This document shows, one piece after another, positions 1-64,000 of a DNA stretch of 64,000 nucleotides. The notes under the pieces were generated by a model that searched no databases, was not told the DNA's origin, and was given only the letters and a program-made list of their open reading frames with translations. The stretch is from Anaerohalosphaera lusitana (lineage in GTDB: Bacteria; Planctomycetota; Phycisphaerae; Sedimentisphaerales; Anaerohalosphaeraceae): positions 2,604,001 to 2,668,000 of the forward strand of contig NZ_CP019791.1 in NCBI RefSeq assembly GCF_002007645.1, in the 5' to 3' direction. Numbering within the stretch: the stretch's first letter is position 1; the number at the start of each line of letters is the position of its first letter. The position numbers and the translations under genes were made by a program.

Positions 1-1
1 G

Positions 2-883
2 GGTTGCATCAATGCCGCGAATTTGACAAATCCGGCATACTTGCTCACTTGCAGGTCTGTCGGGCCATGCCCCAACCCCCGCTGACGCAATTTTATAACC
101 AATTTCGCTCACTTCGTCAATACCGCAGGCGAGTTTTTCCGACAAATACTTCCGACAAAACGCCTCCGCCATCGGACTTCTGCATGTGTTTCCGGTGCAT
201 ACAAAAGTGATCTTTACCGCCGAAAGCTCATTGAGCTGTTTCTCGGTATATGTTCCCTCTCTCAGGACGCTAAGGCGACCTTTGCTTACTTTTACCACGG
301 TGCTGCCTTTGCCTTCTCTGCAAGGTGCGCCCGGATCGGTCAATACAAGGTCGACCTTGCCCTTCAGGGACGCAAGCACCTCATCTGGTGTAACAGCAGG
401 GGGCTGACCAGCGTAATTCGCACTGGGCGCTACCGTGGGCCAGACGACGGTCTTGAGCAATTCCACTGCAACGGCATTGTCCGGGCATCTTACACCGAGT
501 GTCCCGTCACGGTAGAGCAGCGAAAAACTCTCTTCGCCGATCCGGTTTTTCAGGTCCTGATACTTGTCAGTTGCGATGTCAAATACTATCGTCAAAGGGC
601 CAGGCCACAGCTTTTCGACCAGTTTTCGAGCCCGATATGGTACATGCGGAACGTAACGGTCGAGCTGCGAAGCCTCACCGATGTGGAGCGTATAACGTTT
701 TTTCGGGGCTCGGCCCTTAACGTCATCGAGTCGTGCAATGGAGTCCTCCTTTGCACGGCAGGCAATCCCATAAACTGTTTCGGTGGGAAAAGCAACCAGC
801 CCACCATTTTCAACGGTTTTGGCCGCTCTGCGTATGGCTTCGGCCCTGTTTTGTTTGCTAAGAGTCATCAATTCTGTCTGCAT
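2..883 (-). CDS. Fused L-threonylcarbamoyladenylate synthase (Sua5/YrdC) - low-molecular-weight phosphatase, C-terminus cut by window edge
   Basis: Reads open from an ATG at 883 (or in-frame ATG at 868) to the window edge, at least 294 codons. Residues about 10-200 form a YrdC/Sua5 domain: the substrate-binding stretch GLVAFPTETVYGIA, then LWPGPLTIVF, and a late PTVAPSANYAGQPP. Sua5 makes threonylcarbamoyl-AMP from threonine, bicarbonate and ATP for the t6A modification at tRNA position 37. From about residue 235 a second domain starts with the phosphatase P-loop VCTGNTCRSPMAEAF (C-x5-R) and continues as SAGVGAWPDRPAS, typical of low-molecular-weight protein-tyrosine/arginine phosphatases. 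No stop or frame break separates the two, so this is one fused polypeptide. Both domains and the join are seen directly; the catalytic Asp loop of the phosphatase lies outside the window. Confidence 0.92.
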   Translation of the reverse strand, partial: MQTELMTLSKQNRAEAIRRAAKTVENGGLVAFPTETVYGIACRAKEDSIARLDDVKGRAPKKRYTLHIGEASQLDRYVPHVPYRARKLVEKLWPGPLTIVFDIATDKYQDLKNRIGEESFSLLYRDGTLGVRCPDNAVAVELLKTVVWPTVAPSANYAGQPPAVTPDEVLASLKGKVDLVLTDPGAPCREGKGSTVVKVSKGRLSVLREGTYTEKQLNELSAVKITFVCTGNTCRSPMAEAFCRKYLSEKLACGIDEVSEIGYKIASAGVGAWPDRPASEQVCRICQIRGIDAT

Positions 884-957
884 GCCCGCGAATATACACG
901 AAAACTGATTAAAATCTAACAAAAATACGGAAGTCTATGCTCTAAAGTCGTTTGCAT

Positions 958-986
958 TTGACACCGATATAAGCTCAGCGTAAACT
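958..986 (+). promoter_or_regulatory. Sigma-70-type promoter
   Basis: TTGACA at 958-963, a 17-bp spacer and TAAACT at 981-986. It would start a transcript near 993, about 38 nt before the ATG at 1031 of the sulfotransferase-like gene. Confidence 0.6.
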
Positions 987-1030
987 CTGGGTTAATTGTT
1001 TGTAAAATTTTTCTGAATGGTTCGATCTAA

Positions 1031-1612
1031 ATGCCTGAAAACGATGAATTTATAACAATAGTCTCCGGCTTGCCCCGTTCTGGGACCTCCATGATGATGC
1101 AGGCGCTGGAAGCCGGCGGAATTCCCATTCTCACGGATCACATTCGCAGCGCAGATGTGGACAATCCCAGGGGCTATTATGAATTCGAGGCCGTCAAAAA
1201 GACAAAAGAGGACCCTTCCTGGCTTCAGCAGGCACCTGGCAAGGCCGTCAAGATGATATATCGACTTCTGTATGACCTGCCGGAGGACCGTAATTACCAC
1301 GTCATCTTCATGGACCGGCCCCTGGAGGAGGTCATCGCATCCCAGAAGAAGATGCTCGAACGGCTGGGTAAGAAGGGGGGCGGTATCCCCGACGAGGCCA
1401 TGATAAAGGCCTTCGAGAAAGAGCTCGCCGCCTTTGATTCCTGGATTTCGACCAAAAAAAACTTCTCCGTGCTGCATATCGAACACCGGAAAATGATAGA
1501 ACAGCCGCTTGAGCAATGCCGCCTTATCGCGGATTTTCTGGATGGACGCGTTGATCCTCAGAAAATGGCGGAAGTGGTCGACCCGACGCTGCACAGAAAC
1601 GTTAAGCAGTGA
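1031..1612 (+). CDS. Small sulfotransferase-like P-loop protein
   Basis: 193 residues. The N-terminus carries IVSGLPRSGTSMMMQAL, the 5'-phosphosulfate-binding P-loop variant (PRSGTS) of sulfotransferases, followed by a short alpha/beta body; the later MDRPLEEVIASQ resembles the 3'-phosphate-binding R-x-P-x-E-x2-x-S region of the family. At under 200 residues it is shorter than most sulfotransferases, so it may be a minimal family member whose acceptor is unknown. It has its own promoter at 958-986 and diverges from the Sua5 fusion gene. No signal peptide is seen, so a cytoplasmic location is expected. Sulfotransferase fold is likely; an actual sulfation activity is inference. Confidence 0.75.
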   Translation: MPENDEFITIVSGLPRSGTSMMMQALEAGGIPILTDHIRSADVDNPRGYYEFEAVKKTKEDPSWLQQAPGKAVKMIYRLLYDLPEDRNYHVIFMDRPLEEVIASQKKMLERLGKKGGGIPDEAMIKAFEKELAAFDSWISTKKNFSVLHIEHRKMIEQPLEQCRLIADFLDGRVDPQKMAEVVDPTLHRNVKQ

Positions 1613-1679
1613 ATGCACCAACTGAAAAAGGTTTTAGGGCACAATTGTTTGAAAGCCCAACTTTTTTGCATGCATTTGC

Positions 1680-1708
1680 TTGCAATGCCAAACAAATCCT
1701 AGTAGAAT
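1680..1708 (+). promoter_or_regulatory. Promoter of tRNA-Pro
   Basis: TTGCAA at 1680-1685, 17-bp spacer, TAGAAT at 1703-1708. Predicted start near 1715, ten bases before the tRNA. Confidence 0.5.
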
Positions 1709-1724
1709 CCGAAATCTTATTGTC

Positions 1725-1799
1725 CGGGGTGTAGCTCAGCTTGGCTAGAGCGCCTGGTTTGGGACCAGGAGGTCGTAGGTTCGAATCCTGTCACCCCGA
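1725..1799 (+). tRNA. tRNA-Pro (anticodon TGG)
   Basis: A cloverleaf can be drawn: acceptor arms CGGGGTG and CACCCCG pair fully, the anticodon stem CCTGG/CCAGG encloses the loop TTTGGGA giving TGG, and the T-loop is TTCGAAT. The discriminator is A1799 and CCA is not encoded. Confidence 0.96.
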
Positions 1800-1807
1800 C
1801 TTACTAA

Positions 1808-1841
1808 AGCCTTGTAAACTAATGGTTTACAGGGCTTTTTT
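1808..1841 (+). terminator. Intrinsic terminator after tRNA-Pro
   Basis: An inverted repeat (AGCCTTGTAAAC / GTTTACAGGGCT) with a short loop, followed by a run of six T, directly after the tRNA. Confidence 0.85.
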
Positions 1842-2069
1842 CATGCCCGCGGTTGCCGCTTCCTGAACCGTCTGAACCCAAAGAGTTTCTGGATGAATGA
1901 AAGGGTTTGTCAGATTGAGTTTTTCCTGATATACTGCGATCGGCGTGGCGGCAGGAAATGGCGGAGCAAGCCGGATTTTTTCGGCGACACCTTGAACAAA
2001 TACCTGCAGATGATCCTTCCTGCACAGCTTGATTGCCGTTAACGGACTTTTCTTGGCAAAGGAGCTATC

Positions 2070-5000
2070 ATGGCGAAGGGCCTGTCAGCATTCATTCTAG
2101 CAGTAATTTGGAGTATTGTTTTGTGTTCAGCAAATCTTTCGGCGGCAAACAAGCTGTATGACACACTAGAAGAAAAGTGGGACCCCGAGGCATTGGGCAA
2201 TCATCGGGCTGTTGTCACTGTTGATAAAGCTGCCGAGATCGCGGCAGTAAGGATCGAATGGCGTCGTCCGGACACCGAGCCGGAAAACAAGGGCATCATC
2301 GTCATCGATGAACGGACCGGCAAGGCGATCGACAATGTACTCGCGGTCAGCGTCAACCGGGAAGCCGGCAAATTCCTGTTTCAGCCTCGCTCCGGCGAAG
2401 GCAGGTATTTTTTCTACTACATGCCCTACGAACTGACCGGAACATACTATCCTAAGGTAGAGTACAACGAGCCCGATTATGGCAGTCATGGGGACTGGCT
2501 CAAGGATGCAGCACTTGACCAGGACCAGTTAAATAAACTGTTTGAACAGAGCCCAAAAGCCGAAGTGATTCGGATCGAATCCATCAACGAATTCAGCGAT
2601 TTCGTTCCCATGGAGATGATCGCCACTACCGCTGAGACCGAAGAACTGATTTCGCAGAACCTCCAAAAAGACTTCCTCCTGTTTCCTGAAAGCAGGCTCA
2701 ATCCCATCAGAATGAAGCACGATCTGCCGTTGAAGTGGATCGAACCAGGCCCTTCCAACATCTTCCAGGGCAACGCCCGCAAGGGGGAGTTTTACGTTTT
2801 TCAGATAGGACTTTTTGCGGCACGTAAATCTGTCGATAGGGTGCAGGTTGAGTTCAGCGGATTGATGGATCCGACAAACGAAAAAGCTGTCCCCGCAACT
2901 GCATTCAGCAGTTTCAACACAGGCGGCATCAGTTGGGACGGCAGCAGATTTGCTAAGAATATTTCAGTTGAAAAAGGGGACATTCAGCCCCTGTGGATCG
3001 GTGTTCAGATACCCAAGGACATCGAGGCTGGAACATATAACAGTGACATTACGGTAAAGGCTGGCGGAGAATCACAAAGCATGGAACTTGAGCTGGAGGT
3101 TTCTTCCGAGACCGCGCCGAATGCCGGCGACGACGAACCATGGCTGCAGTCCAGACTGAGATGGCTTAACAGCAGAATAGCGTTGGACGACGAAATATTC
3201 GAACCTTACAAGCCAGTTTCAGTTGACGGCAGAACAGTCAGTATCCTGGGCCGCAAGATGACGATCGCGGATGACGGCTTACTCGCTTCGATAGACAGTC
3301 ACTTCACACCAGAGGTCACTGGCATATCGACTGAAGCGACCAAAGTGCTCGATAAGCCGCTCAAACTGGTCCTGGAAAACCAGGACGCCAATATTATGCA
3401 GCTCGAAAGCTCTGATATCACGATAGATAAAGTTGGCCCTGGAACCGTTAAATGGACGGCTGCGAGCTCTGCAGGCCCTCTGGAGGTCATTTGCAATGCT
3501 GTCGCCGAATTCGACGGCTTCGTCGGATACAGCCTCGAGATATCCAGCAGCGAGACGGTAAGTCTAAAAGACATAAGACTGCAAATCCCCATGTCGCCCA
3601 CAGCGAGCAAGTATATGATGGGCCTGGGTCGAAAGGGCGGCTTTGCACCGGATGAGTACAGTTGGAAGTGGGCGGTCGAAAAGAATCAGGACGGAGCCTG
3701 GATCGGCGGCGTCAATGCGGGGCTTCAGTTTTCGCTCAGGGATGAAAACTATCGCAGGCCGTTGAACACCAATTTCTATCAATTGAATCCTCTGCTCATG
3801 CCCAAAAGCTGGGACAACGACGGCAAGGGCGGTTGCGAACTGAGACGCGATGACGACGGCGGAATAACCGTGACAGCTTACAGCGGGCCTCGGACGATCC
3901 AGCCGGGCGAAAAACTTTACTATAACTTCAATTTGCTGATCACGCCTTTCAAACCGATCGACATGAGATCGGTATGGAACACGCGATTCTACCATTCATA
4001 CAAACCCATCGACCAGATCGCCGAAGTAGGCGCAAACACCGTCAACATTCACCACGCCACGCCCATAAACCCATACATCAATTATCCGTTCATTCGTCCC
4101 GAGCAGATGAAGGACTATATCGATCAGGCCCATAAGCGAGACATGCGTGTCAAGATTTATTACACCGTCAGAGAACTGGCCAATCGCGCCGCCGAACTGT
4201 TTGCGCTTCGAAGTTTAGGCGACGAGATATTCTCATCCGGTCCTGGCGGCGGCTACAGTTGGCTGCAGGAGCATTTGCGTGAGGATTACATCGCAGGCTG
4301 GTATGTAGACAGATACCGGGACGCGTCAGTGGTCAACAGCGGCACATCACGTTGGCACAATTACTATCTTGAAGGGCTCAACTGGCTGACAAAAAACGTG
4401 GGCATCGACGGCATTTATATCGACGATCTGGCGTTTGACCGTACCGTGATGAAACGGCTAAGAAAAATACTCGAGCGAAATCGCCCCGATCCTATGATCG
4501 ACCTGCATTCAGCGAATCAGTTCAATCCCCGCGACGGTTTCGCAAACAGCGCAAACCTGTACCTCGAACATTTCCCATATATCGACCGCCTGTGGTTCGG
4601 CGAGTATTTTGAATACGACCTCGGCCCCGACTACTGGCTGGTGGAAGTCTCTGGAATACCGTTTGGATTGACCGGTGAGATGCTGCAGGATGGCGGCAAT
4701 CCATGGCGGGGCATGATCTACGGCATGACCGCACGGGCACCAAGGAACGAATATCCTAAACGCCTTTGGAAAGTCTGGGATGAGTTTGGCATTCAGGATT
4801 CACGGATGCTCGGCTACTGGTCCGACAACTGCCCGGTACGGACTTCCAGGCCGGATGTTGCAGTAAGTGCGTTTGTCAAGGAAGGCGAAACGATGATCGC
4901 ACTGGCTAGCTGGGCGGACGAAGATGTCAAAGTCCAGCTTCAGATCGACTGGGATGAACTGGGACTGGACAAAGACAGGTCCAAACTTTATGCGAAAACC

Positions 5001-5093
5001 ATCGAGGGATTCCAGCCCCAGAAGGTCTTCCGCCCTGATGAGGCAATTACGGTTCCCGCTGGCAAAGGCTGGCTGCTCGGCATACGCGAGTAA
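2070..5093 (+). CDS. Large secreted glycoside-hydrolase-like protein (DUF6067/GH123-like layout)
   Basis: 1007 residues with an N-terminal signal peptide (hydrophobic AFILAVIWSIVLCSANLSA). The N-terminal half is beta-rich. The second half looks like a TIM barrel: NTVNIHHATPINPYINYPF, then AHKRDMRVKIYYTVREL, then GIDGIYIDDLAFDR around residue 780, whose paired Asp sits where barrel glycosidases carry acidic catalytic or binding residues. A final beta domain (about 930-1007) closes the protein. This arrangement resembles the DUF6067 and GH123-type proteins common in planctomycetes and Bacteroidetes. The substrate cannot be read from the sequence and no transporter or sulfatase sits beside it. 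It lies alone between tRNA-Pro and the convergent bioF, 13 bp from the bioF stop. Confidence 0.8.
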   Translation: MAKGLSAFILAVIWSIVLCSANLSAANKLYDTLEEKWDPEALGNHRAVVTVDKAAEIAAVRIEWRRPDTEPENKGIIVIDERTGKAIDNVLAVSVNREAGKFLFQPRSGEGRYFFYYMPYELTGTYYPKVEYNEPDYGSHGDWLKDAALDQDQLNKLFEQSPKAEVIRIESINEFSDFVPMEMIATTAETEELISQNLQKDFLLFPESRLNPIRMKHDLPLKWIEPGPSNIFQGNARKGEFYVFQIGLFAARKSVDRVQVEFSGLMDPTNEKAVPATAFSSFNTGGISWDGSRFAKNISVEKGDIQPLWIGVQIPKDIEAGTYNSDITVKAGGESQSMELELEVSSETAPNAGDDEPWLQSRLRWLNSRIALDDEIFEPYKPVSVDGRTVSILGRKMTIADDGLLASIDSHFTPEVTGISTEATKVLDKPLKLVLENQDANIMQLESSDITIDKVGPGTVKWTAASSAGPLEVICNAVAEFDGFVGYSLEISSSETVSLKDIRLQIPMSPTASKYMMGLGRKGGFAPDEYSWKWAVEKNQDGAWIGGVNAGLQFSLRDENYRRPLNTNFYQLNPLLMPKSWDNDGKGGCELRRDDDGGITVTAYSGPRTIQPGEKLYYNFNLLITPFKPIDMRSVWNTRFYHSYKPIDQIAEVGANTVNIHHATPINPYINYPFIRPEQMKDYIDQAHKRDMRVKIYYTVRELANRAAELFALRSLGDEIFSSGPGGGYSWLQEHLREDYIAGWYVDRYRDASVVNSGTSRWHNYYLEGLNWLTKNVGIDGIYIDDLAFDRTVMKRLRKILERNRPDPMIDLHSANQFNPRDGFANSANLYLEHFPYIDRLWFGEYFEYDLGPDYWLVEVSGIPFGLTGEMLQDGGNPWRGMIYGMTARAPRNEYPKRLWKVWDEFGIQDSRMLGYWSDNCPVRTSRPDVAVSAFVKEGETMIALASWADEDVKVQLQIDWDELGLDKDRSKLYAKTIEGFQPQKVFRPDEAITVPAGKGWLLGIRE

Positions 5094-5106
5094 ATAGTTG
5101 GACTTT

Positions 5107-6282
5107 TCAGAGATGGTTATCGGTCCTGAAAGCGACGAGTGATTCGATCAGACCGTCAATCTGGGCCTTCGTATGGTCGGCCTGAAGCGATATCCTGAGC
5201 CTTGCAGAACCGGGCGGCACAGTAGGCGGGCGGATAGCTACAACAAAATAACCGTCCTCCAACAGCTTCGCTGCCGCTTTAAGTGCCGTTTCGTCCCGAC
5301 CGAGGATGACGGGAATAATGTACGTTTCGCTCCGGCCGATCTCAAATCCAGTTTTTTGCAGCTCGCTGCGAGCATACGAAGCAAGCTCGCATAGACTTTG
5401 CCTGCGTTGCGGCTCTGTCCTGACGACCTCAAGAGCGGCCAATATCGCTGCACAGTTGACCGGTGAGCAGGCTGTGCTGTATATGAACGACCTTGCACCA
5501 TTTACGAGATAATCAACTACCGGCCGTGAGCCCGCGACTATCGCACCACTCGCCGCAAACGCCTTACCCAGCGGCGAAATCAGAATATCGATCTTGTCCA
5601 AAACGCCGGTCTGCTCGGCAAGTCCCGCACCGCACCGGCCCAGACATCCTATGGAATGAGCCTCATCCACGATCAAATACGCATTATACCTGTCTCTGAG
5701 CCTGATCAGTTCCTCCAGAGGCGCGAGCTCACCGTCCATTGAGAAGACCGATTCGGTCACGATAAACTTCCTCTGATGGTTCGACTCGGTCAGAAGCTTT
5801 TCCAGACGGTCGAGTCTGTTCTTGCGGTAAGTTCGAAAATCCGCCTCGCCCGCCAGACAGCCGTCTATAATCGAAGCATGGTCGAGTTTGTCCAAAAGAA
5901 CCAGATCACCCTTTTGCGGGATAGTCTTCAGCACCGCCTGATTAGCCGCCCAGCCCGATGAAAAAAGCAGTGCAGCTTCGAAACCAAGAAAATCCGCGAA
6001 TTCTCTCTCGATCCCAACATGTGTCGGGCTCGTACCGCAGATCAGCCGCGATCCCCCGCTGCCGTACCCAAAATCCGATACTGCCTGCTGAACTTCCTTT
6101 TTTATCTTGTCGTGATCTGCTATAGATAGATAATTATTACTCGAGAAATTGACCACTCGCTGCCCGGTCTCTGCGATCTGTGCGACCGCCGCAGCGCTGT
6201 TGACCAACGGCCTCAACTGACGAAAACGCGAACGCAATCGCAGGTCTTTGAGTTGATTTTGTAGATATTCGAATCGTTCCAT
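5107..6282 (-). CDS. bioF: 8-amino-7-oxononanoate synthase
   Basis: 391 residues, normal length for BioF, a PLP enzyme joining pimeloyl-thioester and alanine at the start of the biotin ring pathway. Seen: FSSNNYLSIADH, the glycine-rich GYGSGGSRLICGTSPTH, the Asp-containing IVDEAHSIGCLG, and the PLP-lysine segment SPLGKAFAASGA with the candidate Schiff-base Lys at residue 240. Related alpha-oxoamine synthases (Kbl, serine palmitoyltransferase) share this fold. The presence of bioB at 33.6 kb supports biotin, but no other bio gene is nearby, so the pathway is scattered here. Monocistronic, convergent with the preceding hydrolase. Confidence 0.88.
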   Translation of the reverse strand: MERFEYLQNQLKDLRLRSRFRQLRPLVNSAAAVAQIAETGQRVVNFSSNNYLSIADHDKIKKEVQQAVSDFGYGSGGSRLICGTSPTHVGIEREFADFLGFEAALLFSSGWAANQAVLKTIPQKGDLVLLDKLDHASIIDGCLAGEADFRTYRKNRLDRLEKLLTESNHQRKFIVTESVFSMDGELAPLEELIRLRDRYNAYLIVDEAHSIGCLGRCGAGLAEQTGVLDKIDILISPLGKAFAASGAIVAGSRPVVDYLVNGARSFIYSTACSPVNCAAILAALEVVRTEPQRRQSLCELASYARSELQKTGFEIGRSETYIIPVILGRDETALKAAAKLLEDGYFVVAIRPPTVPPGSARLRISLQADHTKAQIDGLIESLVAFRTDNHL

Positions 6283-6368
6283 GGTAGAATTTTAGATTGA
6301 ACAGCTCGGCTGATTGGGCGATATTATATACAACAACCTGGCATTAAGATATAGTTTTTGGGCTAATT

Positions 6369-7214
6369 ATGGGTATCTACGACAGAGACTACACAAAAAA
6401 CATGTACTCCGGCGGCGGAGGCGGGGGTGGTATGCGACTTGCCATGCCTTCATTAACCCCCATTGTAAAATGGCTCCTGATGATCAATCTGGGCGTTTTC
6501 CTTGCAATGTTCATGATTCCGCCGATCGCAAACTTGTTCGTACGGCTATTCGCAGTCTGGGCATCTCCCTGGTGGGAGTCACTGCTTGTTTGGCGATACA
6601 TAAGTTATCAGTTCCTGCACGGCGGCTTTTTGCACGTGCTGTTCAACATGCTCGGTCTTTACTTCTTTGGAACCATGCTCGAACGCACCTGGGGATCTAA
6701 GCATTTCCTGCGTTTCTACCTGACCTGCGGCGCTGTGGGCGGCATTGTATATCCCCTCATGGTTTTCGCTAATGTAATACAGCCGGGATTCCTTCTAGGC
6801 GCCAGCGGCTCTGTCTACGGCATAATTGCCGCAGTAGCAATACTTTATCCCCGGGTCCGAGTCTACATCTACGGCATATTCCCGGTCCCGATGTGGGTCC
6901 TGGGCCTTATCATCCTTTTTGCGTCAATCGCCAGCTTCCAGAGCGGCGACAATGCCGGCGGACAGGTCGCACACCTTGCCGGCCTTGCTACCGGGGCAGT
7001 CTGGGTATACTGGAAACCGTTACAGAACAAGGCCAGAATTAAGAAGCAGCACGGCAAATGGACCGAAAAGATTCAGCAGGAACGCCGATTTCAAAAAGAC
7101 GTGGACCACATACTCGCAAAGGTCCACAAACATGGCATCAAGAGCCTTAGCCGTAAGGAAAAGAAGATTTTGAAGCAGGCTACCGACAGAGAGCAAAAGC
7201 AGAATATGCGATAA
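6369..7214 (+). CDS. Rhomboid-family intramembrane serine protease
   Basis: 281 residues with about six membrane segments. The active-site motif GASG gives candidate Ser146, and VAHLAGLATG gives the partner His202; FLHGGFLHVLFNMLGLYFFG is the conserved L1/helix-2 region. The N-terminus has an unusual run of seven glycines (YSGGGGGGGM) and the C-terminus is a lysine/arginine-rich cytoplasmic tail of about 70 residues. Rhomboids cleave single-pass membrane proteins within the bilayer; the target here is unknown. A strong intrinsic terminator follows the stop at once, so it is a single-gene unit. Confidence 0.93.
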   Translation: MGIYDRDYTKNMYSGGGGGGGMRLAMPSLTPIVKWLLMINLGVFLAMFMIPPIANLFVRLFAVWASPWWESLLVWRYISYQFLHGGFLHVLFNMLGLYFFGTMLERTWGSKHFLRFYLTCGAVGGIVYPLMVFANVIQPGFLLGASGSVYGIIAAVAILYPRVRVYIYGIFPVPMWVLGLIILFASIASFQSGDNAGGQVAHLAGLATGAVWVYWKPLQNKARIKKQHGKWTEKIQQERRFQKDVDHILAKVHKHGIKSLSRKEKKILKQATDREQKQNMR

Positions 7215-7215
7215 A

Positions 7216-7250
7216 AAAGGCGGACAGTCCCTCGGGAGCCGTCCGCCTTT
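7216..7250 (+). terminator. Intrinsic terminator after the rhomboid gene
   Basis: AAGGCGGAC and GTCCGCCTT form a perfect stem around a GC-rich loop, followed by a short T-run. The A-run upstream could let it act on both strands. Confidence 0.88.
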
Positions 7251-7277
7251 AAAATCCGTTAAGTATGAGAATTTTTA

Positions 7278-7437
7278 GAAGCTGTTTCAAAACTGCTTTT
7301 GGCTTGCCGGCGAGCAATTTTTTCGTGTCGGCAAGGCGTGTAAAACCGGCAATAGCTATTCTATTGACGGTTTTGCACAACGCAGCCGAACGGAAAAAGG
7401 GCCGCCGAAAGGCAAATCTGAGTTTAGAAACCGCTTC
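7278..7437 (+). repeat. 160-bp imperfect palindrome, MITE-like, flanked by TA
   Basis: The left end GAAGCTGTTTCAAAACT and the reverse complement of the right end, GAAGCGGTTTCTAAACT, differ at two positions, and the similarity continues inward to a central palindrome (CAATAG...CTATTG near 7357), so the element folds on itself along its length. It is bounded by TA on both sides (7276-7277 and 7438-7439), as expected for elements moved by IS630/Tc1-type transposases. There is no ORF. The right TA supplies the first two bases of the TAG stop of the neighbouring minus-strand gene. The family and mobilising transposase are inferred; none is in this window. Confidence 0.7.
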
Positions 7438-8306
7438 TAGTCCCAGTCAAGTGACTCGGTCTGTCCTAGCAATTCCTTCATCCGTTTTTCAATGTTCTTC
7501 TGTTTCTGCTCATTCAGCTCTTCAAGCTGTGCTTTCTGTTTCTCCACGGCATTCTTGAGCCTCTCAAGCCGTTCGAGCAGCTCCTTATATCGTAATTCTT
7601 TCTTCTGCAGTATAAGATCAAACCTGCGTTCAACTATATCGCGCAGCTCCGCGTTGATCTGCTCCTTTTCTTCTTCCCCAGCCGTTTTCAGATTTTTAAG
7701 AAGGGCGTCACGTTCCTGCTGCAGTTTGATATCTTCCATCAGCACCTCAGCAAGCTCAGGATTCCTCCGCTCCATATCCATGATGCCGCCATACTCTTTT
7801 CTGCTCTTGCGATACTCTTCGAAATAATCATCCGGAGACTTTTCCCGCAGGTTTCTAAGCCTTTCCGCTTCTGCCGGATAATTCTCATCGAGCCATTCGA
7901 AATATCTTTCCTGGTCGCGCTCGAAATGCCACCTTGCGCGTTCACGGAAGCCTCGGCCCCGCTCCTCGTCTCCAGGCCCACGTCCTCTTCCGCGCATATC
8001 TCTTTCCGGTCCCTGACCTCGGCCCAAACCTTCTCTCTGCCTGCCGAACTCATCTCTCATCTCAGCCATGAACTGGTCAGGATTTGACTCTCTGAGTCTG
8101 CGAAGTTCGCGAGCCCGCTCAGGCTGAGACTCACCAAGGCGTTCCAGCCATTGATCGATGCGGCTTTCCATGTCGCCCGGACCTCGTTCACCGGCCCGCC
8201 AGTCACGTTCAGGTCTGTCCACACGCGGACCGTCTTCACCCCACGCGGGTAACGTAAGCGTAACCACAGCAAATATAATCAGAGATAATTTGTGACTATT
8301 TGACAT
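7437..8306 (-). CDS. Secreted Arg/Glu-rich coiled-coil protein of the ECF sigma operon
   Basis: 289 residues: signal peptide (LIIFAVVTLTLPAWGEDG), a middle rich in Arg, Gly and Glu (RGRGRGPGDEERGRGF), then about 150 residues of predicted coiled coil (ERLERLKNAVEKQKAQLEEL). I do not recognise a named family; the layout recalls periplasmic Spy/CpxP-like or zinc-resistance-associated helical proteins but without their motifs. It follows the sigma factor and the membrane protein in the same direction with a 4-bp gap, so it is probably the envelope output or sensor partner of that system. Its TAG stop is formed where the palindromic element 7278-7437 begins. Confidence 0.75.
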   Translation of the reverse strand: MSNSHKLSLIIFAVVTLTLPAWGEDGPRVDRPERDWRAGERGPGDMESRIDQWLERLGESQPERARELRRLRESNPDQFMAEMRDEFGRQREGLGRGQGPERDMRGRGRGPGDEERGRGFRERARWHFERDQERYFEWLDENYPAEAERLRNLREKSPDDYFEEYRKSRKEYGGIMDMERRNPELAEVLMEDIKLQQERDALLKNLKTAGEEEKEQINAELRDIVERRFDLILQKKELRYKELLERLERLKNAVEKQKAQLEELNEQKQKNIEKRMKELLGQTESLDWD

Positions 8307-8310
8307 CCTC

Positions 8311-8805
8311 TTATCCTTTCCAGAAATTTCCTGCTATTTCGTCGAATTCACTTTCGAGCTCGTCCAGGTCATCGCTTTCAGATGCATCCCAGCCGCCGGT
8401 ACGGACCTGCACAAAGCTTTCCTCGATCTCCTCGAACTCCGCATACAGCTCACTTTCGTCAAGCGATTTACTGTCGAATGCATATACCGACGAACTCTGT
8501 TCCGGTTCCACACGGGTATTAAGTGTATCTGTAGTAAACAAGATGCTGATTGCTATGAGCAAGACCGCAGCAACTGAGCCGGCAACTCTAAACGCATATC
8601 GTCTTTTCCGTCGACCGGAGAGTTCAGCACCAAGCAGATCCTTTACATTATTGACTGCCTGTCCGGATGGATGTGGAGACGTAAACCTGCTCATAAGCTC
8701 ATCGCCATCAGCTATCTCCCGCTCGATCTGCGACGCTGACGCATCATCGTAAAAGCGATTAAGCAAGGTTTTCAGATTTTCGTTGTTCGTTTTCATTTGG
8801 CTCAC
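8311..8805 (-). CDS. Single-pass membrane protein, probable anti-sigma factor
   Basis: 164 residues. One membrane helix (FRVAGSVAAVLLIAISILF, about residues 70-90) separates a cytoplasmic N-terminal part from an acidic extracytoplasmic tail rich in Asp, Glu and Ser. The gene starts inside the end of the ECF sigma gene (47-bp overlap in another frame), which implies translational coupling. No zinc-binding HxxxCxxC anti-sigma motif is visible, so the anti-sigma role rests on position, topology and the N-terminal helical segment only. Confidence 0.75.
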   Translation of the reverse strand: MSQMKTNNENLKTLLNRFYDDASASQIEREIADGDELMSRFTSPHPSGQAVNNVKDLLGAELSGRRKRRYAFRVAGSVAAVLLIAISILFTTDTLNTRVEPEQSSSVYAFDSKSLDESELYAEFEEIEESFVQVRTGGWDASESDDLDELESEFDEIAGNFWKG

Positions 8806-9334
8806 CCATGATTTGTTTGAGCTTTTTCAGGCCCCGGTGCACCTTCGCCAGAGTTGTTCCTATCGGCTCCTTACGTGCTTTGCTGAGCTCTTTAAAAGAC
8901 ATTTCCGAATAGTATCTCAGCACAATGATCTCTGCGGTATCCGGGTCAAGCTGCTTCAGTGCGACCTGCAACTCATCATGCAGTTCGACTTTTTCTGTAT
9001 CGCCATGCCCGAATTCGCTGACATAGAGCGATTTCTCCTCGGCAAGGCGTTTTCTCCGATACTGCGATCTCAGATGGTCCCGCCAGAGATTGCTTGCGAT
9101 AGTAAACAGCCAACTTTTAAAAGAGCCCCCATTATAGCTCTGTATTCGATCTATCAACTTTACAAACAGCTCACTGAGCAGATCGTCGCTCAAACTTTTG
9201 TCGCCTGTGAGCCTGTAAAAATAACCATAGCACGGACCGGCGTAAATATCGACCAGACGCGAAAAATCATCTTTGTTTCCGCGTTTACAGCCCTGGATAA
9301 TGGCGTCAACCTTGCTGTGGTCCATTTTACTCAT
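8759..9334 (-). CDS. ECF-type RNA polymerase sigma factor
   Basis: 191 residues with sigma region 2 (FSRLVDIYAGPCYGYFYRLT, then LLSELFVKLIDRIQSY and FKSWLFTIASNLWRDHLR) and region 4 (QLDPDTAEIIVLRYYSEMSF, then a helix-turn-helix PIGTTLAKVHRGLKKL). Start at 9334, with Met4 a possible alternative. First gene of a three-gene operon with the membrane and secreted coiled-coil proteins, suggesting an envelope-stress or surface-signalling circuit. Target promoters are not evident. Confidence 0.93.
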   Translation of the reverse strand: MSKMDHSKVDAIIQGCKRGNKDDFSRLVDIYAGPCYGYFYRLTGDKSLSDDLLSELFVKLIDRIQSYNGGSFKSWLFTIASNLWRDHLRSQYRRKRLAEEKSLYVSEFGHGDTEKVELHDELQVALKQLDPDTAEIIVLRYYSEMSFKELSKARKEPIGTTLAKVHRGLKKLKQIMGEPNENEQRKSENLA

Positions 9335-9418
9335 TCCAAGTCAATAGACGCTTGCAAAAGGGGGGATATTGCAGATAGAGGGGAGGTGGCACAAAAAATG
9401 TGGGATAAACGCCGCAAA

Positions 9419-9709
9419 TTAGAACAGATCGTAGTCACTTTCGTCTTCATCATCGAATTTCCAGCTTTCTGATTCGTCAATGTCGTCGAGCTCTCGCTGG
9501 ACATATTTCATGATCCTGTCCTGCATTGGAGCCATTTTCTGCTGGAAACCGAGCATTGATCTGTAACCTGCCAGCAGCATATCCAGCTTCAGTATCTGCC
9601 ATTTCTGGAGACACTCGGGCTCTTTAACGTTTGAGAACGGATTGCATTTGAACGTGCGCCGGCCGTCCTCGCCGATTTCGCATAGTTCGCAGTCTTTACA
9701 CTGGATCAT
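9419..9709 (-). CDS. Small protein with N-terminal Cys cluster
   Basis: 96 residues. The start MIQCKDCELCEIGEDG and the following TFKCNPFSNVKEPECLQKW give five Cys that could hold a metal; the remainder is helical and ends in a strongly acidic tail (DDEDESDYDLF). No family is recognised with certainty. It is 84 bp upstream of the ECF sigma gene on the same strand and could be co-transcribed with it. Confidence 0.65.
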   Translation of the reverse strand: MIQCKDCELCEIGEDGRRTFKCNPFSNVKEPECLQKWQILKLDMLLAGYRSMLGFQQKMAPMQDRIMKYVQRELDDIDESESWKFDDEDESDYDLF

Positions 9710-9873
9710 ACATCACCGTGAAATAACAAAATCTTGCATTTTACGCTACACCTTCTATTATACAAAGCCGTGACGCAAATGTTAAACTTTAATTCAATAT
9801 CGGCCCATGTGTATCCAGAGATAGATGGCTCAAATGGTGTCGGCACACAAAAAGAGGCTCATACCGGAATATT

Positions 9874-11646
9874 ATGAAGCACTACACGATAAAGTTCGTT
9901 CCCTCAGGTAAAAGCGTTAGAATTCACGCCGGTGCAACCCTGCTCGAAGCAGCCAGTCACGCCGGCATTATCCTCGATACGCCGTGCGGCGGGGCGGGCA
10001 CATGCGGCAAATGTGAAGTTATGATAGGCCCAGAAAGAGACAAGGCCCTTGCCTGCCAACATGCTGTAAATTCGGATATGACAGTCGAGGTCCCCAAAGC
10101 ATCCCGCTTTTATGAAAAGGGTATTCTCACCGACGGCATCAGGAATGCGATTGAAATCGAAAGTCCGGTCCTGAAGATCTTTGCGGAAAACGGTCGCGCT
10201 CAATATGATCTCAAGTCTTATCTGGACCAAAAAATAGGCGGGCGAAATACTCTTACGACCGAGTTGCTCGATCAGATAAACAGTTACGTTGCCCGCACCA
10301 AGAACGGGATAACTCTTGTGGGGCGTAAATGCACGGAAGGGGACGAAAAAGCACACGACTGGTACACTTTCGAACAGGGCGATACCTCGAATAAGCTTTT
10401 TGGCGTGGCTGTTGACCTTGGGACCACAAGCATAGTAGCCACACTTTTTGATATGCTTACCGGAGAGACTGCTGGTGTCGCGGCGGACGCGAACCCACAG
10501 GAAACTTACGGTGCAGATGTCGTTTCACGTATCGAGTATGCTTCAAAGCCGGACGGCCGGAACCAGCTCCAGAAGAAAGTGGTTGACTGCTTCAATTCCC
10601 TCATCGCCAGGCTGTGTGACAATGCCGACATTGAACCTGAGCAGATTTACGAGATAACCGTCGCTGGAAACACCCCGATGCACCATCTTCTGCTCGGTCT
10701 CCCAGTCGAACAGTTGGGCCAGGCGCCCTACAGGGCACATTCGACCGAACCGCAGGAAATACGCGCAGCGGAACTGGGCATAAAGGCAAATTCAGCCGCA
10801 CACCTGTACGCAATCCAGTGCATCTCGGGCTTTGTCGGTGCTGATACGACCGCGGTGGCGCTTGCGGTGGGGATGGACAAAACCAGCGAAATGACCCTAG
10901 TGATCGACATAGGAACAAATGGCGAGCTGATCCTGGGCAGCTCCGACAAGATGTTTGCCGCTAGCTGTGCGGCCGGACCGGCCCTGGAAGGCGCGAAGAT
11001 CAGCAAAGGAAGCCGCGCGGTTGAGGGAGCCATCGAAGCTGTCGTCATTAACGAAGACGATATCGATGTGGATGTCATCAGCGGAACGGTCCCGAGGTCC
11101 ATATGCGGCAGCGGTCTCATTGACGCTTTGGCGGTCATGACTGAACTGGGGATCATCGATTCGACCGGGGCGATGAAGTCGCAGGATGAGATCGACCAGC
11201 TCCCCAAAAAAATTGCTGAGCGGATAACCGAACGAGACGGCCAGAAATGCTTCATACTTGCCTGGGATGACGGGCAGGGAGAAGTGTATCTAAATCAGAA
11301 GGACATCCGGGAAACCCAACTTGCCAAAGCAGCCATACGAGCGGGCATCGAGATGCTGCTCAAAAAAGCCGGCATTGGCATCGCGGATGTAGAGCAGGTA
11401 CTTGTCGCCGGGGCCTTTGGCAACTACATACGCAAGGAAAGCGCCCTTGGTATTGGCCTGCTGCCCCCTGTGGATCTGCACAAGGTTCACTTCGTCGGCA
11501 ACGCAGCAAGCTCCGGAGCACAGATGGCGCTGATATCATGCTCAGCCAGAAAAACTGCCAGCCAGACATGTGAAAAGATCGAGTACGTGGAGTTGGCAAT
11601 GGAAATGGAGTTCCAGATGCTTTTCGCCGAAGCGCTGATGTTTTAA
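9874..11646 (+). CDS. 2Fe-2S ferredoxin-ASKHA protein, RamA-like activator of corrinoid proteins
   Basis: 590 residues. Residues 1-80 are a plant-type ferredoxin with Cys38, Cys44, Cys47 and Cys61 (CGGAGTCGKC). The rest is the DUF4445/ASKHA ATPase body: FGVAVDLGTTSIVATLFD, AGNTPMHHLL, LVIDIGTNGELIL, CGSGLIDALAVM and a late VAGAFGNYIRKESALGIGLLP. Proteins of this build reduce cob(II)alamin in corrinoid methyltransferases to the active cob(I) state using ATP. They also occur without a known partner. No corrinoid protein lies beside it, but a UroD/MtaA-like methyltransferase is at 39.7 kb in this window. Monocistronic and convergent with the antiporter. Confidence 0.88.
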   Translation: MKHYTIKFVPSGKSVRIHAGATLLEAASHAGIILDTPCGGAGTCGKCEVMIGPERDKALACQHAVNSDMTVEVPKASRFYEKGILTDGIRNAIEIESPVLKIFAENGRAQYDLKSYLDQKIGGRNTLTTELLDQINSYVARTKNGITLVGRKCTEGDEKAHDWYTFEQGDTSNKLFGVAVDLGTTSIVATLFDMLTGETAGVAADANPQETYGADVVSRIEYASKPDGRNQLQKKVVDCFNSLIARLCDNADIEPEQIYEITVAGNTPMHHLLLGLPVEQLGQAPYRAHSTEPQEIRAAELGIKANSAAHLYAIQCISGFVGADTTAVALAVGMDKTSEMTLVIDIGTNGELILGSSDKMFAASCAAGPALEGAKISKGSRAVEGAIEAVVINEDDIDVDVISGTVPRSICGSGLIDALAVMTELGIIDSTGAMKSQDEIDQLPKKIAERITERDGQKCFILAWDDGQGEVYLNQKDIRETQLAKAAIRAGIEMLLKKAGIGIADVEQVLVAGAFGNYIRKESALGIGLLPPVDLHKVHFVGNAASSGAQMALISCSARKTASQTCEKIEYVELAMEMEFQMLFAEALMF

Positions 11647-11670
11647 CCGTCGAGACCGCAAAAGCAGCCG

Positions 11671-12660
11671 CTAAACATCCCGCGTAAAGACCAGCAGGTA
11701 AACCATATAGCCGACGTAGATCGAAGCCAGCACAATGCCGTCCTTACGGCTGATCTTGCGCCCAACACCCGCAAACAACAGGAAAACAATACTAACCGCG
11801 ATCATGATCCAGTAATCTGTCCCAGCCAGCCGTTCGCTGACCTCGAACGGGCTGATCACACCCGCGCATCCGACCACCAGCAGTGTATTGAATATATTGG
11901 ACCCCACCAGGTTGCCTATGGACAGATCATCGTGCCCCTTGAAAGCCGCAACCAGACTCGTAATAAGCTCGGGCAAAGACGTACCTATTGCAAGTATCGT
12001 ACAGCCGATCACAAAATCGCTCAGGCCCGCTTTTTCTCCCAGAAAAACGGCTCCCAATAAAGAAAGACGTGCACCAACAGCCAGAGCGACCAATCCGATC
12101 ACGACCATGATCACATAAAAACGCAAACTCTTCACGCCATGCGATTTGATCTCCTCGACTTCCGACGCCATCGCGGCCACCGTGTCCGGCCGATTCTTAC
12201 CTGCCTTGCGTTCCGCTCGGATAGTTAATGTTATAAGGCTTGCGAAAAGAATCAGCAGGGCGATGCTCTCGATACGTCCAAGATACGAGTTCAACCCAAG
12301 AAACGGCCAAAGCAGCAGGGCGACCAGGATCATCACCGGCAGCTCACGCCGAAGCATAATAAGGCGAACCGAAATAGGCCTTATGATAGAACACACACCG
12401 CCCACCAGGGCAAGATTGGCTATGTTCGAGCCATATACATTACCCAGCGCCGCGTCGCCCTTGCCCTCCAAAGCGGCCGCAATGCTGGTAGCGACCTCCG
12501 GCGCAGATGTACCCATCGCAACTATCGTCAGGCCTACGACCAGCGGACTGACGCCGAACTTATCCGCGATGCCGACAGCGCCCTCAACCAGCACATCAGC
12601 CCCCTTGATCAGCACAGCAATACCGCCTGCCAAACTCAGCAAAGCCAGAAACAGGTTCAT
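11671..12660 (-). CDS. CaCA-family sodium/calcium exchanger-like antiporter (YrbG type)
   Basis: About 330 residues with ten membrane segments and the two inverted alpha repeats of the family: GTSAPEVATSIAAALEG with GNVYGSNIANLALVGG in the first half, GTSLPELITSLVAAFKG with GNLVGSNIFNTLLVVG in the second. The acidic residues in both repeats are the ion ligands of this family. The start at 12660 (MNLFLALLSLAGG) fits homologues; an in-frame start at 12717 would add 19 residues without similarity to the family. It exports Ca2+ or another cation in exchange for Na+ or H+; the exact ion cannot be read. Confidence 0.92.
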   Translation of the reverse strand: MNLFLALLSLAGGIAVLIKGADVLVEGAVGIADKFGVSPLVVGLTIVAMGTSAPEVATSIAAALEGKGDAALGNVYGSNIANLALVGGVCSIIRPISVRLIMLRRELPVMILVALLLWPFLGLNSYLGRIESIALLILFASLITLTIRAERKAGKNRPDTVAAMASEVEEIKSHGVKSLRFYVIMVVIGLVALAVGARLSLLGAVFLGEKAGLSDFVIGCTILAIGTSLPELITSLVAAFKGHDDLSIGNLVGSNIFNTLLVVGCAGVISPFEVSERLAGTDYWIMIAVSIVFLLFAGVGRKISRKDGIVLASIYVGYMVYLLVFTRDV

Positions 12661-12783
12661 TTCAACATTCAAGCCAGTATCCCGAATAAATAACCAATTG
12701 AGCGGCAATGTTAACATAAAACCGCATCACAGCAAGCGTTTTGCTTTCAAATAACGCCCGCAACTCACTGGTCCATAAAAAAA

Positions 12784-14091
12784 GGTTCATCACGGAATAT
12801 CGGGGAAATAGACATCAACGGCAGTACTTTGTAGCTTTTAGTTACCCGACTATTAGCTCAAAGGAGACTGCCGTTGACTGGACAACATCTTATCAAAAAA
12901 CTCGGCCAATGGGAAGGATATCGTGTTGGAACTGTTGGGCCTGCTAAGAAAGGCCGTGAATTCTGGGTCGAATTGATCCCGGAAAATGGATTCGGAACCT
13001 GTGACGGCTGCGGCCAGGAATGCAGCAGCGTTCACGAGACCGTCCAGCGTTGGATCCGCGATCTGCCGGTCTTCGACAAGACTACCCACCTGCTCGTTCA
13101 CCGAAGGCGTCTGCTGTGCCCCAGATGCGGGCCGAAGCTTGAACGAATCTCCTGGCTGGACCGTTACAGCCGCCACACTACCCGGCTGGTCGAATCGGTC
13201 GCCAGGCTGTGTGATGTGATGAGCATAAAGCATGTGGCCGAGTATTTTTCGCTGTCCTGGTCGACCGTCAAGGACATCCACAAGCGGCATCTCAAGAAGA
13301 AGCTCGGCCCTGTCGACCTGTCAAATGTGGAGCTGCTGGCGATGGATGAATTCGCCATTCAAAAGGGCCACAGATATGCAACGGTTATCATCGATCCGAC
13401 CTGCAAGAAAGTGCTCTGGGTGGGCCGAGGGCGTTCGAGAGCCTCTATCAGGCCATTCTTCGAAATGCTCGGCGACCGCTGCAAAGACATCAAAGCAGTA
13501 GCGATGGATATGAACGCCAGCTTCGAACAGGAAGTTAAACTGCATTGTCCGCAGGCTGAAATCGTCTACGACCTGTTCCATGTCGTAGCGAAGTATGGGC
13601 GTGAAGTGATCGATCGGGTCAGGGTCGATCAGGCCAATCGGCTGCGAGACGACAAGCCCGCCCGCAGGGTGATCAAGGGCTCGCGATGGCTGCTGCTTCG
13701 AAATCGTGAGAACATCGAAAAGCCTGAGGATCTGGTTCGCCTGGATGAGCTGCTGGCAGCCAACGAATCGCTGATGACGACCTATGTGATGAAGGACGAT
13801 CTCAAGCTGCTGTGGAATCTGAGCGATCGCAAGACCGCCGAATCGTGCTGGGGTCAGTGGCTCGATCGAGCCATGCAAAGCGGGATTGAGCCGCTGATGA
13901 AGTTTGCCAAAAGGCTGAGCAAATACGCCGCCGGAATCATCGCACACAGCAGATGGCCGCTGCATACGTCACTGCTGGAGGGGATCAATAACAAGATCAA
14001 AACCATCAAGCGACAGGCATACGGCTATCGAGACGATGAATATTTCTTCCTGAGAATAAGAGCAGCATTCCCCGGTATTCCGTGATGAACC
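12784..14091 (+). mobile_element. Complete ISL3-family insertion sequence
   Basis: A 1308-bp element with 24-bp terminal inverted repeats: left 12784-12807 begins GGTTCATCACGGAATA, right 14068-14091 is its complement with one mismatch (T/C at position 17). It encodes one intact transposase, whose stop lies within the right repeat. ISL3 elements normally make 8-bp target duplications; both flanks here are A-rich (TAAAAAAA and AAAAATAA) and no exact duplication can be called. It lies just 5' of the truncated-looking gene at 14122. Confidence 0.93.
12874..14085 (+). CDS. ISL3-family transposase
   Basis: 403 residues. N-terminal zinc-finger (CDGCGQECSSVHE, then LCPRCGPKLER), a helix-turn-helix around SIKHVAEYFSLSWSTVKDIH, and a DDE-type catalytic region: LAMDEFAIQKGHRYATV, VAMDMNASFEQEV and a final SLLEGINNKIKTIKRQAYGY containing the Glu. 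All motifs are intact and the ORF is unbroken, so the element may still be active. An AAAGGAG stretch 6 nt before the proposed start is a good ribosome binding site. Confidence 0.95.
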   Translation: MTGQHLIKKLGQWEGYRVGTVGPAKKGREFWVELIPENGFGTCDGCGQECSSVHETVQRWIRDLPVFDKTTHLLVHRRRLLCPRCGPKLERISWLDRYSRHTTRLVESVARLCDVMSIKHVAEYFSLSWSTVKDIHKRHLKKKLGPVDLSNVELLAMDEFAIQKGHRYATVIIDPTCKKVLWVGRGRSRASIRPFFEMLGDRCKDIKAVAMDMNASFEQEVKLHCPQAEIVYDLFHVVAKYGREVIDRVRVDQANRLRDDKPARRVIKGSRWLLLRNRENIEKPEDLVRLDELLAANESLMTTYVMKDDLKLLWNLSDRKTAESCWGQWLDRAMQSGIEPLMKFAKRLSKYAAGIIAHSRWPLHTSLLEGINNKIKTIKRQAYGYRDDEYFFLRIRAAFPGIP

Positions 14092-14121
14092 AAAAATAAA
14101 GCCGTACAGATAGTTCTCGCA

Positions 14122-14571
14122 TTGCTATTTTCTATTTATCCGATTTATTACTTATCACATTACCGGCCTTATTATAATCAAGGGCTTTGTCGAGTCAAAC
14201 TCAGAAACTTAGGCAATGCAATACATGATTATCTAAGAACAAATGGTCATTACCCATTGCCGGATAAATGGTGCGATGAGCTACTTGAGTTCGCTAAAAA
14301 GCATCCAGCCCGCTACACCCAGAGTTTCAAAGATTACTTCAAATGTCCAGCTGCCACCGAAGGACTATCTGATTATGCGGTAAATCCAGATGCCAAGCCG
14401 TCATCGGGAGCAGAGACAGTCCTTCTATTTGAGTGTGAAGGTGGGTGGAATAGGTCTGGGCAAGAGGGAATCGCAAGTTTTGAAAATCACAATGGTGAGT
14501 GCTGTGTCTTATTCGTTGACAATCAAGTCAGATGCATAAAGAAAGAATCTTTTCGCCAATTAAAATGGTAA
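14122..14571 (+). CDS. Pseudopilin-like (H-X9-DG/DUF1559-type) protein with 5' end removed by the IS
   Basis: About 149 residues from a TTG at 14122. The reading frame is open leftwards only to the right end of the insertion sequence, where it runs into a TGA inside the terminal repeat; the residues there already look like a membrane-anchor start (KNKAVQIVLALLFSIYPIYY). The next part (CRVKLRNLGNAIHDYLRTNG, HYPLP) resembles the region after the N-terminal helix of planctomycete type II pseudopilin-like proteins, and HNGECCVLFVDNQVRCI resembles their H-X9-DG end with DN in place of DG. The start codon and promoter were probably lost to the IS, so it may not be expressed. Confidence 0.55.
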   Translation: MLFSIYPIYYLSHYRPYYNQGLCRVKLRNLGNAIHDYLRTNGHYPLPDKWCDELLEFAKKHPARYTQSFKDYFKCPAATEGLSDYAVNPDAKPSSGAETVLLFECEGGWNRSGQEGIASFENHNGECCVLFVDNQVRCIKKESFRQLKW

Positions 14572-14960
14572 TGCCGTGCGGTGCAAGTATGTGCGTCACG
14601 AAGACGCGGGAGGTGTCGAATGTAGAAACTGAACGTGTCATGCTCCACAGGTGATGGAGGATTTTGGCCCTCCGTCATCGGCCGGTAGGGGCAGGTGACA
14701 AATCGCCATAGCGCTGCATTGTTAAAGAGCCTTTGTGGTGAGCGGCTATGGAGAAGGCACGCGTGCGGTGCAAGTATTCATCTGAGCTTAAGGCCTTGCT
14801 CTTACGCAAATTAAGAATGGAAATTACGTCTGTATTTGACAGTTTTGGCAGGGGGACTTGGTCGTTTATGAGCTGCTGGATGTTGTGAATGCGGCTACGT
14901 AGGCGCATGTGTTTCGTGAATCTCATAGGGCAGGTTAGGTTTTATCAACGGAATTTCCTG
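14572..14960. other. Gene-free stretch with a 16-bp direct repeat, probable mobile-element debris
   Basis: No convincing ORF on either strand. It holds two exact copies of CGTGCGGTGCAAGTAT, the first starting three bases after the TAA of the preceding gene, and several short stems. A group II intron remnant was considered but no domain V could be folded. Confidence 0.4.
14575..14777. repeat. Pair of 16-bp direct repeats 187 bp apart
   Basis: CGTGCGGTGCAAGTAT at 14575-14590 and again at 14762-14777, exact. The spacing suggests an insertion or a decayed repeat unit; no gene lies between. Confidence 0.6.
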
Positions 14961-15220
14961 CTACGCAGCCAGGCGGTGGTAGGATTTCAGCAGTCCGCCA
15001 AGGCGTTCGATGCACTGGATTTCGGCCGTTTCGTCAAGCTGGTGCTTTGCTTCGATGACCCTGCCCAGCGATTGGTGAATGCGTTCGTGGTGATAATAGT
15101 TGCTGTACTCATCGAGCACGTACTCGAGCTGTTCGACGGACGACAGAATCAGATGATCAAGGCATTCTGATTTTACTGACCTGACGAATCTTTCCGCATA
15201 GGCGTTCAGGTCGAGACTGC
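14961..15220 (-). pseudogene. C-terminal fragment of an integrase-core (DDE) transposase
   Basis: The minus strand reads about 85 codons to a TAG at 14961-14963 with the conserved end of an IS3/rve-type integrase core: LNAYAERFVRSVKSECLDHL followed by VEQLEYVLDEYSNYYHHERI. The catalytic Glu (in SVKSECLDH) is kept, but the reading frame begins abruptly near 15220 and a TAG lies in frame just upstream, so the DD portion of the transposase is absent. A dead remnant. Confidence 0.8.
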
Positions 15221-15230
15221 GTTCGGGCAG

Positions 15231-15385
15231 TCTTAAACGCTTTAAATCTTGCTAAAATTAAGGTGTCATGGTCAGCCAACGCATATTGCTGCGAAGCCCA
15301 GCAACTAACACCCACCTGTCAACGCCGTGGCCCTTGGGTACACGACTGGCTGAAACAGAGAGAAGAAACAGAAGACGAGAAATAG
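15231..15385 (+). pseudogene. C-terminal tail of an unrecognised truncated gene
   Basis: About 51 codons read protein-like up to a TAG at 15383 (LNALNLAKIKVSWSANAY, then WVHDWLKQREETEDEK). The reading frame joins the opposite-strand integrase fragment directly, so the upstream part was cut off at the junction. Family unknown; it is included because the tail looks like coding sequence, not because a function can be named. Confidence 0.3.
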
Positions 15386-15495
15386 GCCAAGTGTGTATAA
15401 GCCTTTCTTAGCGAAAGGGATAAATTATTATAGGATATATTAGCGCATGCATATGATGGTGTTTGTTTTGGTACAGAGGGCAGGTTTTGATAGGT

Positions 15496-15665
15496 TGAAC
15501 GGAGAGGGCGGGATTCGCTTGCGCGGCCCCGGCTGGTGTCAAACCCGCGTAGCAACGCTTCGCGTTGCCGCGTGTTCAAATCCCTTTGGCAATAAGTCGA
15601 TAATTTACAGATAGTTGTATTGGAAGGGTATGTTTTGATGTTATGAACGGAGAGGGCGGGATTCG
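15496..15665. repeat. 22-bp duplication of the tRNA-Ser 3' end (attachment-site-like)
   Basis: The 22 bases starting TGAACGGAGAGGGCGGGATT occur at 15644-15665, where they are the 3' end and downstream flank of tRNA-Ser, and again exactly at 15496-15517. A weaker match (GTTTTGAT) extends further left in both. Duplication of a tRNA 3' end is the footprint left by site-specific integrases. Only about 126 bp lie between the copies, so any element has been lost. Confidence 0.6.
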
Positions 15666-15735
15666 AACCCGCGGTAGGGACATGCCCTACACAGCCTTTC
15701 CAAGGCTGCTCCTTAAGCCACTCGGACACCTCTCC
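15648..15735 (-). tRNA. tRNA-Ser (anticodon GGA)
   Basis: Class II tRNA: acceptor GGAGAGG/CCTCTCC, anticodon stem CAGCC/GGCTG with loop TTGGAAA giving GGA, a long variable arm (GTAGGGCATGTCCCTAC) and T-loop TTCGAAT. The discriminator is G, as usual for serine tRNAs. Its 3' end is duplicated at 15496. Confidence 0.96.
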
Positions 15736-16011
15736 ATGATCTTCGCCTTAGAGATTTCTCTAAGTGCAGTATATGTAAGCCTTTGCATTTTTCGACTTGC
15801 AATTGTTCTTTCGCTGTTGCTGCTTATCTCAGTGCTGCATTTTGGTGGAAGAGATCAATATGAGGGGTTTTATATCACGGCAAGAGTTTCAAGGCAACCA
15901 AAATTACCGGGAACTCTTTATTTCATCAAAAATCACCACTGCTTAGCGTCCAGCTACCTGGAAAGCCCGGTGAGCAAGGTGATCAATGTCAGGTGGAATG
16001 ACGAGAAGTAA
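15736..16011 (+). CDS. Hypothetical small membrane protein
   Basis: 91 codons from an ATG at 15736, immediately after the tRNA-Ser gene on the other strand. Residues 1-45 are hydrophobic (VYVSLCIFRLAIVLSLLLLI), the rest soluble and basic. No ribosome binding site can exist independently of the tRNA gene and no family is recognised, so it may be a fragment of an older gene or a chance ORF. Confidence 0.3.
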   Translation: MIFALEISLSAVYVSLCIFRLAIVLSLLLLISVLHFGGRDQYEGFYITARVSRQPKLPGTLYFIKNHHCLASSYLESPVSKVINVRWNDEK

Positions 16012-16232
16012 ACGACCAACTTAGTTGAAATCAGGCTTGAAAGAGACAAAATTAGCAATTACAATGGCTAAAAAGCATGTGTGACTGGCCTTTAACTGAG
16101 ACAAAGCGTTTTGGTCACTGCGTGTTTGTTTCAGCGGTGTAGCGGTTAGGTTTATCTGTGGTATTCAGCATAAAGATGTGCGTCCAGGGGACGTTGCAAT
16201 AAAGAGTGTAAGTGATATTGTGGAGAGTTAAT

Positions 16233-19200
16233 ATGATGGCACGGTTTTGGTCTGTAGTGTTATTGGCGGTTTTTTCATTTTCTGCATCGGCGGGAACTAT
16301 TTCGTCCAATGACCTCGAGGTGAATCTGGATACTGGATTTCCAGGCATAGAGTCCTATTCTTTCAAGGGTGAAACTGTCGATCTGGGCGGAAGCACAGCT
16401 AATACAGTTTTGCTTAACAAAGAGACATTCAAGCCGGCGGTTGAGTTTGGTGTGACCGGCGACGATTCGGCTGAGTATGTGATGGATTTTGCCGACATCG
16501 GCGTAAAGCTGATCATGGAGGTTGAGACGTCGCCTGAGGCGATTTCGTTTACGATAACGGATATTATCGAGACGAGCGATTTCATGGTCAAGCGGATCGA
16601 GATGCCGGGGCTGGTGCTTGCTCGCGGCGAAGGGGACAGCACTGCCGCTCTGGCGAATTTCCCCAAGGCATCGTATGCATCAGAAAAGCCCGAGGACCGC
16701 GACGTGTTCGGCAAGGTTTCCCAACTGAGCGCGGATCAGCTCAGGTCATCGGCTCCGGACGGGGGCAAGGGGACTTCCTATGCGTTCGTGAGTGACGGCG
16801 ATGTATGCGCGGGTATTTACACCAACGTGATGGAAGAGGACCTTCGCATGATCGTCAACTTTGCGGGTGAAGGTGAGAACAAAACGATCTCTGTCGCTCC
16901 GGGCGAATGGCAGTGGAGGCAGGTCTCATTCATGACGACCGTGCCGCCGAAGGTGAAGCTGATCGTTGCGACCGACAACAACGACGACGGCGAGGTGACC
17001 TGGCAGGATGGTGCGATAGCGTATCGCCGAAACACGCCAAAGGCTTATGGGGCCGGTACGCTCAAGGACCATGTGATCGGGCATATCGCGATGAATTTCG
17101 GCAGCCAGGCGACTAATCCGTTCCTGAGGGTGCTTGACAACGCCAAGAAGGTCTGGCTGTACACGGACGGCATGGGCCAGCATATTCAGTTCAAGGGCTA
17201 TCAGTCGGAAGGGCATGACAGCTCGCATCCGGACTATGGCGGAAATGTCGGACGCAGGCAGGGCGGCAGAGATGATCTCAATTTCGTCATGCGTCGCGGC
17301 CACGACTTCGACGTGCTTTCGGGTGTGCATATCAATGCCACTGAATACCATAGAGAAGCGAAAAACTTCAATTGGGACATTGCAAACGAAGGCAGTATAG
17401 GCTGGAGCTGGCTGGATGAGTCATATCATACGGATTATATTTATGATTCTGCATTTGGTACGCTTTATCCGCGACTGGAAGAAATGCGTGCCGATCTGCC
17501 CTGGCTCGATTTTGTCTATCTCGACGTATTCTACGGACGCGGCTGGCCAGGCTGGCGGATGCATACTAAGACGAACGACCTGGGCATTTTGCAGTTTACC
17601 GAGTTTCCCGGCGTGATGGAACGTGCGGTCATCTGGGACCACGTTGCGAATGACTGGACCCAGGCAATCTGGGGCAAGGGCGACAGGAGCGAGATCGCTC
17701 GATTCATATATTATTCAGAAAAGGACACATTCCGGCACGATCCGCTTTTGCGCGGCACTAACTGCGACGGGTTCATGGGTTGGCACGCGGAACGGGATAT
17801 GCTTCAGACGATCAAGTCCGCCTTTACTGTCAATCTGCCGACGAAGTATCTGCAGCATTTCGAGCTGATCAAGCAAACCGATGATTCGGCTCTGTTTGAC
17901 AGCGGTGCGAAAACCGAGGTCGAAGGCGAAGTCTCAAAGATTTACGGTGCTGATGGGCAGTTTATCGGCTCGTGCAGATATGAAAAGCCGAAATCGCGGC
18001 CCGTGGATAATCTCGTTTTCATTCCTTGGGACCCGATGACCGAAGAGAAGATCTACCACTGGAACGACAAGGGTGGTGAGAGCGATTGGACCGTTCCGCA
18101 GAGCTGGAGCGATGTGGACAGCGCGTACCTGTATAGGCTGACCGACCTGGGTCGGGTATTCGAGAAGGAAGTGCCTGTCATTAGCAATAATGTGAAACTG
18201 ACCGGCATAAAGGCCGGGACGCCTTATGTGCTTTACAGAGATATCGCAGGCCCGCTGCCTCAGATGGAATGGGGCGAAGGTGGTCTTGTTGCTGATCCCG
18301 GATTCGACAGCCATTCTTTTGACTACTGGGAAAAGGCCGAGGATTCCGCGGATGTGAAGTTCCAGAATAACAAGTTCGGGCAGACTGAGCTTATTATGAG
18401 TTCGAAGGGCGGCAAGATCAGTCAGGATATTCACGGCTTAGAGGCCGGCGAGACATATGCCGCTTCGGTATGGTTTTCGGTCAAGGGCGAACAGCCTGCG
18501 ACAATAATGGTCAAGGATTACGAGCCGACATTGGAACTGCCCGCGATCAATAAGGAAATGTGGACGGTTTCCACTTCCTCAGGCAGCGGCAAGGCAGCGA
18601 TCGACGGCAGCGTTGGCAGTATATGGCATACCGCTTACGGCAAGACTACACCAAAGCACCCGCATCATATTACGATCGATTTCGGCAAGACGCTTATGCT
18701 CGACGGCTTCGTTCAGACCGCACGGACGGACATGCATAACGGAGTGATCACGGACTACAGTGTGCAGGCCAGCACAAATGGCGAAGACTGGAACACTGTG
18801 ATCGAGAAGGACACGTTTGAGTATGACGGCAATGAGGCGAAGGTTATGTTTGATGAGCCCGTGAAGGCTAAGTACTTCAAGCTAATCGCTCTGTCAGAAC
18901 ATCGCGGCGGCCCGTGGGCGTCAGTGGCTGAGCTGGATGTGATCGGTGAACCTGCGACAGCGACGAAAGACGGCGGTAAGCCTAAGATCGCGACAGTGAC
19001 CAGGACGATCGACAGTACCGATCTGACTAACTTTACCGACCAGTCGAGCAAGTACATGAGTAACTGGCACCGCATGAAGGTGCTGTTCGATGTGCCCGAG
19101 GGCGTCGATTCAGCCGAGATCGTCATTTCGGCGGCTGAAGGTAAGAGCGATTCGGCCGTATTCTTCGACGATGTCCGGGTAGTGAAGTCCGGCAGAAGCA

Positions 19201-19685
19201 CGCCTCCTGAAGATGCGGAGAATGTTGTTCTTTACGAAGATTTTGAGAATGTCGACGAGGGCTGGGGCCCGTTCATGTACGGCTGGAAAGGGCCGATGAA
19301 CACGCATCTGTCCGAGACGAACCTGCCGTATACAAACGATACGATCGAGGGTGAATTTTCACTGAAGACGCGACATGAACGTCACGAAGGCATAATCTAC
19401 CGTACTGTTCCTGCAACGCTCAAACTGCAGTCCAATACGGAGTATCGTGTCAGTTTTGATTATCTGTCTGACACAACTGATCGGTATACTTTTATCGCCG
19501 CCAGCGGAAGTGATGACGACGGCATGGTTGAACAGGACCTTACCAACGGCGCCTGGGAGCCCACAGCCGAGTCGTTTGTCTTTGAGACAGGTACAGGGTC
19601 GGATTGGTACATCGGGGTTCGAAAGAACAGCCGGGAAAATGGAATCCTCGTAATCGACAATGTTCTTGTTGAGAAGGTGGAATAA
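16233..19685 (+). CDS. Secreted GH101-type endo-alpha-N-acetylgalactosaminidase with CBM32-like domain
   Basis: 1150 residues from ATG 16233, chosen because GGAGAG lies 8 nt upstream; a GTG at 16212 would add seven residues before the signal peptide (FWSVVLLAVFSFSASAG). Residues about 30-280 are a beta domain; the barrel follows with the GH101-typical YQSEGHDSSHPDYG, GVHINATEYHREAKNF, DFVYLDVFYGRGW and LQFTEFPGVM, giving candidate nucleophile Asp431 and acid/base Glu457. A discoidin/CBM32-like domain spans about 775-915 (VGSIWHTAYGKTTPKHPHHI) and another sugar-binding-like beta domain ends the protein. GH101 enzymes release the Gal-beta-1,3-GalNAc disaccharide from Ser/Thr O-glycans, so mucin-like glycoproteins are the likely substrate. 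A terminator follows. Confidence 0.88.
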   Translation: MMARFWSVVLLAVFSFSASAGTISSNDLEVNLDTGFPGIESYSFKGETVDLGGSTANTVLLNKETFKPAVEFGVTGDDSAEYVMDFADIGVKLIMEVETSPEAISFTITDIIETSDFMVKRIEMPGLVLARGEGDSTAALANFPKASYASEKPEDRDVFGKVSQLSADQLRSSAPDGGKGTSYAFVSDGDVCAGIYTNVMEEDLRMIVNFAGEGENKTISVAPGEWQWRQVSFMTTVPPKVKLIVATDNNDDGEVTWQDGAIAYRRNTPKAYGAGTLKDHVIGHIAMNFGSQATNPFLRVLDNAKKVWLYTDGMGQHIQFKGYQSEGHDSSHPDYGGNVGRRQGGRDDLNFVMRRGHDFDVLSGVHINATEYHREAKNFNWDIANEGSIGWSWLDESYHTDYIYDSAFGTLYPRLEEMRADLPWLDFVYLDVFYGRGWPGWRMHTKTNDLGILQFTEFPGVMERAVIWDHVANDWTQAIWGKGDRSEIARFIYYSEKDTFRHDPLLRGTNCDGFMGWHAERDMLQTIKSAFTVNLPTKYLQHFELIKQTDDSALFDSGAKTEVEGEVSKIYGADGQFIGSCRYEKPKSRPVDNLVFIPWDPMTEEKIYHWNDKGGESDWTVPQSWSDVDSAYLYRLTDLGRVFEKEVPVISNNVKLTGIKAGTPYVLYRDIAGPLPQMEWGEGGLVADPGFDSHSFDYWEKAEDSADVKFQNNKFGQTELIMSSKGGKISQDIHGLEAGETYAASVWFSVKGEQPATIMVKDYEPTLELPAINKEMWTVSTSSGSGKAAIDGSVGSIWHTAYGKTTPKHPHHITIDFGKTLMLDGFVQTARTDMHNGVITDYSVQASTNGEDWNTVIEKDTFEYDGNEAKVMFDEPVKAKYFKLIALSEHRGGPWASVAELDVIGEPATATKDGGKPKIATVTRTIDSTDLTNFTDQSSKYMSNWHRMKVLFDVPEGVDSAEIVISAAEGKSDSAVFFDDVRVVKSGRSTPPEDAENVVLYEDFENVDEGWGPFMYGWKGPMNTHLSETNLPYTNDTIEGEFSLKTRHERHEGIIYRTVPATLKLQSNTEYRVSFDYLSDTTDRYTFIAASGSDDDGMVEQDLTNGAWEPTAESFVFETGTGSDWYIGVRKNSRENGILVIDNVLVEKVE

Positions 19686-19714
19686 TGACGTCCATTTGAA
19701 TTAAGTGTAATGAT

Positions 19715-19752
19715 AAGGCTTCCGGAACATTCAGGTCCGGAAGCCTTTTTCT
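19715..19752 (+). terminator. Intrinsic terminator after the GH101 gene
   Basis: AAGGCTTCCGGA and TCCGGAAGCCTT form a perfect 12-bp stem followed by TTTTTCTT. Confidence 0.92.
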
Positions 19753-19876
19753 TAATATTGGACCTGTGTATTTAAGTGCTCAAAGCAATTTAACCGCAAA
19801 AACTCCTTGTAAGGCGCAGTTTCATTGTGTGGGTGTTCTAAAAGGAAGATATTTATTATTTTTTGAAGGGGAAAGC

Positions 19877-21613
19877 ATGCGTATCTGCCTGGCTGCAGTG
19901 GTAATCTTATCGGGGTTCGGTGCCTGTTTTGCAGGGCCGGCGGGGGAATTGAAGCCTGATTACGGCCAGATCGGCCAGGATATTGAGCTTGTCTCAGTGC
20001 CTGATGAGGAACAGGCTTATTACCAGGTGCAGAGGACCCGAGACGGGCAGGATCAATTGTTTCTTACACCTAATAACGGTTTCTTTGCTGAAGGCAGGCT
20101 CATGTGCGGTGGCGAAGGACTTGAAATAATAAAGCAGGACCGTCTGAACCAGGGCAAATCATTCGGGTTCATTACCGGCTGGAATAAAGGAGATATTGCT
20201 GAGTGGGGCATATGGCTTGAAAATACAGGAAAGCTGAATGCCTATGTAAACACAAGCGGCGACAATGATGCGGTATTTGTGATTCACCTGGATGGTCAGC
20301 GTGAAGTGTTCGCAAGTAAATCGGGTCAGAACGGGCAACCGACACCTGCGGGGTGGGGCCGGTTCAGTGTTAAAAAGAATGGCTTTTACAAACTGAAGCT
20401 CGAATGTCTGAAGTCCGGAACAGGCAAATCCAAAGTGCACTGGATCGAACTAAACGGCAGTTCCGCAGAAAAAGGCGGCGTGGTTCGCCTGCGATGGCGA
20501 CCTTCGGCGGCTCATACCAAATTCTCTTCTTCTAAGGTAGAAGGTCCTGTACGTGCGTGGGTTATGGAAATGGATGCAATGCTTGGTGAGCACGGCTTTT
20601 ATTCACCTGTAACTACACCTTTCGGCTACTACGGGCCTACGTGGCAGGCGAACGGCAAGGTAGGATCGGGTTTTAATTTTTCGCTATGGTCTTACGGCCG
20701 CGGCAAAAAGGAGCCCCCGGTTGATCAGCTTTCCCATCTGCTGGCGGTAGGCAGTCCGAAGGCAAGATTCGGCGGTTTCGGGCACGAAGGGACCGGCGTC
20801 AAGGTGCGCGGCTGGGCTCCACTGGAAGGACGCCAGACTCAGCGTCAGGCCATCGCGCTGCGTCTCGAGCCCGGTGAAACTTATGACACCTACTACAGTT
20901 ATTTCCATGCGTCGGATGAGAAGGTCTGGAAGCTGTTCGGTGCGGGCAACAAGTACAACAAAAATAATACGGATCCAGCGGATAAGTCGCTGTGGGTCGG
21001 ATCATTTATTGAAGTTCCCGGCCCGGCCCAAAGACAGCGGACAGGACCTTATCAAAGGCGCATGCGTTACCGCGGTTGGGTGATGAATGCGGATGGTAAG
21101 TGGTATCCGCTTGACAGAATGCGCAACGGCAATATCAATCGCAGCACCGGCTTGACCCACACTAAACGCGGGGTTAATGAGAACGGCTGGTTCTATTTGC
21201 AGACGGGTGGGTGGAAACGCTATAAAGGTAAACCCAATAAAAATTTTATCGAACACCCGGATCCAACTGAATTGAGTGAGGTGCCATACATGGATCGGGA
21301 GGATGTTATGACGATCCAGAGCATGCCTTGTGAGATTGAGATTTTGAAAGCTGAAATTGAAGCAGATAAGCTGGTTCTGGGTTTCGGTATTCGCGGGTAT
21401 GGCGGTCAAGTAACGGCTTATTGGGGAGACAAAGATTGTCTGACGCTCACTGATCGCTGGCAGAATTCAAAAGTGATTGCCGATGATGCGAACGAGGGCT
21501 TGAATAAGGTGGTTATTTCGGACATCTCGGCCGATAGCGATCTGTGGGTGAGGCTACTGCTTGAGAACGATCGGGGCCGGTTTTTCACTCAGAAAAGCAG
21601 TCAGGCCAAATGA
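19877..21613 (+). CDS. Secreted DUF3472/DUF5077-like carbohydrate-associated protein
   Basis: 578 residues from ATG 19877, selected for the upstream GAAGGGGAAA ribosome site and the signal peptide that follows at once (RICLAAVVILSGFGACFAG). The N-terminal half reads as a DUF5077-type beta sandwich (YYQVQRTRDGQDQLFLTPNN). The central part, with SFGFITGWNKGDIAEWGIW and AWVMEMDAMLGEHGFYSPVT, resembles DUF3472; the C-terminal 90 residues form an additional beta domain. The family is only tentatively assigned and no enzymatic residue can be named. It lies between the GH101 enzyme and the propeller-like protein, all on the plus strand, so it is part of the glycan locus. Confidence 0.7.
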   Translation: MRICLAAVVILSGFGACFAGPAGELKPDYGQIGQDIELVSVPDEEQAYYQVQRTRDGQDQLFLTPNNGFFAEGRLMCGGEGLEIIKQDRLNQGKSFGFITGWNKGDIAEWGIWLENTGKLNAYVNTSGDNDAVFVIHLDGQREVFASKSGQNGQPTPAGWGRFSVKKNGFYKLKLECLKSGTGKSKVHWIELNGSSAEKGGVVRLRWRPSAAHTKFSSSKVEGPVRAWVMEMDAMLGEHGFYSPVTTPFGYYGPTWQANGKVGSGFNFSLWSYGRGKKEPPVDQLSHLLAVGSPKARFGGFGHEGTGVKVRGWAPLEGRQTQRQAIALRLEPGETYDTYYSYFHASDEKVWKLFGAGNKYNKNNTDPADKSLWVGSFIEVPGPAQRQRTGPYQRRMRYRGWVMNADGKWYPLDRMRNGNINRSTGLTHTKRGVNENGWFYLQTGGWKRYKGKPNKNFIEHPDPTELSEVPYMDREDVMTIQSMPCEIEILKAEIEADKLVLGFGIRGYGGQVTAYWGDKDCLTLTDRWQNSKVIADDANEGLNKVVISDISADSDLWVRLLLENDRGRFFTQKSSQAK

Positions 21614-21614
21614 C

Positions 21615-21711
21615 AAAAGAAAAAAGGTTCGGTTGAGGATGTGAGTGAAGTTTCAAGCACATCTCTACGCATCTCAGGCCTCAGCTCTCGATGGTAGCCG
21701 AACCTTTCATT
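21615..21711 (-). ncRNA. Tandem small RNA unit A (three-way junction, own promoter and U-tail)
   Basis: Minus-strand unit with a -10 box TACAAT at 21718-21723. The transcript would begin near 21711, fold a closing stem (AAGGTTCGG at 21698-21706 with CCGAACCTT at 21624-21632), a CATC/GATG hairpin and a GATGTG/CACATC hairpin, and end in a TTTTTTCTTTTG tail. The junction bases GATGCGTAGA are shared with unit B. Ends are estimates. Confidence 0.6.
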
Positions 21712-21813
21712 CATAGTATTGTACGCTGCATGTGACGGCTCTGCGACAATGAATTGACCAGGTGCATAAATAAATCATGAATAGAGTAAAGACCCCTATA
21801 GCCTGAAGGGATG

Positions 21814-21917
21814 CGCAAAACAAAAGGCTCGGAAGTAATTGTGGTGTGTCAATTGCAACCACAATTCTACGCATCTGTCGGCTTTTCAATCACCTTCAGA
21901 TGGGTGCCGAGCCTTCT
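21814..21917 (-). ncRNA. Tandem small RNA unit B (three-way junction, own promoter and U-tail)
   Basis: Minus strand; -10 box TATAAT at 21924-21929. Closing stem AAGGCTCGG / CCGAGCCTT (21907-21915 with 21824-21832), hairpin CATCTG/CAGATG, then a nine-pair hairpin AATTGTGGT/ACCACAATT, and a TTTTGTTTTG tail. Stem sequences differ from units A and C but pairing is kept. Ends are estimates. Confidence 0.62.
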
Positions 21918-22039
21918 GATTATATTATACTTCATAGCTGGACATGTGCGAATAATTTGGCCAGGATTCCCTTCAAATTAGCGCCTTTCAGGGTGCGGCC
22001 CGATACGTGTGTAGGGGCTGCCTTGAAGATTCGATCTGC

Positions 22040-22147
22040 GCAGAATGAAAGGCTGGGTTTTGGTCGTGATAGTCTATTGCTATCACTATCACATTCCTGC
22101 TCATCTGTTTGTTTATTATTACCTTAAGATGGGTGCCCAGCCTTCTA
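22040..22147 (-). ncRNA. Tandem small RNA unit C (three-way junction, own promoter and U-tail)
   Basis: Minus strand; -10 box TATAGT at 22153-22158, the same distance from the closing stem as in unit B. Closing stem AAGGCTGGG / CCCAGCCTT (22136-22144 with 22049-22057), hairpin CATCT/AGATG, then GTGATAG/CTATCAC, and a weaker TTTCATTCTG tail. Shares GGCACCCATCT with unit B. Ends are estimates. Confidence 0.58.
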
Positions 22148-22295
22148 ATTATACTATACAGCAAACTGGCAGTCGGTGCGCGATGATATGAAAATTTGCC
22201 CTTATAATTTTTGATTTGAGCATTGACGCTGATCTGGTTATAGTAGGTACCGGTAACATGGTAGTGTGGGGGTCTTTGACGCAGGAGTGTGAAGC

Positions 22296-23750
22296 ATGAA
22301 GAAAAAAACAATGATGATGGTAGGTCTTTTGATATTTTCAGGCGTAAGTTTTGCAGCGGCGGAGGCTCGCGAGGATGCTGAACTCTACGAGTGGAAGAAT
22401 GGGGATGGCATGAATGGCGTGTTTCCGCACATCACAGTAATGGCGCCTGGGGCTGGCAGTGACAGCGAGGCAGGCGTCGGTGCGATGATCCCGTGGGCGG
22501 ATCGTCTTTGGGTGATAGGCTATGTTGCCCACATCCGCGGCGAGAATCTCGGCCTTTTCGAGCTCAAAGAGGATATGTCATGGCGGCGGCATCCTGCCTC
22601 GGTGACGGGAACGTTTGCGAATCGTTTCATCCACTGGGAGAGCAAACAGGCAATAATCGGCCCGCATCTGATCGATGAAAAAGGCAAAGTAAGGACGATC
22701 GAGCAGCTTTCAAAGCACAGGCTGACTGCAACTTGCTATCACCTCGAAAAGCCTCAGGCTATGGTCTATTTCCTGACCATGGAGGGGTTGCTTTTTGAGG
22801 TCAACGTTAACACACTGGAAGTGAAGCAACTGGGTGACTTGACTAAAAAGCTATATGTCGAGGGTATCTGGCCGCACTGGAAGGGCATGTGGAGTGCTCA
22901 GGGCAAGCTCGTCGTAGCGAACAACAGCTACGGTGAGGGCGAACACATGGGCAAACGCCATGCCGGCCGGCTTGCCGAGTGGGATGGCGAGGGTGAGTGG
23001 AAGATACTGGAGAAAAACCCATTCGTCGAAGTAAGCGGGCAGACCAGACGCGGCAAATATGGCGGCGCCTTGTTCGCAACCGGCTGGGATGAACGGTCGG
23101 TCATCATGCGGGTGTTGTCTAATGGCAAATGGAAAAGATACCGACTTCCCAAAGGTAATCACACATATGATCACGGTTGGAATACAGAGTGGATGCGTAT
23201 CCGTGAAGCGCAGACCGAACGCTATTTGATGGACGTATTCGGCATTTTTTACGAGATGCCGGCAATTGTCTATGATAACAGTGTCTGGGGCGTCAAGCCG
23301 ATATGTTCGCATCTGCGGCTGATCCCTGATTTCTGCAGTTGGCGGGGTTTTTTCGTTATGGGCAGCGATCAGACAGAGCATAACGTCGGTCAGCCTCAGT
23401 CGGGTCTTTATTTCGGCAACATAGATGATCTCTGGCAGATGGGCAAGCCGACCGGCTGGGGTGCTGTTTGGCGTAAGACTGAGATTGAGGCGGGCGAGAC
23501 CAGTGATCCGTTCCTGATGACGGGTTTCGACAAAAAGGTACTGCATCTTGCTGTCGAAAGTGAGGATCCGATGACAATCACTGTTGAAGTGGACTTTCTG
23601 GGCGACGGCATGTGGAAGGAATATGAAACGTTCAACCTCGAGCCCGGAGGGTATGTCCACCATGAATTTCCTGATGCGTTCAGCGCGCATTGGGTGAGGC
23701 TGAAGACAGATGGAGACTGTAAGGCTACGGCCCAGTTCATGTATAATTAG
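22296..23750 (+). CDS. Secreted propeller-like protein of the glycan locus, function unknown
   Basis: 484 residues with a signal peptide (MMMVGLLIFSGVSFAAAEA) and a good ribosome site (GCAGGAG, 10 nt before ATG). The body contains repeated beta-strand blocks such as WADRLWVIGYVAHIRGENLG, IHWESKQAIIGPHLI and MVYFLTMEGLLFEV that suggest a beta-propeller, followed by a C-terminal beta domain (TITVEVDFLGDGMWKEYETF). No named family is recognised and no catalytic residues can be assigned. Located between the small RNA array and the clan-D-like glycosidase, 44 bp upstream of the latter, so probably co-transcribed with it. Confidence 0.7.
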   Translation: MKKKTMMMVGLLIFSGVSFAAAEAREDAELYEWKNGDGMNGVFPHITVMAPGAGSDSEAGVGAMIPWADRLWVIGYVAHIRGENLGLFELKEDMSWRRHPASVTGTFANRFIHWESKQAIIGPHLIDEKGKVRTIEQLSKHRLTATCYHLEKPQAMVYFLTMEGLLFEVNVNTLEVKQLGDLTKKLYVEGIWPHWKGMWSAQGKLVVANNSYGEGEHMGKRHAGRLAEWDGEGEWKILEKNPFVEVSGQTRRGKYGGALFATGWDERSVIMRVLSNGKWKRYRLPKGNHTYDHGWNTEWMRIREAQTERYLMDVFGIFYEMPAIVYDNSVWGVKPICSHLRLIPDFCSWRGFFVMGSDQTEHNVGQPQSGLYFGNIDDLWQMGKPTGWGAVWRKTEIEAGETSDPFLMTGFDKKVLHLAVESEDPMTITVEVDFLGDGMWKEYETFNLEPGGYVHHEFPDAFSAHWVRLKTDGDCKATAQFMYN

Positions 23751-23794
23751 CCTACTGATCAGCTAATCAAATTCGTTCACGAAAGGGTCGTAAT

Positions 23795-26668
23795 ATGCAA
23801 CTTTTGCCGGCCTTGAGGTCTTATGCTTTGTTTTGTTTATTTGTTTGCAGTGTTTTCTCCGGTTTGCTTTTGGGCGACGAAAATGGCGAGGAAGTGTCAC
23901 TTATCCGTCGGACAGAAGTTGCCCAGGTGGAAACAGACTGGATGATCAATGATGTGCCACAGAAAGCCAGCGTTTGGCAGGATGGTGATGATGAGATCGT
24001 GCTCGGGAACGGCCTGATCGAGCGGCGGTTCAAGCTTGCTCCGAACTGTGCGACGGTGGCATTCGACAACTTGATGACGACAGAGTCGATTCTGCGGGCA
24101 GTAAGGCCCGAGGCTGTCATAGTGCTGGATGGGATAGAATTTGATGTAGGTGGGCTGATCGGGCAGCCCAATCATGCGTACCTCACGGACGAATGGATCC
24201 AGCAAATGCAGGCCGATCCGAAGGCGTTTCAATTTGTCAACTTTGAGATCGGCGAAACGAAAAAACCTTTCGACTGGAAGGTCACCAGATACTGCACGAA
24301 CAAGCAGTGGCCCGCACCGGGCGTGAGTCTGCGGCTGGATTTCGAGATAGACAAAGCCTCTCTTATGAATCGAAATAGTAAGCTGCTGGGCAGTTCAGTT
24401 GGGCGTGAGCTGCTGTTTAGTGATGAGTTTGATCTGCTCGATAACTCCTGGTCGGTGCACGCGGCTTCACAGGAGCGTTCTTCTTTCTCCAACGAGGGGA
24501 AGGTCGGCGAGATATACACGCCTGCAAATACGGCCCTTTACGCTGAGAAAGACCTGCCAAAAGGCACCAGGCTGGTAGTATGCTTTATTGACCCCGGCAC
24601 CGATGACAGCGCTACCTGGGGACCGGGCATGGCGATTGTCTGGGATGAACACATTGTTAAATTCAATATTAGGCCGGGCAAAAAGCAGTTCGGCATCACT
24701 CATAACGGCAGCGAACAATTTGCAGGCCGGGCCAAGCCGGGGCAGGCCTATTACCTGCGGATGCGGCTTGATGGTGGTAAGGTTCATTGCGAAGCCAGTG
24801 AGGACGCTGATAAGTGGTTCAGCGTTGGATCGGTTGTTTCAGGCAGTTCAAATGCTGAGCCCAGGGCGGTTCGAATTGGCAAAATGGATGCTCGCGGTGG
24901 AGGCAACGATTACGGACAGGCAGGTGATTGGGTTCGGCTGCACGTGGATGATTTTGCTGCTTATGGTCAGTTCAATGCGGATAAGCTGGGAGATGAGTTT
25001 GAACAGTTAAAAACTTTGACAGACGTGAAAGTTTCTGTTCACTATGAGCTTTACGATGGTCTGCCCTTGTTGTCTAAGTGGATAACAGTTACCAACGGTG
25101 CTGACCGATACGTTCGGCTCAATTCGTTTACAAGCGAGGTGCTGGCGGCGGTTGAACCCGAGTCCGTGGTCGGCGATCGCGGCGGTGCGTGGATGCATCC
25201 GAATATTCACGTCGAAAGCGAGTACGAGTTTCACGGTATGGACGCAAAGAGTGCGAACGAAATGGTGCATTGGGTGGAGGACCCGCAGTACAAGACGCAG
25301 GTTTCCTACGGGCTGAAAACGCCTTGCCTGTTAAAGGTAGAGCCAAGGATCGGACCTGATGTGCTGATCGGAGCGGGTGAGGAATTTGTTAGTCCGCGAA
25401 CATTTGAACTTGTTCATGATAGCCGGCAGCGCGAACGGAAAGGCCTGCAGGTCAGACGGATGTATCGAACCGTAGCGCCATGGATTACCGAGAATCCCAT
25501 CATGATGCATGTGCGTTTCGCTGACTGGGATTCTGTAAAGCGAGCGGTTGACCAGTGCGCTGAAGTCGGATTCGAGATGGTCATACTGACCTTCGGCAGC
25601 GGTTTCAATATCGAGAATGAGAGCGAGGAGTATCTAGCGAAGATGAAGAAGATGGCAGACTATGCCCACAGCAAAGGGATCGAGCTGGGCGGATATTCGC
25701 TTCTGGCCAGTAGGCGTATCAGCGATGAGCACGATGTAGTGAATCCTGAGACAGGTAAGCCCGGCGGCTTTGCAACATTCGGAAATTCTCCCTGCCTGGA
25801 GAGCGAGTGGGGACAGGATTATTTTCGTAAGCTGTACCAGTTTTATGAGGAGACAGGATTTGATCTTTTGGAGCACGACGGGTCATATCCGGGCGATGTA
25901 TGCGCGTCGAAGGACCATCCGGGGCATGAAGGACTGGGCGATTCGCAGTGGAAACAGTGGAAGAAAATTTCGGACTTCTATAAGTGGTGCCGGGGCCGCG
26001 GCATATATCTCAATGTACCCGACTATTACTTTCTGACGGGTTCAAACAGGACCGGCATGGGCTATCGTGAAGTCAACTGGTCGCTCCCGCGTGAACAGCA
26101 GATCATACACGCCAGACAAAATATCTACGACGGCACATGGACCAAGACGCCCAGCATGGGCTGGATGTTCGTGCCACTGACACAGTATCACGGCGGCGGG
26201 GCGGCTGCGACTATCGAACCCCTGAGCGAGCATCTCGACGCGTACGAGGCTCACATGGCCAATCTTTTCACCACCGGCGTGCAGGCCTGTTATCGCGGGC
26301 CAAGACTTTACGACACTGACGAGACTAAAGACGCGGTCAAGCGATGGGTGAGCTTTTACAAGCAGTATCGCGAGCTTCTGGATTCGGACATCATCCATGT
26401 CCGGCGTGCGGACGGGCGGGATCTGGACTGCATGATGAGCGTAAATCACCGGCTGGACAAAAAAGCCATGATCGCGGTGTTTAATCCCACCGATGATATG
26501 ATTGAGAAGACGATTACGATTCCGATGTATTATACGGGTCTGGACAGATCGGCAGAGGTGACAAGCAGGTTCGGCAAGACGAAACGCTACAGGATCGATC
26601 GGCAGTATGACATGGAGCTGCCGGTGTCCGTAGGTGCCGGGCAGATGATGTGGTACCTTGTAGAATGA
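23795..26668 (+). CDS. Secreted alpha-galactosidase-like (clan D type) glycoside hydrolase with inserted LamG-like domain
   Basis: 957 residues; signal peptide at 1-28 (LRSYALFCLFVCSVFSGLLLG). Residues 50-200 are the N-terminal beta domain (VLGNGLIERRFKLAPNCATV). Residues about 205-385 look like an inserted concanavalin/LamG-type module (LLFSDEFDLLDNSWSVHAA, YYLRMRLDGGKVHCEAS). The supersandwich then resumes (VSVHYELYDGLPLLSKWITV) and leads into a TIM barrel: DQCAEVGFEMVILTFGSGF, AHSKGIELGGYSLLASRR and GFDLLEHDGSYPGDV, where the Asp of EHDGSYPG is the candidate nucleophile of the GH27/GH36-like clan. The substrate is probably an alpha-linked Gal or GalNAc residue, inferred from the neighbouring GH101 enzyme. 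Confidence 0.72.
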   Translation: MQLLPALRSYALFCLFVCSVFSGLLLGDENGEEVSLIRRTEVAQVETDWMINDVPQKASVWQDGDDEIVLGNGLIERRFKLAPNCATVAFDNLMTTESILRAVRPEAVIVLDGIEFDVGGLIGQPNHAYLTDEWIQQMQADPKAFQFVNFEIGETKKPFDWKVTRYCTNKQWPAPGVSLRLDFEIDKASLMNRNSKLLGSSVGRELLFSDEFDLLDNSWSVHAASQERSSFSNEGKVGEIYTPANTALYAEKDLPKGTRLVVCFIDPGTDDSATWGPGMAIVWDEHIVKFNIRPGKKQFGITHNGSEQFAGRAKPGQAYYLRMRLDGGKVHCEASEDADKWFSVGSVVSGSSNAEPRAVRIGKMDARGGGNDYGQAGDWVRLHVDDFAAYGQFNADKLGDEFEQLKTLTDVKVSVHYELYDGLPLLSKWITVTNGADRYVRLNSFTSEVLAAVEPESVVGDRGGAWMHPNIHVESEYEFHGMDAKSANEMVHWVEDPQYKTQVSYGLKTPCLLKVEPRIGPDVLIGAGEEFVSPRTFELVHDSRQRERKGLQVRRMYRTVAPWITENPIMMHVRFADWDSVKRAVDQCAEVGFEMVILTFGSGFNIENESEEYLAKMKKMADYAHSKGIELGGYSLLASRRISDEHDVVNPETGKPGGFATFGNSPCLESEWGQDYFRKLYQFYEETGFDLLEHDGSYPGDVCASKDHPGHEGLGDSQWKQWKKISDFYKWCRGRGIYLNVPDYYFLTGSNRTGMGYREVNWSLPREQQIIHARQNIYDGTWTKTPSMGWMFVPLTQYHGGGAAATIEPLSEHLDAYEAHMANLFTTGVQACYRGPRLYDTDETKDAVKRWVSFYKQYRELLDSDIIHVRRADGRDLDCMMSVNHRLDKKAMIAVFNPTDDMIEKTITIPMYYTGLDRSAEVTSRFGKTKRYRIDRQYDMELPVSVGAGQMMWYLVE

Positions 26669-26768
26669 ACGCGGATTGGTGTGAGTAAAAGACTCCGGCT
26701 CAGTCTAAGCCGTATCCAGGCTCGTAAATGACCGTTCGAAATCGGATACCGGCGTTAAGATAAGATAA

Positions 26769-27716
26769 TTACTGTGAAGCTATATCCGTACTCTTGTACC
26801 ACGCCTCATAACAGCGTTTGCCTATCTGCCCAGGAAATGTTTCAGGAGCGATCCCCCAGGCTTCTTTGAAAGAACTGGCTGCTTGTTTGTCTTTTCCTTC
26901 CTGACGGCGGTAGCAATTACCGAGTGCGACATGAACGAAAGCCCGTTGCACCTTGGTATAAGCATCGGTACGGAGCATCTTCTTGAGTTCGTTCTCCACT
27001 GCTGCGCCCTCTCCCTTTTGGGTACGGCTGGTCACGTCTGAGAAAAGTTTCTGCCAATGAGGGAAAGTGAGCCGGGCATAGTGTCCTTTAGAGTCTGTGG
27101 GGTCGAGTTGCTTTATGCGTTTCAGCAAATTATCAGGACGGTTCAACGGCATTTCGCCGATTTTTGCAAGAGCTGCAAGCTCTGTATCTTTGTCACCGGC
27201 TGACTTTGCTTTCTCGGATTCGTCTTTAAGCGACTCGTATTCCAGACACAGCTTTGCAAACTGAGCAATGCTTTTGCGGGCCTGCTCAATATCCTTTGGC
27301 AGGTCGACACCCTGGCGGATGCCCAGAAGCTTGCCCTCAGATGAATAACCTATCACGGCAGGGTAAGTATGTACGCCTTTGGCCTTGAAACCCTCATTGC
27401 GTGACTTATTCTTATTCTTCTGTTCGTCAGTGGCAGACTGCAGCACTCTGACATCGGTTAAAACCGCACGGCCTTTATTTAGCATCTGAGACATTGACTT
27501 GTCTTCGAATACATCTTCATAAAGACGCTCGTTCCACCGGTTCCAGTTGCCATGTGCAAGTACCACGAGCACCGTCTTGTAATTCTTCGCTTTCTCCAGA
27601 CCGTCGGAAAACGAATCCCCATAGATTACCTGTGCATGCGAAATTGCCCCAGCCAGGTTGAATATAGTTGCGAATACGAGTATTTGAATTGTTCGTTTCA
27701 TGTTCATCGGTTCCAT
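26769..27716 (-). CDS. Secreted thioredoxin-fold protein lacking CxxC, with TPR-like tail
   Basis: 315 residues with a signal peptide (TIQILVFATIFNLAGAISHA). The first domain resembles thioredoxin-like proteins (KTVLVVLAHGNWNRWNERLY, then FKAKGVHTYPAVIGYSSEGK with the cis-Pro), but the redox CxxC is replaced by NWNRW, so it cannot act as a disulfide oxidoreductase. The C-terminal half is helical with a TPR-like repeat (VHVALGNCYRRQEGKDKQAA). Its ATG follows the stop of the upstream gene with no gap, so the two are translated as a pair. Confidence 0.72.
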   Translation of the reverse strand: MEPMNMKRTIQILVFATIFNLAGAISHAQVIYGDSFSDGLEKAKNYKTVLVVLAHGNWNRWNERLYEDVFEDKSMSQMLNKGRAVLTDVRVLQSATDEQKNKNKSRNEGFKAKGVHTYPAVIGYSSEGKLLGIRQGVDLPKDIEQARKSIAQFAKLCLEYESLKDESEKAKSAGDKDTELAALAKIGEMPLNRPDNLLKRIKQLDPTDSKGHYARLTFPHWQKLFSDVTSRTQKGEGAAVENELKKMLRTDAYTKVQRAFVHVALGNCYRRQEGKDKQAASSFKEAWGIAPETFPGQIGKRCYEAWYKSTDIASQ

Positions 27717-29768
27717 TTAGTTCAATCGCTTTCCATATGCCAGAATCCGTGCGAAATGCATACAATGCCCGTCCCTCTCGATACGAATGTAGCCGGCTCG
27801 CGGCTTCTCATCAGTGAGATCGATACGGTAGAATAATTTCGAACCTTCAAGCTTACCGATCTGCTCCCAGGACTTGCCATCAGTCGAAGCGAGCACACGA
27901 GCTCCGTTTGCCCGCCACATGAATCCGCCTTTACGGTTCTGTATAACGAGCCCGTTAAGCTGTCCGAAATTACCCAGCCGTACTTCGATCCAGGGCGTTT
28001 CTGTAGAATTGGTATGAAGCGATCCGCCGTGCATGTTCAGCACACCCCAGTGTCGTTCCGGCGAATCATATCGTTGCCCGATGCCGCTGATCCGGATCGC
28101 TCCGCCTTCCGTTAAAAGTTCGCCGGTGAACGGTTCTATCCCGTCCGTAGGCATCGGCTCATAAAGACTTGAGCACAGCTTACCAATAGTTTGGTATGAA
28201 GCAAGGTCCCCGCGTTCCGCGGCAGCAGGGAGCGATGTTCGCCCTAGCTGACGAATTACAGCATCCACATTTTTGCCCTCTCCCTGCTTTGCGAGATCGT
28301 TAACCAGCCATTCCTGGAAATCGAGCCAGGCCTTTTCGTTATCGCCGCACTGCTGTTTCATCCATGCAAGAACCGCCGACCCGATCGAGGCCTTTGGAAT
28401 AGAGATATGCGTTAGACGAAGCTTGAACATTTCTTTAACACGGGCACTGCTCAGATGCTTAAGCATCCAGTTCCACGCCCCCTCGATGTTCCACCTGCCG
28501 TCACCAAAGTCATCGAATGATTCCATGTACTGAGCGAAAAACAGTGCCCGCTGATTGTCCTTCAATCTTGGCAGCACATTGCTGTAGGCATACTTTGAAA
28601 GCAGCGCCCACGCCGGTTCTTCGTGTTCCTGGGCCAAAGTTTTCATTACTTCCATGCCGTATCGCTTCCACCACATAGCGGGCAGGTCCTGACGCTGTCC
28701 GAATTCGGCCCACTGAACCCATGCACCATAATGGACCGGATGAACATTGACCGCTTCTCGAAGCTTACCCTCTGCTGCTCGAGTATTACCTTGAGCTTCA
28801 TACCAGTGGGCCAATCGGACCAGGTCATTAGATTTCTTTACGAGCTGCGGTTTCTTGAATGCCTCCTGAGTTAACAGCAAACTCTGCCATGTCGGCCGAT
28901 AAAGCCAGTTGTGCATGCCTCTTTTCCAGGAGAGCGAATATGCCGGCTGCCATGTTTGGGGTCTGACCTGTACGGCATAGGCGCAGTGACCAGGCTCACC
29001 CATTGACGTTGCCGGGATTCCGTTAGCAATCGCTGCCGCTGTACCAAGATTCGAAAGTGCGCCGCAGACTCCCCCGACCTTTATAGCCATCTCAGGATCA
29101 CAAGAGAACGAGCCGCGAAAAGGGCGATAATACTGGGGACCCTGGACCGAATCTCCAAAGCAGTTATGTCCACGGTAGGGAGCCTGCCAGCATGCCCCGA
29201 CGTATTGGGCCCTGGGCAGCGATATCCGGTCGCGCAGATACCGCATAGCCTCGGCAGTTGAATAGCTCGCATACTGAGGGCCCCGAGCAAGGTACCTGCG
29301 CTCCCAGGTCGCCAGCTCACCATAACACTCGTTCAGAAACCCATCGTCCCAACTGTCCCGGAAATAAAGATACCGCTCCCACATCCAGTCGGGATCGAGT
29401 CGTGTGTTAGAACCCAGAGCCAATCCGCAGGCAGTAGCCATAGAACGGTCTACCGCGTCGGCTGTAAAACCCTTGTCGTCAAGCCAGACACGGTGCAGAA
29501 AACTCAGAACGCGTTCAGGATTTCTTACGGGCCCGCTGTCGAGCAGATCACGCAGCCAGAGTTCGTTCGAATATAAGGAATCAAGAAACTCTGAGCCCTT
29601 ATTTTTGCCTGCAATAGTTGAAATCGTATCATCCCCCGCAATACGTTTGACTTCGTATGCGAGAAGTTTTTCAGGCGACGGTGAAGAAGGTGGTGCAGCG
29701 ATTGAACTGCTGACGTAAAAAGCCATCGCGCAAATGGTCAGTATTGATTTGAAGATGTTCAAATTCAC
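27717..29768 (-). CDS. Secreted transglutaminase-like protein with C-terminal discoidin-type domain
   Basis: 683 residues, signal peptide at 1-24 (ILTICAMAFYVSSSIAA). The centre holds IKVGGVCGALSNLGTAAAIA followed by GIPATSMGEPGHCAYAVQV, a Cys...His arrangement like the transglutaminase/papain-like core with candidates Cys and His separated by about 30 residues. A helical middle with TPR-like character follows, and residues about 555-680 form an F5/8-type-C-like sandwich (YDSPERHWGVLNMHGGSLHT, DGKSWEQIGKLEG). It could be a peptidase or protein-modifying enzyme attached to a glycan surface; that is inference. First gene of a two-gene operon with the thioredoxin-fold protein. Confidence 0.7.
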   Translation of the reverse strand: MNLNIFKSILTICAMAFYVSSSIAAPPSSPSPEKLLAYEVKRIAGDDTISTIAGKNKGSEFLDSLYSNELWLRDLLDSGPVRNPERVLSFLHRVWLDDKGFTADAVDRSMATACGLALGSNTRLDPDWMWERYLYFRDSWDDGFLNECYGELATWERRYLARGPQYASYSTAEAMRYLRDRISLPRAQYVGACWQAPYRGHNCFGDSVQGPQYYRPFRGSFSCDPEMAIKVGGVCGALSNLGTAAAIANGIPATSMGEPGHCAYAVQVRPQTWQPAYSLSWKRGMHNWLYRPTWQSLLLTQEAFKKPQLVKKSNDLVRLAHWYEAQGNTRAAEGKLREAVNVHPVHYGAWVQWAEFGQRQDLPAMWWKRYGMEVMKTLAQEHEEPAWALLSKYAYSNVLPRLKDNQRALFFAQYMESFDDFGDGRWNIEGAWNWMLKHLSSARVKEMFKLRLTHISIPKASIGSAVLAWMKQQCGDNEKAWLDFQEWLVNDLAKQGEGKNVDAVIRQLGRTSLPAAAERGDLASYQTIGKLCSSLYEPMPTDGIEPFTGELLTEGGAIRISGIGQRYDSPERHWGVLNMHGGSLHTNSTETPWIEVRLGNFGQLNGLVIQNRKGGFMWRANGARVLASTDGKSWEQIGKLEGSKLFYRIDLTDEKPRAGYIRIERDGHCMHFARILAYGKRLN

Positions 29769-29938
29769 ACTCCTTGATATTACAGCTTATCTCATTCGGT
29801 AGGGCGGGTACAACTTATTGCCGCATTCTTAACCGGCGCACACCAGCAAGCTGTGAAAGAACCCACAAAGGTATTATAGTTACCTTGTGAAGATTATTCA
29901 AGCACCGGTATGTGTAAAGAATCTGTATCAGGAGGGTT

Positions 29939-30463
29939 TTACAGTGATTCTCGCACATCCTTAGCGTCAGAAGTGGCCTGTTCCAGGCTCTTCTTTAGAC
30001 GGCGGTTTCGAAAAAATGCCTGGAGCTGCTCCCGGCACTCTTCCTGCAGGACGCCTTTAGTGTTTTCAATGTGGTGATTAAGCCGATCATCTTGCACAAT
30101 GTTGTATATGCTGCCGCACGAGCCCGTTTTCGGATCCTCCGTACCGAAAACGAGTCGATCCATACGGGCCAGAACCAGTGCGCCCGCACACATCGGGCAA
30201 GGTTCCAGCGTGACGTAGACCGTACAGCCGTGCAGCCGCCATGTCCCCAGGAATTCCGCCGCCTGCGTCAGGGCAATTATCTCCGCGTGCGCGGTGGGGT
30301 CATTTAACTGTTCACGTTCATTATATGCTTTAGCGATAACACGACCTTCATGCACAATAACACAGCCGATAGGTACATCACCGTTTTCCTCGGCAATATA
30401 GGCCTGATCGATGGCCTTTCGCATGTAGTCTTGGTCGATATTGATTTGGTCGACTGAATTCAT
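29939..30463 (-). CDS. tadA: tRNA adenosine(34) deaminase
   Basis: 174 residues from ATG 30463; the longer open frame to 30634 runs through the two tRNA genes and is not used. The zinc-deaminase motifs are complete: PTAHAEIIAL (His ligand and catalytic Glu) and VTLEPCPMCAGAL (two Cys ligands). TadA converts A34 to inosine in tRNA-Arg(ACG); the family also includes guanine deaminases, but the length and LEPCPMCAGA with the FGTEDPKTG region favour TadA. It lies just downstream of tRNA-Met and tRNA-Glu on the same strand, possibly co-transcribed. Confidence 0.92.
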   Translation of the reverse strand: MNSVDQINIDQDYMRKAIDQAYIAEENGDVPIGCVIVHEGRVIAKAYNEREQLNDPTAHAEIIALTQAAEFLGTWRLHGCTVYVTLEPCPMCAGALVLARMDRLVFGTEDPKTGSCGSIYNIVQDDRLNHHIENTKGVLQEECREQLQAFFRNRRLKKSLEQATSDAKDVRESL

Positions 30464-30496
30464 CGCTTCCCCTGGCACAATAAGCGCATAAAAAAA

Positions 30497-30569
30497 TACC
30501 CCCAAGGGGACTCGAACCCCTGTTACCGGGATGAGAACCCGGCGTCCTAGGCCGCTAGACGATGGGGGC
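30497..30569 (-). tRNA. tRNA-Glu (anticodon CTC)
   Basis: Minus strand: acceptor GCCCCCA with TGGGGGT, anticodon stem CCGGG/CCCGG with loop TTCTCAT giving CTC, T-arm GGGGTTCGAGTCCCC. Body matches bacterial tRNA-Glu (CATCGTCTAGCGGCCTAGGA). Discriminator A. Confidence 0.94.
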
Positions 30570-30586
30570 ATTAAAATGCCGAAAAA

Positions 30587-30660
30587 TAGCGGCGGATGGA
30601 TTCGAACCATCGACCCTGGGCTTATGAATCCCATGCTCTAACCAACTGAGCTACGCCGCC
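30587..30660 (-). tRNA. tRNA-Met (anticodon CAT)
   Basis: Minus strand: acceptor GGCGGCG with CGCCGCT, D-arm GCTCAGTTGGTTAGAGC, anticodon loop TTCATAA giving CAT, T-loop TTCGAAT. The paired first position shows it is not the initiator. An Ile2 (lysidine) identity cannot be excluded from sequence alone. Confidence 0.92.
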
Positions 30661-30872
30661 ATACAAAACCTGCGTCGAAAAGAGGCCGTTAGTTTACACA
30701 GAAAATGCTCTTCTGCAAGCAAAATTTCGCGTATTTTGTTCAAAATATCGCCCTTGAAATGTATATTGACCTTTCCTATGCGTATTGAGAAGGCTTCTTG
30801 ACTGAGAAGATGACAGAGGTATAATTCCACTTTGCTTTGCTTTTGAATTATGTTGATGAATGGGAGTGCAAG

Positions 30873-31322
30873 TTGGCGAAAAAACAACAAAAGAAAACAG
30901 CTAAGGGCGGCAAAAAATCTCTCTGTGACAAGTGCACCGGTCTATGCTGCAGGTATTTTGCACTTCCGATCGATACGCCGGAGGATTGGGACGATTACGA
31001 TGATATCCGCTGGTATCTCAATCATGAGGATATAACGGTTTTCGTCGAGGACGGCGACTGGTATGTGCAGGTGGCGAACAAGTGCAAGTATCTGTCCGAG
31101 GACGATTATAAATGTCAGATGTACGAGACACGTCCCAAAATTTGCCGCGGCTACAGCACGGAAAATTGCGATTTCACCAGCGACGATTACGACTACGAGC
31201 TGCATTTCACCGACGAGCATCAGATGGAAGAATACATGAAGATCAAATTCGGACCGAAGGTTTTCGACAAGCTCAATCCTCGAAAACGCAAGAAAAAGGC
31301 GAAGAAACGCAAAGCCAGATAG
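30873..31322 (+). CDS. YkgJ-family Cys-cluster protein
   Basis: 149 residues from TTG 30873, chosen because TGGGAG lies about 7 nt upstream and the product then begins MAKKQQKK; an ATG at 30837 has no ribosome site. The family pattern is present: CDKCTGLCCRYFALPI near the start, then NKCKYLSEDDYKCQMYETRP and KICRGYSTENCDF, the Cys set that binds zinc or an Fe-S cluster in YkgJ/UPF0153 proteins. The C-terminus is a basic tail (RKRKKKAKKRKAR). Biochemical function of the family is unknown. It lies 59 bp before hisS. Confidence 0.85.
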   Translation: MAKKQQKKTAKGGKKSLCDKCTGLCCRYFALPIDTPEDWDDYDDIRWYLNHEDITVFVEDGDWYVQVANKCKYLSEDDYKCQMYETRPKICRGYSTENCDFTSDDYDYELHFTDEHQMEEYMKIKFGPKVFDKLNPRKRKKKAKKRKAR

Positions 31323-31380
31323 CAAAAGTACCATCTTTTGACCACATTTTAAGCTGAATATCCAACCGCAGGACCATTTT

Positions 31381-32685
31381 ATGAAGATCAAAGCAGTTAA
31401 GGGAACACGTGATTTCTATCCACAGCCGATGGCTGTACGCAACTTTATCATAGACGGCTGGAAAGAGGCCTCACTACGCAACGGGTTCGAAGAATACGAC
31501 GGCCCAATATTCGAGTACCTCAAGATGTACCAGGTCAAGAGCGGCGATGAGATCGTCGAGCAGCTCTTCAATTTCGAGGACCGCGGCGGCAGACACCTGG
31601 CAATTCGGCCCGAGATCACCCCGACCCTCGCCCGGATGGTCAACCAGCAGATTAACGCACTGCCTCGCCCGATCAAATGGTTCTCGGTTCCGCGCCTGTG
31701 CAGGGCGGAAAGGCCGCAAAAAGGGCGTTTACGTGAGTTTTTCCAGTGGAACATAGACATAATCGGCGTCGACAGCGTGCTTGCCGATGCTGAGGTGATC
31801 TTCACGTCCATTGACTATCTTCGCGGACTGGGACTGGATGCGGATGATATCAAGGCCAGAATTTCCAGTCGCAAACTGCTGGCAGCGTTCCTGAAAAGCG
31901 CCGGCATAGCAGAAGACCAGCTCGAATCGATCTACCCCGTGCTGGACAAAAAGCCCAAACTCCCGCCCGAAGCATTCGATGAGCTCTTGCTCAAATCGAT
32001 ACCGGACAGCGATATCGCTGAAAAGGTCCAAAAGTTCATGGTGCTGGATGACGTTGCGAAGATCGCGGCAATGTCCGACGGCAGCGAAGAACTTGAAGAT
32101 GCGATTGCCGAGCTTGCCGAACTTTTCCGCATCCTGGATAACATGGGTATTGCTGACTACTGCGTATTCGATCCGGGCATCGTTCGAGGCCTGGCCTATT
32201 ATACCGGCGTAGTTTTCGAGGTTCACGATGTGGTTGGTGAGCTGCGAGCTTTGTGCGGCGGGGGACGTTATGACAACCTGCTCAGCGATTTCGGCGGCCC
32301 GTCAGTCCCGGCAACAGGTATGGGCATGGGCGACTGCGTCTTGGAGATACTGCTTCGTGAGAAGGGGCTGCTCAAGGACGATAAGCTCCAGACAAAAAAG
32401 ATTGACTGTTTCGTTGCCTATGCGTCCGGCGAGTTTGCAGGCGAAGCGGTGAAACTGACAGCCGAGCTTCGGGGACTCGGCGTCTTTACCGATTTCAGCT
32501 ACAAGGGCGGCAATCTGGGCAAGCAGCTCAAAAAGGCTGCTTCTGCCGGAGCGAGCCATACCGTCATTATCGGGCAGGAATTTGCGGACGGCGGAAAATA
32601 CGTCTTAAAGACGATGGCAACGGGCGATCAGGCCGAAGTCACGCCAGAATCCCTCTACGAGATGGTCACCCGAGACAAGGGTTAG
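31381..32685 (+). CDS. hisS: Histidine-tRNA ligase
   Basis: 434 residues, normal HisRS length. Class II motifs: VKGTRDFYP at the start, motif 2 as FSVPRLCRAERPQKGRLREF, the histidine A box LAYYTGVVFEVHD, and motif 3 GGGRYDNLLSDFGG ... ATGMGMGDCVLE; a C-terminal anticodon-binding domain ends with ADGGKYVLKTMATGDQ. Charges tRNA-His with histidine. Likely transcribed with the YkgJ gene. Confidence 0.96.
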   Translation: MKIKAVKGTRDFYPQPMAVRNFIIDGWKEASLRNGFEEYDGPIFEYLKMYQVKSGDEIVEQLFNFEDRGGRHLAIRPEITPTLARMVNQQINALPRPIKWFSVPRLCRAERPQKGRLREFFQWNIDIIGVDSVLADAEVIFTSIDYLRGLGLDADDIKARISSRKLLAAFLKSAGIAEDQLESIYPVLDKKPKLPPEAFDELLLKSIPDSDIAEKVQKFMVLDDVAKIAAMSDGSEELEDAIAELAELFRILDNMGIADYCVFDPGIVRGLAYYTGVVFEVHDVVGELRALCGGGRYDNLLSDFGGPSVPATGMGMGDCVLEILLREKGLLKDDKLQTKKIDCFVAYASGEFAGEAVKLTAELRGLGVFTDFSYKGGNLGKQLKKAASAGASHTVIIGQEFADGGKYVLKTMATGDQAEVTPESLYEMVTRDKG

Positions 32686-32706
32686 GCAAATCTGATCCCT
32701 CTGAAC

Positions 32707-32744
32707 AAAAAAAGCCAGACCCGACGTTAAGTCGAAGCCTGGCC
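32707..32744 (-). terminator. Minus-strand intrinsic terminator
   Basis: GCCAG (32714-32718) with CTGGC and CGAC (32722-32725) with GTCG form two stacked stems; the seven A at 32707-32713 become a U-run only on the minus strand. The hisS strand has no U-run, so this marks a transcript from the right. Confidence 0.7.
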
Positions 32745-32800
32745 TCGGAGGAGGGTGATGAAAAGTTTTAGCCGGTTCCTGGCGTCTTGGTCGGTATTTT

Positions 32801-33043
32801 TTACCGCCTCGACCTTCCACTTAAACTATACGTCAATATAGTCTCCACGCAATTATTTTTGGCGGTTTTGGCGCGTTTGCTTATACCGCTCGTGTAGGCA
32901 ATTTGATCGACACGCATTTTTAAGCTCAAATGGGCGATTTCGCGAGTCTTCTTCGCTGACAAGGTCATGTTTCGAACAACGAGAGTTTCGTAACAATTCA
33001 CAGCCAAATGTGGGAAAATCCTTTCTAAGGCCATTGATTGCAT
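32801..33043 (-). CDS. Possible small basic protein upstream of a terminator
   Basis: 80 codons rich in Lys, Arg and Thr (MTLSAKKTREIAHLSLKMRV, then GISKRAKTAKNN). No family is recognised. Support comes mainly from the terminator 57 bp after its stop; the transcript could equally be a noncoding RNA covering this region. An internal ATG at about 32968 would give a shorter product. Confidence 0.35.
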   Translation of the reverse strand: MQSMALERIFPHLAVNCYETLVVRNMTLSAKKTREIAHLSLKMRVDQIAYTSGISKRAKTAKNNCVETILTYSLSGRSRR

Positions 33044-33079
33044 CTTGACGATTGAAAATAAAGGGATACACTAATACCT

Positions 33080-33628
33080 ATGTCGTCACAATCCAACGAT
33101 TATGAGATAGCCCTTGAAAGCTGGTTGATCGAAAATCGCCTCAAATATGTGGCAGTGGACCAGCAGAAACGCAATCACTTTGCACGCAACAGCGTCAAGA
33201 GTTTTGACTTCCTGTTGTACAACAATAGGGCGGGTCTCTGCCCCGATGCTGCAGATATGATCGTAGCGGAAGTGAAGGGCAGGCTCTACAAGGGGACAAA
33301 TTTCGCAAGCCTTTCTGGGCTTCAGAACTGGGTCACGCAAGATGACGTGATAGGTCTGGAGGATTGGCAGTCCGTTCTTCAGGAGTCCTCGGCACGACAA
33401 AAGGTTGAAGCGGTTTTTGTCTTTGCATACCGGTTTGAGAAAATAGACGTTGAAACTGACGGCAGGGCGACTTATGATTTCTGCGACAACCGTTATGCGT
33501 TTTTAGCGGTAAAACTCGATGATTATCGCAAACTAATGAAAGTCAGGAGCCCAAAATGGAAGACTTTTTCCGTGCCGGCTGCCGATTTCAGGCAAATTGC
33601 AAAGCCGCTCGGGCAGTTCCTGCTTTGA
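33080..33628 (+). CDS. HYExAFE-family protein
   Basis: 182 residues. The family signature near the N-terminus is varied here: SNDYEIALESWLIENRLKYV in place of HYExAFE, followed by the conserved SVKSFDFLLYN and VAEVKGRLYKG. The D...E-x-K spacing (FDFLLY ... EVKGR) resembles restriction-endonuclease-like folds, so a nuclease-like activity is conceivable but unproven; the family has no known role. It starts an operon-like run with bioB (17 bp), rsmD and the CCA-adding enzyme. Confidence 0.8.
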   Translation: MSSQSNDYEIALESWLIENRLKYVAVDQQKRNHFARNSVKSFDFLLYNNRAGLCPDAADMIVAEVKGRLYKGTNFASLSGLQNWVTQDDVIGLEDWQSVLQESSARQKVEAVFVFAYRFEKIDVETDGRATYDFCDNRYAFLAVKLDDYRKLMKVRSPKWKTFSVPAADFRQIAKPLGQFLL

Positions 33629-33645
33629 AAGGTATTTAAAGCTTC

Positions 33646-34623
33646 ATGAACAAGATTATTACGGATCTTGCCGGCAAGGTTCTCACCGGCGAGCTCCTGG
33701 ATCAGAATGAGTGTCGGATGCTGCTCGACGAAGCAGAGTCCGATTATGACGACCTTCTCTATTGGGCGAACCGCATCAGGCAGGCGAATTTCGGCAATAA
33801 GGTCAAAATGTGTTCGATCGTTCCTGCCAGGCTCGGCGGCTGCGATCAAGACTGCGCGTTCTGCGCCCAGTCCGTGAGATACAACACGAACATCGACAAG
33901 CGTGCAAAGCTTTTGAGCGATGAAGAAATACTCGCAGCAGCCAGAAACGCACGAGACAACGGTGTCCGCAGCTTCGGGATAGTGTATTCCGGAAGGGCGA
34001 TAACCGACGAGGAACTGGACCGGGTTATCGAACTCGCGAAGATCATAAAGAATGACTACGGCCTGCAGCTTTGCGGCTCACTTGGCACTATCTCCGCAGA
34101 ACAGGCCAAGCTGCTGGCCGATGCCGGTTTTTCCAGATATAACCACAACGTGGAAACCTCGCGAAGTCATTTTCCCAATATAGTGACCACACACAAATTC
34201 GATGATCGGGTTAAGACGATCAAAAACGCTATCAGTGCGGGCCTGGGTGTGTGCGGCGGGGGTCTGTTCGGCCTAGGTGAAACCCAAGCAGATCGCATCG
34301 AGATGGCGATCGAATTGCGGGACCTCGGCGTCGACATGGTCCCGATGAACTTCCTGCACCCCATCGAAGGCACACCAATGGGTGATAACGAACCTATGCA
34401 GCCGCGAGAGATCCTGACCACGGTGGCTCTTTACCGTTTTATCCTGCCAAAGGCCAGCCTGAAGGTCGCGGGTGGCCGCAAGCTCAACCTGCGTACCCTG
34501 CAAAGCTGGATCTTCCAAGCAGGCGCGACCTCGATCATCACCGGCGACTACCTGACGACCGCGGGAAGCTCTGTAAGCGAGGACGTGCAAATGCTAAAGG
34601 ACCTCGGATTGGAGCCCTGCTGA
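33646..34623 (+). CDS. bioB: Biotin synthase
   Basis: 325 residues, typical. Radical SAM cluster motif GGCDQDCAFCAQS gives Cys66, Cys70 and Cys73; YNHNVETS, NFLHPIEGTP and the late GRKLNLRTLQSWIFQAGA are BioB-specific. It inserts sulfur into dethiobiotin using two Fe-S clusters. The gene lies between the HYExAFE gene and rsmD, with 1 bp to the latter. Confidence 0.95.
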   Translation: MNKIITDLAGKVLTGELLDQNECRMLLDEAESDYDDLLYWANRIRQANFGNKVKMCSIVPARLGGCDQDCAFCAQSVRYNTNIDKRAKLLSDEEILAAARNARDNGVRSFGIVYSGRAITDEELDRVIELAKIIKNDYGLQLCGSLGTISAEQAKLLADAGFSRYNHNVETSRSHFPNIVTTHKFDDRVKTIKNAISAGLGVCGGGLFGLGETQADRIEMAIELRDLGVDMVPMNFLHPIEGTPMGDNEPMQPREILTTVALYRFILPKASLKVAGGRKLNLRTLQSWIFQAGATSIITGDYLTTAGSSVSEDVQMLKDLGLEPC

Positions 34624-34624
34624 T

Positions 34625-35221
34625 ATGCGAATAATTGCTGGATCGAAGCGCGGGATGAAGCTTTTGCCTCCCAAGAACATGGAAACAAGGCCGATCACGG
34701 ATCGTGCGAAGGAGGCTTTGTTCAGCGTAATATTCAAATATGACATGCCCGCGGACTGTGTTGTAGGCGATCTGTTCTGCGGCACGGGTTCGATGGGACT
34801 TGAATGTCTCAGCAGGGGGGCGAAACATGCCACCTTCATCGATCAGAGTGCCCAGGTCATCGATCTTCTCGAAAAGAACATTTCAAAGGCGCATTTCGAG
34901 GCCGAGTCAAAGGTCATCCGGGGTAATGTATTCAAGATCGGTGCCCCGGTCGGATTCGAAGAACCAAAGTACGATCTCGTTTTCGTCGACCCGCCTTATG
35001 TGATGGCGCGGGATACGGTCCAGAAGTCCCGGCTGGGCAGGCTGCTGCATTTGCTCTGTGAGCAGGTTCGGCCTGGCGCGATAGTGATCGTTCGAACACA
35101 CAAAAGGACGCAGTTGGAAGATCAGTACGGCGAGCTCAAGGTCATAGATGAGCGGAGCTGGGGTTCGACGTCGGTAACGATTCTGCGATATGAACCCGGT
35201 GAACAGGACGATGACGAATAA
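34625..35221 (+). CDS. rsmD: 16S rRNA (guanine(966)-N(2))-methyltransferase
   Basis: 198 residues. N-terminal MRIIAGSKRGMKLLPP and RPITDRAKEALFSVI are RsmD-specific; the SAM-binding GDLFCGTGSMGLECLSRGA and catalytic FVDPPYVM (N/DPPY type) are intact. Methylates G966 of 16S rRNA in the 30S subunit. Its TAA overlaps the start of the next gene. Confidence 0.94.
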   Translation: MRIIAGSKRGMKLLPPKNMETRPITDRAKEALFSVIFKYDMPADCVVGDLFCGTGSMGLECLSRGAKHATFIDQSAQVIDLLEKNISKAHFEAESKVIRGNVFKIGAPVGFEEPKYDLVFVDPPYVMARDTVQKSRLGRLLHLLCEQVRPGAIVIVRTHKRTQLEDQYGELKVIDERSWGSTSVTILRYEPGEQDDDE

Positions 35222-36425
35222 GCAGGCAGCAACAAAGGTCGTCCATAGACTCCGCGAAGAGGGCTACCAGGCTCTGTTCGCAGGCGGGTGCGTGCGTGAT
35301 ATGCTGCTGGGCCGTCAGGCAAAGGATTACGATGTTGTCACAGACGCCAGACCGAAGCAGGTAATGGATATTTTCAGGCGTACACTTGAGATCGGCGCCC
35401 AGTTCGGCGTAGTCGTCGTCATGCTCAAAAAGCATCAAGTGGAAGTCGCAACCTTCAGAACCGAAAGCGGATACGCGGACGGCCGCCATCCCCAGGAGGT
35501 TCATTTCTCCAACGCAAGAGAGGATGCTGCCCGGCGGGACTTCACCATTAACGGCATGTTCTATGACCCCGTTGCAGAGCAAGTGTATGACTATGTAGGC
35601 GGCCAGACGGATTTGGACCGGCAGGTTATCCGAACGATAGGTGAGCCGCACGAGCGCTTCAGCGAAGATTTCCTCCGCATGCTGCGCGCGGTGCGATTTG
35701 CAACGCAGCTTGATTTTGAGATCGATCCAGCAACGTGGAACGCGGTGCGTGAGCTTGCCGGCAATATAACCCGCATCAGCGGTGAACGCATCGGCATGGA
35801 ACTTGAGGCAATGCTCATTTCCCCGAACCGAGCCAGGGGTGCGAGACTGCTCATCGAAAACGAGCTGGCTGATCAGATTTTCCCAGAGATTGACCCAAAT
35901 GAGTTGACGGCGGGTATTGGAGTGCTTGAACAGCTTCCCAATGGCGCAGGATACGAATTGACACTGGCAGGTCTGTTTTCGGCTTGCAAATCTGCGGCTG
36001 TGATCAATAGCCTGGCCGTAATCAGGCCCAGCAACGCACTGATAAAGCATGTGCAGTTTCTGCTGGATAACAGGGGCGTATTGCTTGAAGATGATATGAG
36101 ACTTGCACGGCTGCGTCTTTTGCTGGCGGAGCCCTATTTCGACGACCTTTACGAGTACCAGCTCGCTATCCAGAAAGCTAAAGGCGAATCTGTCAAGCCG
36201 CTCGAAACCATACGATCTCGGGCTCAGGAACTGAAAGGCACCGAATTGACTCCCGATCCACTTTTGGACGGTCACGAACTGATGAAACTTGGGGTAAAAC
36301 CGGGCCCAATGGTTGGTGAAGTCGCCCGAGAGATGTATCTGGAGCAGCTAGACAACAGGCTGAGAACCAGACAAAAGGCCGAAGAATGGGTACGAAATCG
36401 AATAAACAGTGATAAAACGGGCTAA
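35211..36425 (+). CDS. CCA-adding/poly(A) polymerase-family tRNA nucleotidyltransferase
   Basis: 404 residues from ATG 35211, which overlaps the rsmD stop (ATGACGAATAA); an upstream start at 35190 would lengthen the overlap. The nucleotidyltransferase head is clear: ALFAGGCVRDMLLGRQAKDY (GG...D-x-D region), VVTDARPKQVMDIF, RRDFTINGMFYDP, GEPHERFSEDFLRMLRAVRF. It belongs to the class II PcnB/Cca family without an HD domain. Either CCA addition or polyadenylation is possible; none of the seven tRNA genes in this window encodes CCA, so a CCA enzyme is required somewhere in the genome. Confidence 0.92.
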   Translation: MTNKQAATKVVHRLREEGYQALFAGGCVRDMLLGRQAKDYDVVTDARPKQVMDIFRRTLEIGAQFGVVVVMLKKHQVEVATFRTESGYADGRHPQEVHFSNAREDAARRDFTINGMFYDPVAEQVYDYVGGQTDLDRQVIRTIGEPHERFSEDFLRMLRAVRFATQLDFEIDPATWNAVRELAGNITRISGERIGMELEAMLISPNRARGARLLIENELADQIFPEIDPNELTAGIGVLEQLPNGAGYELTLAGLFSACKSAAVINSLAVIRPSNALIKHVQFLLDNRGVLLEDDMRLARLRLLLAEPYFDDLYEYQLAIQKAKGESVKPLETIRSRAQELKGTELTPDPLLDGHELMKLGVKPGPMVGEVAREMYLEQLDNRLRTRQKAEEWVRNRINSDKTG

Positions 36426-36474
36426 AAGGGGGGAGTCTTAGGGAACTTTTCTCACAATTTGCCCCAATAAGTAC

Positions 36475-36503
36475 TTGCCTGATAATATCATTTGTGATAG
36501 ATT
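36475..36503 (+). promoter_or_regulatory. Promoter of the tRNA-Ala/tRNA-Ser unit
   Basis: TTGCCT at 36475-36480, 17-bp spacer, TAGATT at 36498-36503; start expected near 36511, just before the tRNA-Ala. Confidence 0.5.
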
Positions 36504-36514
36504 TTGCCGCACGC

Positions 36515-36587
<73 letters not shown>

Positions 36588-36623
36588 TTGCCTTGCAGCC
36601 CGGCTGTGAGGCAATGCTTTTTT
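36588..36623 (+). terminator. Intrinsic terminator between tRNA-Ala and tRNA-Ser
   Basis: TTGCCT/AGGCAA outer stem with an inner CAGC/GCTG stem, followed by TTTTTTT. Confidence 0.75.
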
Positions 36624-36630
36624 ACAATCT

Positions 36631-36720
36631 GGAGAGGTGACCGAGTGGCTTAAGGTAACGGTTTGCTAAACCGTCGTACGGCGTAAAGCCGTACCGGGGG
36701 TTCGAATCCCCCCCTCTCCG
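36631..36720 (+). tRNA. tRNA-Ser (anticodon GCT)
   Basis: Class II tRNA: acceptor GGAGAGG with CCTCTCC, anticodon stem ACGGT/ACCGT with loop TTGCTAA giving GCT, long variable arm (GTACGGCGTAAAGCCGTAC), T-loop TTCGAAT, discriminator G. Confidence 0.95.
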
Positions 36721-36913
36721 TTTTTTCATTTTTTACACTCAAAATCGCTGATTCTGCGCAAACTGCGTGATTTATGCGCAAAAAAACGCGGTTTGGTTCG
36801 ATTTCTTGAAACCCCGGATGCTCGGTGGTTTTTGGTACCTGGCGTTTTGCTGCGAGGCTGGTATGAGGTTTGGGCGAAGGTTTGCCTACTCAAAGAAGTC
36901 TTGGGGATTATTA

Positions 36914-38080
36914 TCAGCTCGTCGGGTGGTGTCGTTTTCTGTAGTTGAGGGGCGTTTCCTTCATGTGCTTGTGGAAAACCTGCACCATGTAGGTTGCTGA
37001 CGAGAATCCTGTTTTCTCAGCGATCTGTGAAACCGTCCAGTCGGTTTGCAGCAGCAAGTCTTTTATTCTGGCAACTCGTTCTTTTTGTATGTAATTGTTT
37101 ATGGTGCAACCCATTTCCCTGCGAAATCTCAGCTCAATGGCACGCCGGGATAATGCGACCTGATCGGCGATGTCGTTGATTGCGATCGTGTCGTGTAAGC
37201 TCTCTTTGATAAGCCTTGCTGCCGTTGCTACTTCTTTATCGTCCATTGCGAAAATATCCGTGGATCTTCGAGTGACCACATAAAGAGGGTCAATGGTTAT
37301 CTGAGCGTTATCGATGCGGTCGCCTGAGAGCATTTTGTTGAGCAGTTCCGCTGCCATGTATCCAGCCTTTTCTGTCGACAGCGCTATGCTTGAAAGGGGA
37401 AACTCGGAAAGTTCACAGATCAATTCGTCATTGTCGACCCCGAGGATTGCTGCATCTTGAGGGACATTCAGGCCGGCAAGCATGCACGCCTCTGCGATAT
37501 CCTGGCTTCGATCATCGTTGCAGGCGAAAATTCCGACCGGTTTTGGCAGTGCTTCCAGCCACTCGACCAGCAGAGCTTGTTCGTTCTCCTGCCATCGCTT
37601 GTCGTTTGCTTGCGGATGTGCAAATGCGTGAAGGTCGTAACCAGCTTCTTGTACCGCGTCACCGAAGCCCTGCTTGCGGAGCTGTGACCAGTACATCTCA
37701 TCAAATCCGCAAAATGCAAAATTCTTGAAGTTCCTATCAAGGAAATGTTCTGCTGCCATTTTACCAACTGCCGTATCATCGGCTATGATTGTTGGCAGGT
37801 TCTGACAAACATCTTTGATACCCTGCACTATCATCGGTATCCCAAGGTCGATTGCCGGCAATAATGTCTGCGCATCGTCGGTGTGCGCGATAATGCCATC
37901 TACCAGGTTTAGCTGGGGCGATGAACCGGCGTCTTCGGGTGATTTCCTGTAGAATGGGAGATTGCGGGAAAAGGACCATGGGCCGTGTAAGCGGGAGAAT
38001 ATCGCGATGCCTGAAAGCAGACTCTGGCCGTAGCCTCGTGAAGTTTCGATCAACAGGCCTATTCTTGGTATATGTTTCAT
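36914..38080 (-). CDS. XylR-like AraC-family regulator with LacI-type sensor domain
   Basis: 388 residues from ATG 38080; a TTG at 38104 would add eight. Residues 1-275 form a periplasmic-binding-protein-like sensor (RIGLLIETSRGYGQSLLSGI, VDGIIAHTDDAQTLLPAIDL, GVDNDELICELSEFPLSSIA), as in XylR. Residues 285-388 are an AraC DNA-binding domain with two helix-turn-helix units (INDIADQVALSRRAIELRFR and VSQIAEKTGFSSATYMVQVF). Such proteins bind a sugar and activate uptake genes. It is divergent from a sugar porter, and the 21-bp-spaced direct repeats between them are its likely binding site. The inducing sugar is not determinable here. Confidence 0.92.
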   Translation of the reverse strand: MKHIPRIGLLIETSRGYGQSLLSGIAIFSRLHGPWSFSRNLPFYRKSPEDAGSSPQLNLVDGIIAHTDDAQTLLPAIDLGIPMIVQGIKDVCQNLPTIIADDTAVGKMAAEHFLDRNFKNFAFCGFDEMYWSQLRKQGFGDAVQEAGYDLHAFAHPQANDKRWQENEQALLVEWLEALPKPVGIFACNDDRSQDIAEACMLAGLNVPQDAAILGVDNDELICELSEFPLSSIALSTEKAGYMAAELLNKMLSGDRIDNAQITIDPLYVVTRRSTDIFAMDDKEVATAARLIKESLHDTIAINDIADQVALSRRAIELRFRREMGCTINNYIQKERVARIKDLLLQTDWTVSQIAEKTGFSSATYMVQVFHKHMKETPLNYRKRHHPTS

Positions 38081-38118
38081 TGGGAGAAGACCTTGGTTTT
38101 GCAAATGTTTCGAGATGG

Positions 38119-38154
38119 TTTGCGCAATATTTACATCATTTTGCGCTATATTGA
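38119..38154. promoter_or_regulatory. Direct-repeat operator for the XylR-like regulator
   Basis: TTTGCGCAATATTTA at 38119-38133 and TTTGCGCTATATTGA at 38140-38154 match at 13 of 15 bases and start 21 bp apart, two helical turns, as AraC-family half-sites do. The second copy overlaps a TTGACT that could be the -35 of the sugar porter gene. Confidence 0.6.
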
Positions 38155-38244
38155 CTTGTGCTGCAAGTTGATTTTGGGGATACTGTTTGCGGTGTCATAG
38201 TTCTAAGGTTGGGATTAAACTTAATGTCGATGGGGGGGAGAGGT

Positions 38245-39720
38245 ATGAAAGTGGTCAAAGAAAAAACAGATGGCGAGTATAATCTAAGGTACTTACTTGG
38301 CATTTCTCTTGTCTCGGCCATGGGAGGGCTGTTGTTCGGGTACGATCTTGTGGTGATCGGAGGCGCCAAGGAGTTTTACGAACTGGTTTACAACTTATCC
38401 TCACCGGCCATCAAGGGCTGGGCCGTGAGCAGTTGTATCGTCGGCTGTATAATTGGGGCTCTGTGCGTGGGCAAGCCTGCAGATGTTTTTGGCCGCAAAA
38501 AGCTGCTGATCGTTTCCGCTGCGATGTTTTTCGTTTCCGCGATCGGGTCCGGATATGCGCCCACATTCACGCAGTTCGTACTTTATCGCCTGCTTGGCGG
38601 GATCGGAATGGGTTTCGCATCGACGCTTTCGCCGATGTATATCGCCGAGGTTTCGCCGGCATCACTTCGGGGGCGGTTTGTATCACTGAATCAGATGACG
38701 ATCGTGATCGGTATTCTGCTGGCCCAACTTGTGAATTATCTGATACTGCAGTCGCACCCTGTCCCGGAAGGGGTCGAGGGAGCAGCGCTTCTCAACACCT
38801 GGAACGGTCAGACCGGCTGGCGGTGGATGTTTGCCGCCGAGGGAATACCGGCCTTGCTTTTCTTTGCATTGATGTTTACTGTGCCGAACAGTCCGCGATG
38901 GCTTTGCAGGGCGGGTCGAACTGAAAAGGCTGTGACAGTCATGGAAAAGGTCGGCGGCGCCGGGTACGCCGGGAACTCGCTTGCCAGTATACTCGAGACG
39001 TTCGATGAGAAGTCGCGACGACACGAAGTCAGAGAGCTTCTAAAGCCCCGCATGCGAAAGATCCTGCTGATCGGCATCGTCCTTGCCGTGTTCCAGCAGT
39101 GGTGCGGCATAAACGTGGTCTTCAACTACGCACACGACATTTTCAAGGCTGCCGGCTACAACGTAAGCGGTGTGCTGTTCAACCTGGTGATCGTTGGCAT
39201 TACAAACTTTGCGTTTACTATCGTTGCGATGTTTACGGTTGATAAGATCGGTCGCAAGTCACTGCTGCTGTGGGGTTCGGCAGGTCTGGCTATTTCATTC
39301 GGGGTGGTCGGTCTGTTTTTCCACCTGAACGTACAAGGTATTCTGGTGCTGTTGATGGTTCTGGCTGCTTTGGCCTGTTTCGCAGCAACGCTTGGTCCGG
39401 TGGTCTGGGTCGTTATATCGGAAATATTTCCCAACCGCATACGAGGACTCGCAACTTCCATTGCTGTCCTTTCCCTGTGGATAGGCAATTTTGTCCTCTC
39501 TTATACTTTCCCGATCATTCAGGATGCGTACAGCATTGCAGCAACATTCTGGATATATGCCGTGGTCTGCGTGCTGGGGGTTGTCTTTATAAGAATATAT
39601 ATTCCTGAGACTAAGGGCAAGACACTAGAACAAATTGAAGCGAATCTGTTAGACGAGAATTTGAAAGAAACTTATGGTGAATCACAGGGAACTGGTAAGA
39701 AAGTCGCTGGATCACGTTGA
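38245..39720 (+). CDS. Sugar porter family MFS transporter
   Basis: 491 residues from ATG 38245, preceded by a strong GGGGGGAGAGG site; earlier in-frame starts lack one. Twelve membrane helices with family signatures: AMGGLLFGYDLVVIGG, KPADVFGRKKLLIVSA (the G-R-K/R loop), RLLGGIGMGFASTLSPMYIAEVSP, FQQWCGINVVFNYAHDIF, DKIGRKSLLLWG and PETKGKTLEQIE near the C-terminus. It is a proton-coupled or facilitative sugar importer of the XylE/AraE/GLUT group. Divergent from the XylR-like gene and overlapping the next gene by 47 bp, which couples their translation. Confidence 0.94.
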   Translation: MKVVKEKTDGEYNLRYLLGISLVSAMGGLLFGYDLVVIGGAKEFYELVYNLSSPAIKGWAVSSCIVGCIIGALCVGKPADVFGRKKLLIVSAAMFFVSAIGSGYAPTFTQFVLYRLLGGIGMGFASTLSPMYIAEVSPASLRGRFVSLNQMTIVIGILLAQLVNYLILQSHPVPEGVEGAALLNTWNGQTGWRWMFAAEGIPALLFFALMFTVPNSPRWLCRAGRTEKAVTVMEKVGGAGYAGNSLASILETFDEKSRRHEVRELLKPRMRKILLIGIVLAVFQQWCGINVVFNYAHDIFKAAGYNVSGVLFNLVIVGITNFAFTIVAMFTVDKIGRKSLLLWGSAGLAISFGVVGLFFHLNVQGILVLLMVLAALACFAATLGPVVWVVISEIFPNRIRGLATSIAVLSLWIGNFVLSYTFPIIQDAYSIAATFWIYAVVCVLGVVFIRIYIPETKGKTLEQIEANLLDENLKETYGESQGTGKKVAGSR

Positions 39721-40936
39721 TCCCGGCAAGGTCGTTGTCGATTTTGGAAGCACGCCGGTCACGGGCATGCATGTTTTGTGCGTTGCCCGACTGCGTGAAC
39801 ATTATGGGCTGGAGAAAAAGCCGGTAAAAGTATCTGATCCATACCAGATGCTCGGCGAGATAGAGCCGGATCTGCTCGATGCCATGGGCGTGGATACCAT
39901 CGGGCTTGCACCGCCGGCCACAATGTTCGGTTTCAAAAACAACAACTGGAAGGAATTTACGACACCCTGGGGACAGGAGGTTCTTGTTGGCGGGGATTTC
40001 AATGTTACAAAGGACAGCAACGGCGATCTGCTGATGTATCCGCAGGGTGACACTGACTCAATGCCGAGTGGACGAATGCCGGCAAGCGGTTATTTCTTCG
40101 ATACCATCATACGCCAGGAGCCGATTGATGAAGACAAGCTCGACCCTGCAGACAATCTCGAAGAGTTCGGACCGATCTCCGATGAGGACCTCAACTATTA
40201 CAAAAAGCAGGCAGGTAAGCTCGCGGACTCAGGCAGGGCGGTTGTCAGCAGCCTTGGCGGTACTGCTTTTGGCGACATCGCGCTGGTTCCGGCGCCATTC
40301 TTGAAGAACCCCAAAGGCATCAGGGACATAACCGAATGGTACATGTCAACGGCTATGAGACCGGACTACATTCATGCAATATTCTCGAAGCAGAGCGAGA
40401 TCGCAATTGATAATCTCGCCAGGCTGCACGATGCCGTCGGCGAAGCCATAGATGTCCTGCTTATTTGCGGCACGGACTTTGGCACACAAACGTCCAGTTT
40501 CTGCTCGACTGAGACGTTCGATAAGCTATATGCTCCGTACTATAAAAAGCTCAACAACTGGATTCACGCGAATACGACCTGGAAGACTTTCAAGCACTCC
40601 TGCGGTGCGGTTGCCAATTTCATGGAGCACTTTATCGAATGCGGGTTCGACATTATCAATCCCGTCCAGTGTTCGGCAGCGGGAATGGATCCGAAAACGC
40701 TCAAGGAGTCTTACGGCGACAGGATCGTCTTCTGGGGCGGCGGGGTTGATACACAAAAGACACTGCCTTTCCAGACACCGGAGGACGTTCGCCAAGAGGT
40801 GCTGAGCCGCTGCGAAACATTCGCCCCAGGCGGAGGCTTCGTATTCGACGCAATCCATAACGTACAGGCCAACGCCCCCGTCGAAAACGTTGTAGCCATG
40901 ATCGAAGCGGTCAAAGAATTCAACGGCGAAGGCTGA
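39674..40936 (+). CDS. Uroporphyrinogen-decarboxylase-family methyltransferase-like protein (MtaA/CmuA type)
   Basis: 420 residues with the UroD-like barrel. It has the zinc-site layout of cobalamin-dependent methyltransferases in this family: FKHSCGAVANFMEHFIECGF (His-x-Cys) and INPVQCSAAGMDPKTLKESY (Cys), plus VFWGGGVDTQKTLPFQTPED. These features separate it from haem-pathway UroD. Members transfer methyl groups between corrinoid proteins, coenzyme M-like thiols or folate, but many planctomycete copies have no assigned substrate. The gene begins inside the end of the sugar porter gene, so its substrate is likely linked to the imported sugar; a role in demethylating a methylated sugar is an inference. 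Confidence 0.82.
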   Translation: MVNHRELVRKSLDHVDPGKVVVDFGSTPVTGMHVLCVARLREHYGLEKKPVKVSDPYQMLGEIEPDLLDAMGVDTIGLAPPATMFGFKNNNWKEFTTPWGQEVLVGGDFNVTKDSNGDLLMYPQGDTDSMPSGRMPASGYFFDTIIRQEPIDEDKLDPADNLEEFGPISDEDLNYYKKQAGKLADSGRAVVSSLGGTAFGDIALVPAPFLKNPKGIRDITEWYMSTAMRPDYIHAIFSKQSEIAIDNLARLHDAVGEAIDVLLICGTDFGTQTSSFCSTETFDKLYAPYYKKLNNWIHANTTWKTFKHSCGAVANFMEHFIECGFDIINPVQCSAAGMDPKTLKESYGDRIVFWGGGVDTQKTLPFQTPEDVRQEVLSRCETFAPGGGFVFDAIHNVQANAPVENVVAMIEAVKEFNGEG

Positions 40937-41187
40937 TTTGTTAGATAATTCTTGGGCCTGAAAGACGACTCGGCAGGCATCCAGTGCATTGTTTTGCTGG
41001 CTGTCCATGTTTTGTGGCCTGCGGTCTGTTTTTCCTTTCTTTTTTGCTGTGAGTTCGAACATGCTTTTATAATTGAGGTAAGCAAAAGAAACGAATCTAA
41101 CACAAAAACAGCTTGAAATGTGCACTTAGATTAGGTATTTGTGCTGGCTCCTGGTTTGGTTTACTTACTTTAGCGGAGCAGATAGCT

Positions 41188-41835
41188 GTGAATTACAAAT
41201 ATATTCTTTTCGACCTTGATGGTACATTGATCAACACCCTGGCTGACCTTTCGAACTCGATGAACTATGGGCTAAAACAACTCGGTCAGCCTGTGCACAG
41301 TCACGAAGAATGCCGAAAGATGATAGGCAGCGGCGTTCGCAAATTCGCCCAGCAGGCGCTGCCGCCAACTGATCAGGATCTGGTGGATGAGCTGTTGAAC
41401 CTTATGCGCGACCATTATCGGCAGAATTGCACTGTTGATACCGTGGTTTACGGGGGTATAAATGAGCTGCTTGCCGAACTGGACAGTATATGTGTCCCGA
41501 TGGCGGTCGTAACCAATAAGGACGAGGATGTTGCACGGGCGATTGTGAGACACTATTTTGGCGATCGATATTTCAAAAAGGTTGCCGGCGCGAAAGACGG
41601 CGTTGCGATCAAGCCTGACCCGGCTGTCACCCTGGCTATCGCCGAAGAACTCGGCTTTTCGGCCGAAGAGACACTTTTTGTGGGTGACAGCGACATTGAT
41701 ATGCTCACCGGAACGGCCTGCGGCATGAAGACCGTGGGTGTGAGCTGGGGATTTCGCGACAGTGAGCTTTTGAAACAGGCCGGCGCTGATGTGGTTGTGG
41801 ACGAGCCTGCGGAAATCGTTGAATTGCTCGCTTGA
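41188..41835 (+). CDS. HAD-superfamily phosphoglycolate-phosphatase-like hydrolase
   Basis: 215 residues from GTG 41188 (GCGGAG ten nt upstream); longer starts lack similarity. HAD motifs: ILFDLDGTLINTLADL (nucleophile and acid Asp), VVTNKDEDVARAIV (motif II), AIKPDPAVTLAIAEELG (Lys motif III) and FVGDSDIDMLTGTACGM (motif IV). The helical cap fits the Gph/PGP group; the exact substrate is uncertain. The stop overlaps the -35 box of the thrS promoter. Confidence 0.88.
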   Translation: MNYKYILFDLDGTLINTLADLSNSMNYGLKQLGQPVHSHEECRKMIGSGVRKFAQQALPPTDQDLVDELLNLMRDHYRQNCTVDTVVYGGINELLAELDSICVPMAVVTNKDEDVARAIVRHYFGDRYFKKVAGAKDGVAIKPDPAVTLAIAEELGFSAEETLFVGDSDIDMLTGTACGMKTVGVSWGFRDSELLKQAGADVVVDEPAEIVELLA

Positions 41836-41860
41836 CATATTTTGCGATGCTGATTATATT
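41832..41860 (+). promoter_or_regulatory. Promoter of thrS
   Basis: TTGACA at 41832-41837, 17-bp spacer, TATATT at 41855-41860; start near 41868, leaving a leader of about 65 nt to thrS. No T-box is seen in it. Confidence 0.75.
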
Positions 41861-41932
41861 TAAAGGCCGACGTAAGGTGCTGATTTAACGGCACTTATAT
41901 TGTAAAAGCTACACAGATGTATGGAATATTAG

Positions 41933-43846
41933 ATGGCTAAGGTAAAACTCCCTGACGGGAAAACGCTCGAGGCGCCGGACGGAAGTACGGCGATGGATTT
42001 CGCACAGCAAATAGGTCCTGGACTTGCAAAGGCTGCAGTCGCGGCTCGCATTGACGGCAAGCTGATCGATATGGACACACCGATAAACGGTGAAGCAGAT
42101 TTCGAGATCGTTACAGCTAAGGATGAGACCGGGCTCGAGGTCATTCGCCATAGCTGTGCGCATGTAATGGCTGAAGCGATCACCAGCATCTGGCCGGACG
42201 CTAAGCTGGTCTACGGCCCGACCGTTCGTGACGGCTTCTATTACGATATAGATCTGGATGAACCGATTAGACCCGAAGATTTCTCCCGCATCGAAAAGAA
42301 AATGCAGGAGATCATCAATGAAGATCTGCCGTTCGAGAGGATTGAGCTTGACCGCGAAAAGGCGCTCGAAAGGGTTGCGGGTCACAGGTACAAGACCGAC
42401 AACATCCATCGTGCGGACGGCGATGTGATCAGTTTTTACTGTCAGGGCGATTTTGAGGACCTGTGTCGCGGGCCTCATGTGCCGAGCACGAAAAAGATCG
42501 GTGCATTTAAGATAATGAGCGTGGCAGGGGCGTATTATCGCGGCGATGTGCAGGAAAAAATGCTCCAGCGTGTCTACGGAACCGCCTGGCATGATAAGAA
42601 AGCTTTGAAAAAACACCTCCAAAGGCTCGAAGAAGCCAAGAAACGTGATCACCGCGTGATCGGCAAGCAGATGGACCTGTTCAGCTTCCATGACGAGGGG
42701 CCCGGTTTTGCGTTTTTGCATCCTAACGGGATGGTGCTTTGGAACGAGATCATCGATTTCTGGCGCAAAGTGCACCGAAAGTACGGTTATTCGGAAATAA
42801 AAACACCGATCATTCTCAATGAAGCACTATGGCACAAGAGCGGGCACTGGGATAATTACCAGGAGAACATGTATTTCACCAGTGTCGATGAAAAAAACTA
42901 CGCCATAAAACCCATGAACTGCCCCGGCGGGCTGCTCGTTTATAAGAGCGGCAAGCATTCTTATAAAGAGTTCCCCCTGCGGATGGCTGAGCTCGGTCTG
43001 GTCCACCGATATGAACCCAGCGGCCAGATGCACGGGCTCGTGAGAGTAAGGCAGTTCACGCAGGATGATGCACATATTTACTGCATGCCAGAGCAGATCG
43101 AAGGTGAGATCATCGGCGTGATCGAGCTTATTCAGGAGATGTACCAGGCCTTCGGGTTCAAGGATTATCATATAGAGCTGTCCACCAAGCCCGAAAAGCA
43201 TATCGGATCGGACGAGATATGGGATATCGCGACAGATGCCCTACGAGGTGCACTGGAGCACAAAGGCATCAAATATGAGGTCAACGAGGGCGACGGCGCT
43301 TTCTACGGCCCGAAGATCGATTTCCACATTGAAGACTGTCTGCAGCGTTCATGGCAGCTCGGCACGGTCCAGCTTGATTTCTCCATGCCTGAGCGTTTCG
43401 AACTGACCTACACAGCCAAGGACAATACCGAAAAACGCCCGGTCATGATCCACAGGGCGATACTCGGTTCGCTCGAGCGTTTCCTCGGCATTCTGATCGA
43501 GCACTTCGCGGGCGCATTCCCGCTTTGGCTCGCACCGACACAGATGAGGATCCTGCCGATCAGCGAGAAAACAAACGATTACGCCGAAAAGTTGAGTAAA
43601 ATGTACTCCGATGCGGAATTGCGTTGCGAGGTCGACACATCTGACGAAAAGATCGGTGCCAAGATCGCCCGCGCCCACGGTGACCGCGTGCCGTATATGC
43701 TGGTCGTTGGGCCAAAAGAAGCAGAAGAAAACAGCGTAGGTGTTCGTATGCGAGGCGGAAAGTCCACGAAAACCGTCAATGCTGAGGAGCTGATCGGGAT
43801 CGTAAGCTCAAAAATAGTAGAAAAAAGCGAAAATCTTGACTTCTAA
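41933..43846 (+). CDS. thrS: Threonine-tRNA ligase
   Basis: 637 residues: N-terminal TGS domain (KVKLPDGKTLEAPDGSTAMD), editing domain with HSCAHVMAEAI and the later YCQGDFEDLCRGPHVP, then the class II catalytic core (MNCPGGLLVYK, FPLRMAELGLVHRYEPSGQM, RVRQFTQDDAHIYCMPEQI) and the anticodon-binding domain (QMRILPISEKTNDYAEKLSK). Zinc ligands Cys (MNCPGG) and His (QDDAHIYC) are kept. First gene of the thrS-infC-rpmI-rplT-pheS block. Confidence 0.97.
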   Translation: MAKVKLPDGKTLEAPDGSTAMDFAQQIGPGLAKAAVAARIDGKLIDMDTPINGEADFEIVTAKDETGLEVIRHSCAHVMAEAITSIWPDAKLVYGPTVRDGFYYDIDLDEPIRPEDFSRIEKKMQEIINEDLPFERIELDREKALERVAGHRYKTDNIHRADGDVISFYCQGDFEDLCRGPHVPSTKKIGAFKIMSVAGAYYRGDVQEKMLQRVYGTAWHDKKALKKHLQRLEEAKKRDHRVIGKQMDLFSFHDEGPGFAFLHPNGMVLWNEIIDFWRKVHRKYGYSEIKTPIILNEALWHKSGHWDNYQENMYFTSVDEKNYAIKPMNCPGGLLVYKSGKHSYKEFPLRMAELGLVHRYEPSGQMHGLVRVRQFTQDDAHIYCMPEQIEGEIIGVIELIQEMYQAFGFKDYHIELSTKPEKHIGSDEIWDIATDALRGALEHKGIKYEVNEGDGAFYGPKIDFHIEDCLQRSWQLGTVQLDFSMPERFELTYTAKDNTEKRPVMIHRAILGSLERFLGILIEHFAGAFPLWLAPTQMRILPISEKTNDYAEKLSKMYSDAELRCEVDTSDEKIGAKIARAHGDRVPYMLVVGPKEAEENSVGVRMRGGKSTKTVNAEELIGIVSSKIVEKSENLDF

Positions 43847-43937
43847 TACTCGCAGGACTGATATATATTACTTGTGTATCCGGCATCACGTTAGCCGGGT
43901 GAATTGAAAAGCCTAGTTAAATATGAGGTGAAGGACT

Positions 43938-44456
43938 ATTAGTAAGCAAAAACCTAGAATCAACGAGAGGATCCGGGTCAAAGAAATTCGTCTGATCGAC
44001 GAGTCCAACAATCAGATAGGTGTGGTACCGACTCAGGAAGGATTGTCGCGAGCTCGCGATGCAGGATTGGATCTTGTTGAAGTTGCTCCCAACAGCAAAC
44101 CTCCCGTATGCAAAGTGATGGATTTCGGTAAGTGGCTGTACGAGCAGAAGAAAAAGAACAAGCAGTCGCAGAAAAAGCAACACGTTGTTCACCTTAAAGA
44201 GGTTCGCTTGCGACCAAAGATCGACCCGCATGACCTGGGTATCAAGGTGAAAAAGGCCCGCAAGTTTCTTGAGAAGGGTGATAAGGTGCAGTTCAGCATG
44301 CTCTTCCGCGGCCGGGAGATGATACACGTTGATCACGGCCATGAGATGATGAAGGATATTCTGGAGACGATCGAGGACCTGGCAAAGGTCGAACGGCCGC
44401 CCAAGATGGCTGGCCGCAGACTTACGATGGTCGTTGCTCCGGATGGCCATAAGTAG
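43938..44456 (+). CDS. infC: Translation initiation factor IF-3, AUU start
   Basis: 172 residues starting at ATT 43938. Between the upstream in-frame TGA (43929-43931) and the first ordinary start codon (GTG 44022) lies the conserved N-terminal motif PRINERIRVKEIRLID, so the true start must be here. ATT sits 8 nt after GAGGTG. The rest is standard IF-3: VCKVMDFGKWLYEQKKKNK and KEVRLRPKIDPHDLGIKVK. An AUU start is the known device of infC autoregulation in Escherichia coli, where IF-3 rejects non-AUG starts. Proteins cut at 44022 in automatic annotation would lack the N-domain. Confidence 0.93.
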   Translation: MSKQKPRINERIRVKEIRLIDESNNQIGVVPTQEGLSRARDAGLDLVEVAPNSKPPVCKVMDFGKWLYEQKKKNKQSQKKQHVVHLKEVRLRPKIDPHDLGIKVKKARKFLEKGDKVQFSMLFRGREMIHVDHGHEMMKDILETIEDLAKVERPPKMAGRRLTMVVAPDGHK

Positions 44457-44499
44457 CAAGGCACAACGTTTCATCGTTTGATCGTTGAAAAAATATACA

Positions 44500-44560
44500 G
44501 GAAGACCTTTAAACGGTTCCTCTGGCAATCGGATGAACTGGTTGAGGGTCTTCTTTTTTA
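44500..44560 (+). terminator. Terminator after infC
   Basis: GAAGACC (44501-44507) pairs with GGTCTTC, an inner GGTTC/GAACT stem sits in the loop, and TTTTTTA follows. It separates infC from rpmI-rplT. Confidence 0.82.
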
Positions 44561-44628
44561 TCAAGCCAGGAGCCTGGGGATTGGTGACCTTGACTGCCAA
44601 TAATTTTGCGTCTGTCTGCGATAAAAGG

Positions 44629-44657
44629 TTGACGCTCCGTTAGAAGTGTAGTATATT
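44629..44657 (+). promoter_or_regulatory. Promoter of rpmI-rplT
   Basis: TTGACG at 44629-44634, 17-bp spacer, TATATT at 44652-44657; start near 44664, 48 nt before rpmI. The short leader could hold an L20 control site, not demonstrated here. Confidence 0.75.
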
Positions 44658-44711
44658 ACCGGGCTCATACTAAGTTTTGGAACTGTAAGTTGTTTAAAAG
44701 GAACTGGTTAG

Positions 44712-44906
44712 ATGCCAAAGCAAAAGTCTCACAAGGGTCTTTCCAAGAGAGTCAAGTTGACCGGCAAGGGCAAAGTAAGACGCAAAAGAGCCAACGGAAG
44801 CCACCTGATGAGCACGAAAGACGCTCGACGTCGTCGTCGCATCAGCAAGGCTTGTGTTGTTGAAGGCGTCGTGGCCGACAAGATCAAGGCTGCTCTGGGA
44901 AAGTAA
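44712..44906 (+). CDS. rpmI: Ribosomal protein L35
   Basis: 64 residues with the L35 pattern PKQKSHKGLSKRVKLTGKGK and RRRRRISKACVV. Part of the 50S subunit; precedes rplT by 88 bp, as usual. Confidence 0.96.
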   Translation: MPKQKSHKGLSKRVKLTGKGKVRRKRANGSHLMSTKDARRRRRISKACVVEGVVADKIKAALGK

Positions 44907-44994
44907 CGACGTAAAAAAGATTTGCCGTTCGCTTCCCGGCTACTATCGGCTGCCGTAGCGAGCGGGGTACTCTGTACATGAAAGGAAAGCTGAT

Positions 44995-45348
44995 ATGCCA
45001 AGAGTAAGAAAAGGCGCAGCAAGGCGCAAGGCACACAAGCGTGTGCAAAAGGGTGTAAAAGGTCATCGCAGTGCAGCGGGTCGTCTTCACCGTCTCGCCA
45101 AAGAGGCAAACGTCCGTAAGGAAGTAAACGCACGCGTTGGTCGTAAGCTCAAGAAAAGAGACTATCGCGGGCTGTGGATCATCCGTATCAATGCGGCATG
45201 CCGTGAACGTGGTATCCGCTACAGCCAGTTCATCAACGGCCTCAAGAAGGCTAATATCGAAGTGAATCGCAAGATGCTCAGCGAAATCGCTATCGCTGAC
45301 CCTAAGGGCTTCGATACAATAGTAGAACAAGTCAAGGCGGCGCTTTAA
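44995..45348 (+). CDS. rplT: Ribosomal protein L20
   Basis: 117 residues: N-terminal RNA-binding tail (PRVRKGAARRKAHKRVQKGV), then KKRDYRGLWIIRINAACRER and YSQFINGLKKANIEVNRKML. Needed for early 50S assembly and, in other bacteria, for repression of its own operon. Its last codons form the 5' arm of the terminator at 45337. Confidence 0.97.
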   Translation: MPRVRKGAARRKAHKRVQKGVKGHRSAAGRLHRLAKEANVRKEVNARVGRKLKKRDYRGLWIIRINAACRERGIRYSQFINGLKKANIEVNRKMLSEIAIADPKGFDTIVEQVKAAL

Positions 45349-45363
45349 GGTGCCGCTTTTTTT
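45337..45363 (+). terminator. Terminator at the end of rplT
   Basis: GCGGC (inside the last codons) pairs with GCCGC, followed by seven T. Short stem, so read-through into pheS is possible. Confidence 0.7.
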
Positions 45364-45392
45364 CTGCATCAAGTGAAGTTAGCGGAACAGAT

Positions 45393-46382
45393 ATGCTGGA
45401 CAAATTCCAACAGATAGGCGACAAAGCACGGCAGGCTCTCAAAAACATAAGCAATTCCGAGGAACTGGAGCAGTTCAGGATTAAATACCTCGGACGCAAA
45501 GGTGATATTACCGGCATGCTCAGTCAGATCGGTAAATTGGCACCTGAGCAGCGCAAAGAGGGCGGTCAGCTTGCAAATAAGATAAAGAAAGAGATAACAG
45601 CCTCTTTCGAAGAGCTTAAGAAGACGCTCGGTACGACCACAAAGAAAGCCGGTCCTCAGATAGACGTGACTTTGCCGGGCATACCTGTCGAACGAGGCAA
45701 ACAGCATGTCATCACGCAGACGATCACCTCACTGCTGGAAATTTTCGGCAGGATGGGCTTTGACGTAGCCTACGGACCAGAAGTTGAAGACGAATGGCAT
45801 AACTTCATCGGTCTCAACATTCCGCCTGATCACCCGGCAAGGGCTCCTGAAGACAATTTCTACGTAGATGATCAGCGTTTGCTGCGCAGCCAGACATCCA
45901 CGATCCAGATACGTGTTATGGAAAAGGAGAAGCCTCCGATAAGGATCGTCGCACCAGGTCGCGTTTACCGGCCAGATACGGTTGACGCTACTCATATGTA
46001 TATGTTCCATCAGATTGAAGCGCTGGTGGTTGATGAGGGCATAACTATGGTTGACCTCAAGACCAGTGTGGATCAGTTCATCCATGCTTTCTTCGGGGCG
46101 AACACCAAATGGCGTTTCAGGCCGAGCTTCTTCCCGTTCACCGAGCCGAGCTGTGAGATCGACCTGCTTTGGGTTGACAAGAACGGCAACGAGGAGTGGA
46201 TGGAAGTCGGCGGTTGCGGCATGGTTGACCCGAACGTTTTTGATGCTGTCGGTATCGACAGCGAAAAGTACACAGGTTGGGCATTCGGCTTTGGTATAGA
46301 GCGTCTGGCCATGAGGAAGTACGGAATCACTGACATCAGGCTGCTTTTCGAGAACGATCTGCGATTCCTCGATCAATTCTAG
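45393..46382 (+). CDS. pheS: Phenylalanine-tRNA ligase alpha subunit
   Basis: 329 residues. N-terminal coiled coil (LEQFRIKYLGRKGDITGML) and the class II core: PVERGKQHVITQTITSLLEI, YGPEVEDEWHNF, LLRSQTSTIQIRVM, FRPSFFPFTEPSCEIDLLWV and GFGIERLAMRKYGITDIRLL. It forms an alpha2-beta2 enzyme with PheT. The beta subunit gene does not follow; an unrelated rfbB does. Confidence 0.96.
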   Translation: MLDKFQQIGDKARQALKNISNSEELEQFRIKYLGRKGDITGMLSQIGKLAPEQRKEGGQLANKIKKEITASFEELKKTLGTTTKKAGPQIDVTLPGIPVERGKQHVITQTITSLLEIFGRMGFDVAYGPEVEDEWHNFIGLNIPPDHPARAPEDNFYVDDQRLLRSQTSTIQIRVMEKEKPPIRIVAPGRVYRPDTVDATHMYMFHQIEALVVDEGITMVDLKTSVDQFIHAFFGANTKWRFRPSFFPFTEPSCEIDLLWVDKNGNEEWMEVGGCGMVDPNVFDAVGIDSEKYTGWAFGFGIERLAMRKYGITDIRLLFENDLRFLDQF

Positions 46383-46437
46383 AAGCGGCTCATCGGGTCT
46401 CAAACAGGTTCGCAAGACTTGTACAGGGGAAACAGCA

Positions 46438-47451
46438 ATGAATAGCGTTCTGGTTACGGGCGGGGCTGGTTTCATCGGAAGTAATTTCGTCCGGATGGTT
46501 CTGGCCGAGCATCGCGAATGCAAGGTCATAAACCTTGATAAGCTCACTTACGCCGGGAACCTTGAGAACCTGGCGGGATTCATGGAAGACTCTAACCATG
46601 AGTTCGTGCGCGGCGATATTTGCGACGGATTGCTGGTTGAACGCTTGCTGGAAGAGTATTCCGTCGATGCCATAATAAACTTCGCAGCTGAAAGTCATGT
46701 CGACCGCTCAATAATGGAACCCGGTGTTTTCATCGAGACCAATGTTAAGGGTACGGTTGCGCTGCTCAAGGCTGCTCTGGATAAGGGTGTGGGCAAGTTC
46801 GTGCAGGTTTCCACTGATGAAGTATATGGTTCGCTCGGCCCTGAAGGATTATTCACAGAAACAACGCCGCTGAGCCCCAACTCGCCGTACTCGGCCAGCA
46901 AGGCTTCTGCTGATCACATGGTCGCAGCATTCGGCCACACGTGGGAATTGGACTATAATATTACGCGCTGCTCGAACAACTACGGGGAGTACCAGTTCCC
47001 CGAAAAAATGATCCCGCTGATGATAAACAATGCTTTGAACGATAAACCGCTTCCGGTTTACGGTGACGGTATGAACGTGCGTGACTGGCTTTACGTTTAT
47101 GATCACTGCACCGCGATCTGGCAGGTCCTTACCAAAGGAAGATCGGGGGACATTTACAACATCGGCGGCAACAATGAAAAAACAAATCTTGAGGTAGTAA
47201 AACGTATCCTCGACCGGCTTGGCAAAAGCGAGGACCTCATCACCTTCGTTAAGGATCGTCCCGGTCACGACCGCAGATACGCTATCGATTCTAGCAAGAT
47301 CATGAGTGAGTTGGGATGGAAGCCTTCAGTTACATTCGAAGAAGGCATCGGCAAGGCTATAGACTGGTATCTGGAAAACCGTAAATGGCTGGAGCATGTA
47401 GTCAGCGGCGAGTACGAGAAGTATTATGACCAGATGTATGATGGTCGATAG
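46438..47451 (+). CDS. rfbB: dTDP-glucose 4,6-dehydratase
   Basis: 337 residues, an extended short-chain dehydrogenase: NAD-binding GGAGFIGSNFVRMVL, the active-site VSTDEVYGSLG (Thr-Asp-Glu) and YSASKASADHMV (Tyr-x3-Lys), then RCSNNYGEYQFPEKMIPLMI and VYGDGMNVRDWLYVYDHCTA, which are specific for RmlB. It makes dTDP-4-keto-6-deoxyglucose for rhamnose and other deoxysugars of surface polysaccharides. Convergent with the LPS cluster that follows. Confidence 0.94.
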   Translation: MNSVLVTGGAGFIGSNFVRMVLAEHRECKVINLDKLTYAGNLENLAGFMEDSNHEFVRGDICDGLLVERLLEEYSVDAIINFAAESHVDRSIMEPGVFIETNVKGTVALLKAALDKGVGKFVQVSTDEVYGSLGPEGLFTETTPLSPNSPYSASKASADHMVAAFGHTWELDYNITRCSNNYGEYQFPEKMIPLMINNALNDKPLPVYGDGMNVRDWLYVYDHCTAIWQVLTKGRSGDIYNIGGNNEKTNLEVVKRILDRLGKSEDLITFVKDRPGHDRRYAIDSSKIMSELGWKPSVTFEEGIGKAIDWYLENRKWLEHVVSGEYEKYYDQMYDGR

Positions 47452-47467
47452 CACTTCTTCGATATAT

Positions 47468-48295
47468 CTATTTATGCTTCTTTTTATTTAACCTTTCGGC
47501 TGTGCGCTGAGCCGATTTGCGGGCAATAAGTTTCCTCTCTGGCACGAGCTTGGGATTGCTGCGCAGATAAGCCTTGAAAAAACGCATGCGGTCAGTCGAT
47601 GACAACACATCGCTGTGGAGCATGTTTATCTGCACGAGGTTTTTCAAAATCAGCTTTCGTGGGATCCTCATGTATTTGCGCGTGCGCTCATTGTCAAGGA
47701 AGAAGAACTGCCACCGATCATCGGTTTTCCTGGCAAGTACATTGCCCGGCCGAAGGTCCCCGTGCGAGATATTCGTCGCATGCATTCTCCCGATTGTCTC
47801 GCCAAGCTGTTCGATGAACGATCTCCGCTCCAAATGCGATGAACTTTTTGCAAAGGCCTGGACATGTTCGTAGAGATCAGGCGCATGATTTACAGCTTCA
47901 GTAAACGTAAAATTCTCCAGAACGAACGGGCCCAGCTTCAATTCACCGACAGCCACAACCGGCGGAGCATTCAAGTCATGTTCAGCAAGCATCTTCGCAG
48001 CCTTTAGAGATCGCACAGCCCGCGATGGTCTAAAGGCATGTTTCAGGAAATCGGTCACAGAACGGTGTAGATACTGTTTAAAATACAGTTCCACCGGCCT
48101 GCCCGCAAATCCAATTTTACACCGAAACACTCTCGCAGATGTTGAAGCATTTACACGTTCGAAAGGGCCCCTGACATTTTCAAAATGCGGTCCTCTCGGC
48201 AACCGGCGAAGTGTATCAACCGGGAAGCCATCGTCGATGAATAGTTTCCAGCCGGACAACTTAAGTCTGTTCATACTCGAGCTGCTGTTACTCAT
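47468..48295 (-). CDS. WaaP/InaA-type lipopolysaccharide kinase
   Basis: 275 residues from ATG 48295, which overlaps the lpxI stop by 8 bp. It is a small protein-kinase-like fold with the catalytic loop HATNISHGDLRPGNVLA and metal-binding FFLDNERTRKYM, as in Kdo/heptose kinases, and the N-terminal Lys/Gly region RVFRCKIGFAGRPVELYFK. The likely role is phosphorylating an inner-core LPS sugar on the cytoplasmic side. It terminates an operon with lpxI and lpxD. Confidence 0.85.
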   Translation of the reverse strand: MSNSSSSMNRLKLSGWKLFIDDGFPVDTLRRLPRGPHFENVRGPFERVNASTSARVFRCKIGFAGRPVELYFKQYLHRSVTDFLKHAFRPSRAVRSLKAAKMLAEHDLNAPPVVAVGELKLGPFVLENFTFTEAVNHAPDLYEHVQAFAKSSSHLERRSFIEQLGETIGRMHATNISHGDLRPGNVLARKTDDRWQFFFLDNERTRKYMRIPRKLILKNLVQINMLHSDVLSSTDRMRFFKAYLRSNPKLVPERKLIARKSAQRTAERLNKKKHK

Positions 48296-49136
48296 GACCA
48301 ACGATCGCAACCCCCAGTTTGTCAGCCAACTGTATCGTTTCAGGCTTATCCAATATGAGCGTTTTACCCGCCTCTACGACCATACATGATGCGCCATTTT
48401 CAGCCAGATTCTCGACGGTATCCGGGCCCACGCACGGCACGTCAAACCGCATGTCCTGATGAGGCTTGGCGGCTTTGATCAAAGTCCATCGGCCTTTCGG
48501 ACATAGCTCGCCGGCACGCTTGATCATCTTCGCGGTGCCTTCGATAGCCTCAACCGCAATGATATCCTTCTCACGAATCGCAACTGCCTGACCAATGTCA
48601 AGTTCACCCAGTCTTTTGACAATCTGCCAGCCGAACTCTATATCCTCTTTGATCGTCGCACCAGGCTGGGTCTTCGTCATGACGCCTTTTTCGGCGATGT
48701 GTTCTTTGCAGTACATAGTTGAATCCTCCAGTATTATGTCACCGCTTGCCAGTTCCGCAGCTATGGCGTTAAGCACTGTGTCATCCCGTTTATCCGTCTT
48801 GCCCAGCCGCCAGTACCATATCCGAAGAGCACGCCAGTCAGGCAGATACCGGATAATCCGCCAGGGCGTATACATGGCTGTTTTCTTGACCCGGCCGACC
48901 ATGATGGTGGATGAAACGCCTTGTTTGCGAAGCTTCCGCATCCAGCCTGCGGGTCTGGTGACCACGCCCTCGAAAAAAACATCCGTATGATCTGCAAGTT
49001 CAGGGTCCGCGCTGTCTGCCAGGCCTACACATACCACCCGCAAACCTGCGCGTCTGGCCCCATCCGCTACGAGAAAAGGCAATCTGCCTTCACCGGCGAT
49101 CAGACCCAGAGTTTGTTTAGGAGTTCGTGACGGCAT
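48288..49136 (-). CDS. lpxI: UDP-2,3-diacylglucosamine diphosphatase LpxI
   Basis: 282 residues with LpxI-specific stretches: LGLIAGEGRLPFLVADGARR near the start, IMVGRVKKTAMY, RDDTVLNAIAAELASGDIIL and the C-terminal VGPDTVENLAENGASCMVVE. It hydrolyses UDP-2,3-diacylglucosamine to lipid X, the alternative to LpxH in lipid A synthesis. Adjacent to lpxD and the LPS kinase. Confidence 0.93.
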   Translation of the reverse strand: MPSRTPKQTLGLIAGEGRLPFLVADGARRAGLRVVCVGLADSADPELADHTDVFFEGVVTRPAGWMRKLRKQGVSSTIMVGRVKKTAMYTPWRIIRYLPDWRALRIWYWRLGKTDKRDDTVLNAIAAELASGDIILEDSTMYCKEHIAEKGVMTKTQPGATIKEDIEFGWQIVKRLGELDIGQAVAIREKDIIAVEAIEGTAKMIKRAGELCPKGRWTLIKAAKPHQDMRFDVPCVGPDTVENLAENGASCMVVEAGKTLILDKPETIQLADKLGVAIVGHE

Positions 49137-49154
49137 CAGTGAGTGTCGACTATT

Positions 49155-50171
49155 TTATTTGATCTTCAGCTTGCGTTCGACGGCCTTGAGCCTTTTCCGC
49201 ATCTCGGGCAGTGAAAGCGAGCTCATCATTATACGTTTGGCTTTGCCTGCTTCAACCGCCGGGGTGCCCAGCACAGTTGCACCATCCGGAATATCATTGC
49301 CGACACCGGCCTTGGCACCGATCTTGACCATGTTGCCGATCTTGATGTGTCCGACGACACCGACTTGACCACCGAGCACACAATGGTGTCCCAGCGTTGT
49401 AGATCCGGAGATGCCGACCTGCGGAACCAACAGGCAGTGCGGACCGACGCGGGTGCCATGACCGATCGCGACCATATCACCGATTTTTGTGCCCTTCCCG
49501 ATCACGGTGTCGTCCAGGGTGCCGCGTTCGATGGAGCCGTTCGCGCCTATCTCAACGTCATCTTCCAGGATCACCCGTCCGATCTGCGGAATTTTGTGAT
49601 GCTCGCCGTTATGCGTCGCAAAGCCGAAGCCGTCAACGCCTATTGTCGCGTTCGCCTGAATGATCACTCGATCACCGACCCGCGTATTATCATAGATCAC
49701 GACGTTCGGATATATGATGCAGTCATCACCGACCGAAGCATCAGGACCAATGAATGCATTCGGATAGATGGTGCAGTTGTTCCCTATTTTGACATTTTCG
49801 CTTACTGTTGCTCCGTGTGCTATCTGCGTGCCTTCGCCGACATTTGCAGATTCAGCGATAAAGGCTCGTTCGCTGATACCGGTCGATGGATGCTTGCGGT
49901 GCCCGTGGATCAGCACTAAAATCTGCATGAATGCGTAGTATGGGTCCTCTGCTATGAGCAGGGATGCGGGAGAGTCAGTCTCTTCCGACGTTATAACAGC
50001 ACCGGCAGACGTGGTCTTCAGCAGCGGCAAATATTTCTTGTTGCTAAGAAAAGTTATCTGATTTGGCTCTGCATTTTCCAGGGTCCCAACTGATTCCACG
50101 ACCAGATCGGGATCGCCTGCGACCTTTCCGTCAACGTGCTCGGCCAATTCTCTGAGTGTGATGCCATGCAT
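49155..50171 (-). CDS. lpxD: UDP-3-O-acylglucosamine N-acyltransferase
   Basis: 338 residues: an N-terminal uridine-binding domain ([31 protein letters not shown]) then a left-handed beta-helix of hexapeptide repeats ([20 protein letters not shown] and many more) with the catalytic-type [18 protein letters not shown], whose His residues fit the LpxD active site. It adds the second acyl chain to the lipid A precursor. Same strand and operon as lpxI, with 18 bp between. Confidence 0.95.
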
Positions 50172-50247
50172 AGCAATTTTCCTATATTAGTTATCGACGA
50201 GCGTTGATTATAGCGATATGGAGGCCTGCGTCAAAAGTTTTGTGATG

Positions 50248-51294
50248 CTAACATGGACCGGTCTTCGCCAGCAACTCATTGAGAGAATGCTCAACGTCTT
50301 CGACTGCCGCAGGATTTGGTTCGTCAAAGTCAACAGGTTCGACGGCTATCGCATGTGAGTGCGGCCCTGCCGGCTTGTAGAGGGCAGGATCGGTCGGTCC
50401 GAACACCGTAATTGCGGGCAGGCCGGATCCCGCGGCTAGATGAGCGATACCGCTGTCATTGCCCACGAAGGCCTGAACCGTCGAAAGTATCTGCATTATT
50501 TCGAGCAGTTTGTAGTTTTCTGCAACTGTATGTTCGTCATTGATCCTATTCAATGCGGCCTTGTTTAGATGCTCCTTTTCAGCAGGTCCAATGATAAAAA
50601 CCGGGACCGAGCCGTTTTTGCGCACCTTCTCAGCAAGTGCAAGATAATTGTCAATATGCCAGCACTTGTACTTGCCGCCGCTACCCGGGTGAATCCCTAT
50701 GACCGGCTTATCCGGATTGACACCGAGCGATTGAAGGATAAAGCGTCCTGCCTGCTTGTCATCCGCAGTTGGCGTAATCAATTCGGTATTAAGACCAGCC
50801 GAAAGGCCCTCGCATTGCAAGCCGTTGGCTTCACAATATTGGTCGATATAACTAACTGCGACATGCCTATTCTGGCCCTCGGCCGGATGCATGCGTATCG
50901 TAGTGACCTCTGCGGAACGAGAACAGTAGACGGTGAATATCAGGTTGGATTCGAATGAGCCTCCGGGCTCTCCGAGGAGGCTGACGATATAATCGTAGTG
51001 GCTGAAATCGCGTATGAGCTGATCATGCTGATCGAGCTCAAATTCGTCCGGACCGACAAACAGACGGTGCATTGCAATTGAGTTGATCGACCGGACAACG
51101 TCGACGCAGGTGCGCTTCGGATAGAATGACACGTAGTCGCTGTTTGCGATCATGTCCAGCCTGGCAAGGCTTAACCGTTCCTTGAGAAAACGAGCCAGAG
51201 GCAGCGTCAGGATGCAATCTCCTATCGCTCCGGGATTTATGATGGCGCCCGTCATTCCCTGATTTTTTGTACGGACATTTTCTTCTATAACCAC
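50248..51294 (-). CDS. Glycosyltransferase family 9 (heptosyltransferase-like)
   Basis: 348 residues; ATG-like start within MTGAIINPGAIGDCILTLPL (51255) is closer to homologues than the GTG at 51294. Two Rossmann domains: the N-terminal acceptor side with GAIGDCILTLPLARFL, and the donor side with VIGIHPGSGGKYKCWHIDNY and FVGNDSGIAHLAAGSGLPAI plus TVFGPTDPALYKP. GT9 enzymes transfer heptose or related sugars to the LPS core. Follows the LPS genes in direction and context. Confidence 0.9.
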   Translation of the reverse strand: MVIEENVRTKNQGMTGAIINPGAIGDCILTLPLARFLKERLSLARLDMIANSDYVSFYPKRTCVDVVRSINSIAMHRLFVGPDEFELDQHDQLIRDFSHYDYIVSLLGEPGGSFESNLIFTVYCSRSAEVTTIRMHPAEGQNRHVAVSYIDQYCEANGLQCEGLSAGLNTELITPTADDKQAGRFILQSLGVNPDKPVIGIHPGSGGKYKCWHIDNYLALAEKVRKNGSVPVFIIGPAEKEHLNKAALNRINDEHTVAENYKLLEIMQILSTVQAFVGNDSGIAHLAAGSGLPAITVFGPTDPALYKPAGPHSHAIAVEPVDFDEPNPAAVEDVEHSLNELLAKTGPC

Positions 51295-51324
51295 AAGATG
51301 CGTCTCCGTGAGTGAAATTGACTG

Positions 51325-52374
51325 TCAGTCAGATGAATCTATCCAGGCCCCTCCGACAAGTCGCCACCTGCCTTTTTGCTCCACATAGATCGCAGCGGTC
51401 TGGCCGGGGGTTATTGCGAACACCGGCTCATCAAAGCAAACCCTGACCTTATCACCGTCAGGGTAGACGGTACAAGTCTGGCCCTTATGATTGTAGCGAA
51501 CTTTTACCTTTGCGCGGAACGGCTCTGAGGGCGTATCGATCAGCCAGTTTGTGCCGGATCCGAATAGTTCACGTTTGAGAACGGCGGGCTTTTCTGCCAG
51601 GGTCACGGTGTTGGATTGCGCATCCAGCTTGGACACGTATGCAGGCTTACCCATCGCTACGCCCAGCCCTCGTCTCTGGCCGATAGTATAACGATGAATG
51701 CCCGGGTGATCGGCCAGCTTATTGCCGTCAATATCCTCGATCCTGCCCCGTCTGCTCAAGTCGGGACATCTTTCTTCGAGCAGCGCGATATGGTCATCAT
51801 CCGGGATAAAACAGATTTCCTGAGAATCCGGTTTGTTCTCTATGTGAAACCCGAATTCTGCCGCCAACTGACGGGTCTGATCCTTTTCTCGCGATGAGAT
51901 AGGCAGCAGTATGTGCGGCACGACCTGCTTGTCGATCATTGCAAGAACGTATGACTGGTCCTTCGCCGAGTTGCTTGTTTCGTATATTGCTGCGTTGTCC
52001 GACTCATGTTCGATCTCAATATAATGACCGGTAGCGATGAAGTCACACCCTTGCTCTAGCGCGAATTTCCACAGCCGACCGAATTTTATCTCGCGATTGC
52101 AGTATACGCATGGATTGGGAGTCCGTGCCCGGCGATACTCATCGCAAAAATAATCTATGATATTTTCGAAATCCTTACGAAGGTCAAGAACGTGCAGTAT
52201 GATCCCTAGCTGTTTTGCGATCTGTTGAGCATCCGCGCAAGCGCCTTGAGCATGATCGTTGGTGACCATGAACGCGCCTTCGCACTCGTACCCTTTTTTT
52301 AGCAGAAGGGCGGCAGCTACGGAAGAATCCACGCCGCCGCTCATGGCTATTAATACTTTTTTCTTTTCAGACAT
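51325..52374 (-). CDS. mnmA: tRNA-specific 2-thiouridylase
   Basis: 349 residues. PP-loop KVLIAMSGGVDSSVAAALL, the catalytic Cys motifs RTPNPCVYCNREIKF and DSQEICFIPDDDH, and HRYTIGQRRGLGVAMGKPAYV are diagnostic. It thiolates U34 of tRNA-Lys, -Glu and -Gln at the wobble position. Lies 21 bp after the AsmA-like gene. Confidence 0.96.
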   Translation of the reverse strand: MSEKKKVLIAMSGGVDSSVAAALLLKKGYECEGAFMVTNDHAQGACADAQQIAKQLGIILHVLDLRKDFENIIDYFCDEYRRARTPNPCVYCNREIKFGRLWKFALEQGCDFIATGHYIEIEHESDNAAIYETSNSAKDQSYVLAMIDKQVVPHILLPISSREKDQTRQLAAEFGFHIENKPDSQEICFIPDDDHIALLEERCPDLSRRGRIEDIDGNKLADHPGIHRYTIGQRRGLGVAMGKPAYVSKLDAQSNTVTLAEKPAVLKRELFGSGTNWLIDTPSEPFRAKVKVRYNHKGQTCTVYPDGDKVRVCFDEPVFAITPGQTAAIYVEQKGRWRLVGGAWIDSSD

Positions 52375-52395
52375 ATTTACTGAAACTTCTGATAT

Positions 52396-53253
52396 TTACT
52401 CGTCTTCTTTCTTATCGAACAGTCCCTTTAGTCCTTCCCCGATATCTTTTCCCTTTTCCATGATATCTTTGCCCGCATCCGAGCCGTTCTTGAGCGTGTC
52501 CTCTCCAAGCTTCAGAGTGTCCTCGAGCAATTTCTGGCCTTGCTCAAATGGCAATTCCTCAAGCGTTCCTTTGAGCGATTCAACCATATCTGCCGGGAAA
52601 AGATCGCCAGCCTGCTGAGCGACTCCTTCTGCGATCGCCGTCAGGATCAGAGCGGACAGCCTCGCCACACTCATTTTATCCTCGGTCCCAAGGTCCTCCA
52701 TCTCAATTGGTGCCAGTTTAAGTTCGACAGTATCCGCCTGGCCCGGAACAGGCAGCAGTTTGGCACGCACCTTTACGCTGGACAGAGTCAGCTTCTTGAT
52801 CAGCAGATTCTTACCTTTTGTCTCTTCGGTGGGTTCTTCGGGACCCTTTTCACTCTTTGGCAGATTGTCCAGAACTGTTTTAAGATTGTTGGTCAAACCC
52901 TTCTGCTCGATGGTCAGCGTTATATCATCGAAATTCATAGTATCGATCGTGACCGTGTCGGAGAATAAGGAAGGGGTATCTAGATCGACATCCGCATTTC
53001 CCATTTCGAGCAGCGTCGGTGTCTCAAATCCCTCTGGGTTTGCCACATCGAGATCACTGATATCAACGGAACCCGCAAATAAACTTAACGAAAGATCGCC
53101 AACTGTTACGGGCACATCGAGCGTTTTGGACGCACCTTTTTCAACTCCTCTACGGATCATGCCGTCACCTGCAACAGCGAAGATGATCAGCAAGATCACT
53201 ACTGCAGCTAATACTCCGACTACGATCCTTCTAACCAGTTTAACTTTTTTCAT
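52396..53253 (-). CDS. AsmA-like single-pass membrane protein
   Basis: 285 residues: basic N-terminus, one membrane helix (IVVGVLAAVVILLIIFAVAG), then beta-rich segments typical of AsmA/YhdP-type proteins (VTVGDLSLSLFAGSVDISDL and ADVDLDTPSLFSDTVTIDTM), and a helical C-terminus ending in Lys/Asp/Glu repeats. AsmA-like proteins are thought to shuttle phospholipids to, or shape, the outer membrane. The link is by architecture only. Confidence 0.75.
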   Translation of the reverse strand: MKKVKLVRRIVVGVLAAVVILLIIFAVAGDGMIRRGVEKGASKTLDVPVTVGDLSLSLFAGSVDISDLDVANPEGFETPTLLEMGNADVDLDTPSLFSDTVTIDTMNFDDITLTIEQKGLTNNLKTVLDNLPKSEKGPEEPTEETKGKNLLIKKLTLSSVKVRAKLLPVPGQADTVELKLAPIEMEDLGTEDKMSVARLSALILTAIAEGVAQQAGDLFPADMVESLKGTLEELPFEQGQKLLEDTLKLGEDTLKNGSDAGKDIMEKGKDIGEGLKGLFDKKEDE

Positions 53254-53271
53254 TGCAGGTTCCCTTTCAAA

Positions 53272-54984
53272 TTACTGGTTTACTCTCGACCTCATATTTT
53301 TTACGAAATCTTCAGGAATGTTGTAGCCCAGCTCCTTAGCATTGAGTGCATGGGCGATGGCTTGTTCGTAGTTTGCAAGTCGATAGAAGCTCACAGCAAG
53401 GTTGAAGTGTGCCTCAGCCAGCTCCGGATCTATCCTCAGTGAATCCAAATAACAGTCCGCAGCAGACTCATGGTCCTCGAGCTTGGAGTAAGTTACGCCG
53501 AGATTGTATATGATGTTGGCGTTTTGCGGGTGTATTTCCAGGGCACTTCTGTATGACTCGGCGGCCCGCGGATACTGCTCTGTCTTCATGTAGGCGTTTC
53601 CAAGGCTGGCCCAGGCTGATACGTTTGAAGGGTCTATGCCAAGAACTTTGCGGTATGCTGCTGCTTCGTCCTGAGTCCGTCCCAGTCTTGCAAATACCAG
53701 CCCCAGTGCCATATGAGCGTCCACACTGTCCGGCTTGATCGCGGCTGCTTTGCGAAGCTCAGACAGTGCGTTATTCAGGTCGTTCGCATCCAGCCAGGTC
53801 ATCCCCAGGCCAAGCACGGACTTGAAGTGTTCATTGTCGAGCCGTACAGCTTTGCGGTAATGAAACAAAGCGGAATTAAGCTTATTGTCCTGCCGATAGA
53901 ATTCGCCCAGTTGTGAGTGTATGTCCGCACTATCCGGATTTATTGCTGAGGCAGCCTGCAGTTTTTCAATCGCGGTAGATACCATACCCTTTTTATAGTA
54001 GGTGCTCGCAAGGCCTTGCAAGGCGGCCGTTGATGAAGGGTCGATCTCCAGCGCGGTATTGTAAAGCTCAATTGCACGATTGTCATAGCTGTCCGCGACC
54101 AGCGCGTGACCGTAATTTATATAGGTCCGTGCGTCGGTGGGCAGTATATCAAGAGCTATGCGGTACTGCTCCATCGCATGTCCCGGCCAGCCCTTTTCGA
54201 GGTAAATGTTGCCCAGATTTGTATGTCCTTCCGCAAGGTCAGGAGCTATGGAAACGGCGTTCTCCAGTGCCCACTGAGCGTTTTCCACCTCGCCCACGTT
54301 CAGGTACGAATTGCCCAGGTTATTGAAAAAACACCCAAGTGTTTCGACATTGCTCAGGTTACGCAAATATATGGTATTTTCGTCTTCGGGAACTTTGAAT
54401 TTCTCGCGATAGTGACCGTCAGTCGCCGTAGCTCCGCCGCTGGTTGTCTCAATGTTGATGCGGGTTCGGCCGTCGTCATAGCGAACGAAGAAATGGCCCG
54501 GCACAACCACCCCGTAAACAGGCATGCCGATTCGCTCAGCCACCGCCATGTAGAGCACCGAAAGACTCAAGCAATATCCGCGTTTTTTCTCGATCACAGA
54601 ATGAAGAAACAGGTCTTCCGGATCATCTGCGGTAGGTACTGCCTTTATCTTTAGCGTCTTGAAAAGATGCTTGTTTATGACTGGAATAGCCCGCTCATCC
54701 GCTGGTACGTGGGCATCCTCCATCAGATCGAGGATGTCTTCTGCAATGTCATCTATTTCACGCCTGTAAGAGTTGACCAGTTTCCTCGTTCCCCACTCAC
54801 GCGAAAGAGCGAGCGCCGCAGTTCCTATGTCTATCTCATCGTCATCGAGTCTGAGTGTACGCTCGATGGAATAAGTACGCAGGCCGTCTTTGCGTGAATT
54901 TGCCAGGGTTCCAGCCGCATTCGCCGCATTTTGACACAAGGTCAAAGTCGTCAGTATGAGAAACGCATATAAAAATCTTCTCAT
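53272..54984 (-). CDS. Secreted transglutaminase-like (SirB1-type) and tetratricopeptide-repeat protein
   Basis: 570 residues with a signal peptide (FLYAFLILTTLTLCQNAANA). Residues 30-210 match SirB1/transglutaminase-like proteins: LFLHSVIEKKRGYCLSLSVL followed by RIGMPVYGVVVPGHFFVRYD, giving the candidate Cys-His pair. Residues 215-570 are about ten TPR units (GEVENAQWALENAVSIAPDL, YIGLGN-like repeats such as INYGHALVADSYDNRAIELY). Probably a periplasmic scaffold; the transglutaminase-like domain may be catalytic or merely peptide-binding. Precedes the AsmA-like gene by 18 bp on the same strand. Confidence 0.85.
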   Translation of the reverse strand: MRRFLYAFLILTTLTLCQNAANAAGTLANSRKDGLRTYSIERTLRLDDDEIDIGTAALALSREWGTRKLVNSYRREIDDIAEDILDLMEDAHVPADERAIPVINKHLFKTLKIKAVPTADDPEDLFLHSVIEKKRGYCLSLSVLYMAVAERIGMPVYGVVVPGHFFVRYDDGRTRINIETTSGGATATDGHYREKFKVPEDENTIYLRNLSNVETLGCFFNNLGNSYLNVGEVENAQWALENAVSIAPDLAEGHTNLGNIYLEKGWPGHAMEQYRIALDILPTDARTYINYGHALVADSYDNRAIELYNTALEIDPSSTAALQGLASTYYKKGMVSTAIEKLQAASAINPDSADIHSQLGEFYRQDNKLNSALFHYRKAVRLDNEHFKSVLGLGMTWLDANDLNNALSELRKAAAIKPDSVDAHMALGLVFARLGRTQDEAAAYRKVLGIDPSNVSAWASLGNAYMKTEQYPRAAESYRSALEIHPQNANIIYNLGVTYSKLEDHESAADCYLDSLRIDPELAEAHFNLAVSFYRLANYEQAIAHALNAKELGYNIPEDFVKNMRSRVNQ

Positions 54985-54997
54985 TTGTCACTCCGGA

Positions 54998-55309
54998 TCA
55001 ATAACTAATTCCGCATGATTTAAAGGTCTCAACTACCTTATCGGCAGAAATCCCGGAAACGCAAAGCTGTTTTACAGGGTTTGTCTGGCCGGCCACTACG
55101 GAAACGTCCGTTTTTCTGATACCGAAAAGCTTAGCAATGAACTCGGTCAGGCATTTGTTGGCCTTGCCTTTCTCAGGAGGAGCGGCAACCTTGACCTTGA
55201 TCATGTCACCAAGTATCCCGGCCAGGTCTGTTTTACTGGAGCCGGGCACCACTTTAACGGTAAAATGCACCCCGTCGGCCTGTGATGTTATGTTCAGCCG
55301 CCCATTCAC
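54998..55309 (-). CDS. DUF167 (YggU-family) protein
   Basis: 103 residues with the family core VKVVPGSSKTDLAGILGDMI and VAAPPEKGKANKCLTEFIAK, then VSVVAGQTNPVKQL. Function of the family is unknown. It overlaps the preceding gene by 4 bp (start ATG at 55309). Confidence 0.9.
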   Translation of the reverse strand: MNGRLNITSQADGVHFTVKVVPGSSKTDLAGILGDMIKVKVAAPPEKGKANKCLTEFIAKLFGIRKTDVSVVAGQTNPVKQLCVSGISADKVVETFKSCGISY

Positions 55310-55605
55310 GCGTTCTCCCTCAAACTCCCCCCAATGGCAAACTGGATGTACCTTTCGATCTGATTTGCAAGCTCGCCTACCGAATCGAGCTGGAAATCCT
55401 CGTAATGGCCCGGCGCGAATTCACCGTTTAGGGCTTTTTTATAGATCTTTACCCGGACCATAGGCAGAGAACAGTTGATATTGCTGTAATCCGTGTTGGT
55501 ATGCTTGGTAAGTTCAACCCGCCATTCATCGCTGACGAATACAAGGCACTTGCCGGTATAGACAGCAGTCGGGAAAAACTCGTAAAGTGCTTTCAGGACA
55601 TCCAT
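55306..55605 (-). CDS. Hypothetical protein preceding DUF167
   Basis: 99 residues, acidic C-terminus, with no recognised family. Its C-terminal codons overlap the DUF167 gene by 4 bp, so the two are translationally coupled. Protein-like features: YEFFPTAVYTGKCLVFVSDE and VKIYKKALNGEFAPGHYEDF. Located downstream of pyrD. Confidence 0.6.
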   Translation of the reverse strand: MDVLKALYEFFPTAVYTGKCLVFVSDEWRVELTKHTNTDYSNINCSLPMVRVKIYKKALNGEFAPGHYEDFQLDSVGELANQIERYIQFAIGGSLRENA

Positions 55606-55674
55606 TTAGGTCTCTCGCAAAGTGAATACTGCTTTTGGGAGTCAGGTCCTGACTATGATAGCTTAACGCGGAGG

Positions 55675-56607
55675 CTAATTCAAGGCGCCTGTCAACTCTT
55701 TTACACTGGAAATGCCGTGTTCAACGCAGTAATTCTCTATGCCCTCAACGATCTGAGCAGAAGCTGCAGGATTCGGGAAAGAAGCAGTACCGACGGCAAC
55801 AGTTGTGGCGCCTGCAAGTATGAACTCTATCGCGTCCGATGCTGTTGTGATTCCGCCAAGACCCATTAGCGGTATGCCGGCCGGTTTTGCGACTTCATTA
55901 TACACTTTATTCACCAGATAAACTGCGATCGGCTTGATGGCCGGGCCGGAAAGTCCGCCGGTGCGGTTTGCCAGAACGGGGCGGCGGGTTTCAATGTCGA
56001 TCGCCATTGCTGTGAACGTATTCACAAGGCTCAAAGCGTCCGCGCCGCCGTCGATAGCTGCCTGGGCGGTAACCGAAATATCTGTGACGGTGGGAGTGAG
56101 TTTGACCATCAGCGGCTTGTTTCCAGCTACCTTTTTAACATGTTTTGTTATGTTTTCGATCTGTTCGGGGTCGGTGCCGAACGTTATGCCGCCTTTTTTG
56201 ACGTTAGGACAACTGATATTGAGCTCAAAACCCGCGATGGCATCAATTTTTGCCAGCTTTTCCGTCACCGCGACATAGTCATCTATTGTCTGGCCCGCCA
56301 GATTCACGAAAACCGCCGTGTCAAGCTCCTCGATCAGCGGAATTTTTTCGTCTAGAAAGCGGTCCAGGCCGATATTTGCCAGGCCGATCGCATTGAGCAT
56401 GCCCGCATCAGTCTCGACTATACGAGGCGTGGGGTTGCCTTTTCGAGGCTGCAGGGAAATGCTTTTTGTGATGAATCCGCCCAGTGCGGCAACGTCCATA
56501 AAGGGTGAAAGCTCATCCGCATACCCGCAAGTTCCCGAGGCGGTAAACACCGGGTTTTTCAGGTTTATGCCTGCAAAATCCACAGAAATGTCCAAGTTTT
56601 TCCTCAT
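55675..56607 (-). CDS. pyrD: Dihydroorotate dehydrogenase (class 1B) catalytic subunit
   Basis: 310 residues: LKNPVFTASGTCGYADELSP, GFITKSISLQPRKGNPTPRI, catalytic-Cys segment FELNISCPNVKKGGITFGTD, PLMVKLTPTVTDIS, and the FMN phosphate site IPLMGLGGITTASDAIEFIL. Converts dihydroorotate to orotate; the class 1B form passes electrons to PyrK. It follows pyrK on the same strand with about 21 bp, in the unit controlled by the leader upstream of pyrK. Confidence 0.94.
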   Translation of the reverse strand: MRKNLDISVDFAGINLKNPVFTASGTCGYADELSPFMDVAALGGFITKSISLQPRKGNPTPRIVETDAGMLNAIGLANIGLDRFLDEKIPLIEELDTAVFVNLAGQTIDDYVAVTEKLAKIDAIAGFELNISCPNVKKGGITFGTDPEQIENITKHVKKVAGNKPLMVKLTPTVTDISVTAQAAIDGGADALSLVNTFTAMAIDIETRRPVLANRTGGLSGPAIKPIAVYLVNKVYNEVAKPAGIPLMGLGGITTASDAIEFILAGATTVAVGTASFPNPAASAQIVEGIENYCVEHGISSVKELTGALN

Positions 56608-56628
56608 TTTTCCGACTTTTGTAAAGTT

Positions 56629-57564
56629 CTAAAATACCAGTTCCCGCGCGTCAAAGATCGGCCCGTCCTTGCAGCAGAGCTTGTAGACTGTTTCTTCTGA
56701 GGCGGGAGTACGGACTTCAATCGCACAACTCTGGCAAAGGCCGATACCGCATGCCATCCTGCGTTCCATGGAGACCTGGCAGGGCAAATCATGTGAAATC
56801 GCGATTTTTGCGACCTGAGCCAGCATCGGTTCCGGGCCGCAGGTGTATATTACAGTGCTTCCGGATTTGGGATCGTTGGTACGGATCCAGTTCTCCAAAG
56901 CCTGGGTCACAAATCCCTTCATACCGATCGACCCGTCATCGGTGGCGATATGGGCGGGTACGTCACATCTTGAGAACTCAGCCAGCTCGGTGTCCCTCTC
57001 CGGGGCTTCAAGCAACTGGTAGGGGAGGTCCTCCTTTGATTTTGCCCCGGCAAACGCTACAACGTTCATATCCGGGAAGTTTTCGCGAAGGTAAAATCCG
57101 AGGTGCTGCAAAGGCGGGGCACCCATGCCTCCGGCGACCAAAAGGGCGTTTTTGGTGCCTTCCGGCACGCTGAAACCGTTGCCCAAAGGTCCAATTACTG
57201 AAACCGAATCTCCGGGTCGCAGGCTTGTCATCCTCACGGTTGCAGGGCCGAGCACGCAAAAAAGTATGTCTATCTCTATCGCGCCGGGATTGTCCTTGCG
57301 GATATCTGCAAAGCTGAAAGGGCGTCTGAGTATAATGTTTCGCTTGCAGGCATCGACAAGCTTAGGCGGTATCTTTTCTAGCGGCGGAAGCGATACGGCG
57401 GTAAGATCCAGTTCGGCGAACTGGCCGGGAACTGCGTCTGCGAAGGCCTTTGAACCAACTTCGTCCAGTTGGAAAGTCGTTCTGTGGTACAACGGACCGA
57501 TCTCTATGCTTTCGAGAACGTGAGCGGTGAAGATCGTGTGTTTATGATTACAACCGTTTCCCAT
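56629..57564 (-). CDS. pyrK: Dihydroorotate dehydrogenase electron-transfer subunit
   Basis: 311 residues of the ferredoxin-reductase-like PyrK: FAD-binding RRPFSFADIRKDNPGAIEID, NAD side GPLGNGFSVPEGTKNALLVA and GGMGAPPLQHLGFYL, and a C-terminal 2Fe-2S site MERRMACGIGLCQSCAIEVR with a later Cys in KLCCKDGP. It passes electrons from the PyrD flavin to NAD+. It is first after the leader region at 57.6 kb, so both genes are probably under that control. Confidence 0.93.
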   Translation of the reverse strand: MGNGCNHKHTIFTAHVLESIEIGPLYHRTTFQLDEVGSKAFADAVPGQFAELDLTAVSLPPLEKIPPKLVDACKRNIILRRPFSFADIRKDNPGAIEIDILFCVLGPATVRMTSLRPGDSVSVIGPLGNGFSVPEGTKNALLVAGGMGAPPLQHLGFYLRENFPDMNVVAFAGAKSKEDLPYQLLEAPERDTELAEFSRCDVPAHIATDDGSIGMKGFVTQALENWIRTNDPKSGSTVIYTCGPEPMLAQVAKIAISHDLPCQVSMERRMACGIGLCQSCAIEVRTPASEETVYKLCCKDGPIFDARELVF

Positions 57565-57600
57565 ATTTCTGCTTCCAAAACCGTCTAGTGTCTCAGGTCA

Positions 57601-57642
57601 TAAAAAAACTTCCGGAATAGTCATCCACGATATTCCGGAAGT
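57601..57642 (-). terminator. Attenuator hairpin upstream of pyrK
   Basis: On the minus strand ACTTCCGGAATA and TATTCCGGAAGT form a perfect 12-bp stem with an 11-nt loop, followed by a seven-U run. The hairpin lies 37 bp before the pyrK start, and the stop codon of the leader ORF sits in its loop, so a ribosome close to the polymerase would block its formation. Confidence 0.85.
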
Positions 57643-57698
57643 GCGCCACGGCAAAGAAGAAGCCGCAAAAATCTAATTTGATGTAGTGGATAAGACAT
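57621..57698 (-). CDS. 25-residue leader peptide of the pyrK-pyrD attenuator
   Basis: ATG 57698 has GGAGG four nt upstream; the ORF runs 25 codons to TGA 57621-57623. The start is MSYPLHQIRF and the end GALPEYRG. A U-rich tract (ATTAGATTTTTGCGGCTTCTTCTTTG) lies inside it, where RNA polymerase would pause when UTP is low. Too short for ordinary gene finders. Function is inferred from the arrangement with the promoter and terminator, not from similarity. Confidence 0.75.
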   Translation of the reverse strand: MSYPLHQIRFLRLLLCRGALPEYRG

Positions 57699-57719
57699 TT
57701 GTCCTCCACAGCTAAAGTC

Positions 57720-57748
57720 AGTATAGCAACAGGTTGTTTGGTTGTCAA
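57720..57748 (-). promoter_or_regulatory. Consensus promoter of the pyrK leader
   Basis: TTGACA at 57743-57748 (minus strand), 17-bp spacer and TATACT at 57720-57725. Start near 57713, about 15 nt before the leader ATG. Confidence 0.8.
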
Positions 57749-57835
57749 TAATGCTGCTTTTGAAAAAGGATAAAAAGGCGTAAATTTTTATAAAGTCCTA
57801 TATTTGCAGGGTTTATAGTGCAGGAGCTGGCGTCG

Positions 57836-59011
57836 CTATATATGAAGATCACGCATGACGGCTATTTCGACCTGCTTAGTCGTTACCTTGAATTTATCAG
57901 CAGCCTGTCGGCATTTGTCGAATTCTGGCTTGGCTGTCACAACGCAGCCTCCAAATTCGGCGATTTTGACAGGTATCGTGCCGAATTCCGTATCAACTTC
58001 AACAAAACGGCGTTTCAGGATGCTTCTCTGGAGTGCTTGCCTTCTTATCCCGAGCGTAATGCCATGACTGAACATGATTGCGGTCAGATTCTGCTCACAA
58101 TCCGGCTCACATATGACCGATAACATTACAGCCGGTCGGCTCTTTTTCATATATATAGGCGTCGTAAACACGTCCAAAGCACCGTTATCCAGCAAAACCT
58201 CACAAATATCGCCGATCTGTTCCCCTGTAAGATCATCAATATTGGTCTCCAGAAGGCAAATCGTATCGGTGTCTGTTTCTTTTGGTTGGTCGATGCAGCC
58301 AATCATTATGCGAAGTGCGTTTGGGAGCTTTTCATGATCGGCGGTACCTGCTCCGTAACCGATATTTTCTATTGCCATTTGTGGGGGCGGACCGAATTCG
58401 GTGACAAAATGGGCGATTATAGCTGCGCCGGTGGGTGTGAGCATTTCAGCCTCGACCGGGCCGGGGCGAGTGGGTACGGAAGCTTTTTGAAGTATCTCCG
58501 CAGTAGCCGGTGCGGGAACCGGCATTTGGCCGTGTGCGCATTTCGTCATTCCGAAGCCGACAGTAACCGGACTGCAGATGACTTTTTCTATGCCCAGCAG
58601 GTCCACGCAAACGCATGCACTGATGATATCGACGATGGAATCAACGGCCCCGACTTCGTGAAAGTGGATTGTCTCGCGGGTTTTATTGTGTACTTTGGCC
58701 TCGGCATCTGCAAGTATCTCGAAAATCGAGACCGCGTCCTTTTTGGCACGCTCTGATATGTCACTTTGCTCAATTATGTTTACAATATCAGGCAGGTGCC
58801 TGTGAGGTTGTTCTTCAGAGGCTGTGGGTTTGAAATGGCAGCACGAGATGCCTGACCGCATGACTTCGGTTATCTGTATCTGCAGGTCGGGCAGTTTCAG
58901 ACTTTGGAGCTTATCTATCAGAGATTCTTTATCTGCACCTGCATGCAGCATTGACGATGTGAACATGTCGCCGGCGGCGCCTGCGAAGCAATCTAAATAT
59001 GCGATCTTCAT
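57836..59011 (-). CDS. larC: Nickel-pincer cofactor chelatase LarC
   Basis: 391 residues: YLDCFAGAAGDMFTSSMLHA at the N-terminus, VHNKTRETIHFHEVGAVDSI in the metal-binding middle, and LLETNIDDLTGEQIGDICEV and PIYMKKSRPAVMLSVICEPD in the C-terminal domain, all LarC/DUF111 features. LarC inserts nickel into the pyridinium pincer cofactor of lactate racemase. No larA, larB or larE is nearby. The pyr promoter lies downstream on the same strand; no terminator separates them. Confidence 0.9.
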   Translation of the reverse strand: MKIAYLDCFAGAAGDMFTSSMLHAGADKESLIDKLQSLKLPDLQIQITEVMRSGISCCHFKPTASEEQPHRHLPDIVNIIEQSDISERAKKDAVSIFEILADAEAKVHNKTRETIHFHEVGAVDSIVDIISACVCVDLLGIEKVICSPVTVGFGMTKCAHGQMPVPAPATAEILQKASVPTRPGPVEAEMLTPTGAAIIAHFVTEFGPPPQMAIENIGYGAGTADHEKLPNALRIMIGCIDQPKETDTDTICLLETNIDDLTGEQIGDICEVLLDNGALDVFTTPIYMKKSRPAVMLSVICEPDCEQNLTAIMFSHGITLGIRRQALQRSILKRRFVEVDTEFGTIPVKIAEFGGCVVTAKPEFDKCRQAADKFKVTTKQVEIAVMRDLHI

Positions 59012-59092
59012 AAAACTTTATCCTGAGAATAAGTATTTTGTTGAATTATGCACTAGTTTCAGGCAGTTTCAAGATTAAAGAAAGGCAAGCTA

Positions 59093-60547
59093 TTGAATTC
59101 TGCTGTTCTTCATGATAAAAAATTGGCTATGTTTGAACGGATTCAAAAAGAAAAGTTTAGTCGGCGGGCGTTTTTTGTTCTGATCTTTGCTTTGGCTTCG
59201 GCCACTTATGCCGGAGTTAATTCGCAGATCACGCAAATCCTCAACCGAAAGCATTGCAGCGGGGTCGATTTTGCGATCAAGATAGTTGATGCCGACAGCG
59301 GTGGGCTGCTTTATGAGCAGAACAGTGAAGAGCCGATGACTCCGGCTTCGAATATGAAGCTGGTTACGACAGCGGCTGCCCTGCATTATCTCGGGCCTGA
59401 GTACGAATTCAGGACCAGGTTGTGTATGGCCGGGTCGAATGTTGTGGTAGTCGGGGGTGGGGACCCGCTGCTTGGTGACCGCGAATTAGCGAGAAGCTAT
59501 GACAAGGACCCCGACTGGGTGGTCGATGACATGGTCAAGCGGATCAAGGAACGCAGTATCGAGTCCGTGAACGATATCATTCTTGACAGCACCTTTTTTG
59601 ACGATAACCGGGTTCACCCAAAGTGGCCCGTGGACCAGCTAAATCGCAGTTATGCGGCCGAGGTAAGCGGTCTTAGCTACAGCAATAACTGTGTGCGTAT
59701 GACGGTCTCCCGCAAATCGTCAAGAGTTTACATAAATGTAGACCCCGTCAGTAATTATCTTGATCTGATCAACCAGGTGAAGGCGACCAGCAGCGGCAGC
59801 AGTGCGGCCGGCGCATACCGTTGCAATATCCCCAACAAGCTGTATGTCAAAGGCCGATGCAGAACGAGTACGGGTTTTGATGTCGCGATAGAGCGGCCTG
59901 CACTGTTTTTCGGCGCGGTTCTCAAGAAAAAGCTCGAGGAGGCGGGCATAGACGTTCGCGGTTCGATCTATGAAAAATACTGCAAGCGAGACCCGGAAAT
60001 TGAGATCGTTGCAGAATACAGAACCCCTTTACTGGACGTTCTCAAGCGATGCAACAAAGATAGTCTTAATATGGCCGCTGAATCACTTGTCAAGACGATC
60101 TCAGCGGAGAATACCACAGGCAAGGTAAATGGTGAATGGGAACACGGGCTTGTTCTGATAGGTCGATACCTTAACAGCCTGGGCATTGACGGATCAGAGT
60201 TTGTCCTGGATGACGGCTGCGGGCTGAGCAGGGAAAATCGCATAAGCACGAACGCCATTGTATCAGTCCTCGAGAATATACGCCAGCGAGGACGTTGGAA
60301 CTACTTTCGCCAGACGCTCGCTGTAGGGGGTGTCGACGGAACGATACGAAAGTATTTCCGACAAGCAAAATACAAGGGAAAGATCGTCGGCAAGACCGGC
60401 TACATAAGAGGCGTCAGGGCATTTTCTGGCGTGGTCGAAACCGAGAACGGTGATTTCCTATTCAGTATCCTTACGGAGGGCGGCAGCAGCTACGTCCGCC
60501 GCGCGATCAACGACATATCAGAGGTTATCGTTGATAATGCTGGTTAA
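59093..60547 (+). CDS. PBP4-type D-alanyl-D-alanine carboxypeptidase/endopeptidase (S13)
   Basis: 484 residues from TTG 59093 (GAAAGG 8 nt upstream); ATG at 59129 is an alternative. A hydrophobic segment (RRAFFVLIFALASATYAG) anchors or exports it. Catalytic motifs are kept: SxxK as SNMK at residues 86-89, SxN as YSNN near 203, and KTG as GKTGYIRGVRAF near 430. The inserted domain typical of S13 is present between SxxK and SxN. It trims or cleaves peptidoglycan cross-links, consistent with a planctomycete wall. Confidence 0.92.
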   Translation: MNSAVLHDKKLAMFERIQKEKFSRRAFFVLIFALASATYAGVNSQITQILNRKHCSGVDFAIKIVDADSGGLLYEQNSEEPMTPASNMKLVTTAAALHYLGPEYEFRTRLCMAGSNVVVVGGGDPLLGDRELARSYDKDPDWVVDDMVKRIKERSIESVNDIILDSTFFDDNRVHPKWPVDQLNRSYAAEVSGLSYSNNCVRMTVSRKSSRVYINVDPVSNYLDLINQVKATSSGSSAAGAYRCNIPNKLYVKGRCRTSTGFDVAIERPALFFGAVLKKKLEEAGIDVRGSIYEKYCKRDPEIEIVAEYRTPLLDVLKRCNKDSLNMAAESLVKTISAENTTGKVNGEWEHGLVLIGRYLNSLGIDGSEFVLDDGCGLSRENRISTNAIVSVLENIRQRGRWNYFRQTLAVGGVDGTIRKYFRQAKYKGKIVGKTGYIRGVRAFSGVVETENGDFLFSILTEGGSSYVRRAINDISEVIVDNAG

Positions 60548-60781
60548 GCACTTGAAAACCGTTGAATTACCTGAATAATTTGCCGAAAAATGGTTTGCTG
60601 TTTACGCCAAATTCGGCTATTTTGTCGCTTTGTTCGGACGGAGAACGCGGTCAGCGATAGATTTTTTGCATTTCACTTCCGCACCCGATGCTTCCGAACA
60701 CCATGTTCATGAATGACTGTTATGCGGTTTTTCTGCATATATGCAGTGAGGATGTGTCCAATATTCAAAAGGAGTTGCTCA

Positions 60782-63325
60782 ATGACTTTAGGTGCAATAG
60801 GAATGTTGAACGGGCTCGACCTGGTGATCATAGGCCTGTTTTTCGTTGTGATCATCATGATCGGTCTTATCGTGTCGCGGACAGCAGGCAAGAGTTCTGC
60901 GGAGTTTTTCCTTGGCGGGCGAAGCATGCCCTGGTGGCTGCTTGGTGTGTCAATGGTGGCGTGCACGTTCAGTTGCGATACGCCTAACCTGGTGACAGGT
61001 TTTGTACGTGAGCAGGGTGTGGCGGCTAACTGGGGCTGGTGGGCGTTCCTGATCACCGGTATGGTTACCGTATTCATCTATGCACAGCTCTGGCGCCGTT
61101 CCAAGGTTATGACAGACCTCGAATTCTACGAGATGCGTTACAGCGGCAAGAGTGCTGCTGTCATTCGCGGCTTCCGCTCGCTGTACCTTGGTGTGCTGTT
61201 TAACTGTCTGATCATGGGTACCGTTACGCTGGCTGCGATCAAGATCGGACAGGTTATTTTCGGCGTGGACCCGTGGGTGGCAGTGGTATGCGGCTCGATT
61301 GGCGTGGTCATCTATGCTACCGCCGGTGGTATCAAGAGCTGTCTCTGGGCGGATTTCTTCCAGTATTCGATCGCAATGGTCGGTGCTGTCTACGCGGCAT
61401 ATGTTGCAGTAAATCAGCCTGAAGTTAATGGGCTCAGTAATCTGCTTACTGCTCCGGGTGTAGAGGGCAAGCTTAGCTGGGCACCCAACTTCGATAACTG
61501 GCTGGAGTGGGTTCCGCTGCTGCTTATCCCGGTCGCAGTACAGTGGTGGGCGGTCTGGTATCCGGGTGCTGAGCCCGGTGGCGGCGGCTACATTGCTCAA
61601 CGTATGCTTTCAGCGAAAAACGAAAAACATGCGATGGGTGCAACACTGTTCTTCAACTTCATGCACTATGCAATAAGGCCCTGGCCCTGGATCGTAGTGG
61701 GTCTTGCTTCGATAGCCTGCTATCCGACGCTTGCAGATATTAAGGCGCAGTTCCCTGATATCGATCCGACTTATCTCAAGGCAGATATCGCGTATCCAGT
61801 GATGATCTCACGTCTCGGGCCCGGTTTCCTGGGCGTCGTGGTTGCATCTCTGATCGCAGCTTATATGTCCACGATCGGTACGCATCTGAACTGGGGTTCT
61901 TCTTATGTGGTCAATGACTGGTACAAGCGTTTTGTAAGGCCTGAAGCGAGCGAGAAAGAGCTCGTATTGGTTGGCCGGCTGTGCACCATTCTTCTGATGG
62001 TCATCGCGGCGACGTTTGCTTTGACCTTCCTGCAGGATGCAGTGAGCGCGTTCCAGATCCTGCTTCTTTCCGGTGCCGGTACCGGTGCTATTTATCTGCT
62101 CCGCTGGTTCTGGTGGCGGATCAACGCCTGGAGTGAGATCGCGGCGATGGTAGTTGCAACGATACTCGCTTGCTGGGTTGTGCTGGGCGTTGGTGACGAA
62201 GGTACACTCAAGTGGTACGTAGATAATTCTGTAGTCGAAGACCAGGTTATGGCGATCCAGGACACTGACCTGGCTGGTGATATCTCGACGACTGTTGATG
62301 AATCAAACGAGAAAACCGCCGAGCTCAAAGCTGATGTCGAGAAAAAGGTCGAAATATGGCGTGACGCTCGTGAAGAAAGCAAGCTTGCCAGGGACCGTGC
62401 AAGATACAGATATGATGAGGCCCTGGATGCTCAACAGGCACACAAGTCTGAGCATACCACAATGGCACTTGTAAAGGCGGCAGGCGGTTTCAATTATGAC
62501 TATTCGGTCAAACCCGCAAGTGAGATCGAAGAGCAGCTTAAAAAAGACGAAGCTACCTATGCAGAGGTGACCGGCAAGTTCGAGCAACTGCAGGATGCGT
62601 ACACAGACGCAAACGCTAAACTTGCTGTCGCTGAAGACAAATACGAGGAAGCCTTGTTCTCGGTTGATGACTGGGACGCACCTGTTCTTGTAGAAGCTCG
62701 TGACGCTTACAAGCAGGCTCAGAAAGATGCGGCTCAGGCTCGCAAGGATTATGACAGGTATTTCGCAGATTATGGCCAGACGACAGCTATTGCTCAAGCT
62801 GATACTGAGATGCCGGCGTGGGGCGAATCGTTCCAGAAATTTGTCAAGGGCCACGGCGACGGCGTCAAAGCTGTCATAAAGAACGGCAGCGTCTATGTAT
62901 ACGACTCCGCGATAGAAGGACTCGTATTCTCTGTAAAGCTGCTGTTTGTCGTAATAGTAGTTTCCATTTCGTGGATCATAGCGACGTTCGTTACTCCGGC
63001 AGTAGATAAGGAAACGCTGCGAAGCTTCTACAAGCTATGTCATCCGGGCGGTCCCGGCTGGAAGAAGGTCGTGGAAGATGCTCGTAAGGACGGTGTGGAG
63101 ATCGACGAGGTCAACGCAGTTGGCGACTGGAAGCTGCCACTGCAGATACTTTGTGTATTCCTTGGCTGCGTGGCGATCTACTCATGCCTGTTCTCCGTTG
63201 GTAACTATGTATACGGCAACGTCGTATGGGGCACAGTGCTGCTTGTTGTGACAATCATATCGACGATCATTCTGTTCAAGAGCTTCGGCAAGATGAAGTT
63301 CGAAGTAGATAAGCAGGAAGCATAA
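60782..63325 (+). CDS. Sodium:solute symporter with a 225-residue coiled insertion
   Basis: 847 residues from ATG 60782, preceded by AAAAGGAG at 7 nt; longer in-frame starts have none. Residues 1-480 form the SSS (solute:sodium symporter) fold: GKSSAEFFLGGRSMPWWLLG, FILGRY-like Na+ site region MTDLEFYEMRYSGKSAAVIR, PGVEGKLSWAP, and LLSGAGTGAIYLLRWFWW. Residues about 483-707 are an unusual insert of charged heptad-like sequence (ELKADVEKKVEIWRDAREES, LEAKRDAYKQAQ-like), then further membrane segments to the C-terminus. The substrate is probably a sugar or amino acid. The insert has no family I recognise. Confidence 0.88.
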   Translation: MTLGAIGMLNGLDLVIIGLFFVVIIMIGLIVSRTAGKSSAEFFLGGRSMPWWLLGVSMVACTFSCDTPNLVTGFVREQGVAANWGWWAFLITGMVTVFIYAQLWRRSKVMTDLEFYEMRYSGKSAAVIRGFRSLYLGVLFNCLIMGTVTLAAIKIGQVIFGVDPWVAVVCGSIGVVIYATAGGIKSCLWADFFQYSIAMVGAVYAAYVAVNQPEVNGLSNLLTAPGVEGKLSWAPNFDNWLEWVPLLLIPVAVQWWAVWYPGAEPGGGGYIAQRMLSAKNEKHAMGATLFFNFMHYAIRPWPWIVVGLASIACYPTLADIKAQFPDIDPTYLKADIAYPVMISRLGPGFLGVVVASLIAAYMSTIGTHLNWGSSYVVNDWYKRFVRPEASEKELVLVGRLCTILLMVIAATFALTFLQDAVSAFQILLLSGAGTGAIYLLRWFWWRINAWSEIAAMVVATILACWVVLGVGDEGTLKWYVDNSVVEDQVMAIQDTDLAGDISTTVDESNEKTAELKADVEKKVEIWRDAREESKLARDRARYRYDEALDAQQAHKSEHTTMALVKAAGGFNYDYSVKPASEIEEQLKKDEATYAEVTGKFEQLQDAYTDANAKLAVAEDKYEEALFSVDDWDAPVLVEARDAYKQAQKDAAQARKDYDRYFADYGQTTAIAQADTEMPAWGESFQKFVKGHGDGVKAVIKNGSVYVYDSAIEGLVFSVKLLFVVIVVSISWIIATFVTPAVDKETLRSFYKLCHPGGPGWKKVVEDARKDGVEIDEVNAVGDWKLPLQILCVFLGCVAIYSCLFSVGNYVYGNVVWGTVLLVVTIISTIILFKSFGKMKFEVDKQEA

Positions 63326-63363
63326 CGACCATTTCAGGTACTGCCTGATTATACAGAAAGTTG

Positions 63364-63404
63364 ATGGCGGGATCGGACTTGTGTGCCGGTCCCGCTATTT
63401 TTTG
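63364..63404 (+). terminator. Intrinsic terminator after the symporter
   Basis: GCGGGATCGG pairs with CCGGTCCCGC (one wobble), followed by TATTTTTTG. Confidence 0.85.
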
Positions 63405-63422
63405 CATGTAAAGGGTTAAGTT

Positions 63423-64000
63423 ATGTCGAACCATAGGGTGTGCGGGCTGATTGTATTTCTAGGTATTTTCGGCTGCCTTTTGGCGGATGATGCGTTTGAG
63501 TTTGATAGGGAGGTAAGGCGATTTGCCGGCAAGAGTACCATATCGTCTGGCCTAGTTGCGCAGTCAGACGATAGTTCCGTTCGTGATGTGTCGGCAGATC
63601 AAAATTCATACCCGCATTGTAGCAGTGAATCTGACGATGCCAGCTCTAAGGTGAGTCCGGCATTTGATCCGAATACTTTCGCGGATAAGCTTGAGTATCT
63701 CGGAGTTGCGGTCGAAGAACCGGGCTGGCATGTATGGGGGACGTCGCCCGTGATGGCGGATGATGGCAAGGTGCATCTGTTCTGTGCGAGATGGCCGATC
63801 TCTGCAAGGTTTGATCCCGGCTGGCGAATAGCGTCGCAGATCGCTCATTATGTCGGCGATGGTCCTGAAGGGCCGTTCAAGTTTTCCGATGTTGCTTTGA
63901 GCGGTACGGGCAAAGATACGTGGGACAAGACCGGTGTGCACAATCCTGCTATACACCGCGTGTGCGATAAGTACGTTCTGCTTTATATCAGTAATACAGG
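63423..64000 (+). CDS. Secreted five-bladed propeller glycosidase-like protein, cut by window edge
   Basis: Open from ATG 63423 to the window end (at least 192 codons). Signal peptide LIVFLGIFGCLLADD, a low-complexity acidic linker of about 65 residues, then propeller-type sequence: GWHVWGTSPVMADDGKVHLF, GWRIASQIAHYVGDGPEGPF and VHNPAIHRVCDKYVLLYISN. This pattern is shared by GH43/GH117-like proteins. The catalytic residues are not all visible in the part seen. Preceded by a terminator, so it starts its own unit. Confidence 0.8.
   Translation, partial: MSNHRVCGLIVFLGIFGCLLADDAFEFDREVRRFAGKSTISSGLVAQSDDSSVRDVSADQNSYPHCSSESDDASSKVSPAFDPNTFADKLEYLGVAVEEPGWHVWGTSPVMADDGKVHLFCARWPISARFDPGWRIASQIAHYVGDGPEGPFKFSDVALSGTGKDTWDKTGVHNPAIHRVCDKYVLLYISNT

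Follow-up and report, generated by a model that had tools for sequence, protein, structure and literature searches.

Genomic context of the three units

The 682 bp between the genes at 19766-21613 and 22296-23750 hold three related units on the minus strand, which we numbered in the order in which they are met on that strand. Positions are those of the window, by which we mean the whole 64,000-nucleotide stretch of Anaerohalosphaera lusitana DNA that was analysed. The units and the genes around them were as follows:

2070-5093: GH123 gene, part of the glycan-degrading surroundings
16212-19685: GH101 gene, part of the glycan-degrading surroundings
19766-21613, plus strand: gene for a DUF3472 protein (domain match), convergent neighbour; context, outside the RNA family
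21614-21709, minus strand: unit 3, candidate structured RNA (model R1 90 bits, leave-one-out recovery, pair analysis); P1 AAGGTTCGG/CCGAACCTT, P2 CATC/GATG, P3 GATGTG/CACATC, tail TTTTTTCTTTT
21816-21918, minus strand: unit 2, candidate structured RNA (model R1 105 bits, folding, pair analysis); P1 AAGGCTCGG/CCGAGCCTT, P2 CATCTG/CAGATG, P3 ATTGTGG/CCACAAT, tail TTTTGTTTT
22041-22147, minus strand: unit 1, first on its strand, candidate structured RNA (model R1 110 bits, folding, pair analysis); P1 AAGGCTGGG/CCCAGCCTT, P2 CATCT/AGATG, P3 GTGATAGT/ACTATCAC, tail TTTCATTCT
22216-22244: promoter-like TTGAGC-17-TATAGT of the 484-aa protein gene (promoter scan)
22296-23750, plus strand: gene for a 484-aa protein whose start, by eye, looks like a signal peptide, divergent neighbour; context

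The 484-aa protein had no family match and no solved relative. Unit 3 abuts the DUF3472 gene at its stop codon (21613). All three units lie on the strand opposite to both neighbouring genes and are therefore not leaders of either.

Several other features of the window were noted. The 957-aa protein encoded at 23795-26668 was without a Pfam match, and over its first ~60 residues it was marginally similar to subunit I of cytochrome bd (E 0.006 and 0.015), which a shared transmembrane stretch might explain. A RACo/AcsV-like corrinoid reductive activase (9874-11646), scoring under the AcsV cut-off, is unconnected to the RNA units. The interval 12874-15736 is a decayed mobile zone with an ISL3 transposase (12874-14085) together with a match to group II intron D1D4 (14656-14775); the two short ORFs scanned beside the intron match were without a reverse-transcriptase domain. 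Beside the tRNA-Ser gene (15647-15736), part of its 3′ end is present a second time (15497-15517), which might be the trace of an integration event. A retron or other reverse-transcriptase-linked non-coding RNA would have an adjacent reverse transcriptase gene, and none of the 13 ORFs that we scanned from 9874 to 32685 contained a reverse-transcriptase domain.

Predicted promoters

The following promoter-like elements were assigned to the units:

22153-22158, minus strand: -10-like box TATAGT of unit 1, read in the sequence, its position related among the units
21924-21929, minus strand: -10-like box TATAAT of unit 2, read in the sequence and found by the promoter scan
21947-21952, minus strand: -35-like box TTCGCA of unit 2, found by the promoter scan
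21718-21723, minus strand: -10-like box TACAAT of unit 3, with TACTAT just downstream as an alternative

The -10 boxes lie 206 and 229 bp apart, exactly as the original prediction had given them. The -35 boxes of the units are weak, and TCGC-like letters are also seen by eye upstream of units 1 and 3. On the minus strand, the promoter scan found only the promoter of unit 2 (TTCGCA-17-TATAAT, 10/12), one of two sites found in the region where 1.5 were expected by chance. When the 70 nt upstream of P1 were aligned, z-scores against single-base shuffles were 4.9 for units 1 and 2, 2.8 for units 2 and 3 and 2.1 for units 1 and 3. This similarity indicates that the promoter region was duplicated along with the units; the evidence is clear for units 1 and 2 but less so for unit 3.

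A common three-way-junction fold

The three units share a three-way junction in which a closing stem, P1 (starting at 22144 in unit 1, 21915 in unit 2 and 21706 in unit 3), is joined to two hairpins, P2 and P3, and followed by a U-rich tail. The original prediction of three tandem homologous minus-strand units, each with a -10 box, a closing stem and two hairpins, described what is present, and the closing stems it listed could be read directly in the sequence. Folded singly, the units had minimum free energy z-scores of -4.5 (unit 1), -5.0 (unit 2) and -2.9 (unit 3). The RNAalifold consensus reached -26.9 kcal/mol, against a mean of -5.0 (sd 2.3; z -9.6) for 1000 column shuffles that preserved gap and conservation classes, none of which was as low.

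Five of the 22 modelled pairs were changed on both sides, two in P1 and three in P3, in agreement with the earlier claim that bases change together on both sides of the stems; these counts come from a covariation depth of three paralogues from one locus only. Out of 66 cells, 93.9% were paired, compared with 34.4-45.5% when the partner strand was slid by 1-3 columns. Of 500 shuffles, 6 attained the observed number of doubly changed pairs, 12 that of paired cells and 40 that of further pair types. Under a per-unit null of independent mutation, unit 3 had p = 0.014 and unit 1 had p = 0.079. Identity between units was 77-84% in paired columns and 40-56% in unpaired columns, indicating that the fold is what has been kept. 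Taken from sequence comparison, the structure and paralogy of this predicted tandem RNA family are well supported.

Conservation within the fold was less uniform than first described. The second hairpin was said to keep CATC(TG)/(CA)GATG, and four of the five P2 pairs (CATC/GATG) are indeed invariant, one pair being broken in unit 3. The third hairpin was said to differ entirely in sequence while always pairing. It is mostly paired, but three of the four unpaired cells are in P3 (two outer cells in unit 1 and one inner cell in unit 3, the fourth being that of P2), and its core TGTG/CAC is invariant across the three units, with three invariant pairs. The junction bases held to be conserved are each found in two of the three units, with GGCACCCATCT replaced by GGCTACCATCG in unit 3 and GATGCGTAGA by GATGAGCAGG in unit 1. 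By eye, units 1 and 2 have in common the loop AAGGTRAT in P2 (L2) and the loop GCAATWGAC in P3 (L3); the P3 loop was misplaced by MAFFT.

Within P3 of unit 1 (22066-22092), a direct duplication, GTGATAGTGATA, was seen by eye on the 5′ side, with ACTATCAC matching it on the 3′ side; it seems that this hairpin grew by an internal repeat yet stayed paired.

The invariant GATG of P2 places an ATG at the same point of all three units (in the P2 3′ strand), from which small ORFs could be read as related micropeptides (MSRNVIV.., MRRIVVAID.. and MRRDVLE..). After the ATG come codons for (S/R)R, V-AID is common to units 1 and 2, and changes fall at the third position in part of the codons. However, the distances from the ATG to the 3′ strand of P1 (47, 42 and 40 nt) put the three in different frames, all three stay open through the U-tail, the peptides diverge after ~11 codons and no Shine-Dalgarno sequence was seen by eye at the usual spacing. 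The differing frames and the missing stops make a peptide role unlikely, and this was the least probable of the explanations we considered.

Paralogy and distribution

Global alignment of the units against each other gave z-scores of 11.1 (units 1 and 2), 9.1 (units 2 and 3) and 5.0 (units 1 and 3) versus single-base shuffles, and when a covariance model was trained on just units 1 and 2, it recovered unit 3 in a search of the window (39.9 bits, E 2.4e-8). The R1 match of unit 3 spans 21616-21709. A sibling sRNA group is recognised by at least two homologous sRNA-like genes in one genome, and such a set is found here, provided that the units are genes, as their sequences suggest.

In the organism's own 4.25-Mb genome, model R1 matched the three units only (E 10), and no further copies were found by nucleotide search at E 0.001. 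We then searched four overlapping sets of genomes, each including the organism's own. No full-length relative beyond its own three units was found in 148 genomes of the order (E 0.1), and none in 39 genomes of the family (E 1, laxer filters), 397 of the class (E 0.01) or 392 of the phylum (E 0.001). The order search returned one other genome with a 39-nt match (E 0.057). The family search gave weak matches in 10 of the 38 other genomes (E 0.003-0.74), nine of them spanning 35-42 nt, and one family genome held a partial match of 69 nt. Motif patterns applied to 161 genomes of the order matched the organism's own genome alone, the genus being represented among them by this genome only. The patterns also matched viral contigs (28 and 23) and genome contigs (8), but none of these 59 loci passed R1 at E 1. 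Plasmids and phages gave no match, and none of five further sequences (two 19-kb flanks and three loci of DUF3472 relatives) passed R1 at E 10.

It should be noted that, in a control, the two-sequence model missed unit 3 in a search of the whole genome, yet found it in the window, which indicates that the first search step loses copies as divergent as this and that absence elsewhere is provisional. The original prediction looked to a search across planctomycete genomes for hits beyond the locus, and full-length hits were found at none of the four levels. We do not take this as a refutation, as the covariation within the locus stands on its own and the search is lossy. Provisionally, the family may be described as restricted to its lineage, with no relative found outside the locus.

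Two weaker signals in the organism's own genome were set aside. An R2 match at 346202-346277 had an E value of 0.78 and was taken as chance. The 16-mer GGCACCCATCTNAAGG occurred with up to three mismatches at 80 places (2 exact, in units 1 and 2, and 78 inexact) versus 37 for the reversed control, an excess possibly due to coding bias; R1 supported none of the near matches, so the excess was not counted as further copies.

The same searches bear on whether the units are repeats at the level of DNA, such as a MITE or other small mobile element with inverted ends, or cruciform sites, which would mimic RNA structure. The outer stem does form an inverted repeat at the unit ends, and the ISL3 transposase and group II intron fragment lie ~7-9 kb away. 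Yet no other full copy was found in the 4.25-Mb genome, no target-site duplication was seen by eye around the units, the similarity runs upstream into the -10 region, and compensated internal hairpins would not be expected of a MITE. We consider this explanation very improbable.

Strand and termination

The opposite strand gave an alifold consensus nearly as good as that of the minus strand (z -8.6), so that it is the -10 boxes and the U-tails of units 2 and 3 that point to the minus strand. These two units have good U-tracts after P1, as had been described for all three; in unit 1, the U-tract (TTTCATTCT) is poor. The plus-strand sequence after unit 3, TTTCATTCAT, is at least as good a tail as that of unit 1 on the minus strand. 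By eye, it is plausible that P1 and the tail act as a terminator, a good one in unit 3, a fair one in unit 2 and a weak one in unit 1; a simple terminator scan limited to short loops reported none of the three P1 stems. In four of the ten family genomes, the weak matches were aligned by residue and proved to be short GC-rich terminator hairpins with U-tracts. The hairpins at these four loci align to P1 and the tail of our units, which in this respect resemble terminators of the lineage.

Such resemblance raises the question of whether the units are cis-acting or antisense elements, namely terminators, possibly bidirectional, that insulate the genes at 19766-21613 and 22296-23750 and are not free regulators. 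The position of unit 3 against the stop codon at 21613 would fit, as would the folding of the plus strand and the weak tail that unit 3 has there. A terminator, however, has no need of a conserved -10 box, a conserved junction or second and third hairpins, nor of three diverged copies with a compensated P3 and an invariant P2, and no good plus-strand U-tract was seen by eye after P1. This makes a purely terminating role improbable.

Possible partners and targets

No match to Hfq (PF17209) was found in the organism's own genome, which is complete, while the same search was positive in 5 of 14 control genomes; the genome-encoded Hfq on which an Hfq-dependent sRNA would rely was not found. TROVE (PF05731) was likewise without a match in this genome and was found in 1 of the 14 controls, so that the TROVE protein expected of a Y RNA/Ro RNP was also not found.

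Targets were predicted among 38 hand-picked start regions in the window (of 66 ORFs of at least 150 aa), giving 114 tests. The best p was 0.013 and five tests had p ≤ 0.05, as would be expected by chance; among these five was the start of the GH123 gene versus unit 3 (p = 0.020). Pairing to the four nearby start regions (GH101, DUF3472, 484-aa and 957-aa protein genes) hardly differed from background, the best of these 12 tests reaching p 0.05. The original prediction had suggested that the units possibly regulate the flanking glycan genes. With the units on the strand opposite to both neighbours and start-region pairing near background, this suggestion is unsupported.

In unit 2, L2 contains AAGGTGAT (21889-21896), which resembles a Shine-Dalgarno extension and which we take to be complementary to the usual 16S 3′ end; unit 1 has AAGGTAAT at 22118-22125. 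A role of L2 (AAGGUGAU) as a Shine-Dalgarno mimic was rejected, the full match being found in unit 2 only and lost in unit 3.

Discussion

The explanation we favour, tentatively and with slightly more doubt than confidence, is that the locus holds three tandem sibling sRNAs with their own promoters, in which P1 serves as both end cap and terminator and which act in trans through their loops without Hfq. The three genes would have arisen by tandem duplication, each would be transcribed on the minus strand from a sigma-70-like promoter of its own into an RNA of ~95-107 nt, and each RNA would fold into a three-way junction whose P1 joins the 5′ and 3′ ends and, with the U-rich tail, would provide intrinsic termination and end protection. 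A conserved framework (P1, the base of P2, the junction and the base of P3) would then display two hairpin loops. The siblings would act in trans without Hfq, most likely by pairing of these loops with mRNAs, and the differing loops would direct each sibling to a partly separate set of targets. We infer from the sequence that the units are expressed, where their transcription starts, that it terminates at P1 and that the RNAs act in trans through loop pairing.

It should also be noted that the unpaired loops are the least conserved part of the units, which counts against an sRNA that pairs through its loops. The same three sRNA genes could instead encode RNAs that bind a protein or the ribosome through P2 and the junction, by sequestration or as a scaffold, with three copies for dosage. 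The invariant sequence does lie in helices (four of five P2 pairs and three P3 core pairs) and the unpaired columns drift; the genome also has no Hfq match, and no local target signal was seen. The better conservation of helices than of loops brings this reading close behind loop pairing. The motif bound by CsrA-type proteins is ANGGA, and none was seen by eye in the units. There is, moreover, no TROVE/Ro match in the genome and the partner is only hypothetical, and the loops AAGGTRAT (L2) and GCAATWGAC (L3) common to units 1 and 2 would not be needed for pure protein binding. We regard protein or ribosome binding as possible though doubtful, and place loop pairing somewhat ahead of it.

Of the original prediction of a tandem family of structured small RNAs, the structure and paralogy stand well, and the interpretation overall is partly supported. 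Going further, the units may represent new, lineage-restricted, Hfq-free sibling sRNAs built on a duplicated closed-end three-way-junction scaffold, in which P1 would at once close the fold, protect the ends and terminate transcription, while two displayed recognition loops would be exchangeable and diversify from copy to copy. We rate this broader proposal as unlikely, while keeping it in consideration. If true, three compact, diverged and self-contained sRNA genes would offer a clean entry to Hfq-free sRNA action; if this is merely a tandem sRNA family without an assigned role, it would be a modest addition to the RNA catalogue. Among the matches listed by our literature searches on planctomycete small RNA or Hfq, titles and the beginnings of abstracts contained no trans-acting sRNA of the phylum.

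The original prediction knew of no named RNA family with this consensus, and we found no catalogued match either. None of the 4227 families of Rfam 15 matched the region at its gathering score, and at E 10 the only matches were two to snoZ185 (E 5.1 and 9.1), which scored 15.0 and 14.2 bits where gathering requires 50 and were taken as chance. Nor was a description of the RNA family found in titles and the beginnings of abstracts among the literature matches listed.

In bacterial Y RNAs, the 5′ end pairs with the 3′ end to form a closing stem, and the molecule also has a U-rich tail and internal elements. The three units share the pairing of the ends and the U-rich tail. They are unlike Y RNA/Ro in that their own genome is without a TROVE match and the units are without an Rfam match of such a kind.

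STAXI and pan are structured motifs often found two or three in a row, and in this respect the three units, as structured motifs in tandem, are like them. STAXI has been described as a pseudoknot found close to genes for DNA-handling proteins, and pan as a stem that carries bulged A residues and lies upstream of pantothenate genes (PMC2864571). The three units differ from both in architecture and context, and have no Rfam match.

A review (PMC4211561) presents sibling sRNAs, tandem pairs included, as an established kind, with AbcR1/2, OmrA/B, PrrF1/2 and the csRNAs as examples, and describes them as often arranged in tandem and thought to stem from duplication. It cites >65% identity for AbcR of Agrobacterium, and for OmrA/B it describes shared and divergent segments. 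The three units are unlike the sibling sRNAs compared in that they have a predicted three-way-junction fold with paired ends, no Rfam match, a genome without an Hfq match and no counterparts found in the relatives searched. They are like sibling sRNAs, as described in that review (PMC4211561), in being several homologous units of sRNA type in one genome and in tandem. The RNA family therefore appears to be new to the catalogues, while the kind to which it would belong, sibling sRNAs, is already known.
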